Origin: Anadara kagoshimensis
Taxonomy: Eukaryota; Mollusca; Bivalvia; Arcoida; Arcidae
Direction: 5' to 3'
NCBI GenBank assembly: GCA_021292105.1
Contig: CM037870.1
Location: 4,387,058 to 4,451,057 of the forward strand
Length of the DNA: 64,000 bases
Shown in pieces: positions 1 through 64,000 of this stretch (position 1 is the stretch's first letter; each line of letters begins with the position of its first letter). The position numbers and the translations under genes were made by a program. The notes below the pieces were generated by a model that worked only from the letters and a program-made list of their open reading frames with translations, did no database searches and was not told where the DNA came from.

Positions 1-3000
1 GAATCCATCCTTTCTGATAGCAAACATAACCTCCATCATATACTGTACTCTAGTATCTATCTGACCTTCATGTAACACATTACGAAGTCGCTCAAATATA
101 GCTGAAAATATAAATGTGGTTATCTTGAAATAACTTTTTTTTTTTATATTGTTAAGACTTGTTTACAAATATCTACCCCGACATGAGGGATTGGATTTTA
201 AGGTCTCTTCCAAAGGACCCAGTGACCTTTATTTCTGAATGCTGAGTGTCAGAGTTGGCTGGGGTTCAAACACTGACTTCCCACATACAAAGCTATCTAG
301 AAGCTGTCAAAATTTGAGAACTTATCATAAATGATTCTTGGGGTACAAATGACTTGATCAGTTATTGATTTGAAGTGAACAACAAGCCTGCTATTTTTTT
401 TTTTATGGTAACTTCCAGTATAAAATTGAAGTTCTTTTTTTAAACTACCTTAGGCCTTTTAAATTGGAAAATTTATTTTATCTTTTTCATATATTTACTA
501 ATTTGCCACTGTTGTTTTGGGAAGTTTATTGGTGTTATTGGGAAATTTTGGTCATTTTTATCATGGGGAAATTAACTGTCTTCGGTAGTAATTTTAAATA
601 AACAACATCGCTGCCTTACAAAAAAGCGTTTCCAAAAAATACAAAACATGTACATGTACATCTACTTACCATTGATTCCCCTAGGCGTAACTTCTGTTAA
701 CTTTTGACCACATTCCTTTAGGAATCCAACAGAGACTTCTACTGAATCATCTGTAGGGTTCTCCAATAACAAAGTCAGGATTTCCAAAGCCAAGACTTCA
801 TGTGCCTGGAAAATGATTATTTTAAAATTGAATACATAATCAAACAACATTAAGTCAATGAAATGATTAATAATAAATTTTGTAAAGTTGACAAAACAGC
901 TATTTTGAAATGAAAATCATTTGTCATAGAATTGTCTGATAAAGAGCTCAGAGCAGCGTAGATTGCTAAATACATGTATGTAAGAAAATCATACACAACT
1001 AATGTATACACAACTCTAAGTACTAGAATTCTATGCTGCTTTGTCCATGCTACAATTCAGGAGAAAAGAAAAGAAATCAGTGTTGTTGCTAGAATTTCTT
1101 TAGAAAGTGCTATTCCTATCCGGAGAGGTTGGCAATACATTTTCAATACAGTGTGCTATTATTACTGAGATCCAGTTATGATGTCGTTCTTAGGTTTATC
1201 TGAAATATTCTGCAGTTAGTAATATACATAGGATTTTTTAAAAAAACTTACCACTTGTTGGTTGACTAGATGAGCAATAAATCGTGTAGTGGACAGACAT
1301 AAGTTTTTGTCATTACGTTTATAACCCCTTCTAAACTGTATGATTAGACGGCGTAAAATCAACTCTCCAACTTGTGGAAACTGAAAAACGAATATATATA
1401 CCAGTGTTATTAAAACAATTGACAAAATTTTAGCAAGCCCTGAATGCAATATCCTATGAAAACTCTACATGTAACCATACAATTTCATCATACTTTAGCC
1501 AGCCCTGTCTAGATTTTACAAACCCTGTCCTTGCTGACTGGCAGCAATTTCTGTATATGTATTAATACATTTATGTGAAACTAAAAGAGATTTCTACAAA
1601 AAAACATATTTAAATGTTCAATACAGTTAAGTTGAGTTGACTTCAGTAATGGGGTTTTATGTCCCAATCAAGAATATCTCACTTATATCAAGACATTGTC
1701 AGCTATAGGCCAAGGTGCAGAAATTTTGACTGTGTGTTGTGCTGATGGCATTATACAGCAGGTTCCTTTATCATGAATGTGACCTTGTTTATCATAAGTT
1801 CCCATCCAAATGAACCCCGACTTTCATTTTGAAATGCTGGGTGCTTTGCGAAAAAACAGTCACTACTCACTTTTAAGTTTGGACCTCAAACTTAAGTAGT
1901 AAACACTACAAACTGAGCTACCACAGTGGTAAATACAGTTTAGTAAATGTACATATGCATTCATCTTAAAAAAATCAGAAGTATAAATTTAATTTTGGTT
2001 TCATTTTCTAATATGTTCAGTCTACTGTCCAAAGTCTTGTTTTTGCATTCAACTACAAAACTTTTTTTATTCAATTTGAAAACCTACAATTAGTAAGAAA
2101 ATAGGTTATATGTACATAAATGTGCATGTATGAGTACATGTATGATTTGAAATAATGTTGAATTTGTATGTTTTAAATAGACAAATATTTTCAGTTAATT
2201 AAAACATTGTAAAACTACATCAAAGGCTAGGAAAAAATTTAATCAAAAATTCTTTTTTTCCAAATCTTATGAAGATATCTTTACTAGATTTGAAAAACGA
2301 GTTTTTTTTGGTGTCTTATGTCCCAGTGGGGATAAAGAGGATAAGTTATAAAGACGTCTTATAAGTTATATACACATATAATATAACATACCCTTGTGTT
2401 GATGATTGCGACCAGTGCGGCGTAAACATGTGTAAATGTTGGTGATGCAGCTTGTGCTTGTATAACAGACCGGGACAGTAAACCTCTGAAAAATAAAGTA
2501 TGTTCATATATGTTTAATTATCTCAGTATACAGTTTGGTTTAAATATTAGGTTGATTTAGCTTTCAAAATTTGTTACATCATAAAACTTACATTTTCAAG
2601 TAATCAAAAGTTTCAACACACCCCCAAATAGGAAATCTCCAACCATGTACTGTAAAACATGAAATTTTCGTGTGCATGATATTTTTGCGTAATTCGCGAG
2701 TTCATAAATAATCGCAAAAATAATATGCGCGAAAATAAATTTGATCGAATAACTATGAATGGACGGACTTTTACATGAGGGGATCACGATGGGATCGGGC
2801 TTACAAAGGGATATCGCGAAAATTTCATGCTGCGAAATGACTTTGATACAAATATCGCTAAAATATCATGCCACGAAAATAAAGTGTTTTACAGTACATG
2901 GTCAAAATACAAATAGGCAATGGCACATCTAATATGCCAAAATATTGTTCCTGTGATATTCATCTGTTGAATAGTTTTCGAGAAAAGTGGTGGTCAAAAT

Positions 3001-6000
3001 GATGGCAGAAGAAATGGAGTTAACAATATAGGTCCCCAAAATGATGGCAGAACAAATGGAGTTAACAATATAGGTCCCCAAAATGATGGCAGAAGAAATA
3101 AAGTTAACAATATAGGTCCCCAAAATGATGGCAGAAGAAATGGAGTTAACAATATAGGTCCCCAAAATGATGGCAGAAGAAATGGAGTTAACAATATAGG
3201 TCCCCAAAATGATGGCAGAAGAAATGGAGTTAACAATATAGGTCCCCAAAATGATGGCAGAAGAAATGGAGTTAACAATATAGGTCCCCAAAATGATGGC
3301 AGAAGAAATGAAGTTAACAATATAGGTCCCCAAAATGATGGCAGAAGAAATGGAGTTAACAATATAGGTCCCCAAAATGATGGCAGAAGAAATGGAGTTA
3401 ACAATATAGGTCCCCAAAATGATGGCAGAAGAAATGGAGTTAACAATATAGGTCCCCAAAATGATGGCAGAAGAAATGGAGTTAACAATATAGGTCCCCA
3501 AAATGATGGCAGAAGAAATGGAGTTAACAATATAGGTCCCCAAAACAGAGGGGGCATAAATAAATGATTGTACTAGAAATCAAAAGGATTCAATAATTAT
3601 GTAATGTTTATATTTCTTTCTAATCTTTTCAGTGCAAGCAAAATCTGACTTTAAAACTCCTCTTAGCTTCGTACTAATTTAAATCAATAAATCACGTTTT
3701 TGCAAAGTTACAAAATATGAAACTTTATTGCTACCATTTGTTCAATCAGACTTTGGCATAATAAAGAGGTTTGGTAATATTTTTGTCACCTTGCTCATCA
3801 TCACAATATTATACTGTGGCAATAAGCAAGGTGGCAAACTTATTGTGGACCATTAACAGTGATTAGGAAGGAAATTTTCACTATGGGACATTTGGTAGTT
3901 TCTTGCAGATTTTCAGATTAGTATCTTATACATGAGGTGACTCATGTAAAGTTTTATCAATTCATTTGATGGGCCATCTCTATAAGCATGCACTAAATGG
4001 CCTGGGGCCCCCTTTCCTTCCTAATCACTGGCCATTATAACAAGGTTTTACTGTATATAAAACTTCTTAGTTAAGTTTAATCTACAAAATGTCTCTTTAT
4101 TTTGAGTTCTACAGTGTCTGTTTCATCTATCATTAAGACATTACCTTCCTCTTACAATGTTTTCCTGGAACAATTCCTGGACAACTTCAACCAAGTTAGA
4201 CACATTGACTTTGTTAATATGACCATTAATGCTCTTCTTTAATGCTTCCCATGCTATTCTCTGATACTCCACACTGTAAAGAACCATCAATATATACATA
4301 GATTATCATGTCCAATGATGCCTAATTCCTTGTTTCAACTAAGAGCGTATTACAAGTAAGGGTGTACTGTATCTAGATGTCTCTCCTTGGGCTTTTATTT
4401 TATTTTTTTTTTACTTCTGGTACAAGTTGATACAATTTTGAGAAATACAAGATAGAGTATAACTGGTGTATAAAAACCACCTAGCAAAAGTGAACATAAC
4501 AGACAGGTGGACTTTATATAAAGGGTCACTACTTATGAACAAGTAACCATGTATTGTTGATACCGGTATACAAATGAGCGATATATATGTAGTACCTTTT
4601 TTGTTAAAGTTGTTAAAAAAAACTTTCGGAGATCAGAGTACACCCTTCAGGTAAAACTGCATTATTTGTTACATGTATATCAGGCTTAAAACTAGTTTTT
4701 ACATCCTTATACATGTGTATAGAAATACTTAGTAATTTGCATTTATTTAATGTTATACATGTATTTCAGTTTAAAGTGTACAATATGACGATTCCATCAA
4801 AAATAGACTACTGGTAAAAACTGAACTCTATCATCAGGCGATCAACCACAAGTTAAGTATGTTCTGCTCTAATTTTTTGTCAGGTAAAAAATCAAGTACA
4901 TTTTATCTGTAACAACTCTAAATAATTTTGAATGTAGTTTAGATAATTTCAATATTCATCATTGTCACCTAGGAATTCTTATCAAATAAAGACTAAACCT
5001 TGATAAGGGAAATATTGGTTGTCCATGTACACACAGGTACAATGGAGCTGTGTGTTAAAATTCTGTTTGACTCTTTTATCAATAAAATTAATTCCTTTTC
5101 TGTAACAAGATCAACTTACCTGCTCTTGTCTGTAACTAAGGCCTGCATTGCTCGTAACCGGGCTGGAGGAATGTAAGCACCACCTGTTCTTGTTGTCAAG
5201 GCAACAGCTTTCTCCACATCTTTTGCTTTTTTACTCGGCGGTTCTTCAGTATTATTGTTTTCATTTTTATCTGTTTTGCTGTCATCTGCAGGTCTCTTTC
5301 TAGATTCTCTGAATATTAAAATAAATAAACTTTTCAAATAACAACACAACCAAAATTTGATTTTATAATTTAACGAAATCAAAATTTTAATTTTTAAATG
5401 CACATGTACAGACTAGTGTCTGAGACAAAAATCTCGTCAAGCTCATAGGGTTTAAATTTCTGAGGTTTTTTTTTTCTTTTACATGCAATGAAATGTAAAG
5501 AGAAAACTTATGAGATCAAAACAATGAAGTCTATCAATTCTTCCAACTGTGGGCACCAAGGAAAACCATTTTATACAGCTTTATAGTCCAAAAGGGACAA
5601 TAACTCTAGTAGAGTCACAGCCAGATCTGACTGTTATAGCATAATACATGATGGTAACATCCCACATTTTTTAAAACATAGGGCATATAAAAATTGGTAT
5701 TTAAACAGTTCTAAAATATGTTAAAGCATCAACAAAACTTATCCTTTAACTTTTTACATCAAGCGTTCATTGTAATCACATATTTCAGCCCTACCTTTGT
5801 GTATCTTTATTGTCATCTTTTTTATTTTGGTCACTCCTCCTTTCTCTACTATCATTTCTTCTATTCCTGCTCCTGTCTCGGCTATCAGATCTCTCTCTGT
5901 TTCTGCCACCACCTCTGCTGTAGTCTCCCCTATCTCTACTGTCACTCCTCTCTCTACGATCTCTGTTCCCTCGCCATCTATCTGGACTTCTGTCTCTTCG

Positions 6001-9000
6001 GTATCTGTCATTGTATGTTCCATAACCACCTCTTCCGTTTCTTCTGTCATAATCCCTCCCATAATTGTATCTCCGATCATCTTCAGGATAACCCCTGCCT
6101 CTGTAACTGTAATTATCTGTTTTCCTTCTGTATTCTTCTGATGGGCTTCTGAAAATTAAGACAAGAACTGCTTGCTATTGTAACTATTGTTGGAAATACA
6201 TTTAAGTCAAATATTTTCAACCAGTTATTGTTTGATAATTGAAATATTTTCTTTCATAATATATAGAGGACTATTGAAAAAGACACCTGACCTTCCCAAA
6301 AGTAACAGTCAGACTGGCTTTTATTTCCAACACTGCTTGTAACCTCCACCAACTGACAGTAATATTAAAATAAATCAATATAAATACTGATGCAAAATGA
6401 TACTAAAAAGTAACATGTCTCAGCCAAAATTTTTTGTGACAAAACTACAGGTCAATGAAATTCCACTTGTCAAATTCCACTGAATTAACATAAACTAAAC
6501 AAAATTAATGAATTTTTAAAACAGGTTATCTGTTAGCTACCCCTATTTTTATCTTCAATCATGCAACATGTGACCGTAAATATCCAAAAATAAACTAAGT
6601 TGATAAACAGGAAGTAGATGTTTAACAGAGTTGAAATCATGACTTGTGGCATGGGTCCTCATAACAAACTTGTATACAAAATTTCAAGTGGCTGTGTTCA
6701 GTTAAGTAGTTGCCAAGAAAACTGATTTAAAATTGACAAAGCTGTGTTCAGTTAAGTAGTTGCCAAGAAAACTGATTTAAAATTGACAAAGCTGTGTTCA
6801 GTTAAGCAGTTGCCAAGAAAACTGATTTAAAATTGACAAAGCTGTGTTCAGTTAAGTAGTTGCCAAGAAAACTGATTTAAAATTGACAAAGCTGTGTTCA
6901 GTTAAGTAGTTGCCAAGAAAACTGATTTAAAATTGACAAAGCTGTGTTCAGTTAAGTAGTTGCTAAGAAAACTGATTTGAGAAATTGACAAAAGAACAAA
7001 GGTAAACCAGTATACCCCCATTTCTTTCGAAGTGGGGGTATAAATATAATGTATCCCTACAATCAAGTTTCAATTACATGGCTAGTGATTTATACCATTA
7101 TACAATGAGATGGCAAATGCTATGAGATAGCTAACCTGTATGGCAACATCATTTTACATCAACAGTATTAGAATAAAATTTCACAAATTGTTTTACCAAA
7201 TGAAACAGGGCAAAATTAATTTTATCAAGCTTTGTCAGTTTGAAAGTTTAACCCAAAAGGATAAATCAATATTTTCAGTCCTAGTAAAAGAAGTAGAATT
7301 TTATTTTACTCAAAATAAGAAACTATTGAAATCTGACCAACTACTAATTTATTTATGGAAAAACATGTTTAATGAAATAAATAAAATTGTAAAATTTATT
7401 ATTATTAACACCATACCTGTCTCTGTTTCTTCCTGACATCTGAAAAATAAAGAAAGTTACCATAATGATAATAAATTGGTTAGTTTTGTATCATTTTATT
7501 TTCACAAATCTTGGTGAACATATTCTCAATACTTTAATCCTTAATCCAGGTGTTAGTTGTTTCTTATCCTGGAGTGTGCTTTTTGGTGTGAAATTTGAAT
7601 ATACCATAATTGCCTGGGTTAGATGACAAATAAACATGAACAATACATTCTGGCAAGATTAAAATCTTAGTTAAAACCATAGCAGCAGGCCCTGAAAGTT
7701 ATATTGTATAATTCTTAGAAAGTTTTACATACCACCATGTCATTTCATCATAATTTCGTCACCCCTGCCTCAAACTTTCTCTGCCTAGGTTTTACTGACC
7801 TACAGCTAGATAAATCCTACTGACTTGTTTTCATCCTTTTTACAGAGATGTTTAAACTCTTTAGATTTGACCTCTTGATCATGACTTTTGACCTACACAC
7901 TTAAAATTGCTATACCGCACATCATCTCATATCAGTTTACATTTGTGCTAAGTTTGATAAAAATACATCCATAGATGTTGAAATTTTTGAGTGGACACAA
8001 TACTGGGATGGACAGACATACAGGGTACCAGTATTTTCTATATACTGTAAACTTCATTTATGGAGTATATAATAACTTTGACCTACCTTAACTGTACTTC
8101 TCATTGCCTTGTATCTAGAATCATCACTCTCATCTCCACTGGAATGTGTTAGCTCACCACTCTCTGGTTCACTTTCAAACTTGCTCATATCATGTTTCTT
8201 TGGAGGTGGATCCCGAGGTGGGCTGTCTGGTTTCTGTCTTTCTGGAGAATCTGATTGTGATCTTCTTTTTTCTCTTGAGTGTGACCTTGGAATTGACCTT
8301 TGTTTTTCTCTTGAGCGTGACCTTGAACTGTCATCAGAGGAGCTACTTGAAGAAGACTCTGATTCTTGCTTCCTTGACTTGGCATCTGATTTCCTTCCTG
8401 AGGTTGACTTTTCTGCATATCGTTCTTTCCTTGAAGGACTCTTGGACCTTTGACCTTTTGATGTTATATCAGTTCTAGATCCAGATCTATCCTCCCTCTG
8501 GCTTGCTGAAGATCTAACTCTGTCTGCACTAGTCTTGGAGCCTGACTTAGGAGGAGGGCTATAAGATGGAGACTTTGCCCTATGTCTACTGGTTCTTGAG
8601 TCTGTTTTAGACCTTTCTTGAGGACTATATGATGGTGATTTTGGCTGATGTCTACCTGTTCTTGAATCTGTGTTTGATCTTCTCTGAGGACTATAAGATG
8701 GAGATTTTGGCTTATATCTACCCGCTCTTGAATCTGTTTTTGACCTTTCCTGAGGACTATAAGATGGAGATTTTGCTTCATATCTGCCTGATCTTGAATT
8801 CTTAGGTGGACTGTCTGGTGGTGATTTTGTATATCTTCTTTTTCTTGATCCCGACCTTGATCTCCTTGGTGGACTTGATGATGGTGATTTCTCTCTGATC
8901 TTCTTTGCTCTTGACCCTGACCTTGACCTCCTTCTTGGGGGACTTGATGATGGTGATTTGTTTCTTGTTTTTTTCACTTGTGACCCCGACCTTGACCTAC

Positions 9001-10145
9001 TTGGTGGAGATGCTCTTGATTTATGTCTATCTGAGTAAGATCCAGATCTTCTTGATGAACTATGTGGGGATTCTATATTTTTTACTGGAACTTTTGATCC
9101 TGATCTTGACCTCACGGGAGACTTAGTTCTACGTTTGTCTTTTGAACCAGATCGTGATCTTGATTTTATTCTCTTTACTTTTGAATTTGATCTTGATCCC
9201 GAACTGGAGTTGGAATGTCGTCGCTTTCGTGGTTCTGGAACAGGTTCTTTCCTAGACCTTGATTTCTTTTCTACAGAGCCACTCCTGGAACCTGAATCGC
9301 TGTCACTGCTACTATCGCTGCTACTACTGTCTGATCCACTAGAACTGCTGGAGTCAGAGTCGCTGTCGACACTCTCACTAGAGGAATCTGATCCATCTTT
9401 CTTCTTTGATGACTTCTCTTTGTCCTTCTGACTGTAAAGTACAAAATAAAATTCAAACTTATAAATGGAGACAAACATTACAAACAAAAACATTTAATTA
9501 TATGATATGACAACAATCCAAATTGCCAATGTTTCAAGAGATTCAATAAAACTCTCAAGAAATACCGAACCAGTTGATTAATTACCCTACACATTTGACC
9601 TCCAGTTTCATTGGCAATGTGCTAGTGCTCTTGTTTACCACAAGTGTATTACAATGTACTCAGAGTTATAATTAGCAAGGTTTCTGTGTGCGAGTTCTGT
9701 GACTGTGCTGTATAAGGGAACTAGTGAGTATATTTAGTACCAGCAGACAAGAGTTTTCTATCCTATCTTGCCAGTCAATTGTTCAGATATTCACCGTCAC
9801 AAATACAGTGACTTCAACATTATAAAAAATTTCCTTTCCTTTGTCACAAAGCAAAAATCAAGACAATTCCATGTCAGCTAATTTTTATGGGGCGACTATA
9901 TTATATGTGTTCACCAGACCGGTACTCAGATCATTTCTTTGTACCTCAAACATTCCAATCATTATGTCATGGAACTTAACATACTCTACAGCACACAAGA
10001 AAGAAACATGAACAGTTTTAAGAAAAAAATGTTTCGAGAAGTAGCAGCTGGCTAGAATTTTATCTCAATGAAAAACAGTCACATGACGACAAATCAAGAA
10101 ACTATCAGAAATTGCAAATTCTGTTGTATCTCATTACCTGGGCAT
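1..10145 (-). CDS. CWC22: CWC22-like pre-mRNA splicing factor (3' end beyond window)
   Basis: Spliceosome-associated protein whose MIF4G domain binds eIF4A3 and loads the exon-junction complex (family knowledge). Coding exons traced by GT/AG sites and reading phase, in transcript order: 10138-10145 (MPS start), 8087-9431, 7417-7439, 5795-6148, 5120-5308, 4145-4273, 2392-2485, 1252-1380, 670-805, 1-101. Their 2,508 nt give 836 codons with no stop. The N-terminal ~450 residues are Ser/Arg-rich. Then come an Arg/Asp/Gly-rich stretch, a short acidic and Lys-rich linker, the family signature [17 protein letters not shown], and the MIF4G domain from [16 protein letters not shown] through [31 protein letters not shown] and [13 protein letters not shown]. 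The ATG in the first exon is chosen because it is joined in phase to the RS exon. The MA3 domain and C-terminus lie outside. The long RS block at the N-terminus is notable, since vertebrate CWC22 has its longer RS tract at the C-terminus. Confidence 0.93.
165..310 (-). repeat. tRNA-related SINE fragment
   Basis: On the minus strand it carries GTTTGAACCCCAGCC (B-box-like) followed by a stretch containing GGTCCTTTGGAAGAGACC, a layout common in molluscan SINE copies. It lies in the CWC22 intron between exons 1-101 and 670-805. Confidence 0.45.
1640..1940 (-). repeat. tRNA-derived SINE copy
   Basis: The minus strand starts with a tRNA-like head GTGGTAGCTCAGTTTGTAG (A-box) and ends in a tail with TTGATATAAGTGAGATATTC followed by an AAAACCCCATT-type end. 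The same tail type recurs at 30570-31600 and 56885-56905. It is an intronic insertion in CWC22. Confidence 0.6.
2642..2902. mobile_element. Short TIR element (MITE) in CWC22 intron
   Basis: Perfect 17-bp terminal inverted repeats: ACCATGTACTGTAAAAC at 2642-2658 and its complement at 2886-2902. The interior has repeated TTTCGCG/CGCGAAAAT words and no coding potential. Superfamily not assigned. Confidence 0.75.
2991..3557. repeat. 42-bp satellite array, 13 units
   Basis: The word GATGGCAG recurs every 42 bp from 3001 to 3505. Units differ by only a few substitutions (for example at 3053, 3095, 3305-3312). Because 42 is divisible by three, open frames run through the array on both strands as 14-residue repeats; these are not taken as genes. 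It lies in the CWC22 intron between exons 2392-2485 and 4145-4273. Confidence 0.95.
3857..4030. mobile_element. hAT-like MITE
   Basis: 18-bp inverted termini CAGTGATTAGGAAGGAAA (3857-3874) and complement (4013-4030). CAGTG ends and an imperfect 8-bp flanking duplication (ACCATTAA versus GCCATTAT) fit the hAT superfamily. No transposase inside. Intronic in CWC22. Confidence 0.6.
6530..7035. repeat. Intronic repeat element with 50-bp minisatellite
   Basis: Six units of 50 bp, each starting GCTGTGTTCAGTTAAG, occupy 6691-6990 with near identity. Next to them is a short inverted pair, TATACCCCC (7010-7018) and GGGGGTATA (7034 region), around TTTCTTTCGAA. A related non-tandem segment in opposite orientation lies at 14355-14530 in a CDC6 intron, so the minisatellite arose inside an existing dispersed element. 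Confidence 0.7.
7417..7439 (-). other. CWC22: 23-nt microexon of CWC22
   Basis: Read on the minus strand it is flanked by a TTTTTCAG acceptor and a GTATGG donor, and it encodes MSGRNRD plus two bases. It joins ...STVK in phase 0 to RSPSEEYRR in phase 2. Without it the RS exon cannot be joined in frame to exon 5795-6148. It begins with ATG, so it could also act as an internal start in a shorter isoform. Confidence 0.7.
8087..9431 (-). other. CWC22: CWC22 RS-domain exon with SPSYSP repeats
   Basis: A single 1,345-nt exon encodes an uninterrupted low-complexity region: a poly-Ser/Asp block near its start ([19 protein letters not shown]), then SR/RS dipeptides, then about four imperfect repeats of some 22 residues, each with SPSYSP followed by an Arg/Lys-rich segment, and finally a PPRDPPPKK stretch before KAMRSTVK. 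Such regions are phosphorylated by SR kinases and bind other splicing factors (family knowledge). Open frames on the opposite strand of this exon are by-products of its skewed codon use. Confidence 0.85.
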
Positions 10146-10407
10146 TCTAGGTTAATGGGGTCTTAGCTAAATTCACTTTCAATTCTGAGTAAATTTAGCT
10201 GCACCACGACGAACTTCGTTGATCTGTGTACTTCCGGGACACACAGACAGATTTAAGTTCACGCGTAATTACACGCGAGAATTCGCGGTAGCCAATCACA
10301 AAAGATTGCCTTTAGCCTTTCGCGCCAAGTTTGCATTCAACTCAAGCTGAAAACAAAATACAGAACTAAAAATATTTCAGAGATAAGAGAAAACAATCAA
10401 GAATTTT
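10145..10407. promoter_or_regulatory. Bidirectional CWC22/CDC6 promoter region
   Basis: The interval separates the CWC22 start codon (minus) from a likely CDC6 first-exon donor at 10407/10408 (plus, GTAAGT). Visible motifs: an ETS-type ACTTCCGGG at 10230-10238, an ACGCGT at 10261-10266, further CGCG words at 10274-10288, a CCAAT box in GCCAATCAC at 10291-10299, and an E2F-type TTTCGCGCC at 10318-10326. CpG words are concentrated here compared with the flanks. I see no TATA box that clearly fits. E2F control of CDC6 is established in animals; use of this particular site is inference. Confidence 0.7.
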
Positions 10408-11145
10408 GTAAGTATGGGGACAAAATGACGGCACAGGCGATAGTAAATCATATTTTTATCTTGAAAAAGTTGATTTAATTTCATTTGTGAAAATATTTTA
10501 AAGATTTCGACAGCGCACTGACCTCATCTACAGGAAACGGGAGGGAGGTTGAAAGTTTATTTTGCAGATTGACTGACCAGATTCCTTTTCCTAACAGGCT
10601 CAAACCCTATACGATATTAACCAGGACGAAAATTTGCATTTGAATAATTTAGATGAATTTACACTAAAAAAAAAACCACCCCAAATCTTCAATGTTTGTT
10701 AAAAACTTGGGGTTCTTTTGTGCATAATTCAATGCCAATGGTGTGCAAAAAGTATTCAGTTCTTCTTTAATTCATATCAAACCGTAAGTGTAAAAAAAAT
10801 CTTAAAAATTTATTTCCTGGTAATTTTCCATGGTTTTGTTTTCACTGTTAAGTGAACAAATTATAGTCATTTCGTACCATGTCCAACCTCATTAAGATGA
10901 AAAAACCCAATTGGACTTTGGGAATCTATGTTTAAAAACAATATTTTTGCTGAACTACAGGAATTAGATAAAAAAAAAAAAGCCAAGGCCGTGTCACAAA
11001 ATTTCCGAATGATAAAGATCATAAAGTGGAGAATCTCTGGGTTCACACTGGCTCAAAATTTTTTGTCGCAAATTTTAAAGAAATGTAGAAATTTTAAGTC
11101 TTCTAAAACATATTTTCAATATTTTTTTAAAGGAAATCGTCACAC

Positions 11146-12921
11146 ATGGCATCCAGTGTACAGAGGAAACTTGAATTCCCTGTCAGAAAGAGTACAAGAA
11201 GTAGAACAAAGGCAACGTCTGTCACAAACCAACAGGACTCGCCTAGGAAGAGATACAGTGATGACGGTAACTGTATAAAGATATTACTGCACATGATTCA
11301 AGTCTGGCATAGCACTAGTAATTCAAGATTTTTGATAGTCAATAAATTTTGTATCGTGTCATGTATTTTGTCATAATGAATGAATACAACACATCTGAAT
11401 CGGTAAATAAAATGCAAAGCTATTAAAAACCCTTATGGGAATTTCTCTTTCCAACACTAAAGACTAGAGTGACTAAGGACAAGGGTTCCTGTATGTAACA
11501 GGGTTGGTTTTCTTGACTTGTGTGTTAGTTCATTGACAGGGCTCACACTGTCAGTCACAAATGAAATGTCACAAATTTGCGACACTTAATAAATTGCAAC
11601 AAAAAAAATCATCTTTTAAATAGAAAAATTTCCTAAAAGACTTGTTTTGGATGGAAATTATTATTTAAAAGCAAAAACATGCACTGAAATTAATCAGATT
11701 ATTGTCACATTGTTTTGTTAACAGAAATTTATCTTAACATGCAATCCCTGTAACATAATTTATTAATTATTTGGTTGATAAATATTCCAGACAACAAGGT
11801 ATTTTAAGTAATCCATAGTGATGGATAACTTGTTAACAATCTTTTAAATTGTATCAACTTTTAAAGTTTTTAAAATGTGTAAAATTCACACTATAGATTT
11901 GTTTATTCTATGTGTATACATCAAATCTTTCATAAAAATTAATTTGTTTACAGATGAGGAAAATGTTTGCTCCAAGCCAATTTGTTCACCAAACAAAATA
12001 AAACGGGACAATACACCATCAAGACGTCGAGCAGAAACACCTATACAGAAGAAAGGACCTAGATCTAAATTAGTTTACAATGTTGAAAATAACGGTATGG
12101 TCAAGTTTATATACATTAGTCATTATACAATTATATAATGTGATGCTGTTTGTTGATTAAAACAGTAATGCAAGTCGTTGACTCTATTGTAAAAGATTTA
12201 TACATTTGTACATTTATGTCTTTTTCTTGATTTTTTTTTTATCCCTGCCTTTCGGGAAAAGAGGAGGATATTAAATTTGAGTTTCCATCCGAAATTCTTG
12301 TCTGCTACTTCTCCAAAACTATGAAGCACTTTTTCACAAAACTTATTGCAAAGTATTAACATACTTGTACATAGGAGATGTACATATTGTTAAACCGAGT
12401 TGGTTTACTCATTCTCCTTGGGTTATTGCCCTTTGAACCTTAGTGCAAATCACAAAAAAAAGAACTTGTTGGTGGGGGATCCTAATACCTTGAATTTGCT
12501 TGTTTGTTTATGTAGACCATGAATTCTTTAAAATTATGAGTGCTAATCAATTGAAACTTATAATTGTACAAATATTTTAATTTTTCCTTTCATCGTGTGA
12601 AGTCTACATCAATTAATTTTTTATGGTTTCATTTAGATGAAAACGATGCCAAGATTCCACTATCTCCATTGAGAATAAAACCAATGACACCAGGAAAGGA
12701 GAACACACCAAAGAAAAAGAAAGCAGTACCATTATCACCTTATACAGAAGGCATTCGACAGAGTAGAACCATAGCTCCACTATCTCCCATCAAGTTGTCA
12801 TCATTAAATGAACAAAATAAACCGTCACCGTTAAAAGATAAACCAAAGAAGGAATCGCCATCATTAAAACTTCAGAAACCTGATAGTGAGTTTATTTTAC
12901 AAACAAATGTATATTTATGTT

Positions 12922-12988
<67 letters not shown>

Positions 12989-13051
12989 AACCCATGTTTC
13001 ATGTTTCTCTCTCATTCTCAACAAATAGTTGATTTTATTTTTATGTTCAGT

Positions 13052-13107
<56 letters not shown>

Positions 13108-16100
13108 GAACCAAATGTTTCTTTCTCATTTTCAACAAATTTGAAGCTGATTTTATTTTTATGTTCATTTGCTCTCTTTCTCTTATATTCAAGTTAATAA
13201 TGTATGTGCATGTGTCATCTAATAGCATTATGAAGTACCCAACTTTTATTAATGTCTATATGCATCACATTTTTATAAATTTAAAAAAAAAAAGAGCAAA
13301 AAAGTTTACAATAAAATATTGATTTGTCCTTGCAGGTCAAGCATATCACAGAGCTAAGCAATGTCTACATACAGCAAAGCCAGACAGATTAGTTGGAAGG
13401 GAAAATGAACTAAATGAAATTAACAGCTTTGTGAAGAACCATCTTAGTAATAAAACTGCTGGGAGTTTGTACATATCTGGTGCTCCAGGCACAGGAAAGA
13501 CTGCTGTTTTGACTTATACACTGGATAATGTCAAGGTAATATGCTACCTGGGTAATTATATGCGGAAAGTAATAAAAATCACATACCAACTTGGCCAAAC
13601 TGCAGGGGAATTGGAAAAAGGAAAAAAAATTAAATAGATTTTCTCTCCTCCCCGGTCATAAAAAGATGGGAAGTTAAAAAAATAAATCTACCAAAAATTT
13701 GTGGATTTTATTTCCATATCACTTTACATAGCTGTCAGAGGGTTTACATCGAAAGATTGGAATATCTTTAGAGTTAGGAAAGTAATACTGTCATCTTTTT
13801 ACAACAAAAACAATTTAATAGAAAAACATTAATAAAAACACAAAAAAAAAAATCAAACCATCTTACTAAATATTTCCAAATGTAAAATTTCACTTTTTTA
13901 GTATATCTTCCACAAGAAAGTGAGATGAAGAAGGAAGATGTAATTGTAGCTATGTTGTTAGCATCCTCTGAGTGGGAAATTGTTTTCAATCCAAATTTTA
14001 CAAAGCGGAAAAAATGGGACTTAGGAACTTTACAAGTAAAATGGGAATAAATATTTACAAATAATTCATTTCCTATTTTCATATCAGAAAATATTGACAT
14101 GAAAAATTATACCAAAATTTAAATATTTTTTTTTTTGTAAATTTTATTTCAGGCCAGCCATAGTTGTAAAACAGTTTATCTGAATTGTATGACACTCAAA
14201 GATTCTGCCACAGTTTATGGCAAATTGTATACAGATATTACTGGAAAGTGTCCACCATCGGCTAAAGATAGGCTAAGAGCAGTAGAGAAATGCTTATCAA
14301 CATCTGGTCCAAGCATGTAAGTGAAAATCATCAGTAAAACAAAATCATAATTATTATATACCCCCAGTTCGAAGAAGAGGGAGTTTACTGGTTTACATGT
14401 ACCTCTGTCCTTCTATCCATTCATCTGTCAAAAACAAAAAATTCGTAAGTTTTCTCAACAACTTCTAAACACAGCCCTTTAAAATTTTGTATGCAAAGTA
14501 TGAGGTTGCATGCCACAAGTACATATTTCAAGTCTGCCAAACATCTCCTTCACATTTATGCTTGTTTTCTTACATATGTTAAAAGCAAGGGTATACCTAG
14601 GTTTCCACAAATTTAAAATAATTAGTAGCCAAATTTCCAAAATTTGTGAAAATATAGTCCTTTTTAAAGTATTTTTCCACAAATTTGCTAAAATAGGTTA
14701 CTTTTTGAAATAATTCCTCAGAAAGTAGTAGCCAATGGCGATTTTGGCTACCAGGAATGGAAACATAGGTATACTAAATGAGCAGTAGCTCACAGATTTC
14801 TTGTTGTTCCCTCATAAAGTTTAGTGGTATGTGTATATACTGTAAATTTGTAAAAATTTCACATCTGTTAATTTTCAAACGATACTCGTCAATTGAAGAT
14901 AACTTCATAAGTATATTTTCGTATTTGAAGAGATAGTTATCATAAGTAAATTAGATGTATTAGTGCAATTAATTTTCAAGAGAAAATGTGAATTCAATAA
15001 CAAATACTGGATATTGTCTATTTTTGAGAATTGATAAAGTTTGTTGTTTCACCTGTGGAAGGTCGGTGTTTTTCTCCAGTAATTGTTGTTTCTCTTACAA
15101 TTCCTAGACTGACCACTTGAACATGTGTCTGGTAATCTGTGATTGGGTGTGTAAAAAGCCAATTTATCACTAAATTACCTACATGTACAGTATGCAAAAT
15201 TTTATCATATCTCAAGCAACGGAATTGTGGATAGAATATACTCAACAAAAGTTAGGGACCATTGTAAAATTTGAAATAAAAATTTAAAAAACTCTGTATT
15301 TTTCATATTATGTTTTGAAGTAAATTTATTGTGCATGAAATTGAATCTCCCAAATAAAATTATGAGAAGTATAAGTATGAAATGATATGATTTACATTCT
15401 ACAAAATTAAATAATGTTTTTTGATGTGGTCCTTAACTTCTTTTGTTTAGTATATTGTTATTGACCCATCTGTTTTATTTGAGTTATTTGTGTTCGTTTC
15501 TTGCAGAATTATGGTTCTTGATGAGATAGACCAGCTTGACAGTAAGAATCAGGAAATCTTGTACACAATATTTGAGTGGCCAGCTTTAACAAAATCAAGA
15601 CTTATTCTGATAGGTAATTTTTTTTTTATTACTGTGTGATTCCATCCAGAATGTCTGCAGTGTATGCTTTCATCTTATTTTACAATCAATCAATCAATCC
15701 ATTATTTACAAATAGTGGGAATTATACTGGACACAGTCTAGAAATATATATTTCTATTCCTATTCCTAGTAATTTTGGCTCCAAAATTTGACTTTTTTTT
15801 TCAAAATTAACTAACCTAGGAAATTGGGGGGGAGGGGGGGGGGGTACTTTTGATATTTGGCTACTAATAATTATAAATATGTTACCCTTCTATGTATTAA
15901 AACAATTATGAAATAGGGTGAATTTTATTATGCAAAATTATTATTGTCACTTATTTTCCTACAGATTGAAAGACAAATGTGATTACAAAACTGGAAAGTT
16001 CCAGGAATAATGTAAGTGGTTGTCTGTGGCTAAAATACAACAGTATATATAAAACCCAATATTTGACCTGACAAAAAAATAGACAAAAAATCCTGAACTT

Positions 16101-18829
16101 TTCATAATTTTGAATCCCTAATGTATTTTGCTCTAAATCATTACTTCATTATTTTCAGGTATTGCCAATGCTTTAGATTTAACAGACCGGGTGTTGCCAC
16201 GGTTACAGGCCAGACCTAAATGTAAACCAACACTACTGAACTTTGCCCCGTACAGTAAAGATCAGATTGCTGCAATCATAAAGGACAGGTTAAAAAATGT
16301 AAGTTCTTAGTTTCAAAAACAAATATGCCATATCGAAATCCCAATCCCAAAAGCAAAGTAAAAACTTTGAAAACTGGTATGTTTAGTTAAACATGTGAAC
16401 TTCCACCAGGAAGGTGGGGCCAGGTGCGCCAGAACGATAGTATAGCTTGCTTGTCCTCATTCTTATGATAATTTTATAGGTAAAATTGATTAACCCATAC
16501 TTTTGTCTACATATTAAGTGCACTTAAGGTAGAAACTTAAAAAAAAAGCTGTGTCCCTTTTTAGGTAAATGAACTTGCTTGTTATATTGTTATAAGCACA
16601 CTGTAAAATTTAAAATTCTACAACTTTACTTATAGCTAGCGAAGTTTTGATGTGTGACTAAAATAAAACAATTTCACTCACTTGTTCATATTTACTTTCT
16701 CCATGTACACATTTCATTTCAACTAAAAAGAACCTGATTTTCCTTCTCTTGATTGTTAAAGTGAAGCAAGAACAATCATTTTCAGATTATTACACAGCAG
16801 ATGATATTTGTATTATGTGTATATTGTCCTCGAAACAAAGTGAGGTACATATTTTCTTATTGTTTGTTCATTGTTTTTATCAGCTTGAGCAAGAAGGCTT
16901 AGTTGTAATGGAAGAGAGTGCTGTGGTATTTTGTGCTAGGAAGATTTCTGCAGTAGCTGGTGATATGAGAAAAGCCTTAGATGTCTGTCACAGAGCAGTG
17001 TCGCTGGTAGAAACTGATGTCCGTAGTCAAAAGATCCTCACCTCTTCAGGTACAGCATATACATGTAGAAATAATCAAAAGAAATTGTTTTCTACCATTT
17101 ACAGAAATTTTCGCTTGATATCCAACAGGTTATTGCTGAAACACATGGCAACCTTGCAGATATAATGCTACAATGTATGTTTCCATTACTGATAACCAAA
17201 ATGACCGATGGTTACTAATTTCTGAGGCATTCTATCAAAAAAGTATCCTACTGTAGCAAATTTGTGAAAAAATACTTTTAAAAAAAGATTATATTTCTAC
17301 AAATTAAAGAAAGTTGGCAACTAATAATTTATAATCTTTCATTTGTAATATTTCTGTTGATTATAAAAAATTAAATTCTATTTTAAACTACATGTGTTCT
17401 TCAAAACAAAAAGAACAAAAAAATAAACTGATGTTGGTTTTGTCTGAAGATTATGTCACTTGGCAAAAAATCTGCCGCAACTCCACAAAACTCCCCAAAT
17501 AATGTAATTCATCTAATTGTTGTAGATGCTAAAAGTCCATTGAAGCAAGCTCCGAGTCTTAAGAGGATTGGTGTAATGCAGATATCTAAAGTTCTGTCTG
17601 AAGTGTATGGATCCAGTTCTACAACAAATACACAAGACAGTATACCACTTCAAAAAAACTGGTTGTTTGTACATTACTGCTTATGGTGAAACTTGGCAAA
17701 ATGAAAGAAGTCACTCTTGGAAAGTAAGAAGGTTAAATAGATTACTTACAGGTGTATAATTTAAAATTACACAGATTACAGCCTTTTATCACCCAGGTTC
17801 AAATCCCATTCTGGACAGATCCTAATTTGAAAAAAAGTTTGTCAGTTTGCTTGCTAAAGGTCTGTGGTTTTCTGGCTTGTGGTCCTCTTGGTATGAAGAA
17901 TCTTTTGAATAATAAATTTACAAATTACATGTATGTTTGTACCTTTTCAGCTCCATAATTTTTGCAACAAAATTACACTGCTTGCTCCTGATTAAATTGT
18001 GTTAAAACCAATTCAATGTAATTTGTTTGCCTTTCAGCTCCATGAAACTTACAGCAAAGTTTGTCGTAAACGTCAGATTGCTGCAGTTGACTTCTCAGAA
18101 TACCAAGGTATATGTACATTACTAGAAACCAGAGGAATTATGAGTATTAAGAAGGCAAAGGAAGTGAGAATATCAAAGGTAAGCTCTTCAAAATATAGTA
18201 ATATACAATGTATGTGTATTTAAACTAAACTGTTATACTCGGACAAACCAAGCTAGGGGGAATAGTCCCATTTATCTGTCACTACCAACATTGTGTTCTG
18301 GATTTTGATCAAACTTGATACAAATGTGAACCAACATGAGACCATGTGTCACATACAAAATTTAAGCCAGGGTCTTAAGGTCATATCTTAGAAATCCTAA
18401 CTCGGCAATGTTGGAGATCAGGGGATTTTGTCGTTCAAAATTTTGCTCTAGTCGCATGTTATTTTTTGTTTTGAATCTAGAACTGAAGCCTTGATATCAA
18501 AACATCTAGCTTCCAATGTTGTTTGTTGAACAAGTTTTACATGTAATGATCTGAAAGCTGTACATTTAATACCAAAAAGTATCATAAATAAAATATAGAG
18601 GAATAAACCACATGTCTTTATGATGACTGGCCATATATAAGGAAGTTTTCATCATCAGTTTGGTCGTTGGGGATGGGGACATTTGTCTCCTGTTAATCTT
18701 AACCATGTTGTAAGAAAATCTTTTTGTTTATTATTTCAGGTGACATTAAAATTGGATCAGAAAGAATTGGAGCATACTTTACAAGACAGGGTATTGATCT
18801 CCTCCATTATACAAGACGGCTTACCTTGA
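11146..18829 (+). CDS. CDC6: CDC6 replication-licensing AAA+ ATPase
   Basis: CDC6 binds ORC at origins and loads MCM2-7 with CDT1. Coding exons: 11146-11266, 11954-12094, 12637-12885, 13336-13535, 14153-14316, 15507-15613, 16159-16298, 16884-17049, 17526-about 17724, 18038-18178, 18740-18829; about 572 residues if exon 9 of this list is in frame (human 560). The 5'UTR exon probably resumes at 11133. N-terminus: cyclin-docking RKLEF, CDK sites such as SPRKR, TPSRR, SPLRIK, TPKKKK, SPIK, and a KEN box in PGKENTP. ATPase: LVGRENEL, Walker A GAPGTGKTA, Walker B MVLDEIDQLD, sensor 1 IGIANALDLTDRVLPRL, sensor 2 AGDMRKALD. The winged helix ends LISSIIQDGLP-stop, matching the family C-terminus. The frame is broken at 17651-17658, where A7 should be A8, and the donor near 17724 is irregular; see findings. 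Confidence 0.93.
12925..13103. repeat. Two (CT)n microsatellites in CDC6 intron
   Basis: Pure CT runs at about 12926-12984 and 13053-13103, each followed by a related CATTAGAACC/CATTAAACCC stretch, so the pair looks like a local duplication. ORFs reading Ser-Leu repeats here are artefacts. Confidence 0.95.
16330..16455 (-). mobile_element. Truncated retroelement 3' tail in CDC6 intron
   Basis: On the minus strand it shows the tail module of the RT family at 58370-59065: GGCGCACC..., a GGTGGAAGTTCA-like block, then AAAGTTTTTACTTTGC. No coding part remains. Confidence 0.6.
17526..17724 (+). other. CDC6: CDC6 winged-helix exon with frameshift
   Basis: Reading from AKSPLKQAPSLKRIG the frame is correct through SIPLQ, then a run of seven A shifts it and a TGA follows at 17687-17689. 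Inserting one base conceptually restores a segment that aligns without gaps to the CDC6 winged helix and ends KEVTLGK. The exon should then end in phase 0 before LHETYSKV, which requires AAAG before the intron. The sequence reads AAAGTAAG, so the only GT donor removes that G. Two missing single bases in homopolymers within 75 bp fit assembly error; a real loss-of-function allele is the alternative. Confidence 0.75.
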
Positions 18830-18877
18830 TATCGCTGATCTCCTCCATTATACAAGACGGCTTACCTTGATATCGCT
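18796..18877 (+). repeat. 41-bp tandem duplication across the CDC6 stop codon
   Basis: Positions 18796-18836 and 18837-18877 are identical as read. The unit covers the last eleven CDC6 codons, the stop at 18827-18829 and a few following bases. Because the first copy keeps the stop, the protein is unchanged and the second copy lies in the 3'UTR. Confidence 0.9.
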
Positions 18878-19111
18878 GTATCGAAACCAATTATGTCATG
18901 TTGTGAGCACAATAGTATTGTGACAAACAGTTTTTGTTTGTTTTTTTCAACCAATTTTAGTTATTTTATACCTTTTTTAAGTTAGTTTTAATTTTGGTTT
19001 TTATTTCTTGAAATTTTTTTAAAATTTTGTTTTAGTTTTTAATCCCAAAAAAATCTTTTTATCTTAAAAATATACAATAGGTTAAAAAATGAAAAGAAAA
19101 GAAAAAGCAAA
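18830..19111. other. CDC6 3'UTR and flank
   Basis: AT-rich sequence after the CDC6 stop. Apart from the second copy of the 41-bp repeat and T-rich runs I see no gene. No AATAAA occurs before the segmental duplication begins at about 19112, so the CDC6 polyadenylation site may lie inside duplicated DNA (an AATAAA is at 19120-19125). Confidence 0.4.
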
Positions 19112-20649
19112 TGCATGGAAATAAATTAAAATATGTGATCATTAAGAAACATTGAGTAAATGTACATTTAAAGTAGTTTCATTTCTCCCTGTCATTTTTG
19201 CCTTGATATATTTGCTGGAGAAATGACAGGTTGGTTTACTCTAAATTTATATTATGAATTACACAAGATTAGTCTTAATTTGTACTATCACGTACACAAG
19301 ATCTTTTAGAGGCAAGTGAAGAAGTTAATTCATTTATGAGTTTTGTTGAAGTGCCAGAAAAGATATTCTATTGCATTAATATTATTTTTATTTATAACAT
19401 CCATCGAGTGTAGAATAATGTGAAAATAAAAAACCACAAATGTCTTTCATTGAATAATCTCTTAAAGAGAATATAAAAGGTGCCAATATAAACGGATGAA
19501 AATCAGTAAATAAGTATTGTGTATGTTGAATTGAATAAATGTGTTATGTAAAAGCTTAATTTAATCGAGTGATTGGTTAACTTATTTAATATAATCAAGT
19601 TGTAAAAATGATAAAAAAGAAATATATTTGAAGTAATTAAATGGTGATAATTATTTAATTGAATTGTAAAAATGACGAACAAAAGAAAAAAACCATTTGA
19701 AATTAATTAAATTAATGTTCATATTTAATATGTCAGTTTTCTACATATTTTTTATAATATTATTAAGTTATTTTGTAGATTCAATAGAAATGCATGTAAA
19801 TTATAGAAAGTAGTGTTCAGTTAGTTTCTGTATAAATGCTATACAATATCAATGTTTCTTGAATATTTATGATGCTCAAACTTATAACATTCTTGCAAAA
19901 AGAGAATCGAGATGCATTTCCAGGTTTGAATTAAAATTTGTGCTGTAACTGATTAACAGGCCCTTTATAAATGCCAAGGTTATGACTTCTACTTAATATG
20001 TGCAAAAAAGATTGGCAATGGGAAGGCTACACCTTTGTTTCCATTTAAAAAAATATTTTTAAAAATGTCTTTTTTATTTACCTTGGATATGCATGTTATT
20101 TAAAACACATTTTGAAAAATATGCTGAAATGAGTGTGAAGACTGAACTTCAAGTTTTAACGCAAAACTGCTTTTTATATATTTTTAAAAATCATTAACAC
20201 TTAATCTTGTCCTGAAATTTTTACAATTTAAAAAAATTGAAATGGTATTGTGAAATGAATGGTTTTCGTATGCAAAAACAAAATTTTAAATTAGAGCACC
20301 TTAAAAACAAATGTAGCATGCATTAGAATTTTTAGCATTAATTTTAGTTAAGGTGATGGATGTCATTTTAATCTCTAAAATTGATTTTAAAAATTTATTG
20401 TATACAGTATTATTTAGATTTAAAAAATAATTTGTATAAACAATTGTAATTGAATTTCTTTATTTTGTTAATAAAACTTGTTGACCAAAATGGTTTTTTT
20501 TATTCTTTGAAACAACTAGGCCAAATTTGATATTTGGCAACTTCAGATTTTTGAAAGGGAAGAGGTTATGTCCCTTTAGGCTTCATGAAACTGGAAAATT
20601 TTCAAAAAAGTATAAGCCACTTCGGTAGCTCAGTAGGGGTCTAAACATT

Positions 20650-20813
20650 ACAGTCCAACCTGCCTTAAAGGCCACCTCTATATAAGGGCCACCTGCTTCT
20701 AAAGGCCAGTATAATGATACCCCATTGTTCTTTATCTATATTTTTAAAACCTGTATATAAAGGCCACTTTTACTTGTTTCCTTGGGTTGCCTATATAGAC
20801 AGGTTTGACTGTA
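20650..20813. mobile_element. TACAGTC-ended TIR element, copy 1
   Basis: Ends TACAGTCCAACCTG and CAGGTTTGACTGTA form inverted repeats. The interior consists of AAGGCCACC/TATATAAAGG words. It is preceded by a tRNA-like CACTTCGGTAGCTCAG head at about 20620. Counterparts are at 45148-45330 and 62914-63080. Confidence 0.65.
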
Positions 20814-21294
20814 CTTAAATACTGTAAATAAGTGATTGTTCTTTTGCCATGCACTGGACATTTAAAGTGAAAGTCACAGGGGTCCTTCAGAAGAGACTTT
20901 AGAACAATCCCTGCACATTGTTCTGAGCACACTGCAAAGGTAAAAGTTTCTGCCACTTCAACTTTAGCTGGTGACATCTTGATACAAGTAAAATATTCTT
21001 GACTGTGACATAAACCCATTAAACCAATCTAGCTTTCTTGTCTTTACTATTAAATTTGCACATGTACTTTTGTGCTCTAAAACTTGAAATAAATGTGAAA
21101 ATTCAATGAACCAACAATCTAGTAAGATCATAGTTCTTTGGTTTTTCCTGTAATCTTGTGGCATGTTCCCAAATGTTTTACCTCTTTCCAAGCAGATGTC
21201 GGTTGCATAGTGATCAATTACATGTTTAGTTTAATAAACAAGTATAGGTCAGTACACTGACCTGTCTGCTTTAGTTCAGGAAACTTGTCTACAG

Positions 21295-21665
21295 TCGAAC
21301 CTGCCTTTAAGTCCACCTCTATATAAGGGCCAGTAGAATTGTATCCCAATTGTTTTTTATTCATGTTATTTGAACCTGTATATAAAGGCCACTGGTTTCC
21401 ATGGGTGGTCTTTATAGACAGGTTTGACTATATAAAGGCCACTTTTACTGGTTTCCATGGGTGGTCTTTATAGACAGGTTTGACTGTATATAAAGGCCAC
21501 TTTTACTGGTTTCCATGGGTGGTCTTTATAGACAGGTTTGACTGTATATAAAGGCCACTTTTACCGGTGTCCATGAGTGGTCTTTATAGACAGGTTTGAC
21601 TGTATATAAAGGCCACTTTTACTAGTTTCCATGGGTGGTCTTTATAGACAGGTTTGACTGTATAT
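21295..21665. repeat. 58-bp minisatellite from the TACAGTC element, copy 1
   Basis: The word GACAGGTTTGACT occurs five times, with intact spacing of about 58 bp. The duplicate at 45790-46135 has four and that at 63510-63800 has three, so the array has changed length since duplication. Confidence 0.85.
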
Positions 21666-21899
21666 GGTACACAGGTGTTTATTTAGTCTGCATCATGGGG
21701 AAACATCAGTTGTTTATGTATAAACTGCAAATCCTGACACTACCCATGTACTGGATGGATCCTCCTATATTATTATTCTGAATGAAAGGTCAAGTGGACA
21801 GGTAGAGGTTTTTTACCTATATAATTTTGACAGTAATGTTGAGGTTATTACGGGTCCAACAATAATGTTTGTTGACCCTGTTTTTTTTAAAATGCCGAT

Positions 21900-23560
21900 T
21901 TTATTTCATTTCTGTCGAAACTATTCCAAACATTGGTCTTGTAATGAATGAATAATGAAAATTTATTTTCATGTAAAAATGCTTATCCAGTCAACATTTC
22001 CATTCACACCAGTTATTATTTTACACTTATTTTAAGGAAAAGTATTTCATTGCGTTAAGAAATGAAGAGAGCAACAAAATCACCATTTTAGAGAGGGGCA
22101 ACACAAATTATTGTTAGGCCTGTATATTCTATTTGTAAATGCTTACAGTATTATTGAAAGTTCCCTAATGTTATACTAGTACAATGCATTTATCATCGGA
22201 TCACTAGTTATTTTTGTCATGTGATAATTTTTTTTATAAAATAAGTATTAAAAAATTAGCATATGTAACCAGTTGTCATGTGATAATTTTTTAATACTTA
22301 TTTCATGAAAATTCAACACAGCACATATTTTATTGATCAAAAATATTTGACAGAAAATCTGTTTATTTACACATTTTATTGACACTGAAAATTACAGCCG
22401 AAGTTTAGTAGATTAACTGACCATTTTGCTCATTACAAATTATATAAACGTATAATACACAAATAAGTAGATACATTAAATTGCACCACTGAATAAAAAG
22501 GTGAATAAAACCGAGAATGCAAAATATTATGACATGCAAACGCAGACTGAAAACTGTTTATACAAAAGAATGTGACCACTAAACATCTGTCAAAGGATTA
22601 ACATTAATATCCAGTCATCTATAACTTGATTTAATTAACAGTAATGTTTTAAGCCCATCTAACAATTGAATTGAAAAATACACAAACAAATTAATTTATG
22701 CTAAACATTACAAAAACCTAAATGGTGTGATATTGGGTAACAATCGTGTAAAATGAAACTTAAGGGCTTTGGAATTTGAAAAAAAAAATTGGGTTATGCC
22801 CCCTTAAGCGTCATAAGGCTAAATATTATTACACAGAAAATCTCGATTTTATACAAAATGTTATTACAAATTACAAAAAAATTAAACTGTCATTATGCAT
22901 CACAGAAAAAACTAAATTTTATACAAAATTTTACCACAAATTACAGAAAAACTAAATTTTATACAAAATGTCACAAATTACACAAAAAATCCTAAATTAT
23001 GCATTAAACATTAAACTTATCTGAATATATTTCATCTTCAATTTAGAACACAAGTAACGACAATGTAAAGAAAATGTCTTTGTTTTGAAAAGCAATGCAA
23101 GCTCACTATCTATGCAAATATACAATAGCACAATACATGGTAAACATCATTTGGTATAATGATTTTTAAGATAGAGATTCTATATACTACACTTTACGAA
23201 TATAAAAAAAATACATTTATATATACTGTTTATATAGACATGTTTATGGATACTGTACAAAACAATGTAACTTTTTAAGGCCCAGCCACTTTTCTTTACA
23301 TGTATCCTCTGAAGTTGTATTATTCCTAAGTTCCGATATTGTAACATTTAACGAAGGCATTAGAAAATCATATTTTGGAAACCACAAGAGAAAAACTAAT
23401 TGTAAACTATCCAATCACCGAACACAACGTTGAACACCATTTTTGACCCTCTTCTTTCCTTGCTACTTTCGTTTGTTCTTTCTTGTTTTTGGTTACTCTA
23501 TGCAACTTGATATGGTGATATCAAATACCCATTATTTAATCGTATTAAGCTTTTTAGTGA
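21900..23560. other. AT-rich duplicated stretch without visible gene
   Basis: No exon-like sequence found. It contains a small direct repeat built on AAACTAAATTTTATACAAAA at 22835-22995, repeated in the duplicate at 47290-47425. It probably lies downstream of the Ig-gene terminal exon. Confidence 0.5.
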
Positions 23561-23789
23561 TTTTATCTGTATAGGCAGAGTGTTATATATTTATTCACTA
23601 TTGCAGTAAGGATTTTCTGTTGGCTGTAGGAGGTTGTTGTATGGCCTAAAATGAAGAATTTATGTGATTCTATTATATAAATGATTAGAAGGCATACAAG
23701 ATTTATGAAAGAGTTAAGAGGCAGCAAAAGAATAAGTAAAGTAATTGTCTTAAAAAGTACATATGGTAGCATAGAAAAGACCCTATTAC

Positions 23790-24260
23790 AGTCAAACCTG
23801 CATTAAAGGTCACCTCTATATAAGGGTCACCTGCTTATAAAGGCCAGTAGAATTGTATCCCCATTGTTTTATTCATATTGTTTGAGCCTGTATATAATGG
23901 TCACCTGCCCTTAAAAGTAACTTTTACTGGTTCCCCTGGGTGGCCTTTATAGACAGGCTTGACTGTATTATCATTATTAGTAGTAGTATAGGCAAACAAC
24001 TTTGACCTGTCCACTTGACCTTTTATTTAAATACTTATCACAGACCAAGTACATATATGTATATGCAGCACAGGTGTGTACAGTCCAACCTGCCTTAAAG
24101 GCCACCTCTATAAGGGCCACTTGGTTATAAAGACCAGTTAAATTGTATCCCAATTGTTCTTTATTTATATTATTTTAACCTGTATATAATGGTCACCTGA
24201 CCATTAAGGTCACGGTTTCTGGTTTCCTTGGGTGACCTTTATAGACAGATATGACTATTT
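23790..24260. mobile_element. Two further TACAGTC-type elements, copy 1
   Basis: One at about 23790-23970 begins ACAGTCAAACCTGCATT and ends CAGGCTTGACTGTA. A second at about 24078-24260 begins ACAGTCCAACCTGCC and ends GACAGATATGACTAT. Both recur at 48223-48406 and 48516-48690. Confidence 0.6.
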
Positions 24261-24809
24261 TGTATACATCATGGATCTTAACACTACCCATGTATAGGAT
24301 GGACCCTCCTATATGAATATTCTTATAAAAGGTCAAGCTGTCAGGTTAATGCTGTTTGCCTTTAGTTGTTGTTATTGCATATAACATAGTGACTAACTAA
24401 ATGGAAAGTGTTTTTTTCAGGTGTTTATCTTGATATCTTGATTTGCCAGTTTTGTAAGTTTTTACTAATCCTGGACCAGAACACTTGTGTTTGGATAATA
24501 TTTTGATGCCAAACTAATAGATCTAGATTTTGCACACAAATGCTAAACTCGGTAATCTTCTTTTGTAAAATTCAGACATAGAGGAATCCTTTTTTTTAAT
24601 TTTTTACCAGAGCAATGTAAATGCGTTTGTTAGTAAGTATATTCTTTCATGTTTACATATTTTTTTCCAGAAAAATCTTGTTAGATTATATAAAAACAGA
24701 GAAATACATGTATGTGAAAATGGGAGTAACAATGAATACTTAAGAAATTGGAATGTGCATAATATTGCCTTTGATATATAATGAAGATAATTATTAACTA
24801 GAAAAACTG

Positions 24810-25075
24810 TGAGCCATAAGTTCACAAAAATACCCCCGCTCACCCCACATAGAAAAATCCATCGGATCAAATTTTTAAATAAGAGGTGCACATCTACATT
24901 ATATCACAAAGATTGTGTGAAAATTTAATGAAAATCCATTGATGGGTTTAGGAGGAGTTGCGGATAAGAGATAGGTACCCTAAGGTGTAACGGAAGAAGG
25001 ACGAACGGACACACGGACGGACACCCCTATCACTAAATACCACCCCACTTTTTAAGCGGGGTAGGGGGTATAATA
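24810..25075. mobile_element. GGGGGTATA-ended dispersed element
   Basis: Begins around CTAGAAAAACTGTGAGCC, ends at the pentanucleotide-rich AGGGGGTATAATA. The interior has GGTACCCTAAGGTGTAACG and GGACACCCCTATCACTA. Related copies: 34285-34550 (opposite strand), 49180-49285 (internally deleted) and 54240-54475. Confidence 0.65.
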
Positions 25076-25299
25076 AACTACTTACAATTCAGCGTTTAGT
25101 TCTGTAAAATACAAACAATAAATAAATAAAAAATAATAATAATTAATATTAAAAAAATAGAATATGCATATAATCAATCAACAAAACCAACTGTAAAAAC
25201 ATTCCACGAGAATAATCATTAGAAACATGATTCAATCGCACAAATTACGCATGTTTTTAACATATCTGCTCAATTGTTTTACTAGTACATCAATGATTA

Positions 25300-25765
25300 C
25301 GATATGCAAGGAAGGCTACATTAGAAGATATGACAAACGCGATTGCTTTAATTTTTCAATCTTCAACTTTTCCTATTCTATGCAGCAATACGCCTGCCTC
25401 TGCTTATGGCGTATTTGCGCCACAGTTTATAGTACCTACTTCGGGAACTTTATACAACGAAACAAGGTGCTAACAAATAAATCGTTGTCTTGACAGGTTT
25501 ATATAGACATCAAAACGTCATCAGAATAGGATATTTGACGACGCATGGTTCCATGTTCCTTACTTTTCAATTTTAATTTTACACGTGGCAGATGTAGCTA
25601 GCTACACAGGCGGTATTTATTCTTCCAGAGCACCCAACATCATTTCACTGGTTTATCTTAATTTGTTAGTTTTCAAAGTTTTTACTTTGCTTTTTAGTTT
25701 GTTATTTGAATAGAGGTCGGTATGTTTGTTTTTGATCTGAACGTATCCCTACTAAACAACCCATT
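25300..25765 (+). mobile_element. Reverse-transcriptase retroelement remnant, copy 1
   Basis: Plus strand encodes remnants RRYDKRDCFNFSIFNFSYSM and FGNFIQRNKVLTNKSL, the C-terminal region of the RT ORF seen at 58370-58865, followed by the family's 3' tail ending GTATGTTTGTTTTTGAT. Duplicate at 49495-49965. No intact ORF. Confidence 0.6.
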
Positions 25766-26024
25766 TAAAACATGGACAAATAGAGCACAAGTAGTTTTGA
25801 ATATTCAAACCAGAATGAAATGTACATATAACTCGCCTCAATATTTATCAGACGGATGTATTTGAAGCAGTATGGCAAACGAAATCTCTTTATCTTTCTA
25901 TTGTCAACTTTTCTTTTTTGGATATGCATGTACACCCTTACTCTGCTTAATTGCTAAATTGTCTCATATTTCTACGCCCCTTTCATTCTCATACATGACT
26001 GCTGTATTTTGCTAAACATTCTTG

Positions 26025-26391
26025 CCCTTCCGAATACCCGACCTCACTTCCTCTAGTAGATGTTCACTTGTTTATTATAAAGTTTTATTCTTCTTTTTGG
26101 GATTGTGATTTGAAAATGGATCAGTATATACGACATAAATATATGAAATGTATTTCAGTGCATTGATGTTTTCATAGTGACCGACTTATTGATAATCTTA
26201 AATCCAATAGGAATAGTTTGTTAGCTTTTAATTTCAATTATCATGCACAATGCTGGTACATTTAATAAAAAAACTGACATATCAATTCAATGTTCAAATC
26301 ACAATCCAAAAGCAAAGTAAAAACTGGGAAACCAAGTTAAACACGTGAATTCAACCTGGGAAGTGAGGCAGGGTGCTCCGGAAGGGTAAGC
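26025..26391. mobile_element. Two opposed retroelement tails
   Basis: A plus-oriented tail (CCGACCTCACTTCCTC ... TTGGGATTGTGATTTG) at 26025-26127 and a minus-oriented tail at about 26290-26391 (AAAAGCAAAGTAAAAACT ... GGTGCTCCGGAAGGGTAAG). Same arrangement at 50265-50632. Confidence 0.55.
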
Positions 26392-26880
26392 CTCTCCTCC
26401 TTCTTAGGCTGCGCGACCTCCACTAAACTGAGCTAATAAGTATATGAAAACACTGAATAAAATTCTTACCAGCTACACGACAATTATTTTCATATATTCT
26501 TGGATTAATCTCCATGGACTGTCTAATTATTTCTTGTCTAAAAAAGAAAAAAAAAACAACATACCATCTTTTTAATGGCGTCGCATGGGCCCTGTGATGT
26601 TGATTGTTAAAATATTTTGTATACTTCTAGGTAATTCTGAGTATTGCTGAGTTTATGTTTTCAGTTACTACTTTTTTAATCATCATGTACAAACAAGAAT
26701 ATGAATGTTTGGTGCTTTGTTTTAAAGAAAAAAGAGATTGCAATACAGAACATCTTTTTCTTCAACAATGACTAGGATGCTGGTAACAAGTCTCTCATCT
26801 TCAACAACAAATTGTATATTGCTGCACAAAGTGTTAATAAAAATAGCAAAAACAACAGAACCAGATACTAATGCATAAGT

Positions 26881-26882
<2 letters not shown>

Positions 26883-26961
<79 letters not shown>
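26883..26961. repeat. (CA)n(TA)n microsatellite
   Basis: Compound CA then TA run inside the Ig-gene intron. The duplicate at 51118-51197 differs in run lengths. Reading frames across it are artefacts. Confidence 0.95.
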
Positions 26962-26966
<5 letters not shown>

Positions 26967-28767
26967 TCATCTTTTTTTCTTAAATTGAGATATTGTGATT
27001 GTATTAGGAAAGTACGTAACCTGCATTGTCACACAACATCAGTAGTATGTAAAATACTTACAATAACTGCATCTGGATATTTAGTGAAGTGGCTGCAAAA
27101 TGTAATTATATATATAAATTACTTTTTTAAAAAATAGAAAAGTATATAAACTATGAATGACATTGTTTATTGAGTAGTGCTTGGACAAAAATTGTGAAAC
27201 CAAAATTGTTTTCAAGACACTTAAAAAATACCAAAATAAACTATTATGGAATTCTAAAAATTTAAAATTAATTGATGGAAACATTAGAATTTATAGACAG
27301 ATTGAGGAGTCATTTTGGATTAAAAAGGGCGGTATTTAATCACTTTAGACAGGTGGACTTTATATATGTCATTATATAGTAAAATCCCTTGGGGATACTT
27401 CAGACCGGTTGCTATATACAGATGGACTTTATATAGAGGTGGAGTCTATAGCAGGTTATACTGTAGTACCTTTTGTATTCATCTTACCTAGTGTTCTCCA
27501 CTGCCGTAACCTTCTGTACACGATACAACCTACCAAAACTGTAACTAGTGATGCTAGTAAGAATGATGCAGTGATCACCGGCCAGTTGTTTTGTAGAAAT
27601 TGGATGATGGTGTCAGTTACTACAAAATGAAAAGGAGAGACATAATTTATACACTTTTTATATCGTTATGTGCTTAGGAAAAGACTTCGGTACTTTGAGA
27701 GGGATTATTTAGTGATATGTATTTGGAAATACTTTTTTAAAGATTTTCAGATACAGAAATTCATGGTATGTAATGCAAAATTCACCACAAGAATTCATTC
27801 ACTCAAAATACTAAAAAAATTAACTTAAATCATATAGATTCAAAACATAGCCACCAAAACATTTGGAACATTAAATTCACATATTTTGTTAAAACAAAAA
27901 CGCTTGGAAATTTAAGAAAACACTTTCAGAGTTTAATATGTTAATTAATTTTGGCGTCTTTATTGCAAATTGTTTTAATAGACACATTATTGATTAAACT
28001 ACATGTAGATGAACAACGATATTAAACTGGAGATGGTATTTGTTTCGTTATGCATGTTTGGAACTCTTTCTTGATATACGAACATATGTTTAAAAGAAAT
28101 TTTTGAAAACACACAGGAGGTAAATAATTCGAAAATGAGTACCCTTCCGGAGCACACGGACACAACCCCCTTGAATGTTTAAGTCTATAAAGTTTTTAAG
28201 TTGCTTTTAGGTCTGTATTTTGAACATGGATCGATATATTTGTGTTTGAAAAAAACAATCAAAAAGAAATTCCTATAAACGATGGAATATGGACAGTTTT
28301 TGTAATAAATGATGGATACATGTCTTTTATTCTATTTCAGGATTCTATCCACAACACTTGTTTTATAATCATCAATGCCAATTGATTATAAGAACTTACT
28401 CAGATTCTGTGTCGTGTCGTAGTCAATTATCAGACACATGTTTGTTGTTTGTCCATGCATTGTCTGTACATAGGTGAAATGACCAGCTGGGAATCCAAAA
28501 TCTTCTTTTAAACACTTTTGTAGCCATGGTATATTTGATGATGTATCGTTTGTACTATTTGTACAAGTTGTATTGAAAAGTCTAAAACTTATAATTTCGC
28601 TGCAATCTAATTCTATCGATGGGTTACCTAGGTTACAATATTATTATTTATTATTTGTTGCAACATTAAATTGATTTACATGTTATAATTTTAGCATAAG
28701 TCTGCGTCTAAAATAAAAAAGTGCAGTCATAATATAAATTGGGTATGTCATATGTCTAGCTAAAGAG

Positions 28768-29107
28768 GAGTTGCTTACCCTTCCGGAGCACCCGGCCTCA
28801 CTTCCCTGGTGGAAGTTCACGTGTCTAACCTAACTTGTCAGTTCCAAAGTTTTTACTTTGCTTCTGGACTGTGATTCGGACATAGATTAGTATGTTTGTT
28901 TTTGATCATATACCTTTTTTAAGAAAATAAATGAATGCATTCAAACAATGGTATATGAACTGTTTATTAAACAACATCTTGAATAAAAGTAACAGTTAAA
29001 TGAAGCAATATGCATTTGTCAGCGCAAACATACCCATAGTTTAAATTACAAGCTTAAAAGCAAAGTAAAAACTGCAAAATAAAGTTATACACGTCAACTT
29101 TTACCAC
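28768..29107. mobile_element. Opposed retroelement tails ending at inversion breakpoint
   Basis: A plus tail at 28768-28908 (CCGGAGCACCCGGCCTCAC ... TATGTTTGTTTTTGAT) and a minus tail at 29040-29107 that stops mid-motif after TTTTACCACAG. In the duplicate (53100-53200) the same minus tail continues with GGTCAAGTGCACCGGAAG, so the break at about 29107 falls inside this tail. Confidence 0.6.
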
Positions 29108-29272
29108 AGTATTATATATATTTTTGTTTAGAATATAACACAAAATGTTACATGAATGTTGTCAAGTACATATCAGGATTAAATTCGTGGGTTTGTTTTT
29201 CTTTAACAATTCCTCTTGTAGTAATACAATTACCTCTTTAAGTTAGGATGTATGACTAGCTGTAATGATATA

Positions 29273-30272
29273 CTGTGAAATCATTAATTTTCGTTGGGGC
29301 TCAATTTTCGTGGTTTTCGTGGACAGTCTGAACCACGAATTTACGACCACCACGAAATATTATCCACAAGTAAAAAGACAAGATAACTACCCGGTAATGA
29401 ACATGTGCCATATTTAATCGCATTCATAAATTACAACTAGCGTAACTCACATTTTCACACCAATAAAAACTTTATAGGAGGTGAAGATGTTTGGAATGTT
29501 TGATAAATAAATATTTATATTTAAAAAAGTTTATTTTTAATTGGGAACTGGTCGGGATGAATAGGGACAGACAGGTTTCTAGCCGTAGCTTTCATCATCA
29601 GTTATGGCCTGTCTCATTTAAATTCAAATTTGATTAACTAAATAAACATTTCAACAATCTATCAACTAACCTCCATTATATTTAATATAACTAAATCAAC
29701 AGTTTGTCTTGTAAAAACCGCACCTTCTTTCAACATTATACAGTATCGGTAAGAGCCGCCATCGTTACTCTCGTAAACAGCTGATTGGGTCATCAGAGGT
29801 CAATAATTAGAATTTTTAAAAAGTTGCCGTTATCAAAGAAAATAACAACTAATTTGCTTAAAGGGAATATGAACCATATTCTGATTGATGTGATATGAGT
29901 GAACTTATAAATCTGAATTAATTGCCGCTAAATTATCTTATGTAACAGGTAGATTTACTCAGGCCAGGTGTCACGTTGTGTATGAAGTCAATTGTTACTA
30001 CTAATCACAGGTAATCACAGTCGCCTACCCTAGACTTGGTCATTAATCCGCGTCTCTAAATCTGTCACGGTCTATGGCTTTGGTAATCCCTAATTACTCA
30101 TCCTATAACTGCCGATTAACAAACAAATCATCGCTTTCTACCCGTTATCAATGTTCAAAGGACAAACTAGTTTTTAACATTTCAGTAAAACCACGAATTT
30201 ACGTCCCAACGAAATGTTATTTTTTACCGATTCCACGAAAATTGGGACCCACGAAAATAAAACCATTCACAG
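29273..30272. mobile_element. 1,000-bp TIR element with TA target-site duplication
   Basis: Ends read CTGTGAAATCATTAATTTTC and, from the other side, CTGTGAATGGTTTTATTTTC; inverted-repeat similarity runs about 43 bp. TA flanks both ends (29271-29272, 30273-30274). The duplicate arm at 57221-57230 has the uninterrupted site GATATAATTG with a single TA, which proves the insertion. No transposase ORF; a non-autonomous Tc1/mariner-like element is inferred from the TA duplication. Confidence 0.85.
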
Positions 30273-30360
30273 TAATTGAATTACTATATGTTGTACTAAT
30301 ATAAAATACATGTTGAAGTTATAAAGCAGTATATATGGTGTTTGAACAACAATGTATGTT

Positions 30361-30585
30361 CAACATAAGTGAGTTTGAATCCAGACCGTGTCTGACCAAA
30401 AATTGATACTAGTTAATGAATACTTTTTTCGCCAAGCACTCCGCATTTAGACATGGAAGTTGCGGGTTTCTTCGCTAGAATCCTATAAAACAGATGGTCA
30501 CGCAGGCTTGGCACGTAAAAACCCTCCCTACACTGCGAAAATTTCTGCTTCTCTAACTATAGCCACTGACTCTCGATATAAGTAA
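30361..30585. repeat. SINE, left part (interrupted by hammerhead array)
   Basis: A B-box-like AGTTTGAATCCAGACC at the left and CTCGATATAAGT at the right. The tail continues after the array with AATATTCTTTAGTGGCACG to about 31610. The duplicate at 56885-57130 has the tail uninterrupted. Confidence 0.6.
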
Positions 30586-30613
30586 TTGCATATTATATCA
30601 GTTTTAATTTTAC

Positions 30614-30659
30614 AGCACTAGACGGCCGTTTCGGAATACAATTCCTCATCAGTAGTGCT
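30614..30659 (-). ncRNA. Type I hammerhead ribozyme, unit 1
   Basis: Minus strand in order: stem I AGCACTA; core CTGATGA; stem II GGAAT with loop TGT and ATTCC; core GAAA; very short stem III CGGCC with GTC; stem I partner TAGTGCT, fully complementary over 7 bp. Predicted cleavage is after the C of GTC, between positions 30621 and 30620. Stem III is only about 2-3 bp with a tiny loop, a feature of Penelope/retrozyme hammerheads, which work better as dimers. Confidence 0.92.
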
Positions 30660-30952
30660 TGGACCAAAATTATGTAACCAAAATTATTTTGAAGATGTTG
30701 AAAAGCTACCCAAAGGACCAAAATATATTTTACCAAATTAAGCTAAGGAAATACTTTGCATGAGGGAGTATACCTTAGTTTTTGAGAAATTGCAAATTTT
30801 AACTTGCAGGAAATTTAGACAATTACAGTATATTTCTGACAATAATACGAAATTATTGCCCACTGAGTTAGTAATATCCTCGGGGCACCAGCCACCAGCA
30901 GAGATATCGGCCCAGGGGTTTAAATTACATATTATACCAGTTTTAATTTTAC

Positions 30953-30998
30953 AGCACTAGACGGCCGTTTCGGAATACAATTCCTCATCAGTAGTACT
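30953..30998 (-). ncRNA. Type I hammerhead ribozyme, unit 2
   Basis: Identical core and stem II to unit 1. One substitution in stem I (AGTACTA instead of AGCACTA) becomes a U-G wobble against TAGTGCT, so pairing is kept. Predicted cleavage between 30960 and 30959. Confidence 0.9.
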
Positions 30999-31290
30999 TG
31001 GACCAAAATTATGTAACCAAAATTATTTTGAGGTGTTGAAAAGCTACCCAAAGGACCAAAATATATTTTACCAAATTAAGCTAAGGAAATACTTTGCATG
31101 AGGGAGTATACCTTAGTTTTTGAGAAATTGCAAATTTTAACTTGCAGGAAATTTAGACAATTACAGTATATTTCTGACAATAATACGAAATTATTGCCTA
31201 CTGAGTTAGTGATATCCTCGGGGCACCAGCCACCAGCAGAGATATCGGTTCAGGGGTTTAAATTACATATTATACCAGTTTTAATTTTAC

Positions 31291-31336
31291 AGCACTAGAC
31301 GGCCGTTTCGGAATACAATTCCTCATCAGTAGTGCT
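31291..31336 (-). ncRNA. Type I hammerhead ribozyme, unit 3
   Basis: Same 46 nt as unit 1 without change. Predicted cleavage between 31298 and 31297. The unit is truncated distal to the motif. Confidence 0.92.
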
Positions 31337-31612
31337 TGGACCAAAATTATGTAACCAAAATTATTTTGAAGATGTTGAAAAGCTACCCAAAGGACCAAAA
31401 TATATTTTACCAAATTAAGCTAAGGAAATACTTTGCATGAGGGAGTATACCTTAGTTTTTGAGAAATTGCAAATTTTAACTTGCAGGAAATTTAGACAAT
31501 TACAGTATATTTCTGACAATAATACGAAATTATTGCCTACTGAGTTAGTGATATACTCGGGGCACCAGCCACAAAAATATTCTTTAGTGGCACGTAAAGC
31601 CCCATTCAATCA

Positions 31613-31785
31613 GTTCCGGAAGGGTAACCATCTCCTTTTTATCTAGCTACACCCGCCACGTGTGAAATCCAAATTGTGTGAAAGGAACATGGAACTATGG
31701 GACATCAAATATACCCAGGTCAATCCTGGACACAAAGAAATCAAACTTATCAACAATACTGTGATGACGGCAATAAAACTTTAGA
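31613..31785 (-). mobile_element. RT-element C-terminal fragment and tail (arm A)
   Basis: Minus-strand reading gives the end of the RT ORF (KF-like start, then ...HHSIVDKFD... as at 56690-56750) and the ACGTGGCGGGTGTAGCTAG untranslated part. It is the inverted counterpart of 56680-56855. Confidence 0.6.
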
Positions 31786-33119
31786 ATTAAACAATTCAAA
31801 AATAAAATTTGTTCAATTAACTTATGATTATACAATTTGTATATGTACCCTTTGGAAAAAACTAATTACGTTCAGCTTAAAGCAGGAAATGTGTCACATA
31901 ATGAGGAACTTTAAATTATCATGATGGTGAGGAAAACGTGCAATCATGAATTTTAATTGGAGATATATATATATACATGTACATGGGCTAAAATATCAGA
32001 GTGAAAAATGGATCTACAGAAAATGAATATACTTGTATTTGTCGTCCTTGTAATAAGAATTAATGGTATAATTTAGTTTAATTATTTCATCAAAATCCTT
32101 TTATTTTTTTATAATATTCGTAATTTGGTTATTTTCTATTAAGATTTACGTATAATTTTCAATTTACCAAAACTTTCCAGCACATTTCATACAAAACATT
32201 TTAACAAAGCTATGATAATAATTGGGCAAAACATCTTTGTTCATAAAACATTTGTTTTTAAGAGAAATTTAAAGTTCACTAAGCAGAAATGGCGTATCGT
32301 TATTTGCTCTTATAATGTTATAGAAATCTTTTGAATTTAACTTTATAAGCTACTCAAAGGGAACAGCATCACATGTAACGATAGATTACATGATGATGAT
32401 GATTTAAGTTGCAGCCCCATTTAAAGTCTTCATACGTCCCAGGAACGAGGTTGTTGTTCACGAATATCAGGATCTAGAAGTTGAGTGTAAACTCGATCAA
32501 AGGATAATCACAGTTTGAATTGGAATGTTATCTTGGAACTTTCAAATGTCGTTTAGTTGATCTCGATAGTTTTGACAACCCTTTCTGTGATCACAACTTT
32601 TTCACGTATATGTTTACTAAAACAAAATACAAGACTAGCTGTAATAAAAGAACTAATAGCATTAAGCTGATATTATATAATGTTTCTCCAACAAAACATG
32701 GTGCTAAAATTAGATGTACTTTATGGATATATAGAACTCCATATGAAGATACAACAACAATATATGTTCAAGGTAATACCAAATTATAATATTTTGATCG
32801 CGGTGTAATATACTCAACAACAAAGTTAAGGACAATAGAAAAATTTGAAATAAAAATTCAAAATCTGAAAAATGTTAAATCCATGTGTATTTTTATTCTT
32901 ATTCTTTCATTGCTCAAATAGTGTTATGAAGTAATTTTTGTGCATGAATTTAAATCTGTCTAATGAAATTATGAGGAGTGTGAATATGATATGATATGAT
33001 TTTCGTTTTACAAAATTAAATAATGTTTTTGATGTGGTCTTTAACATTCTTGTTGGGTATATTTGAAAATACTTGTAATTATGCTATAGAATATTTAATT
33101 AGGTACCTTATACATTAAA

Positions 33120-33430
33120 CAGTTGTTTCAGAATGGGCCATGTTTTTAAAAATAAAGATCTAATTTTCACACAGTGATAGATAGCAAAACGGCCAAATTT
33201 AAATTTCACGCCATGAAGTGTTGTAGGGTCTGCTGAATATGATTGAGCCAAAAATTTTGTAATTAAAGCAAACTTGCATCAAGCTCACACTTGACCTTTC
33301 TTACTGATTGCATGCGCAGTGTGAAGATATTTTTATTTTTATAAATAAGCGATCAGTTCTGGGATGGCGGCGAAAACCGGAAAACCTAAAGAAATTAAAT
33401 GATTTTTGGCAAGAGAATTCACAAAGCTTC
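33120..33430. other. Segment absent from the duplicate arm
   Basis: Between GGTACCTTA and the AGTAATCTGTAACCCGG shared with 55290-55325, arm A has about 350 bp with no counterpart in arm B. It has no ORF; with the SINE remnant at its right end it is either an insertion here or a deletion in B. Confidence 0.5.
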
Positions 33431-33520
33431 TCAAAGTAGGGTCTGCCCGAGTCGGATTCGAACCTTGGTATTGAGACGCACAGTAATCTGTAACCCGGTG
33501 CTTAAGACAGGGGCTTCCAA
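33425..33520 (-). repeat. tRNA-like SINE fragment
   Basis: Minus strand carries a perfect B box GGTTCGAATCC within ACCAAGGTTCGAATCCGACT and, about 40 nt upstream, GCACCGGGTTACAG in place of an A box. The T arm does not fold as a tRNA, so it is not called a tRNA gene. The duplicate at 55270-55310 keeps only the left part. Confidence 0.4.
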
Positions 33521-34055
33521 AGACTAAAAAGGAAAAAATACTGATGGTTATACAGTAGAACTCTGATAGCTCCTTGGCACTTCAGCAAAATGTTCGAGCC
33601 ATCGGTGGTCATCTGATGTTTATGAAATAAAACCATTTAGTACCATCTCTTTCATTTGTATCTGTTGTTCACCTTTGTTTATTTCTTGTGTACGATATTT
33701 TGTTCGCTGTTCATTGAGCTAAGATTGTTAAAGGCTATTGAAACAAAGCAGAAAAATACATGCATTATAAATTTCAAAATGAACTAATGACTAATGACGA
33801 AAATACCCTATTACCTTTAAAGCTTAATTTTATAGACATATCTAATTTTAATAAAGAATTATTTATTTATTTATTTCATATACCTATTAATCTATTTAAA
33901 ATGCACATTTTTAATATTAAAGTATAATTGAATATTCAATTTTAAATAAATTGTAGAATAATACTCAACAAAATAACTTGCGCTACAGAAAATATTTAGG
34001 TGAAAAAGACTATAGAGAAATGTTAAATGTGTACCTGGCATCACTGCCCTTGTTT

Positions 34056-34138
34056 AGCCTAATTTGTCAGTTCCAAAGTTTTTACTTTGCTTCTGGATTG
34101 TGATTCGGACATGGATTAGTATGTTTGTTTTTGATTGT
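34056..34138 (+). mobile_element. Retroelement 3' tail
   Basis: TTGTCAGTTCCAAAGTTTTT through GATTAGTATGTTTGTTTTTG. Its counterpart in the inverted arm is at 54615-54700. Confidence 0.6.
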
Positions 34139-34284
34139 CAAAACAGCAGCTCATCTTCGCCTCGTGGTTAGCCATGTTGGCTAAGTGGGAAAAGGAAATT
34201 TTAAAATGTTAGCTAAGTGGGAATATCAAGTACATTTATGCGTCGTTATGGGATTAAGAGATTAATACCTTTTCTCAATTATTT

Positions 34285-34550
34285 TTTATACCCCCCGCTT
34301 AAAAAGTTGGGGGTATATAGTGATAGGGGTGTCTGTTCGTCCTTCCGTTACACCTTAGGGTACCTATCTCTTATCCGTAACTCCTCCTAAACCCTTCAAT
34401 GGATTTTCATGAAACTTTCACAAAATCTTGGTGATATAATGTAGATGTGCACCTCCTATTTAAAAATTTGATCCGATGGATTTTTTTATGTGGGGGAGCG
34501 GGGGCATTTTTGTTAGCTTGTGACTCACAGTTTTTCTAGTTATTCTTATA
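34285..34550 (-). mobile_element. GGGGGTATA-ended dispersed element
   Basis: Reverse orientation of the element at 24810-25075, starting TATACCCCCCGC and ending CAGTTTTTCTAG, in the intron between Ig1 and Ig2 of gene A. The same insertion is present at 54240-54475, so it predates the duplication. Confidence 0.65.
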
Positions 34551-35634
34551 GTTTATTACATGTAAAATTCACTAGTAACACTCATCATTAATTATTTCGT
34601 TTCGCTTTATTACTTTCGACAAAGCCTGTATCATGGTTTCAGTTTGTGTTTTTGCTTACAAATAATGACTGGCTACATGTCAAACTGACAAATATTGTAT
34701 TTGAGGGAAATAAGTTCAATTATCACTAAACTTAGACCTTTGAGTAATATCAACAAAATAACGGGTGAAGTTGTGCTTTTTAGCTTTATTTTGCGTTTTT
34801 ACAATTCATTCATTGTTTCATTTTTAATCAAAACCAATGCACATAACCTGTTATAAAATATTGAAATATTTATATACTAGTACATTGTATTCAATTTTTG
34901 TTATTTGTAGTTCCAGTAAAAGCAGTTACTATTAGCAACATACAAAACAGATTGAAGCCCGGAGGGGGTCAACTGTTCCTAGTAGAATGTAAGACATCTC
35001 CTAGTCGACCAGCAGCAGAGATACAATGGAGTATTCTGAGGCCAGAAAATGGAGATCAGATTCCTTTGATTGAGAGTTCTGTAACTAAAGATTTAGACAA
35101 TGAATCCGGTTTCTGGTCAACAAAATCGTATATGAATATGAATTTTTCCACTGATTGTAAAGAGAGTTATCAGACAATAGTTTGTGAAGCTTTAGACAGT
35201 TCTTCAGATGTCAATCCTAATGCGACACTCGACATTACATGTGAGAATAATTCAAAAATAGGTACATATCTGAATATTTGTTTGAATTATTTTACGCATT
35301 TCATTTAATTCCTTAAATATCCTTGTAATTTGCAAAGTTTTATGTCGCTGGGTGTAGTTATGTATGAGAGAGAGAGTATTTACCATACGATGTAGTGCAT
35401 TGCTTGCTGAAACAGATGCTGGTCACAATGATGAATAGTAACAGCGCGGTAATAATGGCTGTTATTAGTATCCACTTTTTATTTGTGGTCAGCCATTTAT
35501 TAGTAACAGTAACCATAGTCATCGTTACTATTATAGGCCTTGGTGTAGTTTTAGTCGGTCCACGGGATGTAGGTCTAGTCGTTGTGCTATGTGGAACTGT
35601 GCAAGCTGTTAAAACATAGCATCTTGTCAATCAT

Positions 35635-37400
35635 AAACAAACTAATTCATTTTCAAATCACAATCCAAACAAAGTGAAAACTTTAATACTGACTATGGTT
35701 GTGAGACCGGGAGCTTCGGAAGGTTAAGGGTAAGGTCAACCTTTCCACTTAAAACAGTCGTCGTTTTTCCGAGAATTTGACGACTCATGTGGTTTAGAAT
35801 ATGTTTTTAATTACACATATTTGTTCCATAATTTTATTAGATTAATATACTGTTAATGTATTTGAATTCGCGTATACTTATTTTCGCGGTACAGGAAATT
35901 AAGACTTATACATGTAGTGAAATTTTGCGTTTTTGAAATATGAAATATAACACAATAAAAATTATATAATTTCTGCTAGTTATTAATTTTTGCGCTAAAC
36001 AAATGTTTGCAAAATAAGCGAAAATTACTACATCACGAAAATAAATACGATTACAGTAATAATAGTCTACTTCACTAGGTTATTTAAACATTAAAATTCA
36101 ACAAAATGGCATTTAAGATAGAAAATGGAACATGCGTTTATAACAACTTAAGAAGAAAAGCTTTAAGAATTTAAAACCCAAAATGAAATAATCAAGTGAA
36201 ATATTCATTGACAAGTCAACCATTTTTTTGGTCACGTGACAGTGAGAACAGGTTTGCTTTTTCTTGCTCCATCGTTTTAGTTCTGTCAATACTTTTAATT
36301 TGTGACCCTAGTTGACTATGGTATCTTCAATACATCTAAATGCATTTATGTCCCTACCCTATCAAGTCTAGTAGTCGTGTAAGAACCATAATTTATTTAA
36401 CCTTTTCTTGGCGACTCTGTAAAATAAATCAAAAACAAATATACCAGTCCATCTTCAAATCAGAATTCAAAGTGGCAAACTACTTAAACACCTGAACTTT
36501 CATCAGGGAAGTGATGCCAGATGCTCCGGAATGGTACAACCCTGTCTAGCTAGTGACATCTGCCACGTGTGAACTTAAGACTTCAAAAGTTAGTATGCTA
36601 ATACTGTTTGTATAGAACCAAGGGTATTATAAAACACGACGGTGCGTATGAAGGTTCAACATGGACAACTTAAGGGGTTTAGATAATAATAATAATAATA
36701 ATAATAATGTTCTTACGTCTGACTTTAAGTGTAACATTTGAGCTGGCTGTTGAGATACCATTGGAAGCCTCACAAATAACAACTTCTTCACTCAGCGTGG
36801 TCTTAGTAGAATAATTTAAATGATGTTGTTGTAAGTTCACTGTTGTTGTAAAATTCCTGGGAATCAACCAATCCGGTTCTACTGTTATCAGCGGGTCTTA
36901 CAACACTCCATGCAATGTTTGCTTGGGGCCGACTTGGAGACGTTTGGCATTCCAGCTGGATGGAGTTGTTACAGTGAATTATCCTTTCTTTAGGTCTCGT
37001 GATAGTCGCTGTTTTAAGCGGAACTGTATAAAATCCATATAGTTAACAGTATTAGTATTTTATAATCAACAAAAATACACCTGTTCATGTTCAATTCACA
37101 ATCTCAAAAAGTCAACCACAAACATACGGTCCATGTTCAAATCATAGCAAATAAATACTTTGAAACTGATAAATTAAGTCAAACACGAACTTTCACCAAG
37201 AAACGTGATTTGAAAAATAATAATCACGGGTGAGTGTTATAAAAAACAAACAAATCATCCTTGTCAAAAGTCTACTCCATCATGATTAAGAATATAAAAA
37301 CTTTTAAAACTGGGAAATGAAGTGAAACACGTGGGAAATGGACCAGGTGACTAGAAGGGTAAGAACCCTTTTATGTAACTAGTACATTCGTCACGTGTAA
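35635..37400 (-). mobile_element. Minus-oriented retroelement tails between gene C exons
   Basis: Tail copies at about 35635-35727, 36430-36577, 37075-37210 and 37260-37400, recognised by AAAGCAAAGT/AAAACTTT, AACTTTCACC and GGTGCTCCGG-like blocks. Each is 5'-truncated. They lie in introns between the coding exons listed for gene C. Confidence 0.5.
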
Positions 37401-38139
37401 AATTGAAATTAAGAATGAAATAAATCTTGAATTATGGACAGCAAATACATCATTTATATTCTAAATGTGTGGTTTAAAACACTCTCTTTTATTTTTCTAA
37501 ACATTGTTATTCTGAATGTATTGATTTAATTCAATAAGGAATCAAGCAAAAACATTGCAATAACAAATCGTCAATTATTTTCAAACTGTCAAAATTATAC
37601 AAAAATATAATAAATTATTACCTTGAACATAAATTGTTGTAGTATCTTTGTATATTTCCTGGTGTACTAGTATTCTTAAAATGCAGCCAATTTCAGCACC
37701 ATGTTTTGTTGAAGAAACATTATACACTTTCAGCTTAATTTTATTTGCACTTTTATTACAGCTAGCCATGTACACTGTCTTAGTTCTGTTATCGGTGGTA
37801 ACATAAGGACCACACAATCTAGGTTCAAAGCTCCCGATTGAAATTAAAGAAACATCTGAAAGCTTCAAAATGACATTCCAATTCAAACTGTGATCTGTTC
37901 TAATCCTTTGATCGAGTTCACATTCAACTTCTAGATCCTGATATTCTTGGACAACAACCTCGTTCCTAGGATGTATATGTACCTCAAATTTAGCTGCAAC
38001 TTTAAAATAGAGTAAAGTCATAATTTAATGCATCAACTGTCTAATATAACATGAAAATATTGCGCTTAGGTAAGTAAAAAGTAATAGTTCGAGCTTTGAG
38101 TAGCTTATAAAGCAATACAATTCATCAATTTTCAATGAA

Positions 38140-39130
38140 ACGTATATACATAGTTTCTGGTGGCATTTTAGTAGTTTGACCATAAAGAGAAACGTTTTAT
38201 GAACAAAGTTGTTTTGCTCAGTTATTTCCATAATTTTATTGATGTATTTAGAATAAAATGTGCTTATATATGTTTGGCAAACTGAAAAAAAACCTTTTAA
38301 ATCTGAATAAAAATAAAAACAAATTATGAATACTTGGAAAAATGAAAAGAATCTTGATTTAAGAAGTAAATTAAATTATACCATAAACAAATTAAGGCAT
38401 GCATTTCTTTTTGGCGGCATGTTTACTTTGCTTTTAAAAACAAATTATTTGTCCATTTGTTATTATAGCTTTATCGACATGTTTAGTATGAAATGTACAA
38501 ATGTACTTGAATGTTTTGGCAAACTAAAATTGGTTATAAATCTTAATCAAAAAAAAAAAAAAAAAAATTATGAACAATTGGAAAAATGAAAAGATTTTTT
38601 AAAATAATTAAATTAAATTGTACCATTAACAAATAAAGCCATTCAGCTCTTTTTGGCGACATGTTTATTTTGGTTTTGAAAACAAATGTTTTATCAACAA
38701 AAATGTTTTTCTCAGTTATTTTTATAGCTTTATTAATATGTTTATTTGAAAAGTACTTGAATTTTTGCTTAAAATCCTTGTAAATCTGAATAAAAATAGC
38801 AAGCAAAATATGAATCATGAATTAGGAGTTTTGATAAAATAAGTCCTTAACAAATTAATGCATGTAGAATTTGATACAATAAGTAAATTAAATCATTCCT
38901 TTACCAAATTATAGAAGCAGTTCTTTTTATTGGCATGTTAATTTTGCTTTTCAAAACAAATGTTTAATGAAAAAAATGTTTTTCTCAGTTATTTTTGTAG
39001 CTTTATTGATATGTTTAATATAAAACGCGTTTGAATGTTTAAGCAAATTATAAAAATGCATGTAATTTATTATAATAAAAAATAAATAAAACCAAATCAT
39101 GAATATTTGCAAATATCAAAGAATTTTGAT
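38140..39130. repeat. Intronic repeat of ~250-bp AT-rich units
   Basis: The words GGCATGTTTA, TTTTGCTTTTAAAAACAAAT and TTTATTGATATGTTTAGTAT recur about every 250 bp in the intron between signal exon and Ig1 of gene C. Single related units are present in the same intron of D (43080-43200) and E (60850-60970). Confidence 0.5.
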
Positions 39131-39893
39131 AAAATAAGTTAATTAAATTATACCATTGGTTGTTAATGCAAGGCAGCGAATACCAATGTTCCATTTTCTG
39201 TAGACCCATCTTTCACTCTGATATTTCGTTCTATACAGAGCGTCTTTTATTCTGGCACTTTGGTCTGTGTATATAGTGCTTAAATATTAATACTTGATTG
39301 CACGCTTTCCATGAAATTATGATAGTTTTTACTTCCTCAAAATGTGACACATTTCCTGGTTTTAGATTAACGCAATTGAGTTTCTGTTTTATATGCTTTT
39401 TATAAAGCTAAATCGTGACTTCATTGAAGAATGTTTCAGTTTGTTTTAATTATTTGATTGCCATGTGATAATTTTTACTCTTTTATTATTTCTTATGTGA
39501 CAATGCCTTATGGTCACCAGTCAAGCGTTATCGATAAAATCTCCGATTAGATAGAGCTCCGTCCGAAACCCCTTTATATTATTATTATTATTGGTTAACA
39601 ATATTGACATGTCCACTTGACTTTAATTAGGAATATTTATTGAGGAAAATCCACTCAATACAGGTGTAGTGATAGAATTTGCACCTAATGGTTGCACAAA
39701 TAACACATAACATCAGTAGATTTATATTCCCCTTACTATTTAAACCACTGACAATTGATTCTACAAACGACTATGTTTGAAATTAGTGTTCTCGCATGAT
39801 AAAGGCGAAATTAACTCGGTATATTCCGTATAAATAAATTAACTTAAATATTTTGATTAAAGGTCAAGCAGACGTGTCAATGTTGTTTGCCTA

Positions 39894-39894
<1 letters not shown>

Positions 39895-39928
<34 letters not shown>

Positions 39929-39937
39929 AAAGTAGTA
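39895..39937. repeat. (TAG)n microsatellite
   Basis: Fourteen or so TAG triplets with one interruption; preceded by TTGTTTGCCTATAG, a motif shared with the 23985 and 48420 regions. Confidence 0.9.
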
Positions 39938-39999
39938 GACTGACATGCTGGTCCATGTCTAAACAACAATACAAAGCAGAGTAAAACTTTTACAACTTG

Positions 40000-40215
40000 T
40001 AAATTTAGTTCACTGCGTGATGCCAAATATACAAAGGATAATTTTTTATATAGAAACATCATATAAAGTATATAGTACTTGTTCCGTAGTGAAAAGAAGC
40101 TCTGCCATAATGTATTATTTATGAAACTAATACAACATAAGCAGGAACAGCAGACACATGTATACTGCTGCATAGAAAAGCAAAGTTGACAATAGAAAAA
40201 TTGAAATCATCACAT
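40000..40215 (-). mobile_element. RT-element fragment
   Basis: Minus strand reads KCDDFNFSIVNFAFLCSS-like remnants, matching the KLYDKRDDFNFSIVN region at 58565-58620. Stops and indels throughout. Confidence 0.55.
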
Positions 40216-40559
40216 TTATCGAATAGCTTCAAATGTATTCTTTTGAAATTGACGTATAAGTTTGAATATGAAACAGAATCAGTCATATCTTTTATTTCAA
40301 GCTCAATAGCTTAAATAACATTCACTCATTCTCCAAATAGGATTATAAAGAGATTGAACGTCAACTTTATATATGGATTTGAATGATTTGACGAGTCTTC
40401 TTTTAAGATGTACAAGGTTCTACACTTTATATGAATAAAAAAACAAATCAACAATCAGTGATGGATTTATTTGTCTTTTTACATAGTTATCTATTAGCCT
40501 TCAAGAAAAAACGACAACCCAAAATGATTTTTCTGAAAACATTTTAGCATTTGTTATAT

Positions 40560-41745
40560 AATTATAAAATTTATGATTTTATTTCATGATAAGTTTGATG
40601 TCTCTGTTTCATGAATTGTCCTGGATATATTTGACGTCTCTTAGTTCCATGTTCCTTTCACTCAATTTTGATTACACATGTGGCGGGTGTAGCTAGCTAA
40701 CTAGAGGTGCTTATCCCTCCGGAGCACCCGGCCTCGCTTCCCTGGTACAAATTCACGTGTCTAATCTAACTTGTCAGTTCCAAAGTTTTTACTTTGCTTC
40801 AGAATTGTGATTTAGACATGGATTAGTATGTTTGTTTTTGATTCTTGGAATAAATAACATTTGTACATACATAGGCGGTGTATATTATAAACACTCATAA
40901 CCTTTTCATTCCCATAATTGATAAATTAATTAATGATCCATTTCCTTTTTCAGTAAAAGTTCCGCCATCCATGAATTTATTTTGATTTATATAATGCAAT
41001 CCACATAAAATGAATGTTTTGTTTGTGCCTGTTATACCTTAATCATTTCAGGTATTTTATTTGTCTATTTTTTTTATTTAAAGACATATTAAGGACAGTC
41101 AATACACTTGAACTTTCTTAACTGAAATACTTAAGAAGAGTGGCGTGTTAAGAAATTATTCATCATTTAGGCCTATATGAGCCGTTGACTAAAAACGCAA
41201 TATGGAATAGATACTGGCATTATACTCGTACTTACATACTATGCTTTCTGTATTTCAGTAATAGTGAGATTCTTGTATATAAATGTCAGTTTTCAAAGTT
41301 TTTACTTTACACGGAGATTTTGATTCGGACATGGATTAATAAGTGCGTTTCTTGTTTTAATATTGTACAATAACAAAAGCACGATCTATTATGATATGTA
41401 AAATCTATGGCAAACCATACAATACCTTGTATAGGTCTGTTATCGATACAACATTGTCCCATACTTCATTGATCTAGGTTACAAAGAATTTATATTTACT
41501 GAAATGAACTTGGAACCAGAACTTTTCGGTTCGATTAAAACAATAATGGCTATAATATAATACAAAGCACGACAGTAAAAATTCAAAGGGAGATGCTAAC
41601 CTTCTAGAACACCCAGCCTCACTTCCCTGGTGGAAGTTCATGTGTATAACCTAATTTTTCATTTTAAATGTTTTTTTTTTATATTTTTTTTTTTGGCTTC
41701 TTGAAAACTTGATTTGGAACGAGATTAGTATGTTTTTGATAATGT
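40560..41745 (+). mobile_element. RT-element end and three tails
   Basis: 40575-40850: end of the RT ORF and full 3' tail ending TATGTTTGTTTTTGATTC. 41275-41345 and 41590-41745: two shorter tails. The region between gene C and the D block otherwise shows no gene. Confidence 0.55.
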
Positions 41746-41854
41746 TAATAACCGCATGGTTTAGATACATCTTAGTCTGTCAAGAAATGTGTATGGTTCT
41801 TTGAAGTCAATTGTTTAGTTTTGTTGTCTTTTCTCAAAGAGCCTTGCTTCTTGA

Positions 41855-43567
41855 CATCTAACCCTGGGAAATATTTTGGCATATAACATGGGGGAAACAA
41901 TTTAACTACATATACTACGTATATAATTAGATTTTCCATTAATGACATATGTGCCATGGAAATTATGGATAAAAAAATTATTTCACAGCTACTAACAAGC
42001 GGCTATACATTCAAGTACCTATCATTGCTAACAAAAAATCACAGGAGATAGATCGATCCGATTCATTGTAAAAATATCGTCAATGTGATGCGTCAAAAGT
42101 CCAGTGGGCTTAACGCCTGTCTTGTTGACTGAAGGGTTCTATCCTGGTCCGAATCTGATATATATCTGGCAAAATGTCTATAGTATTAATGTCATGGTAA
42201 GGAAGAATAGCATTTAAACAAAGACATTATGTTGTTACATACCTACGATGGTTAATGTTTCTTTAGCTTCAAGTCTACACTTAAGTAAACTTTATTTTAA
42301 CGTTTGATCAAATTACACCGATTAGACCAAGCTACGTTAACAAAATGGTGATCAGATTTGTATTAATTCTCTCTTCTCTCTTGTACAATGGATACGTATA
42401 GTAATATTCATAACGACCTCGAGAAAAAATGTATTCTATACTAGATCAATTGGGTTTCAAATTTTTCACTTTGGTCAGTTCTTGCTACAACAAACTTACC
42501 ATGAACATAAATAGTTGTAGTATCTTTGTTTATTTCCTCGTGTATTCTTAAAATGCAGCCAATTTCAGCACCATGTTTTGTTGAAGAAACATTATACACT
42601 TTCAGCTTAATGCTATTTGTACTTTTATTACAACTAGTTATGAACACTGTCTTAGTAATGTTATCGGTAGTAACATTGTGACTACAAAATCTAGGTTCAA
42701 ATCTCCCGAAAGAAATTAAAGAAACATCTGAAAGCTCCAAAATGACATTCCAATTCAAACTGTGATCTGTTCTAATCCTTTGATCAAGTTTACACTCAAC
42801 TTCTAGATCCTGATATTCTTAAACATCAACTACGTTCCTAGGATGTATATGGACCTCAAATATTGCTGCAACTTTTAATTGAAGTATAACCATAATTTTA
42901 TTTTATTTTCATAGCATTTTTATTGATATGATTAGTATGAAATGTGTTTGAATTTTTTTGGTAAACTAAAAATTCCTTGTAATTTATATTAAAAAATAAA
43001 ACCTAATTGATATTATGAGTTACGAATTTTTTTATTTTTATAAAATAAGAAAATTATACCACTGAGAAATTAAAGCATGTAGTTCTTTTTGGAGGCATGT
43101 TTATTTTGCTTTTAAAAGCAAATGTATTGCTCAGTTAATTCTATAGTTTTACTGATATGTTTAGTATTGTTTTAGCAAACTAAAAATGCTTGGAAATCTA
43201 AATTAAAAAAATAAAAATAAAACCAAATTATGAATACTTTCAAAATTAAAAGTATTTATTCTTATAATAAAGTAAATTATACCATTTATTCTTATTGCAA
43301 GGAGAGCAAATGCAAATATACTCATGTTCTGTGTATCCCCCTTTCACTCTGGTGTTTTGACTAATATACAGCCGTCTTTCACTCTAGTACTTTGTCAATG
43401 TAGAGCCGTAGGACTTTGTTCTATATGTATATAGTGCTACAATATATGGGACATCAAATACTTCCGGGATAATTTTTAATACAGAGACATCATTCTTATC
43501 AACGATATTGCAAAACGTCGATTTTGAAGACGGCCAAAAATGTTTTGAGAGCCTTTATGAATATTTT
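41855..43567. repeat. Direct duplication block D
   Basis: Homologous to 59455-61327 in the same orientation, beginning CATCTAACCCTGGGAAATAT. It carries a signal exon and an Ig1 exon, and abuts the 10-kb duplicated block at 43568. Confidence 0.9.
42500..43325 (-). pseudogene. Ig-family gene D: signal and Ig1 exons, nonsense in Ig1
   Basis: Signal exon 43283-43325 (43 nt, MSIFAFALLAIRING) is intact, with a GTATAA donor. Ig1 exon 42500-42871 (372 nt) is in frame except for TAA at 42819-42821 where relatives have CAA (VVVQEYQD becomes VVDV-stop-EYQD). The rest reads LNWNVILELSDVSLISFG... to TTTIYVHG. No Ig2 or membrane exon follows before gene C. The nonsense change is a single substitution, so it is unlikely to be a homopolymer assembly error. 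Confidence 0.75.
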
Positions 43568-45789
43568 GCATGGAAATAAATTAAAATATTTGATCATTAA
43601 GAAACATTGAGTAAATGTATATACATTTAAAGTAGTTTCATTTCTTCCTGTCATTTTTGCCTAGATATATTTGCTAGAGAAATGACAGGTTAATTTAGTC
43701 TAAATTTGTATTATGAATTACACAAGATTAGTCTTAATTTGTACTATCACGTACACAAGATCTTTTAGAGACAAGTGAAGAAGTTAATTCATTTATGAGT
43801 TTTGTTGAAGTGCCAGGAGCAATGTATATCTAGAAAAGATATACTATTGCATTAATATTATTTTTATTTATTTCATCCATCGAGTGTAGAATAATGTGAA
43901 AATAAAAAACCACAAATATCTTTCATTGAATAATCTCTTAAAGAGAATATAAAAGGTGCCAATATAAACGGATGCAAATGAAAATCAGTAAATAAGTATT
44001 GTGTATGTTGAATTGAATAAATGTGTTTTGTAAAAGCTTTAATTTAATGAGTGATTGGTTAATTTATTTAATTTAATCAAGTTGTAAAAATGATAAAAAA
44101 GAAATATATTTGTAGTAATTAAATGGTTGATAATTTATTTAATTGAATTGTAAAAATGACAAACAAAAGAAAGAAACATTTGAAGTTAATTAAATTAATG
44201 TTCATATTTAATATGTCAGTTTTCTACAAATTTTTTATAATATTATTAAGTTATTTTGTAGATTCAATAGAAATGCATGTAAATTATAGAAAGTAGTGTT
44301 CAGTTAGTTTCTGTATAAATGCTATACAATATCAATGTTTCTTGAATATTTATGATGCTCAAACTTATAACATTCTTGCAAAAAGATAATCGAGATGTAT
44401 TTCCAGGTTTGAATTAAAATTTGTGCTGTAACTGATTAATAGGCCCTTTTTAAATGCCAAGGTTATGACTTATACTTAATATGTGCAAAAAAGATTGGCA
44501 GTGGGAAGGCTACACCTTTGTTTCCATTTAAAAAAATATTTTTAAAAAATGTCTTTTTTTAATTTACCTTGGATGTCTGTTTTTAAATATGCATGTTATT
44601 TAAAACACATTTTGAAAAATATGCTGAAATGAGTGTGAAGACTGAACTTCAAGTTTTAACACAAAACTGCTTTTTATATATTTTCAAAAATCATTAACAC
44701 TTAATCTTGTCCTGATTTTTCAATTTAAAAAAATTAAAATGGTATTTTGAAATGAATGATTTTCGTACGCAAAAAGAAATTTTAAATTAGAGCACCTTAA
44801 AAAGAAATGTAGCATGCATTAGAATTTTTAGCATTAATTTTAGTTAAGGTGATGGATGTCATTTTAATCTCTAAAATTGATTTTAAAAATTTATTGTATT
44901 ACAGTATTTTTAAGATATACAAAATAATTTGTATAAACAATTGTAATTGAATTTCTTTATTTTGTTAATAAAACTTGTTGACCAAAATGTAATTTTTTTA
45001 TTCTTTGAAATAACTAGGCCAAATTTTGATATTTGGCAACTTCAGATTTTTGAAAGGGAAGAAGTTATGTCCCTTTAAGCTTCATGAAACTGGGAAATTT
45101 TCAAAAAATATAAGCCACTTCGGTAGCTCAGTTGGGGTCTGTTATTACGGTCCAACCTGCCTTAAAGGCCACCTCTATATAAGGGCCACCTGCTTCTAAA
45201 GGCCAGTATAATGATACCCCTATTGTTCTTTATCTATATTATTAGAACCTGTATATAAAGGCCACCTGCCCATAAAAGCCACTTTTACTTGTTCCCTTGG
45301 GTTGCCTTTATAGACAGGGCTGACTGTACTTAAAAATAAGTAAGTGATTGTTCTTTCGCCATGCACTAGGCATTTAAAGTAAAGGTCACAGGGGTCCTTC
45401 AGAAGAGACTTTAGAACAATCCCTGCACATTGTCCTGAGCACACTGCAAGGTAAAAGTTTCTGCCACTTCAACTTTAGCTGGTGACATCTTGATACAAGT
45501 AAAATATTCTTGACTGTGACATTAAACCAATCTAGCTTTCTTGTCTTTACTACTAAACTTGCACATGTACTTTTGTGCTCTAAAACTTGAAAAAGATGTG
45601 AAAAATTCAATGGACCAACAATCTAGTAAGATCATAGTTCTTTGGTTTTCCTGTAATCTTGTGTCATGTTCCCAAATGTTTTACCTCTTTCCAAGCAGAT
45701 GTCGGTTGGATAGTGATCAATTACAAACAAGTATAGGTAACAACATTGACCTGTCTGCTAAGTTCAGGAAAATTGTCTACAGCCGCATC

Positions 45790-46135
45790 TGCCTTTAAGT
45801 CTATCTCTGTATAAGGGCCTTCTGCATATAAAGGCTAGTAGAATTGTATCCCAATTGTTTTTATTCATGTTATTTGAACCTGTATACAAAGGTTACTTTT
45901 ACTGGTTTCCATAGGTGGTCTTTATAGACAGGTTTGACTATACCACCTGTATATAAAGGCCACTTTACTGGTTTCCATGGGTGGTCTTTATAGACGGGTT
46001 TGACTGTACCATTTGTATATAAACGCCACTTTTACTGGTTTCCATAGGTGGTCTTTATAGACAGGTTTGACTGTATATAAAGGCCACTTTTACTAGTTTC
46101 CATGGGTGGTCTTTATAGACAGGTTTGACTGTATA
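45790..46135. repeat. 58-bp minisatellite, copy 2
   Basis: Four units ending GACAGGTTTGACT (one GACGGGTTTGACT), two of them separated by an extra TACCACCTG/TACCATTTG spacer not seen in copy 1. Confidence 0.8.
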
Positions 46136-48026
46136 TTGTACACAGGTGTTTATTTAGTCTGCATCATGGGGAAACATCAGTTGTTTATGTATAAACTGCA
46201 AATCTTGACACTACCCCATATACTGGATGGATCCTCCTATATTATTATTCTGAATGAAAGGTCAAGTGGACAGGTAGATGTTTTTTACCTATATAATTTT
46301 GACAGTAATGTTGAGGTTATTACGGGTTCAACAATAATGTTTGTTGACCCTGTTTTTTTAAAATGCTGATTTTATTTCATTTCTGTCGAAACTATTCCAA
46401 ACATTGGTCTGAATAATGAAAGTTTATTTTTATGTCAAATGCTTATCCAGTCAACATTTCCATTCACACCTGTTATTATTTTACGCTTATTTTAAGAAAA
46501 GTATTTCATTGCGTTAAAAAAACAAGAGGGCAACAAAATCACCATTTTAGAGAGGGGCAACACAAATTATTGTTAGGCCTGTATATTCTATTTGTACAGC
46601 TTACAGTATTATTGAAAGTTCCCTAATTTTATACTAGTACAATGCATTTATCATCTGATTACTGGTTTTTGTCATGTGATAATTTTTTTTATAAAATAAG
46701 TATTAAAAAATTAGCATATGCAACCAGTTGTCATATGTTAATTTTTTAATACTAATTTCATGAAAATTCAACACAGCACATATTTTATTGATCAAAAATA
46801 TTTGACAGAAAATCTTTTTATTTACACATTTTATTGACACTTAAAAATACAGCCGAAATTTAGTAGATTAACTGACCATTTTGCTCATTACAAATTATAT
46901 AAACGTATAATACACAAATAAGTAGATACATTAAATTGCACCACTGAATAAAAAGGTGAATAAAACCGAGAATGCAAAATATTATGACATGCAAACGCAG
47001 ACTGAAAACTGTATATACAAAAGAATGTGACCACTAAACATCTGTCAAAGGATTAACATAATATCCAGTCATCTATAACTTCTTTAAATTAACAGTAATT
47101 TTTTCAGCCCATCTAACAATTAAATTGAAAAATACACAAACAAATTAATTTATGCTAAACATTACAAAAAACTAAATGGTGTGATATTGGGTAACAATCG
47201 TGTAAAATGAAACTTAAGGGCTTTGAAATTTGAAAAAAAAGTTTTTGGGTTATGCCCCCTTAAGCGTCATAAGGCTAAATATTATAACACAGAAAATCTT
47301 GATTTTATACAAAATGTTATTACAAATTACAGAAACAATTCACAGACAAAGCTAAATTTTATACAAAATTTTACCAAAAATTACAGAAAAACTAAATTTT
47401 ATACAAAATGTCACAAATTACACAATAAACCCTAAATTATGCATTGAACATTAAACTTATCTGAATATATTTCATCTTTAATTTAGAACACAAGTAACGA
47501 CAATGTAAAGTAAATGCTTTTGTTTTGAAAAGCAATACAAGCTCACTATGCAAATATACAATAGCACAATACATGGTAAACATCATTTGGTATAATGATT
47601 TTTAAGATAGAGATTCTACATACTACACTACGAATATAAAAAAATTACATTTATATATACTGTTTATACAGAAATGTTTATGGATACTGTACAAAACAAT
47701 GTGACTTTTTAAGGCCCAGCCACTTTTATTTACATGTATCGTCTGGTTGTATTATTCCTAAGTTCCGATGTTGTAACATTTAACGGAGGCATTAGAAAAT
47801 CATATTTTGGAACTTCACAAAGAAAAACTAATTGTAAACGATCCAATTACCGAACACAACGTTGAACACCATTTTTGGCCCTTTTCTTTTCTTGCTACTT
47901 TCGTTTGTTCTTTCTTGTTTTTGGTTACTCTATGCAACTCCATAATTATAATGATATCAAATACCCATTACTTTATCGTATTAAGCTTTTAAGTGATTTT
48001 ACCAGAGTAGGCAGAGTGTTATATAT

Positions 48027-51000
48027 TTATTCACTATTACAGTAAGGATTTTCTTTTGGCGGTAGAAGGTTGTTGTATGGCCTAAAATGAAGAATTTATG
48101 TGATTCTATTATATTAAAGATTAGAAGACATACAAGATTTATGAAAGAGTTAAGAGGCAGCAAAAGAATAAGTAAAGTAATTGTCTTAAAAAGTACATAT
48201 GGTAGCATAGAAAAGACCCTATTACAGTCAAACCTGCATTAAAGGTCACCTCTATATAAGGGTCACCTGCTTATAAAGGCCAGTAGAATTGTATCCCAAT
48301 TGTTCTTATTCATATTGTTTGAACCTGTATATAATGGTCACCTGCCCTTAAAAGTCACTTTTACTGGTTCCCCTGGGTGGCCTTTATAGACAGGCTTGAC
48401 TGTATTATCATTATTAGTAGTAGTATAGGCAAACAACTTTGACCTGTCCACTTGACCTTTTATTTAAATACTTATCACAGACCAAGTACATATATGTATA
48501 TGCAGCACAGGTGTGTACAGTCCAACCTGCCTAAAAGGCCACCTCTATAAGGGCCACTTGCTTATAAAGGCCAGTTAAATTGTATCCCAATTGTTCTTTA
48601 TTTATATTATTTTAACCTGTATATAATGGTCACCTGACCATAAAGGCCACGGTTTCTGGTTTCCTTGGGTGACCTTTATAGACAGATATGACTATTTTGT
48701 ATACATCATGGATCTTAACACTACCCATGTATAGGATGGACCCTCCTATATGAATATTTCTAATAAAAGGTCAAGCTGTCAGGTTAATGTTGTTTGCCTT
48801 TAGTTGTTTTTATTGCATAAAACATAGTGACTGACTAAATGGAAAGTGTTTTTTTTTCAGGTGTTTATCTTGATATCTTGATTTGCCAGTTTTCCAAGTT
48901 TTTACTAATCTTGGACCAGAACACTTGTGTTTGGATAATATTTTGATGACAAACTAATAGATCTAGTTTTTGCACACATTTGCTAAACTCGGTTATCTTC
49001 CTTTGTAAAATTCGGACATAGAGGAATCCTTTTTTTGTAATTTTTTACCAGAGCAATGGAAATGCGTTTGTTAGTAAGTATATTCTTTCATGTTTACATT
49101 TTTTTTCAGAAAAATCTTGTTAGATTATATAAAAACAGAGAAATATATGTATGTAAAAAATGGGAGTAACAATGAATACTTAAGGTACCCTAAGGTGTAA
49201 AGAAAGGACGAAAGGTCACATGGACGGACACCACTATCACTATATACCCCCCACTTTTTAAGCGGGGGGTAGGGGGTATAATAAAATTACTTACAATTCA
49301 GCGTTTAGTTCTGTAAAATACAAACAATAAATAAATAAATAAATAAAAAATAATAATAATAAAAATAAAAAAAAAATAGAATATGCATATAACCAATAAT
49401 AAAACCAACTGTAATAACATTCCACGAGAAAAATCATTAGAAACATCATTCAATCGCACGAAATGTTCCATTACACATGTTTTAACATGTCTGCTCAATT
49501 GTTTTACTAGTAAATCAATGATTACGATATGCAAGAAAGGCTATATTAGAAGTTATGACAAACGCGATTGCTTTAATTATTCAATCGTCAACTTTTCCTA
49601 TTCTATGCAGCAATACGCCTGCTTCTGCTTATGGCGTATTTGCGCCACAGTTTATAGTTCCTACTTCGGGAACTTTATACAACGAAACAAGGTGCTAACA
49701 AATAAATCGTTGACTTAACAGGTTTATCTAGACATCAAAACGTCATCAGAATAGTGTTTGGATATTTGACGACGCATGGTTCCATGTTCCTTACTTTTCA
49801 ATTTTAATTTTACACGTGGCAGATGTAGCTAGCTATACAGGCGGTATTTATCCTTCCAGAGCACCCAACATCATTTCACTGGTTAATCTTAAATTGCTAG
49901 TTTTCAAAGTTTTTACTTGGCTTTTTAGTTTGTTATTTGAATAGAGGTCGATATGTTTGTTTTTGATCTGAACGTATCCCTACTAAACAAACCCATTTGA
50001 AACATTGACAAATAGAGCACAAGTGGTTTTGAATATTCGAACCAGAATGAAATGTACATATAACTCGCCTCAATATTTATCAGACGGATGTATTTGAAGC
50101 AGTATGGCAAACGAAATCTATTTAATCTTTCTATTGTCAACTTTTCTTTTTTGGATATGCATTTACACCCTTACTCTGTTTAATTGCTAAATTGTCTCAT
50201 ATTTCTACGCTCCTTTGATTCTCATACATGACTGCTGTATTTAGCTAAACATTCTTGCCCTTCCGAATACCCGACCTCACTTCCTCAAGTGTATGTTCAC
50301 TAGTTTATCATAAAGTTTTATTCTTCTTTTTGGGATTGTGATTTGAAAATGGATCAGTATATACGACATAAACATATGAAATGTATTTCAGTGCATTGAT
50401 GTTTTCATAGTGACCGACTTATTGATAATCTTAAATCCAATAGGAATAGTTTGTTAGTTTTTAATTTCAATTATCATGCACAATGCTGGTACATTCAATA
50501 AAAAAAACTGACATATCAATTCAATGTTCAAATCACAATCCAAAAGCAAAGTAAAAACTGGGAAACCAAGTTAAACACGTGAACTTCAACCTGGGAAGTG
50601 AGGCAGGGTGCTCCGGAAGGGTAAGCCTCTCCTCCTTCTTAGGCTGCGACCTCCACTAAACTGAGCTAATAAGTATATGAAAACACTGAATAAAATTCTT
50701 ACCAGCTACACGACAATTATTTTCATATATTCTTGGATTAATCTCCATGGACTGTCTAATTATTTCTTGTCTAAAAAAGAAAAAAAAACAAACATACCAT
50801 CTTTTTAATGGCGTCGCATGGGCCCTGTGATGTTGATTGTTAAAATATTTTGTTATACTTCTAGGTAATTCTGAGTATTGCTGAGTTTATGTTTTCAGTT
50901 ACTACTTTTTTAATCATCATGTACAAACAAGAACATGAATGTTTGGTGCTTTGTTTTAAAGAAAAAAGAGATTGCAATACAGAACATCATTTTCTTCAAC

Positions 51001-51117
51001 AATGACTAGGATGCTGGTAACAAGTCTCTCATCTTCAACAACAAATTGTATATTGCTGCACAAAGTGTTAATAAAAATAGCAAAAACAACAGAACCAGAT
51101 ACTAATGCATAAGTTAA

Positions 51118-51199
<82 letters not shown>

Positions 51200-54100
51200 T
51201 TCATCTTTTTTTCTTAAATTGAGATATTGTGATTGTATTAGGAAAGTACGTAACCTGCATTGTCACACAACATCAGTAGTATGTAAAATACTTACAATAA
51301 CTGCATCTGGATATTTAGTGAAGTGGCTGCAAAATGTAATTATAATATATAAATTACTTTTTTAAAAAGAAAAGTATATAAACTATGAATGACATTGTTT
51401 ATTGAGTAGTGCTTGGACAAAAATTGTGAAACCAAAATTGTTTTCAAGACACTGAAAAAATACCAAAAGGATAAACTATTATGGAATTCTAAAAATTTAA
51501 AATTAATTGATGGAAACATTAGAATTTATAGACAGATTGAGGAGTCATTTTGGATTAAAAAGGGCGGTATTTAATCACATTAGACAGATGGACTTTATAT
51601 ATGTCATTATATAGTAAAATCCCTTGGGGATACTTCAGACCGGTTGCTATATACAGGTGGACTCTATAGCAGGTTATACTGTATTACTTTTTGTATTCAT
51701 CTTACCGAGTGTTCTCCACTGCCGTAACCTTCTGTACACGATACAACCTACCAAAACTGTAACTAATGATGCTAGTAAGAATGACGCAGTGATCACCGGC
51801 CAGTTGTTTTGTAGAAATTGGATGATGGTGTCAGTTACTACAAAATGAAAAGGAGAGACATAATTTATACACTTAATATCGTAATGTGCTTAGGAAAAGA
51901 TTTTGGGACTTTGAGAGAGATTATTTCGTGATATATATTTGGAAATACTTTTTAAAGATTTTCAGATACAGTGAATCATGGTATGTAATTCAAAGTTTAT
52001 CACAAGAATTCACTCAAAATACTAAAAAATACTTACATCATATAGATTCAAACAATGGTCACCAACCATTTGGAACATTACATGGACTTAAATTCACACA
52101 TTTTGTTAAAACCAAAACGCTTGGAAATTTAAAAAAAACACTTTCAGAGTTTAATATGTTAATTTCTTTTGGCGTACTACATGTAGACGAAGAACTCACA
52201 TTAAACTGGAGATTAAACTTGTTCCGTTATGCATATTTGGAACCCTTTCGAACATATGTCTAACAGCAATTTTTAAAAACACACAGGAGGTAAATAATTA
52301 GAAAGTGATTACCCTTTCGGAGCACCCCCCTTGAAAGTTCAAGTGTTTAGCTTTACGTGCAAGTTTTCAATATCTTTGGAATATGGCCATTAATAAATGA
52401 TGGATACAATTTTGTATGCTATTTCAGGATTCTATCCACAATACTTGTTTTATAATCATCAATGCCAATTGATTATAAGAACTTACTCAGATTCTGTGTC
52501 GTTTCGTAGTCAATTATCAGACACATGTTTGTTGTTTGTCCATGCATTGTCTGTACATAGGTGAAATGACCAGCTGGAAATCCAAAATCTTCTTTTAAAC
52601 CCCTTTGTAACCATGCCATATTTGGTGATGTATCATTTGTACTATTTGTACAAGTTGTATTGAAAAGTCTCAAACTTATAATTTCGGTGTCATCTAATTC
52701 CATCGAAGGGTTACCTAGATAACAATAATAATATATATTATTTGTTGCAACATTAAATTAATTTACATTTTATAAATTTAGCATTAGTCTGCGTCTGAAA
52801 TAAAAAAAGTGCAGTCATAATATAGATTGAGTATATCATATGTCTAGCTAAACAGGAGTTGCTTACCCTTCCGGAGCACCCGGCCTCACATCCCTGGTGG
52901 AAGTTCACGTGTCTAACTTAACTTGTCAGTTTCAAAGTTTTTACTTTGCTTCTGGACTGTGTTTTCGATCATATACCTTTTTAAAAATATTATTGAATGC
53001 ATTCAAACAATGGTATTATGAACTGTCAATTAAACAACATCTTGAATAAAAGTAACAGATTAAGAAAACAATATGCATTTGTCAGCGCATACATACCCAT
53101 TTTTCAAATTACAAGCTCAAAAGCAAAGTAAAAACTGCCAAAATATGTTAAACACGTCAATTTTCACCACAGAGGAGAGGTCAAGTGCACCGGAAGAGTA
53201 AACATCACAACATAAAACAATAAAGTTAAGGATAAATAAAAAACCCTTAACATATAAAAACAATTCATGTCTATATCACTATTCCAAAACTTAAAACTTT
53301 GAATCTGAGAATTAGGTTAAACATATTCAAAACTATTCAATGTAAAATAGAATGGCACAAGACCGACTTTGGGAAGGAATTACAAACAGTTGATACACAG
53401 ATAAGCATAAATAAAGGCTATGTTATACATAATTACACCCAGCGATATAAAACTTTGCAAATTACAAGAATATTTAAGGAATTAAATGTAATTCGTAAAA
53501 TAATTCAAACCAATATTTAGATATGTAATTGTTTTGGAATTATTCTCACATGTTATGTCGAGTGTTGCATTAGGATTGACATCTGAAGAACTGTTTAAAG
53601 CTTCACAAACTATTGTCTGATAACTCTCTTTACAATCAGTGAAATAATTCAGATACGATTTTGTTGACCACAAACGGGATTCATTGTCTAAATCTTTAGT
53701 TACAGAACTCTCAATCAAAGGAATCTGATCTCCATTTTCTGGCCTTAGAATGCTCCATTGTATCTCTGCTGCTGGTCGACTAGGAGATGTCTTACATTCT
53801 ACTAGGAACAGTTGACCACCTCCGGGCTTCAATCTGTTTTGAATGTTGCTAATAGTAACTGCTTTTACTGGAACTACAAATAACAAAAATTGAATACAAT
53901 GTTCTAGTGAATAAATATTTCAATATTTCATAACAGGTTATGTGCATTGGTTTTAACTAAACATGAAACAATGAATGAGTAGTAAAAACGCAAAATAAAG
54001 CTAAAAAGCACAACTTCACCCGTTATTTTGTTAATATTACTCAAAGGTCTAAGTTTAGTGAAAATTGAACTTATTTCCCTCAAATACAATATTTGTCAGA

Positions 54101-56448
54101 TTGACATGTAGCCAATCATTATTTGTAAGAAAAACACAAGCTGAAACCATGATACAGGCTTTGTCGAAAGTAATAGAACGAAGCGAAATAATTAATGTTG
54201 AGTGTTACCAGTGAATTTTACATGTAATAAACTATAAAAAAAACTAGAAAAACTGTGAGCCACAATCTCACAAAAATCCATCGGATTAAATCTTTAAATA
54301 GGAGGTGCACATCTACATTATATCACCAAGATTTTGTGAAAGTTTCATAAAAATCCATTGAAGGGTTTAGGAGGAGTTGCGGATAAGAGATAGGTACCCT
54401 AAGGTGTAACGAAAGGACGGACGGACACCCCTATCACTATATACCCCCCACTTTTTAAGCGGGGGTATAAAAATAATTGAGACAATGTATTAATCTCTTA
54501 ATCCCATAACGACGCATAAAGGTACTTGATATTCCCACTTAGCTAATATTTTAAAATTTCCTATTCCCACTTAGCCAACATGGCTAAACACGAGGCCAAG
54601 ATAAGTTGCTGTTTTGACAATCAAAAACAAGCATACTAATTCATGTCCAAATCACAATTCCAGAAGCAAAGTAAAAACTTTGGAACTGACAAATTTGGCT
54701 AAACAAGGGCAGTGAGACCAGGTACACATTTAACATTTTTCTATAGTCTTTTTCACCTAAATTTGTTCTGTAGTGCAAGTTATTTTATTGAATATTATTC
54801 TATAATTTATTTAAAATTGAATATTCAATTATACTTTAATATTAAAAATGTGCATTTTAAATAGATAAATAGGTATATGAAATAAATAAATAAATAAATC
54901 TTTCTTAAATTAGATATGTCTATAAAATTAAGCTTTAAAGGTTATAGGGTATTTTCGTCATTAGTCATTAGTTCATTTTGAAATTTATAATGCATGTATT
55001 TTTCTGCTTTGTTTCAATAACCTTTAACAATCTTAGCTTAATGAACAGCGAACAAAATATCGTACATAAGAAATAAACAAAGGTGAACAACAGATACAAA
55101 TGAAAGAGATGGTACTAAATTTTTTTTTCATAAACATCAGATGACCACCGATGGCTCGAACATTTTGCTGAAGTGCCAAGGAGCCATCAGAGTTCTACTG
55201 TACAATAATGTATAACAAACAGTATTTTTTCCTTTTTAGTCTTTGGAAGCCCCTGTTTAACTGGGCCTTGTTGACAGCGCTGTCTTAAGCACCGGGTTAC
55301 AGATTACTATTTTATTTATAAGGTACCTAATTAAATATTCTATAGCATAATTACAAGTATTTTCAAATATACCCAACAAGAATGTTAAAGACCACATCAA
55401 AAACATTATTTAATTTTGTAAAACGAAAATCATATATTTTCATATTCACACTTCTCATAATTTCATCAGGCTGATTTTATTTCATGCACAAAAATTACTT
55501 CATAACACTATTTGAGCAATGAAAGAATAAGAATAAAAATACACATGGAATTAACATTTTTCAGATTTTGAATTTTTATTTCAAATTTTTCTATTGTCCT
55601 TAACTATGTTTTGAGTATATACACCGAGATCAAAATATTATAATTTGGTATTACCTTGAACATATATTGTTGTTGTATCTTCATATGGAGTTCTATATAT
55701 CCATAAAGTACATCTAATTTTAGCACCATGTTTTGTTGGAGAAACATTATATAATATCAGCTTAATGCTATTAGTTCTTTTATTACAGCTAGTCTTGTAT
55801 TTGTTTTAGTAAACATATACGTGAAAAAGTTGTGATCACAGAAAGGGTTCTCAAAACTATCGAGATCAACTAAAACGACATTTGAAAGTTCCAAGATGAC
55901 ATTCCAATTCAAACTGTGATCCGTTATTATCCTTTGATCGAGTTTACACTCAACTTCTAGATCCTGATATTCGTGAACAACAACCTCGTTCCTGGGACGT
56001 ATGAAGACTTTAAATGGGGCTGCAACTTAATCATCATCATCATCATCATCATTCATCATCATCATGTAATCTATCGTAACACAAACTAGCGTTTAGGAAA
56101 GTTACATGTGATGCTGTTCCCTTTGAGTAGCTTATAAAGCTAAATTCAAAAGATTTCTATAACATTATAAGAGCAAATAATGGTACGCCATTTCTGTTTA
56201 GTGAATTTAAATTTCTCTTAATTTCTTTTATGAAACAAAGATGTTTTGCCAATTATTATCATAGCTTTGTTAAAATGTTTTGTATGAAATGTGCTGGAAA
56301 GTTTTGGTAAATTGAAAATTATACGTAAATCTAATAGAAAATACCAAATTACGAATATTATAAAAAAAAAAAGGATTTTGATGAAATAATTAAACTAAAT
56401 TATACCATTAATTCTTATTACAAGGACGACAAATACCAGTATATTCAT
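48027..56448 (-). CDS. Ig-family transmembrane receptor gene B (most complete copy)
   Basis: Minus-strand exons in order: signal 56406-56448 (MNILVFVVLVIRING); Ig1 55655-56025 (371 nt, one base short of 372, frameshift after FTYMFTKT); Ig2 53550-53873 (324 nt, intact; VEC, IQWS, IVCEA); Cys-containing ectodomain 52487-52714 (228 nt; lost two of the Cys seen in copy A: LDDTE and QRGLKE); membrane exon 51706-51837 (132 nt; ASFLLASLVTVLVGCIVYRR); cytoplasmic 50703-50765 (63 nt; INPRIYENN); candidate terminal 48027-48081 (PYNNLLPPKENPYCNSE-stop). Junctions are phase 1 apart from the last. A type I surface receptor with about two Ig domains and a short tail containing Tyr-x-Asn motifs is inferred; immune recognition is only a guess from the clustered, fast-changing arrangement. 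If the upstream E signal and Ig1 exons splice to Ig2 here, a complete frame up to the cytoplasmic exon results. Confidence 0.65.
49180..49285. mobile_element. Internally deleted GGGGGTATA element
   Basis: Only the GGTACCCTAAGGTGTAA to AGGGGGTATAATA part remains. Copy 1 (24810-25075) has the full element at the same place, so the deletion followed the duplication. Confidence 0.65.
49495..49965 (+). mobile_element. Reverse-transcriptase retroelement remnant, copy 2
   Basis: Duplicate of 25300-25765; reads RSYDKRDCFNYSIVNFSYSM and GNFIQRNKVLTNKSLT before the 3' tail. Confidence 0.6.
51118..51197. repeat. (CA)n(TA)n microsatellite, copy 2
   Basis: Duplicate of 26883-26961 with slightly different CA and TA numbers. 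Confidence 0.95.
52850..53200. mobile_element. Opposed retroelement tails, copy 2
   Basis: Plus tail at 52855-52975, minus tail at 53100-53200 running on to CACCGGAAGAGTAAAC. This is the intact counterpart of the tail broken at 29107. Confidence 0.55.
54240..54475 (+). mobile_element. GGGGGTATA-ended dispersed element, arm B
   Basis: Starts CTAGAAAAACTGTGAGCC, ends AAGCGGGGGTATAAAA; inverted counterpart of 34285-34550. Confidence 0.65.
56030..56066. repeat. (ATC)n microsatellite at Ig1 acceptor
   Basis: ATC triplets lie immediately upstream (minus strand) of the Ig1 acceptor of gene B, replacing the usual pyrimidine tract. The arm A counterpart at 32390-32402 has only four repeats. Confidence 0.8.
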
Positions 56449-56679
56449 GTTCTGTAGATCCATTTGTCACTCTGATATTTTAGTCCATGTACATGTATAT
56501 ATATATCTCCAATTAAAATTCTTGATTGCACGTTTTCTTCAACATCATGATAATTTAAATTTCCTCATTATGTGACATATTTCCTGCTTTAAGCTGAACG
56601 CAATTAGTTTTATTCCAAAGGTTACATATACAAAGTGTTTAATCATATGTTAATTGAACAAATATTCTTTTTGAATTGT

Positions 56680-56855
56680 TTAATTCTTAAGTTTTATGAC
56701 CGTCATCACAGTATTGTTGATAAGTTTGATTTCTTTGTGTCCATGATTGACCTGGGTATATTTGATGTCCCATACTTCCATGTTACTTTCACACAATTTT
56801 GATTACACACGTGGCGGGTGTAGCTACTAAAAGGAGGTGCTTACCCTTCCGGAAC
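56680..56855 (+). mobile_element. RT-element C-terminal fragment (arm B)
   Basis: Plus strand reads KFYDRHHSIVDKFDFFVS-like remnants followed by the ACACGTGGCGGGTGTAGC tail, then breaks at CCGGAACTGATTG into SINE sequence. Confidence 0.6.
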
Positions 56856-57399
56856 TGATTGAATGGGGCTTTAAGTGCCACTAAAGAATATTTCACTTAT
56901 ATCGACAGTCAGTGGCTATAGATGACGTAGCAGAAATTTTTCGCAGTGCTTTAGGGCAATTGTGTAGGGAGGGTTTTTACGTGCAAAGCCTGCCATGATA
57001 CAGACCATCTGTTTAATAGGTATCTAGCGAAGAAACACGCAACTTTCATTTCTAAATGCAGAGTGCTTAGCGAAAAAAAAATTCATTACCTAGTATCATG
57101 TCTTGGTCAGACACGGTCAGGATTCGAACTAACTTATGTTGAACACGCATTGTTGTACAAAATCATATAAACTGCTTTTTAACTTCAACATACATTTTAT
57201 ATCAGTGCAACATTTAAATTCAATTATATCATTACAGCTAGTCATACAGCCTAACTTTAAGAGGTAATTGTATTACTACAAGAGAATTGTTAAAGAAAAT
57301 TAAAAAAAAACTCAAGAATTTAATCCTGATATGTACCTGACAACATTCATGTAACATTTTGTGTTATATTCTAAACAAAAATATACTGAAGGAGATGTT

Positions 57400-57945
57400 A
57401 TAGTGTTTGGCAGACAACATATTACTCAAACTGTGTACCGTTGCTTGCAGGTTTGTTTATTTTTTCGTATGAAACAGATTTGTTGCAGAACCATATTAAA
57501 TCTGGAGAAAAGGCTGTCGCCACATACAGATATGTAGATGACTTTCTTTTAATAATCATTAATTGCAGATTATGCGAATGTCATCTATCTCAATAACTTT
57601 GAAATAATAAAAAAAAAACAACTGACCCTCCCAGTTCTACTTTATATTTAGAATCATACCTAAATTATTACGCCTTCGATGTGAAGCTGTATGGCAATAG
57701 CTATTTTTCTATTGTCAACATTGCTTTTCTATGCAATTAATACGCAATGGTAAGGCTCAGTTCCATGTTGCTTTCAATCCAAATTTTAATTACACACGTG
57801 GCGGATGAAGCTAGCTAAACAGGAGCTGCTTAACCATCCGGCGCACCCCGCCTTCATTCCCTGGTGGAAGTGTATAACCTGATGTATAAGCTTCAAAGTT
57901 TTGTATTCGCTGGACTTTTTGTCTGAACTTGGAATTGTATGTTTG
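57400..57945 (+). mobile_element. Degenerate reverse-transcriptase element
   Basis: Contains TYRYVDDFLLI (57512-57550 region), the [YF]xDD catalytic motif context of reverse transcriptases, then a shortened KLYGNSYFSIVNIAFL remnant and a full 3' tail (57770-57945). Many stops and an internal deletion. Confidence 0.6.
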
Positions 57946-58369
57946 TTTTATTTCTTTCTCAAGTGCAGCATTTAAGTTTACAATTAAGATAACCTTACAA
58001 CCTTTACAAACTACCTATTTCTTCACTTAATTAAACAATTAAAGAATTTGTTGCAAATCGTTGTTACTAAAACATATGATAACTAATACAATGAAAAGCC
58101 GTGTCTTATTAAGCGGAACTTAAAACGTTTCATGTGACGTTTTTTGAAATTGCATAAGACCTGAATGAAGTAGAAACGCTGAATAACACTTTTTTATGTT
58201 ACACTAACTCTCATTGAAATCACAAACAAATTCCTTAATTTATTAGTTAGAGCAATACATAAACCAAGATATCTAGAGATATGAAGCGCACTTTAGTCGA
58301 GGAGAAACACTTCTAATACTGATATTGGCAGATCATTACTATTCATATAAATGTCTTTAATAATAATTA

Positions 58370-59065
58370 CATACATACAGAACCTGTTAAATCTGGAGAG
58401 AACTGTCGCCAAATCGTTCAACTCAACATACAGATATATAGATGACGTTCTGTCTCTTAACAATCCTAAATTTGGAGACTATGTGAATGTCATCTATCTA
58501 ATCCTAGTGAGCTTGAAATAAAAGACACGACTTATACCTGAATTATTACGCACGCGAAAGGCTACATTTGAAACTTTATGACAAACGTGATGATTTCAAT
58601 TTTTCTATTGTCAACTTTTTTTATGCAGCAATATACCTGCTTCTCCTGCTTATGGTGCATTTGTTTCCCAATTAATACGCTATGGTAGAGCTTGTTCCCA
58701 CTACGGGGACTTTGTACAACGATACAAAGAAGTAGGCTACTTGCAAATAATCGTTGACTCAGGGATATTGCAAGCCTAGGTTCAAAAAGTTTTATGGCCG
58801 TCATCACAGTATTGTTGATAAGTTTGATGTTTCTGTGTCCAGGATTGCCCTGGATATATTTAATGTCTCATAGTTCCATGTTCCTTTCACACAATTTTGA
58901 TGTAACACGTGGCGGGTGTAGCTAGCTAAACAGGAGGTGCTTAGCCTTCCGGAGCACCCGGCCTCACTTCCCTGGTGGACGTTCACGTGTCTAACCTAAC
59001 TTGTCAAGTCAAAGTTTTTACTTTGCTTCTGGATTGTGATTCGGACATGGATTAGTATGTCTAAT
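58370..59065 (+). mobile_element. Best-preserved reverse-transcriptase element fragment
   Basis: Plus strand, across frame changes: STYRYIDDVLSLNNPKFGDY (YIDD catalytic box), SELEIKDTT, KLYDKRDDFNFSIVN, YGRACSHYGDFVQRYKE, and a C-terminus KFYGRHHSIVDKFDVSVSRI ending at about 58865. The 3' tail (ACACGTGGCGGGTGTAGC ... GATTCGGACATGGATTAGTA) follows. The tail links this element to the short tails elsewhere in the window. Element class (non-LTR or Penelope-like) not decided; no endonuclease domain is visible. Confidence 0.75.
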
Positions 59066-59454
59066 AAACAAACTTTTATCAAGGTGGACTAATAATAATT
59101 TGCTTAATTAGTGGTAGGTGTCATTAGAATGTAAATTCCACTTCATCAAATGAATTCATTGTGAAATATAAAAAGATTTTTAGCTAGTCCATTACATAAG
59201 TAATGTAGATAATTAGCATTCTGTGGGGTCTGCTTACTTAAATTACGTCACTGCACGGGGTCCCCAAAACCGAGCTTTTTTATTTGGATTAACGAGAGGT
59301 GTATTGCAAACTCGCCGATATCTCCCTTATTTCGGCATGGATTTTTATAATTGTTTCGCTTAAGTCATATTTCAGTATGGAGAATAACATATGTAAAAAT
59401 CAAAAATCGTTACAGGTACTCTTTAAAGAAAGACATTCGGGTTGTGCATTATGT
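59066..59454. other. Spacer without visible gene
   Basis: Unique AT-rich sequence between the RT element and block E. A 68-codon plus frame is present but has no recognisable content or splice context. Confidence 0.4.
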
Positions 59455-61327
59455 CATCTAACCCTGGGAAATATTTTGGCATATATCATTGGAGAAACAT
59501 TGTAACTATATAATTAGATTTTCCATTGTTGACATATGTGCCATGAAAATTATAGATAAAAAACTATTTCACAGCTACTAACAAGCGGCTATACATTCAA
59601 GTACGTATCATTGCTAACAAAAATCTTAGGAGATCGATCGATCCGATTCATTGTAAAAATATCGTCAATGTGATGCGTCAAAAGTCTAGTGGGCTTAACG
59701 CCTGTCTTGTTGACTGAAGGGGTCTATCCTGGTCCGAATCTGATATATATCTGGCAAAATGTCTATAGTATTAATTTCATGGTAAGGAAGAATAGCAGTT
59801 AAACAAAGACATTATGTTGTTACATATCTACGATGGTAAATGTTTTTTAGCTTCAAGTCTACACTCAGGTAAACTTTATTTTAATATTTGATCAAATTAC
59901 ACCGATTCGACCAAGCTACATTAATAAATTGGTTATCAAATTTATATTAATGTCTCTTCTCTCTTGTACAATGGAGAATATTGTTATATTCATAACGACC
60001 CCGAGAAAATGTATTCTATACTAGGTCAAACGTTTTCAAATTTGCTACAAATAAAATTAGAATGAAATGAATCTTGAATTATTGGACGGCAAATACATGA
60101 ATTTGCATTCTAAAATGTGTGTTTAAAACACTCTCTTTTATTTTCTTAAACATTGTTATTCTGAATGTATTGATTTAATTCATAAGGAATCAAGCAAAAA
60201 CATTGCAAATAACAAATCGCCAATTATTTTCAAACTGTCAAAATTAAACAAAATTATAATAAATTATTACCTTGAACATAAATTGTTGTAGTATTTTTGT
60301 ATATTTCTTCGTGTATTTTTAAAATACAGCTAATTTCAGCACCATGATTTGTTGAAGAAACACGGTATAATTTCAGCCCAATGCTATTTGTTCTTTTATT
60401 ACAGCTAGTTATGAACATTGTCTTAGTTCTGTTATCGGTGATAGCATAATGACTACAAAATCTAGGTTCTAAGCTCCCGAAAGAGATTAAGGAAACACGT
60501 GAAAGATCCCAAATGACATTCCAATTCAAACTGTGATTTGTTCTAATCCTTTGATCAAGTTTACACTCAACTCCTAGATCCTGATATTCTTGAACAACAA
60601 CTGCGTTCCTAGGATGTATGTGGACCTCAAATGTTGCTGCAACTTTTAATTGAAGTATATTCATAATTTTATTTTATTTTCATAACAATTTTATTGATGT
60701 GTTTAATATAAAATGTGTTTGAATGTTTTTGGTAAACTAAAAAATCTTTGTACATTTATATAAAAAATAAAACCTAATTGCGATTATGAGTTACGATTTT
60801 TTTATAAAATAAGTAAATTATACCACTGACAAATTAAAGCATGTAGTTTTTTTGGCGGCATGTTTACTTTGCCTTTAAAAACAAATGTTTATGAACAGAG
60901 ATATTTTGCTCAGTTAATTCTATAGTTTTACTAATATGTTTAGTATTGTTTTAGCAAACTAAAAATGCTTGTAAATCTAAATAAAAAATAAAACCAAATT
61001 ATGAATATTTTCAAAATTAAAAGTATTAGATAAAGTAAATTATACCATTTATTCTTATTGCAAGGAGAGCAAATGCCAATATACTCATGTTCTGTGTATC
61101 CTCCTTTCACTCTGGTGTTTTGACTAATATACAGCCGTCTTTCACTCTAATACTTGGTCAATGTAGAGCCGTAGGACTTTGTTCTATATGTATATAGTCC
61201 AATATATGGGACATCAAATACTTCCGGGATAATTTTTAATACAGAGACATCATTCTTATTAACGATATTGCAAAAACGTCGATTTTGAAGGCGGCAAAAA
61301 ATGTTTTGAGAACCTTTATGAATATAT
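59455..61327. repeat. Direct duplication block E
   Basis: Homologous to 41855-43567; its part at 60050-61000 also matches the gene C region 37395-38280. It precedes block copy 3 exactly as D precedes copy 2. Confidence 0.9.
60271..61088 (-). CDS. Ig-family gene E: intact signal and Ig1 exons
   Basis: Signal exon 61046-61088 (43 nt, MSILAFALLAIRING, hydrophobic core followed by a phase-1 GTATAA donor). Ig1 exon 60271-60642 (372 nt, 124 codons, phase 1-1), intact: VAATFEVHIHPRNAVVVQEY, GVEC (first Ig Cys), LNWNVIW (Trp), RTKTMFITSCNK, AEISCILKI (second Cys) and TTTIYVQG. No Ig2 or membrane exon lies between 60.2 and 57.4 kb, only RT-element debris. The next compatible acceptors on this strand are in gene B. 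Either E is a truncated gene or an alternative 5' module for B. Confidence 0.75.
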
Positions 61328-64000
61328 TGCATGGAAATAAATTAAAATATTTGATCATTAAGAAACATTGGGTAAATGTATATACATTTAAAGTAGTTTC
61401 ATTTCTCCCTGTAATTTTTGCCTTGATATATTTGCTGGAGAAATGACAGGTTGGTTTAGTCTAAATTTGTATTATGCATTAAACAAGGTTAGTCTTAATT
61501 TGTACAATCACGTACACAAGATGTTTTAGAGACAAGGGAAGAAGTTAATTCTTTTATAAGTTTTGTTGAAGCGCCAGGAGCAATGTATATCTAGAAAAGA
61601 CAATCTATTGCATTAATATTATTTTTATTTATTTCATCCATCAAGTGTAAAATAATGTGAAAATAAAAAAACCACAAATGTCTTTCATTGAATTATCTCT
61701 TGAAGAGAATATAAAAGGTGCCAATATAAACGGATGCAAATGAAAATCAGTAAATAAGTATTGTGTATGTTGAATTGAATAAATGTGTTTTGTAAAAGCT
61801 TTAATTTAATCGAGTGATTGGTTAACTTATTTAATTTAATCATGTTGTAAAAATGATAAAAAAGAAATATATTTGAAGTAATTAAATGGTTGATAATTTA
61901 TTTAATTGAATTGTAAAAATGACAAACAAAAGAAAGAAACATTTGAAGTTAATTAAATTAATGTTCATATTTAATATGTCAGTTTTCTACAATTTTTTAT
62001 GATATTATTAAGTTATTTTGTAGATTCAATAGAAATGCATGTGAGTTATAGAAAGTAGTGTTCAGTTAGTTTCTGTATAAATGCTATACAATATCAATGT
62101 TTCTTGAATATTTATGATGCTCAAAGTTATAACATTCTTGCAAAAAGAAAATCGAGATCCATTTCCAGGTTTCAATTTAAATTTGTGCTGTACCTAAATT
62201 AACAGGCCCTTTTTAAATCCCAAGATTATGACTTCTACTTAATATGTGAAGAAAGATTTGCAATGGGAAGGCTACACCTTTGTATTCATTTAAAAAAATA
62301 TTTTTAAAAAATGTCTTTTTTTAATTTACCTTGGACGTCTGTTTTTAAATATGCATGTTATTTAAAACACATTTTGAAAAATATGCTGAAATGAGTGTGA
62401 AGACTGAACTTCAAGTTTTAACACAAAACTGCTTTTTATATATTTTCAAAAATCATTAACACTTAATCTTGTCCTGAAATTTTTCAATTTAAAAAAATTA
62501 AAATGGTATTTTGAAATGAATGGTTTTCGTACGCAAAAGGAAAATATTAAATTAGAGCACCTTAAAAAGAAATGTAGCATGCATTAGAATTTTTAGCATT
62601 AATTTTAGTTAAGGTGATGGATGTCATTTTAATCTCTAAAATTGATTTTTAAAATTTATTGTATTACAGTATTATTTAGATTTAAAAAATAATTTGTATA
62701 AACAATTGTAATTGAATTTCTTTATTTTGTTAATAAAACTTGTTGACCAAAATGTTATTTTTTATTCTTTGAAACAACTAGGCCATATTTTGATATTTGG
62801 CAACTTCTGATTTTTGAAAGGGAAGAGGTTATGTCCCTTTAGGCTTCATGAAACTGGAAAATTTTCAAAAAAGTATAAGCCACTTCGGTAGCTCAGTTGG
62901 GGTCTGAACATTACAGTCCAACCTGCCTTAAAGGCCACCTCTATATAAGGGCCACCTGCTTCTAAAGGCCAGTATAATAATGCCCCAATTGTTCTTTATC
63001 TATATTATTAGAGCCTGTATATAAAAGCCACTTTTACTTGTTCCCTTGGGTTGCCTTTATAGACAGGTTTGACTGTACTTGAAAATAAGTAAGTGATTGT
63101 TCTTTCGCCATGCACTGGGCATTTAAAGTGAAAGTCACAGGGACTTTAGAACAATCCCAGCACACTGCAAAGGTAAAAGTTCCTGCCACTTCAACTTTAG
63201 CTGGTGACATCTTGATACAAGTAAAATATTCTTGACTGTGACATTAAACCAATCTAGCTTTCTTGTCTTTACTACTAAACTTGCACATGTAGTTTTGTGC
63301 TCTAAAACTTGAAATAAATGTGAAAATTCAATGAACCAACAATCTAGTAACTTCATAGTTCTTTGGTTTTTCCTGTGATCTTGTGGCATGTTCCGAAATG
63401 TTTTACCTCTTTCCAAGCAGATGTTGGTTGCATAGTGATCAATTACATGTTTAGTTTAATAAACAAGTATAGGTAAACAACATTGACCTGTCTGCTTTAG
63501 TTCAGGAAACTTGTCTACAGTCGAATCTGCCTCTAAGTCCACCTCTATATAAGGGCCATCTGCATATAAAGGCCAGTAGAATTGTATCCCAATTGTTTTT
63601 ATTCATGTTATTTGAACCTGTATATAAAGGCCACTTTTACTGGTTTCCATGGGTGGTTTTTATAGACAGGTTTGACTGTATATAAAGGCCACTTTTACTG
63701 GTTTCCATGGGTGGTCTTTATAGACAGGTTTGACTGTATATAAAGACCACTTTTACTGGTTTCCATGGGTGGTCTTTATAGACAGGTTTGACTGTATATG
63801 GTACACAGGTGTTTATTTAGTCTACATCAAGGGAAACATCAGTTTATGTATAAACTGCGAATCCTGACACTACCCATGTACTGGATAGATCCTCCTATAT
63901 TATTATTCTGAATGAAAGGTCAAGTGGACAGGTAGATGTTGTTTGCCTATATAATTTTGACAGTAATGTTGAGGTTATAACGGGTCCAACAATAATGTTT
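61328..64000. repeat. Segmental duplication block, copy 3 (cut by window end)
   Basis: Direct copy of the start of blocks at 19112 and 43568. The spacing to copy 2 is 17.76 kb, which with the D/E repeat defines a tandem unit of about 17.7 kb. No gene is visible in this part; it contains two TACAGTC-type elements. Confidence 0.92.
63510..63800. repeat. 58-bp minisatellite, copy 3
   Basis: Three units ending GACAGGTTTGACT, the shortest of the three duplicated arrays. Confidence 0.8.

Follow-up and report, generated by a model that had tools for sequence, protein, structure and literature searches.

Animal non-LTR retrozymes are described, in the excerpts of Cervera & de la Pena (2020; PMC7229834) used here, as non-coding tandem units of 170–400 nt that carry type I hammerheads, have a GC content below 50% and occur in many copies. 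According to the same excerpts, the units of mussels measure about 350–390 bp, number about 5000 and are missing most of the conserved loop 1–loop 2 nucleotides, and the target duplications of retrozymes, when present, are longer than 4 bp. The excerpts also cover the hammerhead repeats of newt and axolotl, which are about 330 nt long, have a stem III of one base pair with a palindromic tetraloop and are reported to cleave better as dimers. As to the route by which animal retrozymes return into DNA, the excerpts of PMC7229834 and PMC7761336 propose Penelope-like elements as their helpers, as candidates only.

For one Penelope-like element, the excerpts of Frangieh (2024; PMC11167929) report that synthesis starts internally, past the ribozyme cut, and that mutants of the ribozyme had no effect on insertion in vitro. 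Genomic copies of hammerhead-bearing Penelope-like elements can show a tail of 30–40 bp according to the same source. A further group of small bivalve repeats is represented by biv-TRIM, which the portion of PMC6934838 used here describes as miniature LTR-type elements with terminal direct repeats whose loci are mostly fragments and sometimes tandem.

The hammerhead array and its insertion site

The window, that is, the whole 64-kb stretch of DNA that was analysed, corresponds to C14:4387058-4451057 of a 1.115-Gb genome. Three minus-strand hammerheads, 338–339 bp apart, had been predicted in it, and a sequence check and unit alignment reproduced both their letters and their cut positions exactly. 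The motifs are of type I and are located on the minus strand of 30584–31572, where they read AGCACTA / CTGATGA / GGAAT-TGT-ATTCC / GAAA / CGGCCG-TC / TAGTGCT. This gives a 7-bp stem I, CUGAUGA, a 5-bp stem II with a UGU loop, and GAAA. Stem III consists of one base pair closed by a palindromic GGCC loop, and the cut is predicted after GUC. Stem I of unit 2 reads AGTACTA and, as had also been predicted, this change is a single U-G wobble that keeps the pairing. The cuts would fall at 31298/31297, 30960/30959 and 30621/30620, delimiting units of 338 and 339 nt.

The same interval was reported by TRF as a tandem array (30584–31572; period 338, 2.9 copies, 98%). In RNA order, the insertion comprises unit positions 65–338, a full 338-nt unit, a full 339-nt unit and positions 1–37. 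The array thus begins at an arbitrary unit position and ends 37 nt past a cut site. The features of the locus are as follows.

30584..31572, minus strand (RNA sense): whole retrozyme insertion of 989 bp, with a 5'-truncated first unit, two full units and a 37-nt tail (TRF, alignment, empty site)
31298..31572, minus strand: first unit in RNA order, 5'-truncated (unit positions 65–338), ending at the first cut site (unit alignment)
30960..31297, minus strand: full unit of 338 nt, cut site to cut site (unit alignment)
30621..30959, minus strand: full unit of 339 nt, cut site to cut site (unit alignment)
30584..30620, minus strand: 3'-terminal tail, 37 nt past the last cut site, which is the common 3' end of the family (alignment across loci)
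31291..31336, minus strand: type I hammerhead, predicted cut 31298/31297 (letters, sub-threshold Rfam match, descriptor)
30953..30998, minus strand: type I hammerhead, stem I containing the U-G wobble, predicted cut 30960/30959 (letters, sub-threshold Rfam match, descriptor)
30614..30659, minus strand: type I hammerhead, predicted cut 30621/30620 (letters, sub-threshold Rfam match, descriptor)
56840..56970, plus strand: paralogous empty site, an inverted duplicate of the flanks, with the insertion point between 56894 and 56895 (flank alignment)

The window was scanned on both strands with our own type I descriptor (stem I of at least 4 bp, stem II of at least 3 bp and stem III of at least 1 bp). 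Exactly three motifs were found in the 64 kb, compared with a mean of 0.01 and a maximum of 1 in 100 dinucleotide shuffles. Meanwhile, the simple pattern CTGATGA..GAAA matched six times, with 1.46 matches expected, and three of the six were the motifs of the array. The unit has a GC content of 34.6%, and the longest stop-free stretch in concatenated units is 72 aa. The retrozyme unit is non-coding, so it is not itself a Penelope-like element.

Both flanks of the array recur in the window in inverted orientation and without the array, 30273–30533 corresponding to 57226–56962 and 31575–32379 to 56893–56101. The joined flanks align with this empty site through the insertion point, apart from one substituted and one additional base at the junction, and the comparison revealed no target duplication at the insertion.

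Segmental duplications, direct and inverted, cover window positions 19112–35365, 43567–57226 and 61328–64000, and are mostly about 91–96% identical. A Pfam search with 10 ORFs of the window returned only ORC-lid and Ig-like matches, the weak C2-set_2 immunoglobulin-like matches belonging to paralogous ORFs at 34898–35305 (plus strand) and 53485–53886 (minus strand). At 2995–3545, a 42-bp repeat is present in 13 copies that are 98% alike; its minus strand is open for 187 aa and has no Pfam match.

Predicted hammerhead fold and size of the family

The Rfam search of the window gave no match at the gathering score. With an E-value setting, the Hammerhead_1 model matched unit 2 at 26.1 bits (E 0.0009) and each of the other two units at 17.9 bits (E 0.46), all below the gathering score of 34. 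The original prediction had named a covariance score below threshold as a result that would speak against it, and this is literally the result obtained. In our judgement, the sub-threshold Rfam score is outweighed by the descriptor result and the genome-wide counts given below.

The minimum-energy fold of the isolated 48-mer was not the hammerhead, which has −8.9 kcal/mol against −13.4 kcal/mol for the best structure. When two strands of the motif were folded together, the minimum-energy structure was a double hammerhead whose palindromic stem III measures 8 bp, and its energy was −36.7 kcal/mol compared with twice −13.4 kcal/mol for the single strands. It should be noted that this energy gain is unexceptional, as it was matched by 59 of 300 shuffles for units 1 and 3 and by 78 of 300 for unit 2. 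If tandem transcripts were cut as dimers, the monomer circle, which has one motif, would be spared. The monomer circle was not unusually structured in comparison with 100 shuffles (z −0.38 for the circular and −0.41 for the linear fold); high self-pairing of the circular RNA is a usual but not a defining trait of retrozymes. Among 37 hammerheads, one pair was doubly changed, which is no better than in shuffles, and covariation gave no support because the copies are too alike. The conservation of the hammerhead region was not clearly better than that of the rest of the unit (p 0.08).

The size of the family was estimated by counting unit patterns in the genome with up to two mismatches. The tail pattern (unit positions 12–36) was found 16,752 times, the ribozyme core pattern (308–339) 11,103 times, the pattern of positions 180–204 9,437 times, that of positions 41–65 2,543 times, and that of positions 25–49, which crosses the common 3' end, 2,602 times; the reversed control gave 0 in every case. 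The exact catalytic core, with stem II and loop III left free, had 8,160 matches in the genome and 1 in the reversed control. As predicted by 5' truncation, the counts drop with growing distance from the 3' end (16,752 > 11,103 > 9,437 > 2,543), although they are also influenced by pattern length and divergence, and the last of them takes in a periodic array on contig C2. The 2,602 matches across position 38 indicate that roughly 84% of the tails are terminal, and the two counts put the number of insertions at about 14,000.

The copies are dispersed over many contigs, and selected copies diverge from the consensus by 2.4% on average. The retrozyme family is thus large and fairly young. The proposed search for other units therefore succeeded, tandem arrays being among the copies found, and the lack of tandem copies elsewhere in the genome that would have contradicted the original prediction was not observed. 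The array in the window is one copy of a dispersed, non-coding, AT-rich family with a 338-nt unit, which forms short tandem arrays and has thousands of copies. Together with the minimal type I hammerhead, these features bear out the view that the element is retrozyme-like.

On C2, at about 10.77–10.88 and 12.20 Mb, the sequence of unit positions 41–65 recurs, often every 148–149 bp, as if a part of the retrozyme had turned into a satellite.

Ends of the copies, their template and the enzyme

The ends of the insertions were analysed in 40 loci, comprising all merged places of the genome search with the best-scoring full-length matches and including the locus of the window. They represent 39 independent loci, since L034 and L049 share both flanks, and the sample is biased to full-length, similar copies. 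In all 40, the 3' end was at unit position 35–43, that is, 35–43 nt past the predicted ribozyme cut. After re-anchoring, the common sequence ended at about TGTAAT(T)(T), at position 36–38, and the flanks beyond it looked unrelated.

The second sample, not chosen by length, consisted of 16 of 100 listed core-pattern places from the first 3.02 Mb of contig C1, array members and some neighbours being left out. Thirteen of its 3' ends were at position 35–41, two, with the same flank, at 27 and one at 19; two flank-sharing pairs reduce the sample to 14 independent ends, 12 of them at 35–41. The match to the unit stayed within one lap in 15 of the 16 copies. Meanwhile, the 5' ends were scattered over the unit in both samples. 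Two pairs of copies (L093/L095 and L096/L098) have identical ends and identical first bases of the 3' flank, and were probably copied later inside larger duplications.

Target duplications were sought in the flanks of the 40 loci. The longest common flank words had a mean length of 4.08, compared with 4.09 in mismatched pairs, and words of at least 6 were found in 2 of the 40 loci compared with 9.9% in the control; no target duplication was thus detected above control. No poly(A) was seen at the 3' junctions of the copies.

The common 3' end bears on two explanations that do without a retrozyme, both of which we regard as very improbable. Ordinary satellite DNA spread by unequal crossing-over, with a hammerhead-like fold arising by chance, would account for tandem repeats and for the C2 array that contains part of the unit. 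It would leave unexplained that the copies are dispersed on many contigs and, in the sample not chosen by length, mostly consist of less than one unit plus the tail, that their 3' ends coincide and a clean empty site exists, and that the exact catalytic core is retained at 8,160 places against one in the control. Satellite expansion was rejected on the fixed insertion ends and on the occurrence of copies outside tandem arrays. The terminal direct repeats of a miniature LTR (TRIM-like) element could likewise mimic tandem units: copies of just over one lap show direct repeats at both ends, and bivalve TRIM loci too are mostly fragments and sometimes tandem in the portion of PMC6934838 used here. 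Against this, the 5' ends scatter while the 3' ends are fixed, and the search for target duplications was negative. An LTR insertion is fixed at both of its ends and is flanked by a short duplication, and an LTR or TRIM origin was rejected on the lack of both.

Target-primed reverse transcription characteristically gives a fixed start and scattered ends. The tails of the 40 loci extend past the ribozyme cut site and are contiguous across the cut junction. This excludes a linear cut monomer as the template; the RNA was either re-joined into a circle or uncut. We conclude that the array probably is a retrozyme of the animal non-LTR kind that arose when junction-intact RNA was copied in a target-primed-type reaction. 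This confidence applies to the retrozyme and to junction-intact copying, and extends neither to the circle nor to the enzyme. The data bear on the origin of the array and not on transcription of this locus, which had been put forward as a source of 338-nt circRNA.

The copies span anything between a partial lap and about five laps (L057), the longest being 1,703 nt, and lengths above one unit need either several laps or a multimer. In the 40-locus sample, from which shorter copies are absent by the choice of loci, 18 copies fell into the 362–428 nt bin, compared with 0–4 in each of the equally wide bins after it, and 6 were at least 900 nt long; at the 5' end of the L040 chain, a 23-nt piece is doubtful. 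We treat the excess of 5' ends just past one lap (one lap plus about 25–90 nt) as a lead only.

The template would most simply be a circle. The same retroelement could also have been copied from an uncut linear multimer transcript, with the ribozyme playing no role in integration. Such a template fits the contiguous cut junction equally and would leave most of the signatures of a circle. To distinguish between the two, 55 units were compared, and their mean divergence was 2.3% within arrays (22 pairs) and 4.5% between arrays (1,463 pairs). The units of some arrays hardly differ (L029, 0.3%; L022, 0.3–1.0%), whereas those of others differ as much as units of unrelated arrays (L055, 3.5–5.3%; L025, 4.4%). 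The heterogeneous arrays are in favour of the multimer, and the roughly halved divergence within arrays and the uniform ones speak against it, although this argument is of low power, since a donor array could itself be uniform. On balance, the similarity of units leans to one monomer per array, and we consider the uncut multimer doubtful.

The search for an enzyme was directed at GIY-YIG elements. Of 248 candidate places in the genome, 150 were scored, and 148 were over the family cut-off. Among five frames tested, those of L066 and L077 hold a reverse transcriptase and GIY-YIG over the cut-off in one frame. L079:1-2343 has an open frame of 781 aa in which the order seen in L066 and L077 is inverted, GIY-YIG preceding the reverse transcriptase; both matches are just under the cut-off. 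Only GIY-YIG was seen in L068 and L080, within the stretch examined.

A hammerhead-like motif (CTGATGA...GAAAC..GTC) is carried by the L064–L066 family; in the L064 copy, its presumed cut would fall about 71 nt before the end. By eye the motif in L064 and L065 is hammerhead-like but unpaired at the base of stem II, and it was rejected by both the strict and the relaxed descriptor. Among the matches listed for the L064 3' query, 41 other places match through the motif and stop at 433–453, 26 of them at 443. The element's own end lies inside this query, as it does in the L080 query, so the other copies reach or diverge at that point and are not proven to end there. The layout of L064 and L065, a motif followed by a tail, is like that of the retrozyme; the sequence is not. 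In L064 and L065, near 2739–2842, the reverse transcriptase/GIY-YIG element occurs in tandem rows (1,961–1,962 bp apart, on C16) and in inverted pairs.

The 3' sequence of the retrozyme was not found in Penelope-like elements, either among five sets of 3' ends or in a comparison of the unit with 24 loci around GIY-YIG hits, which together cover some of the families. A retrozyme at L080:789-1094, 274 bp past a GIY-YIG element that ends at L080:515, was initially taken as the 3' end of that element. This link was rejected, as 39 other listed copies (40 scored of 439 candidates) part from the query at 205–233, before the retrozyme, and we regard the latter as having inserted independently. Near L063 and L077, pieces of the retrozyme run opposite to the element there. 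The 3' UTR of the GIY-YIG family at L080:1-515 is 96–100% identical in 39 other listed places, several of them head-to-head inverted pairs, and this family looks recently active.

That none of the GIY-YIG elements examined in these two comparisons shares the 3' end of the retrozyme would suit a LINE or another non-LTR enzyme as the mobiliser. Such an enzyme fits less well with the lack of target duplication above control and of poly(A) at the 3' junctions. In addition, the fixed end past the hammerhead resembles the internal start and tail of Penelope-like elements in the excerpts of PMC11167929, and also the motif and tail of L064 and L065, although their motif fails the descriptor. We therefore regard a mobiliser other than a Penelope-like element as unlikely, and a Penelope-like element as the probable helper.

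In the cycle that we propose, the tandem array would be transcribed from the minus strand, and the hammerheads would cut the transcript to 338-nt monomers, probably in pairs because stem III is a single base pair with a palindromic GGCC loop. A host RNA ligase would close the monomers into circles. A reverse transcriptase from another element, most likely a GIY-YIG Penelope-like one, would nick the DNA, and copying would begin at a fixed internal site 36–38 nt downstream of the healed cut site. The enzyme would circle the template, usually dropping off in the first lap and sometimes completing several. The resulting insertions would be 5'-truncated or tandem, would all share one 3' end and would lack a target duplication. 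That animal retrozymes in general integrate by such rolling-circle target-primed reverse transcription, with a Penelope-type enzyme starting internally on circular RNA a few dozen nucleotides past the healed junction and usually making less than one lap, is a tentative proposal to which we give somewhat less than even confidence. If it is true, the genomic copies record the use of a circular RNA template, and the excess just past one lap is the point where the enzyme must displace its own first strand.

Comparison with known systems

The closest likeness is to animal non-LTR retrozymes, with which the array shares the type I hammerhead, tandem units of 338–339 nt (about 150–450 bp is usual), a GC content below 50%, the lack of coding capacity and the dispersed copies. 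It shows the tested marks of this class except for the duplication, which was not found, and the highly self-paired, stable circle (z −0.38). In comparison with the retrozymes in the excerpts of PMC7229834, the family has a common 3' end 36–38 nt past the cut, shows no target duplications and, in one sample, consists mostly of 5'-truncated copies. None of the literature searched, as far as the excerpts of it extend, was found to describe retrozymes with a fixed 3' end.

The newt and axolotl repeats of PMC7229834 share the unit length of about 330 nt and the one-base-pair stem III with a palindromic tetraloop; their motif, as the excerpts present it, has conserved loop 1–loop 2 contacts, whereas stem I here is a plain 7-bp helix. 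Common to biv-TRIM, as described in the portion of PMC6934838 used, are the small repeat, the many mostly partial copies and the occasional tandem arrays. The family is set apart from it, by description only, through one fixed and one variable end and the hammerhead.

Penelope-like elements, in the excerpts of PMC11167929, share the type I hammerhead, the tandem or partial-tandem copies, the internal start past the cut and the short genomic tail. Unlike them, the retrozyme encodes no protein (neither reverse transcriptase nor GIY-YIG), and it has no common 3' sequence with those examined. The possible advance is mechanistic: the ends suggest that junction-intact RNA was copied from an internal site in a target-primed manner. 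The question of integration becomes testable in this family, whose copies number more than ten thousand, end sharply at one 3' position and form a measurable gradient, and for which a clean empty site is available. It is a known kind, an animal non-LTR retrozyme, with unusually clear ends.
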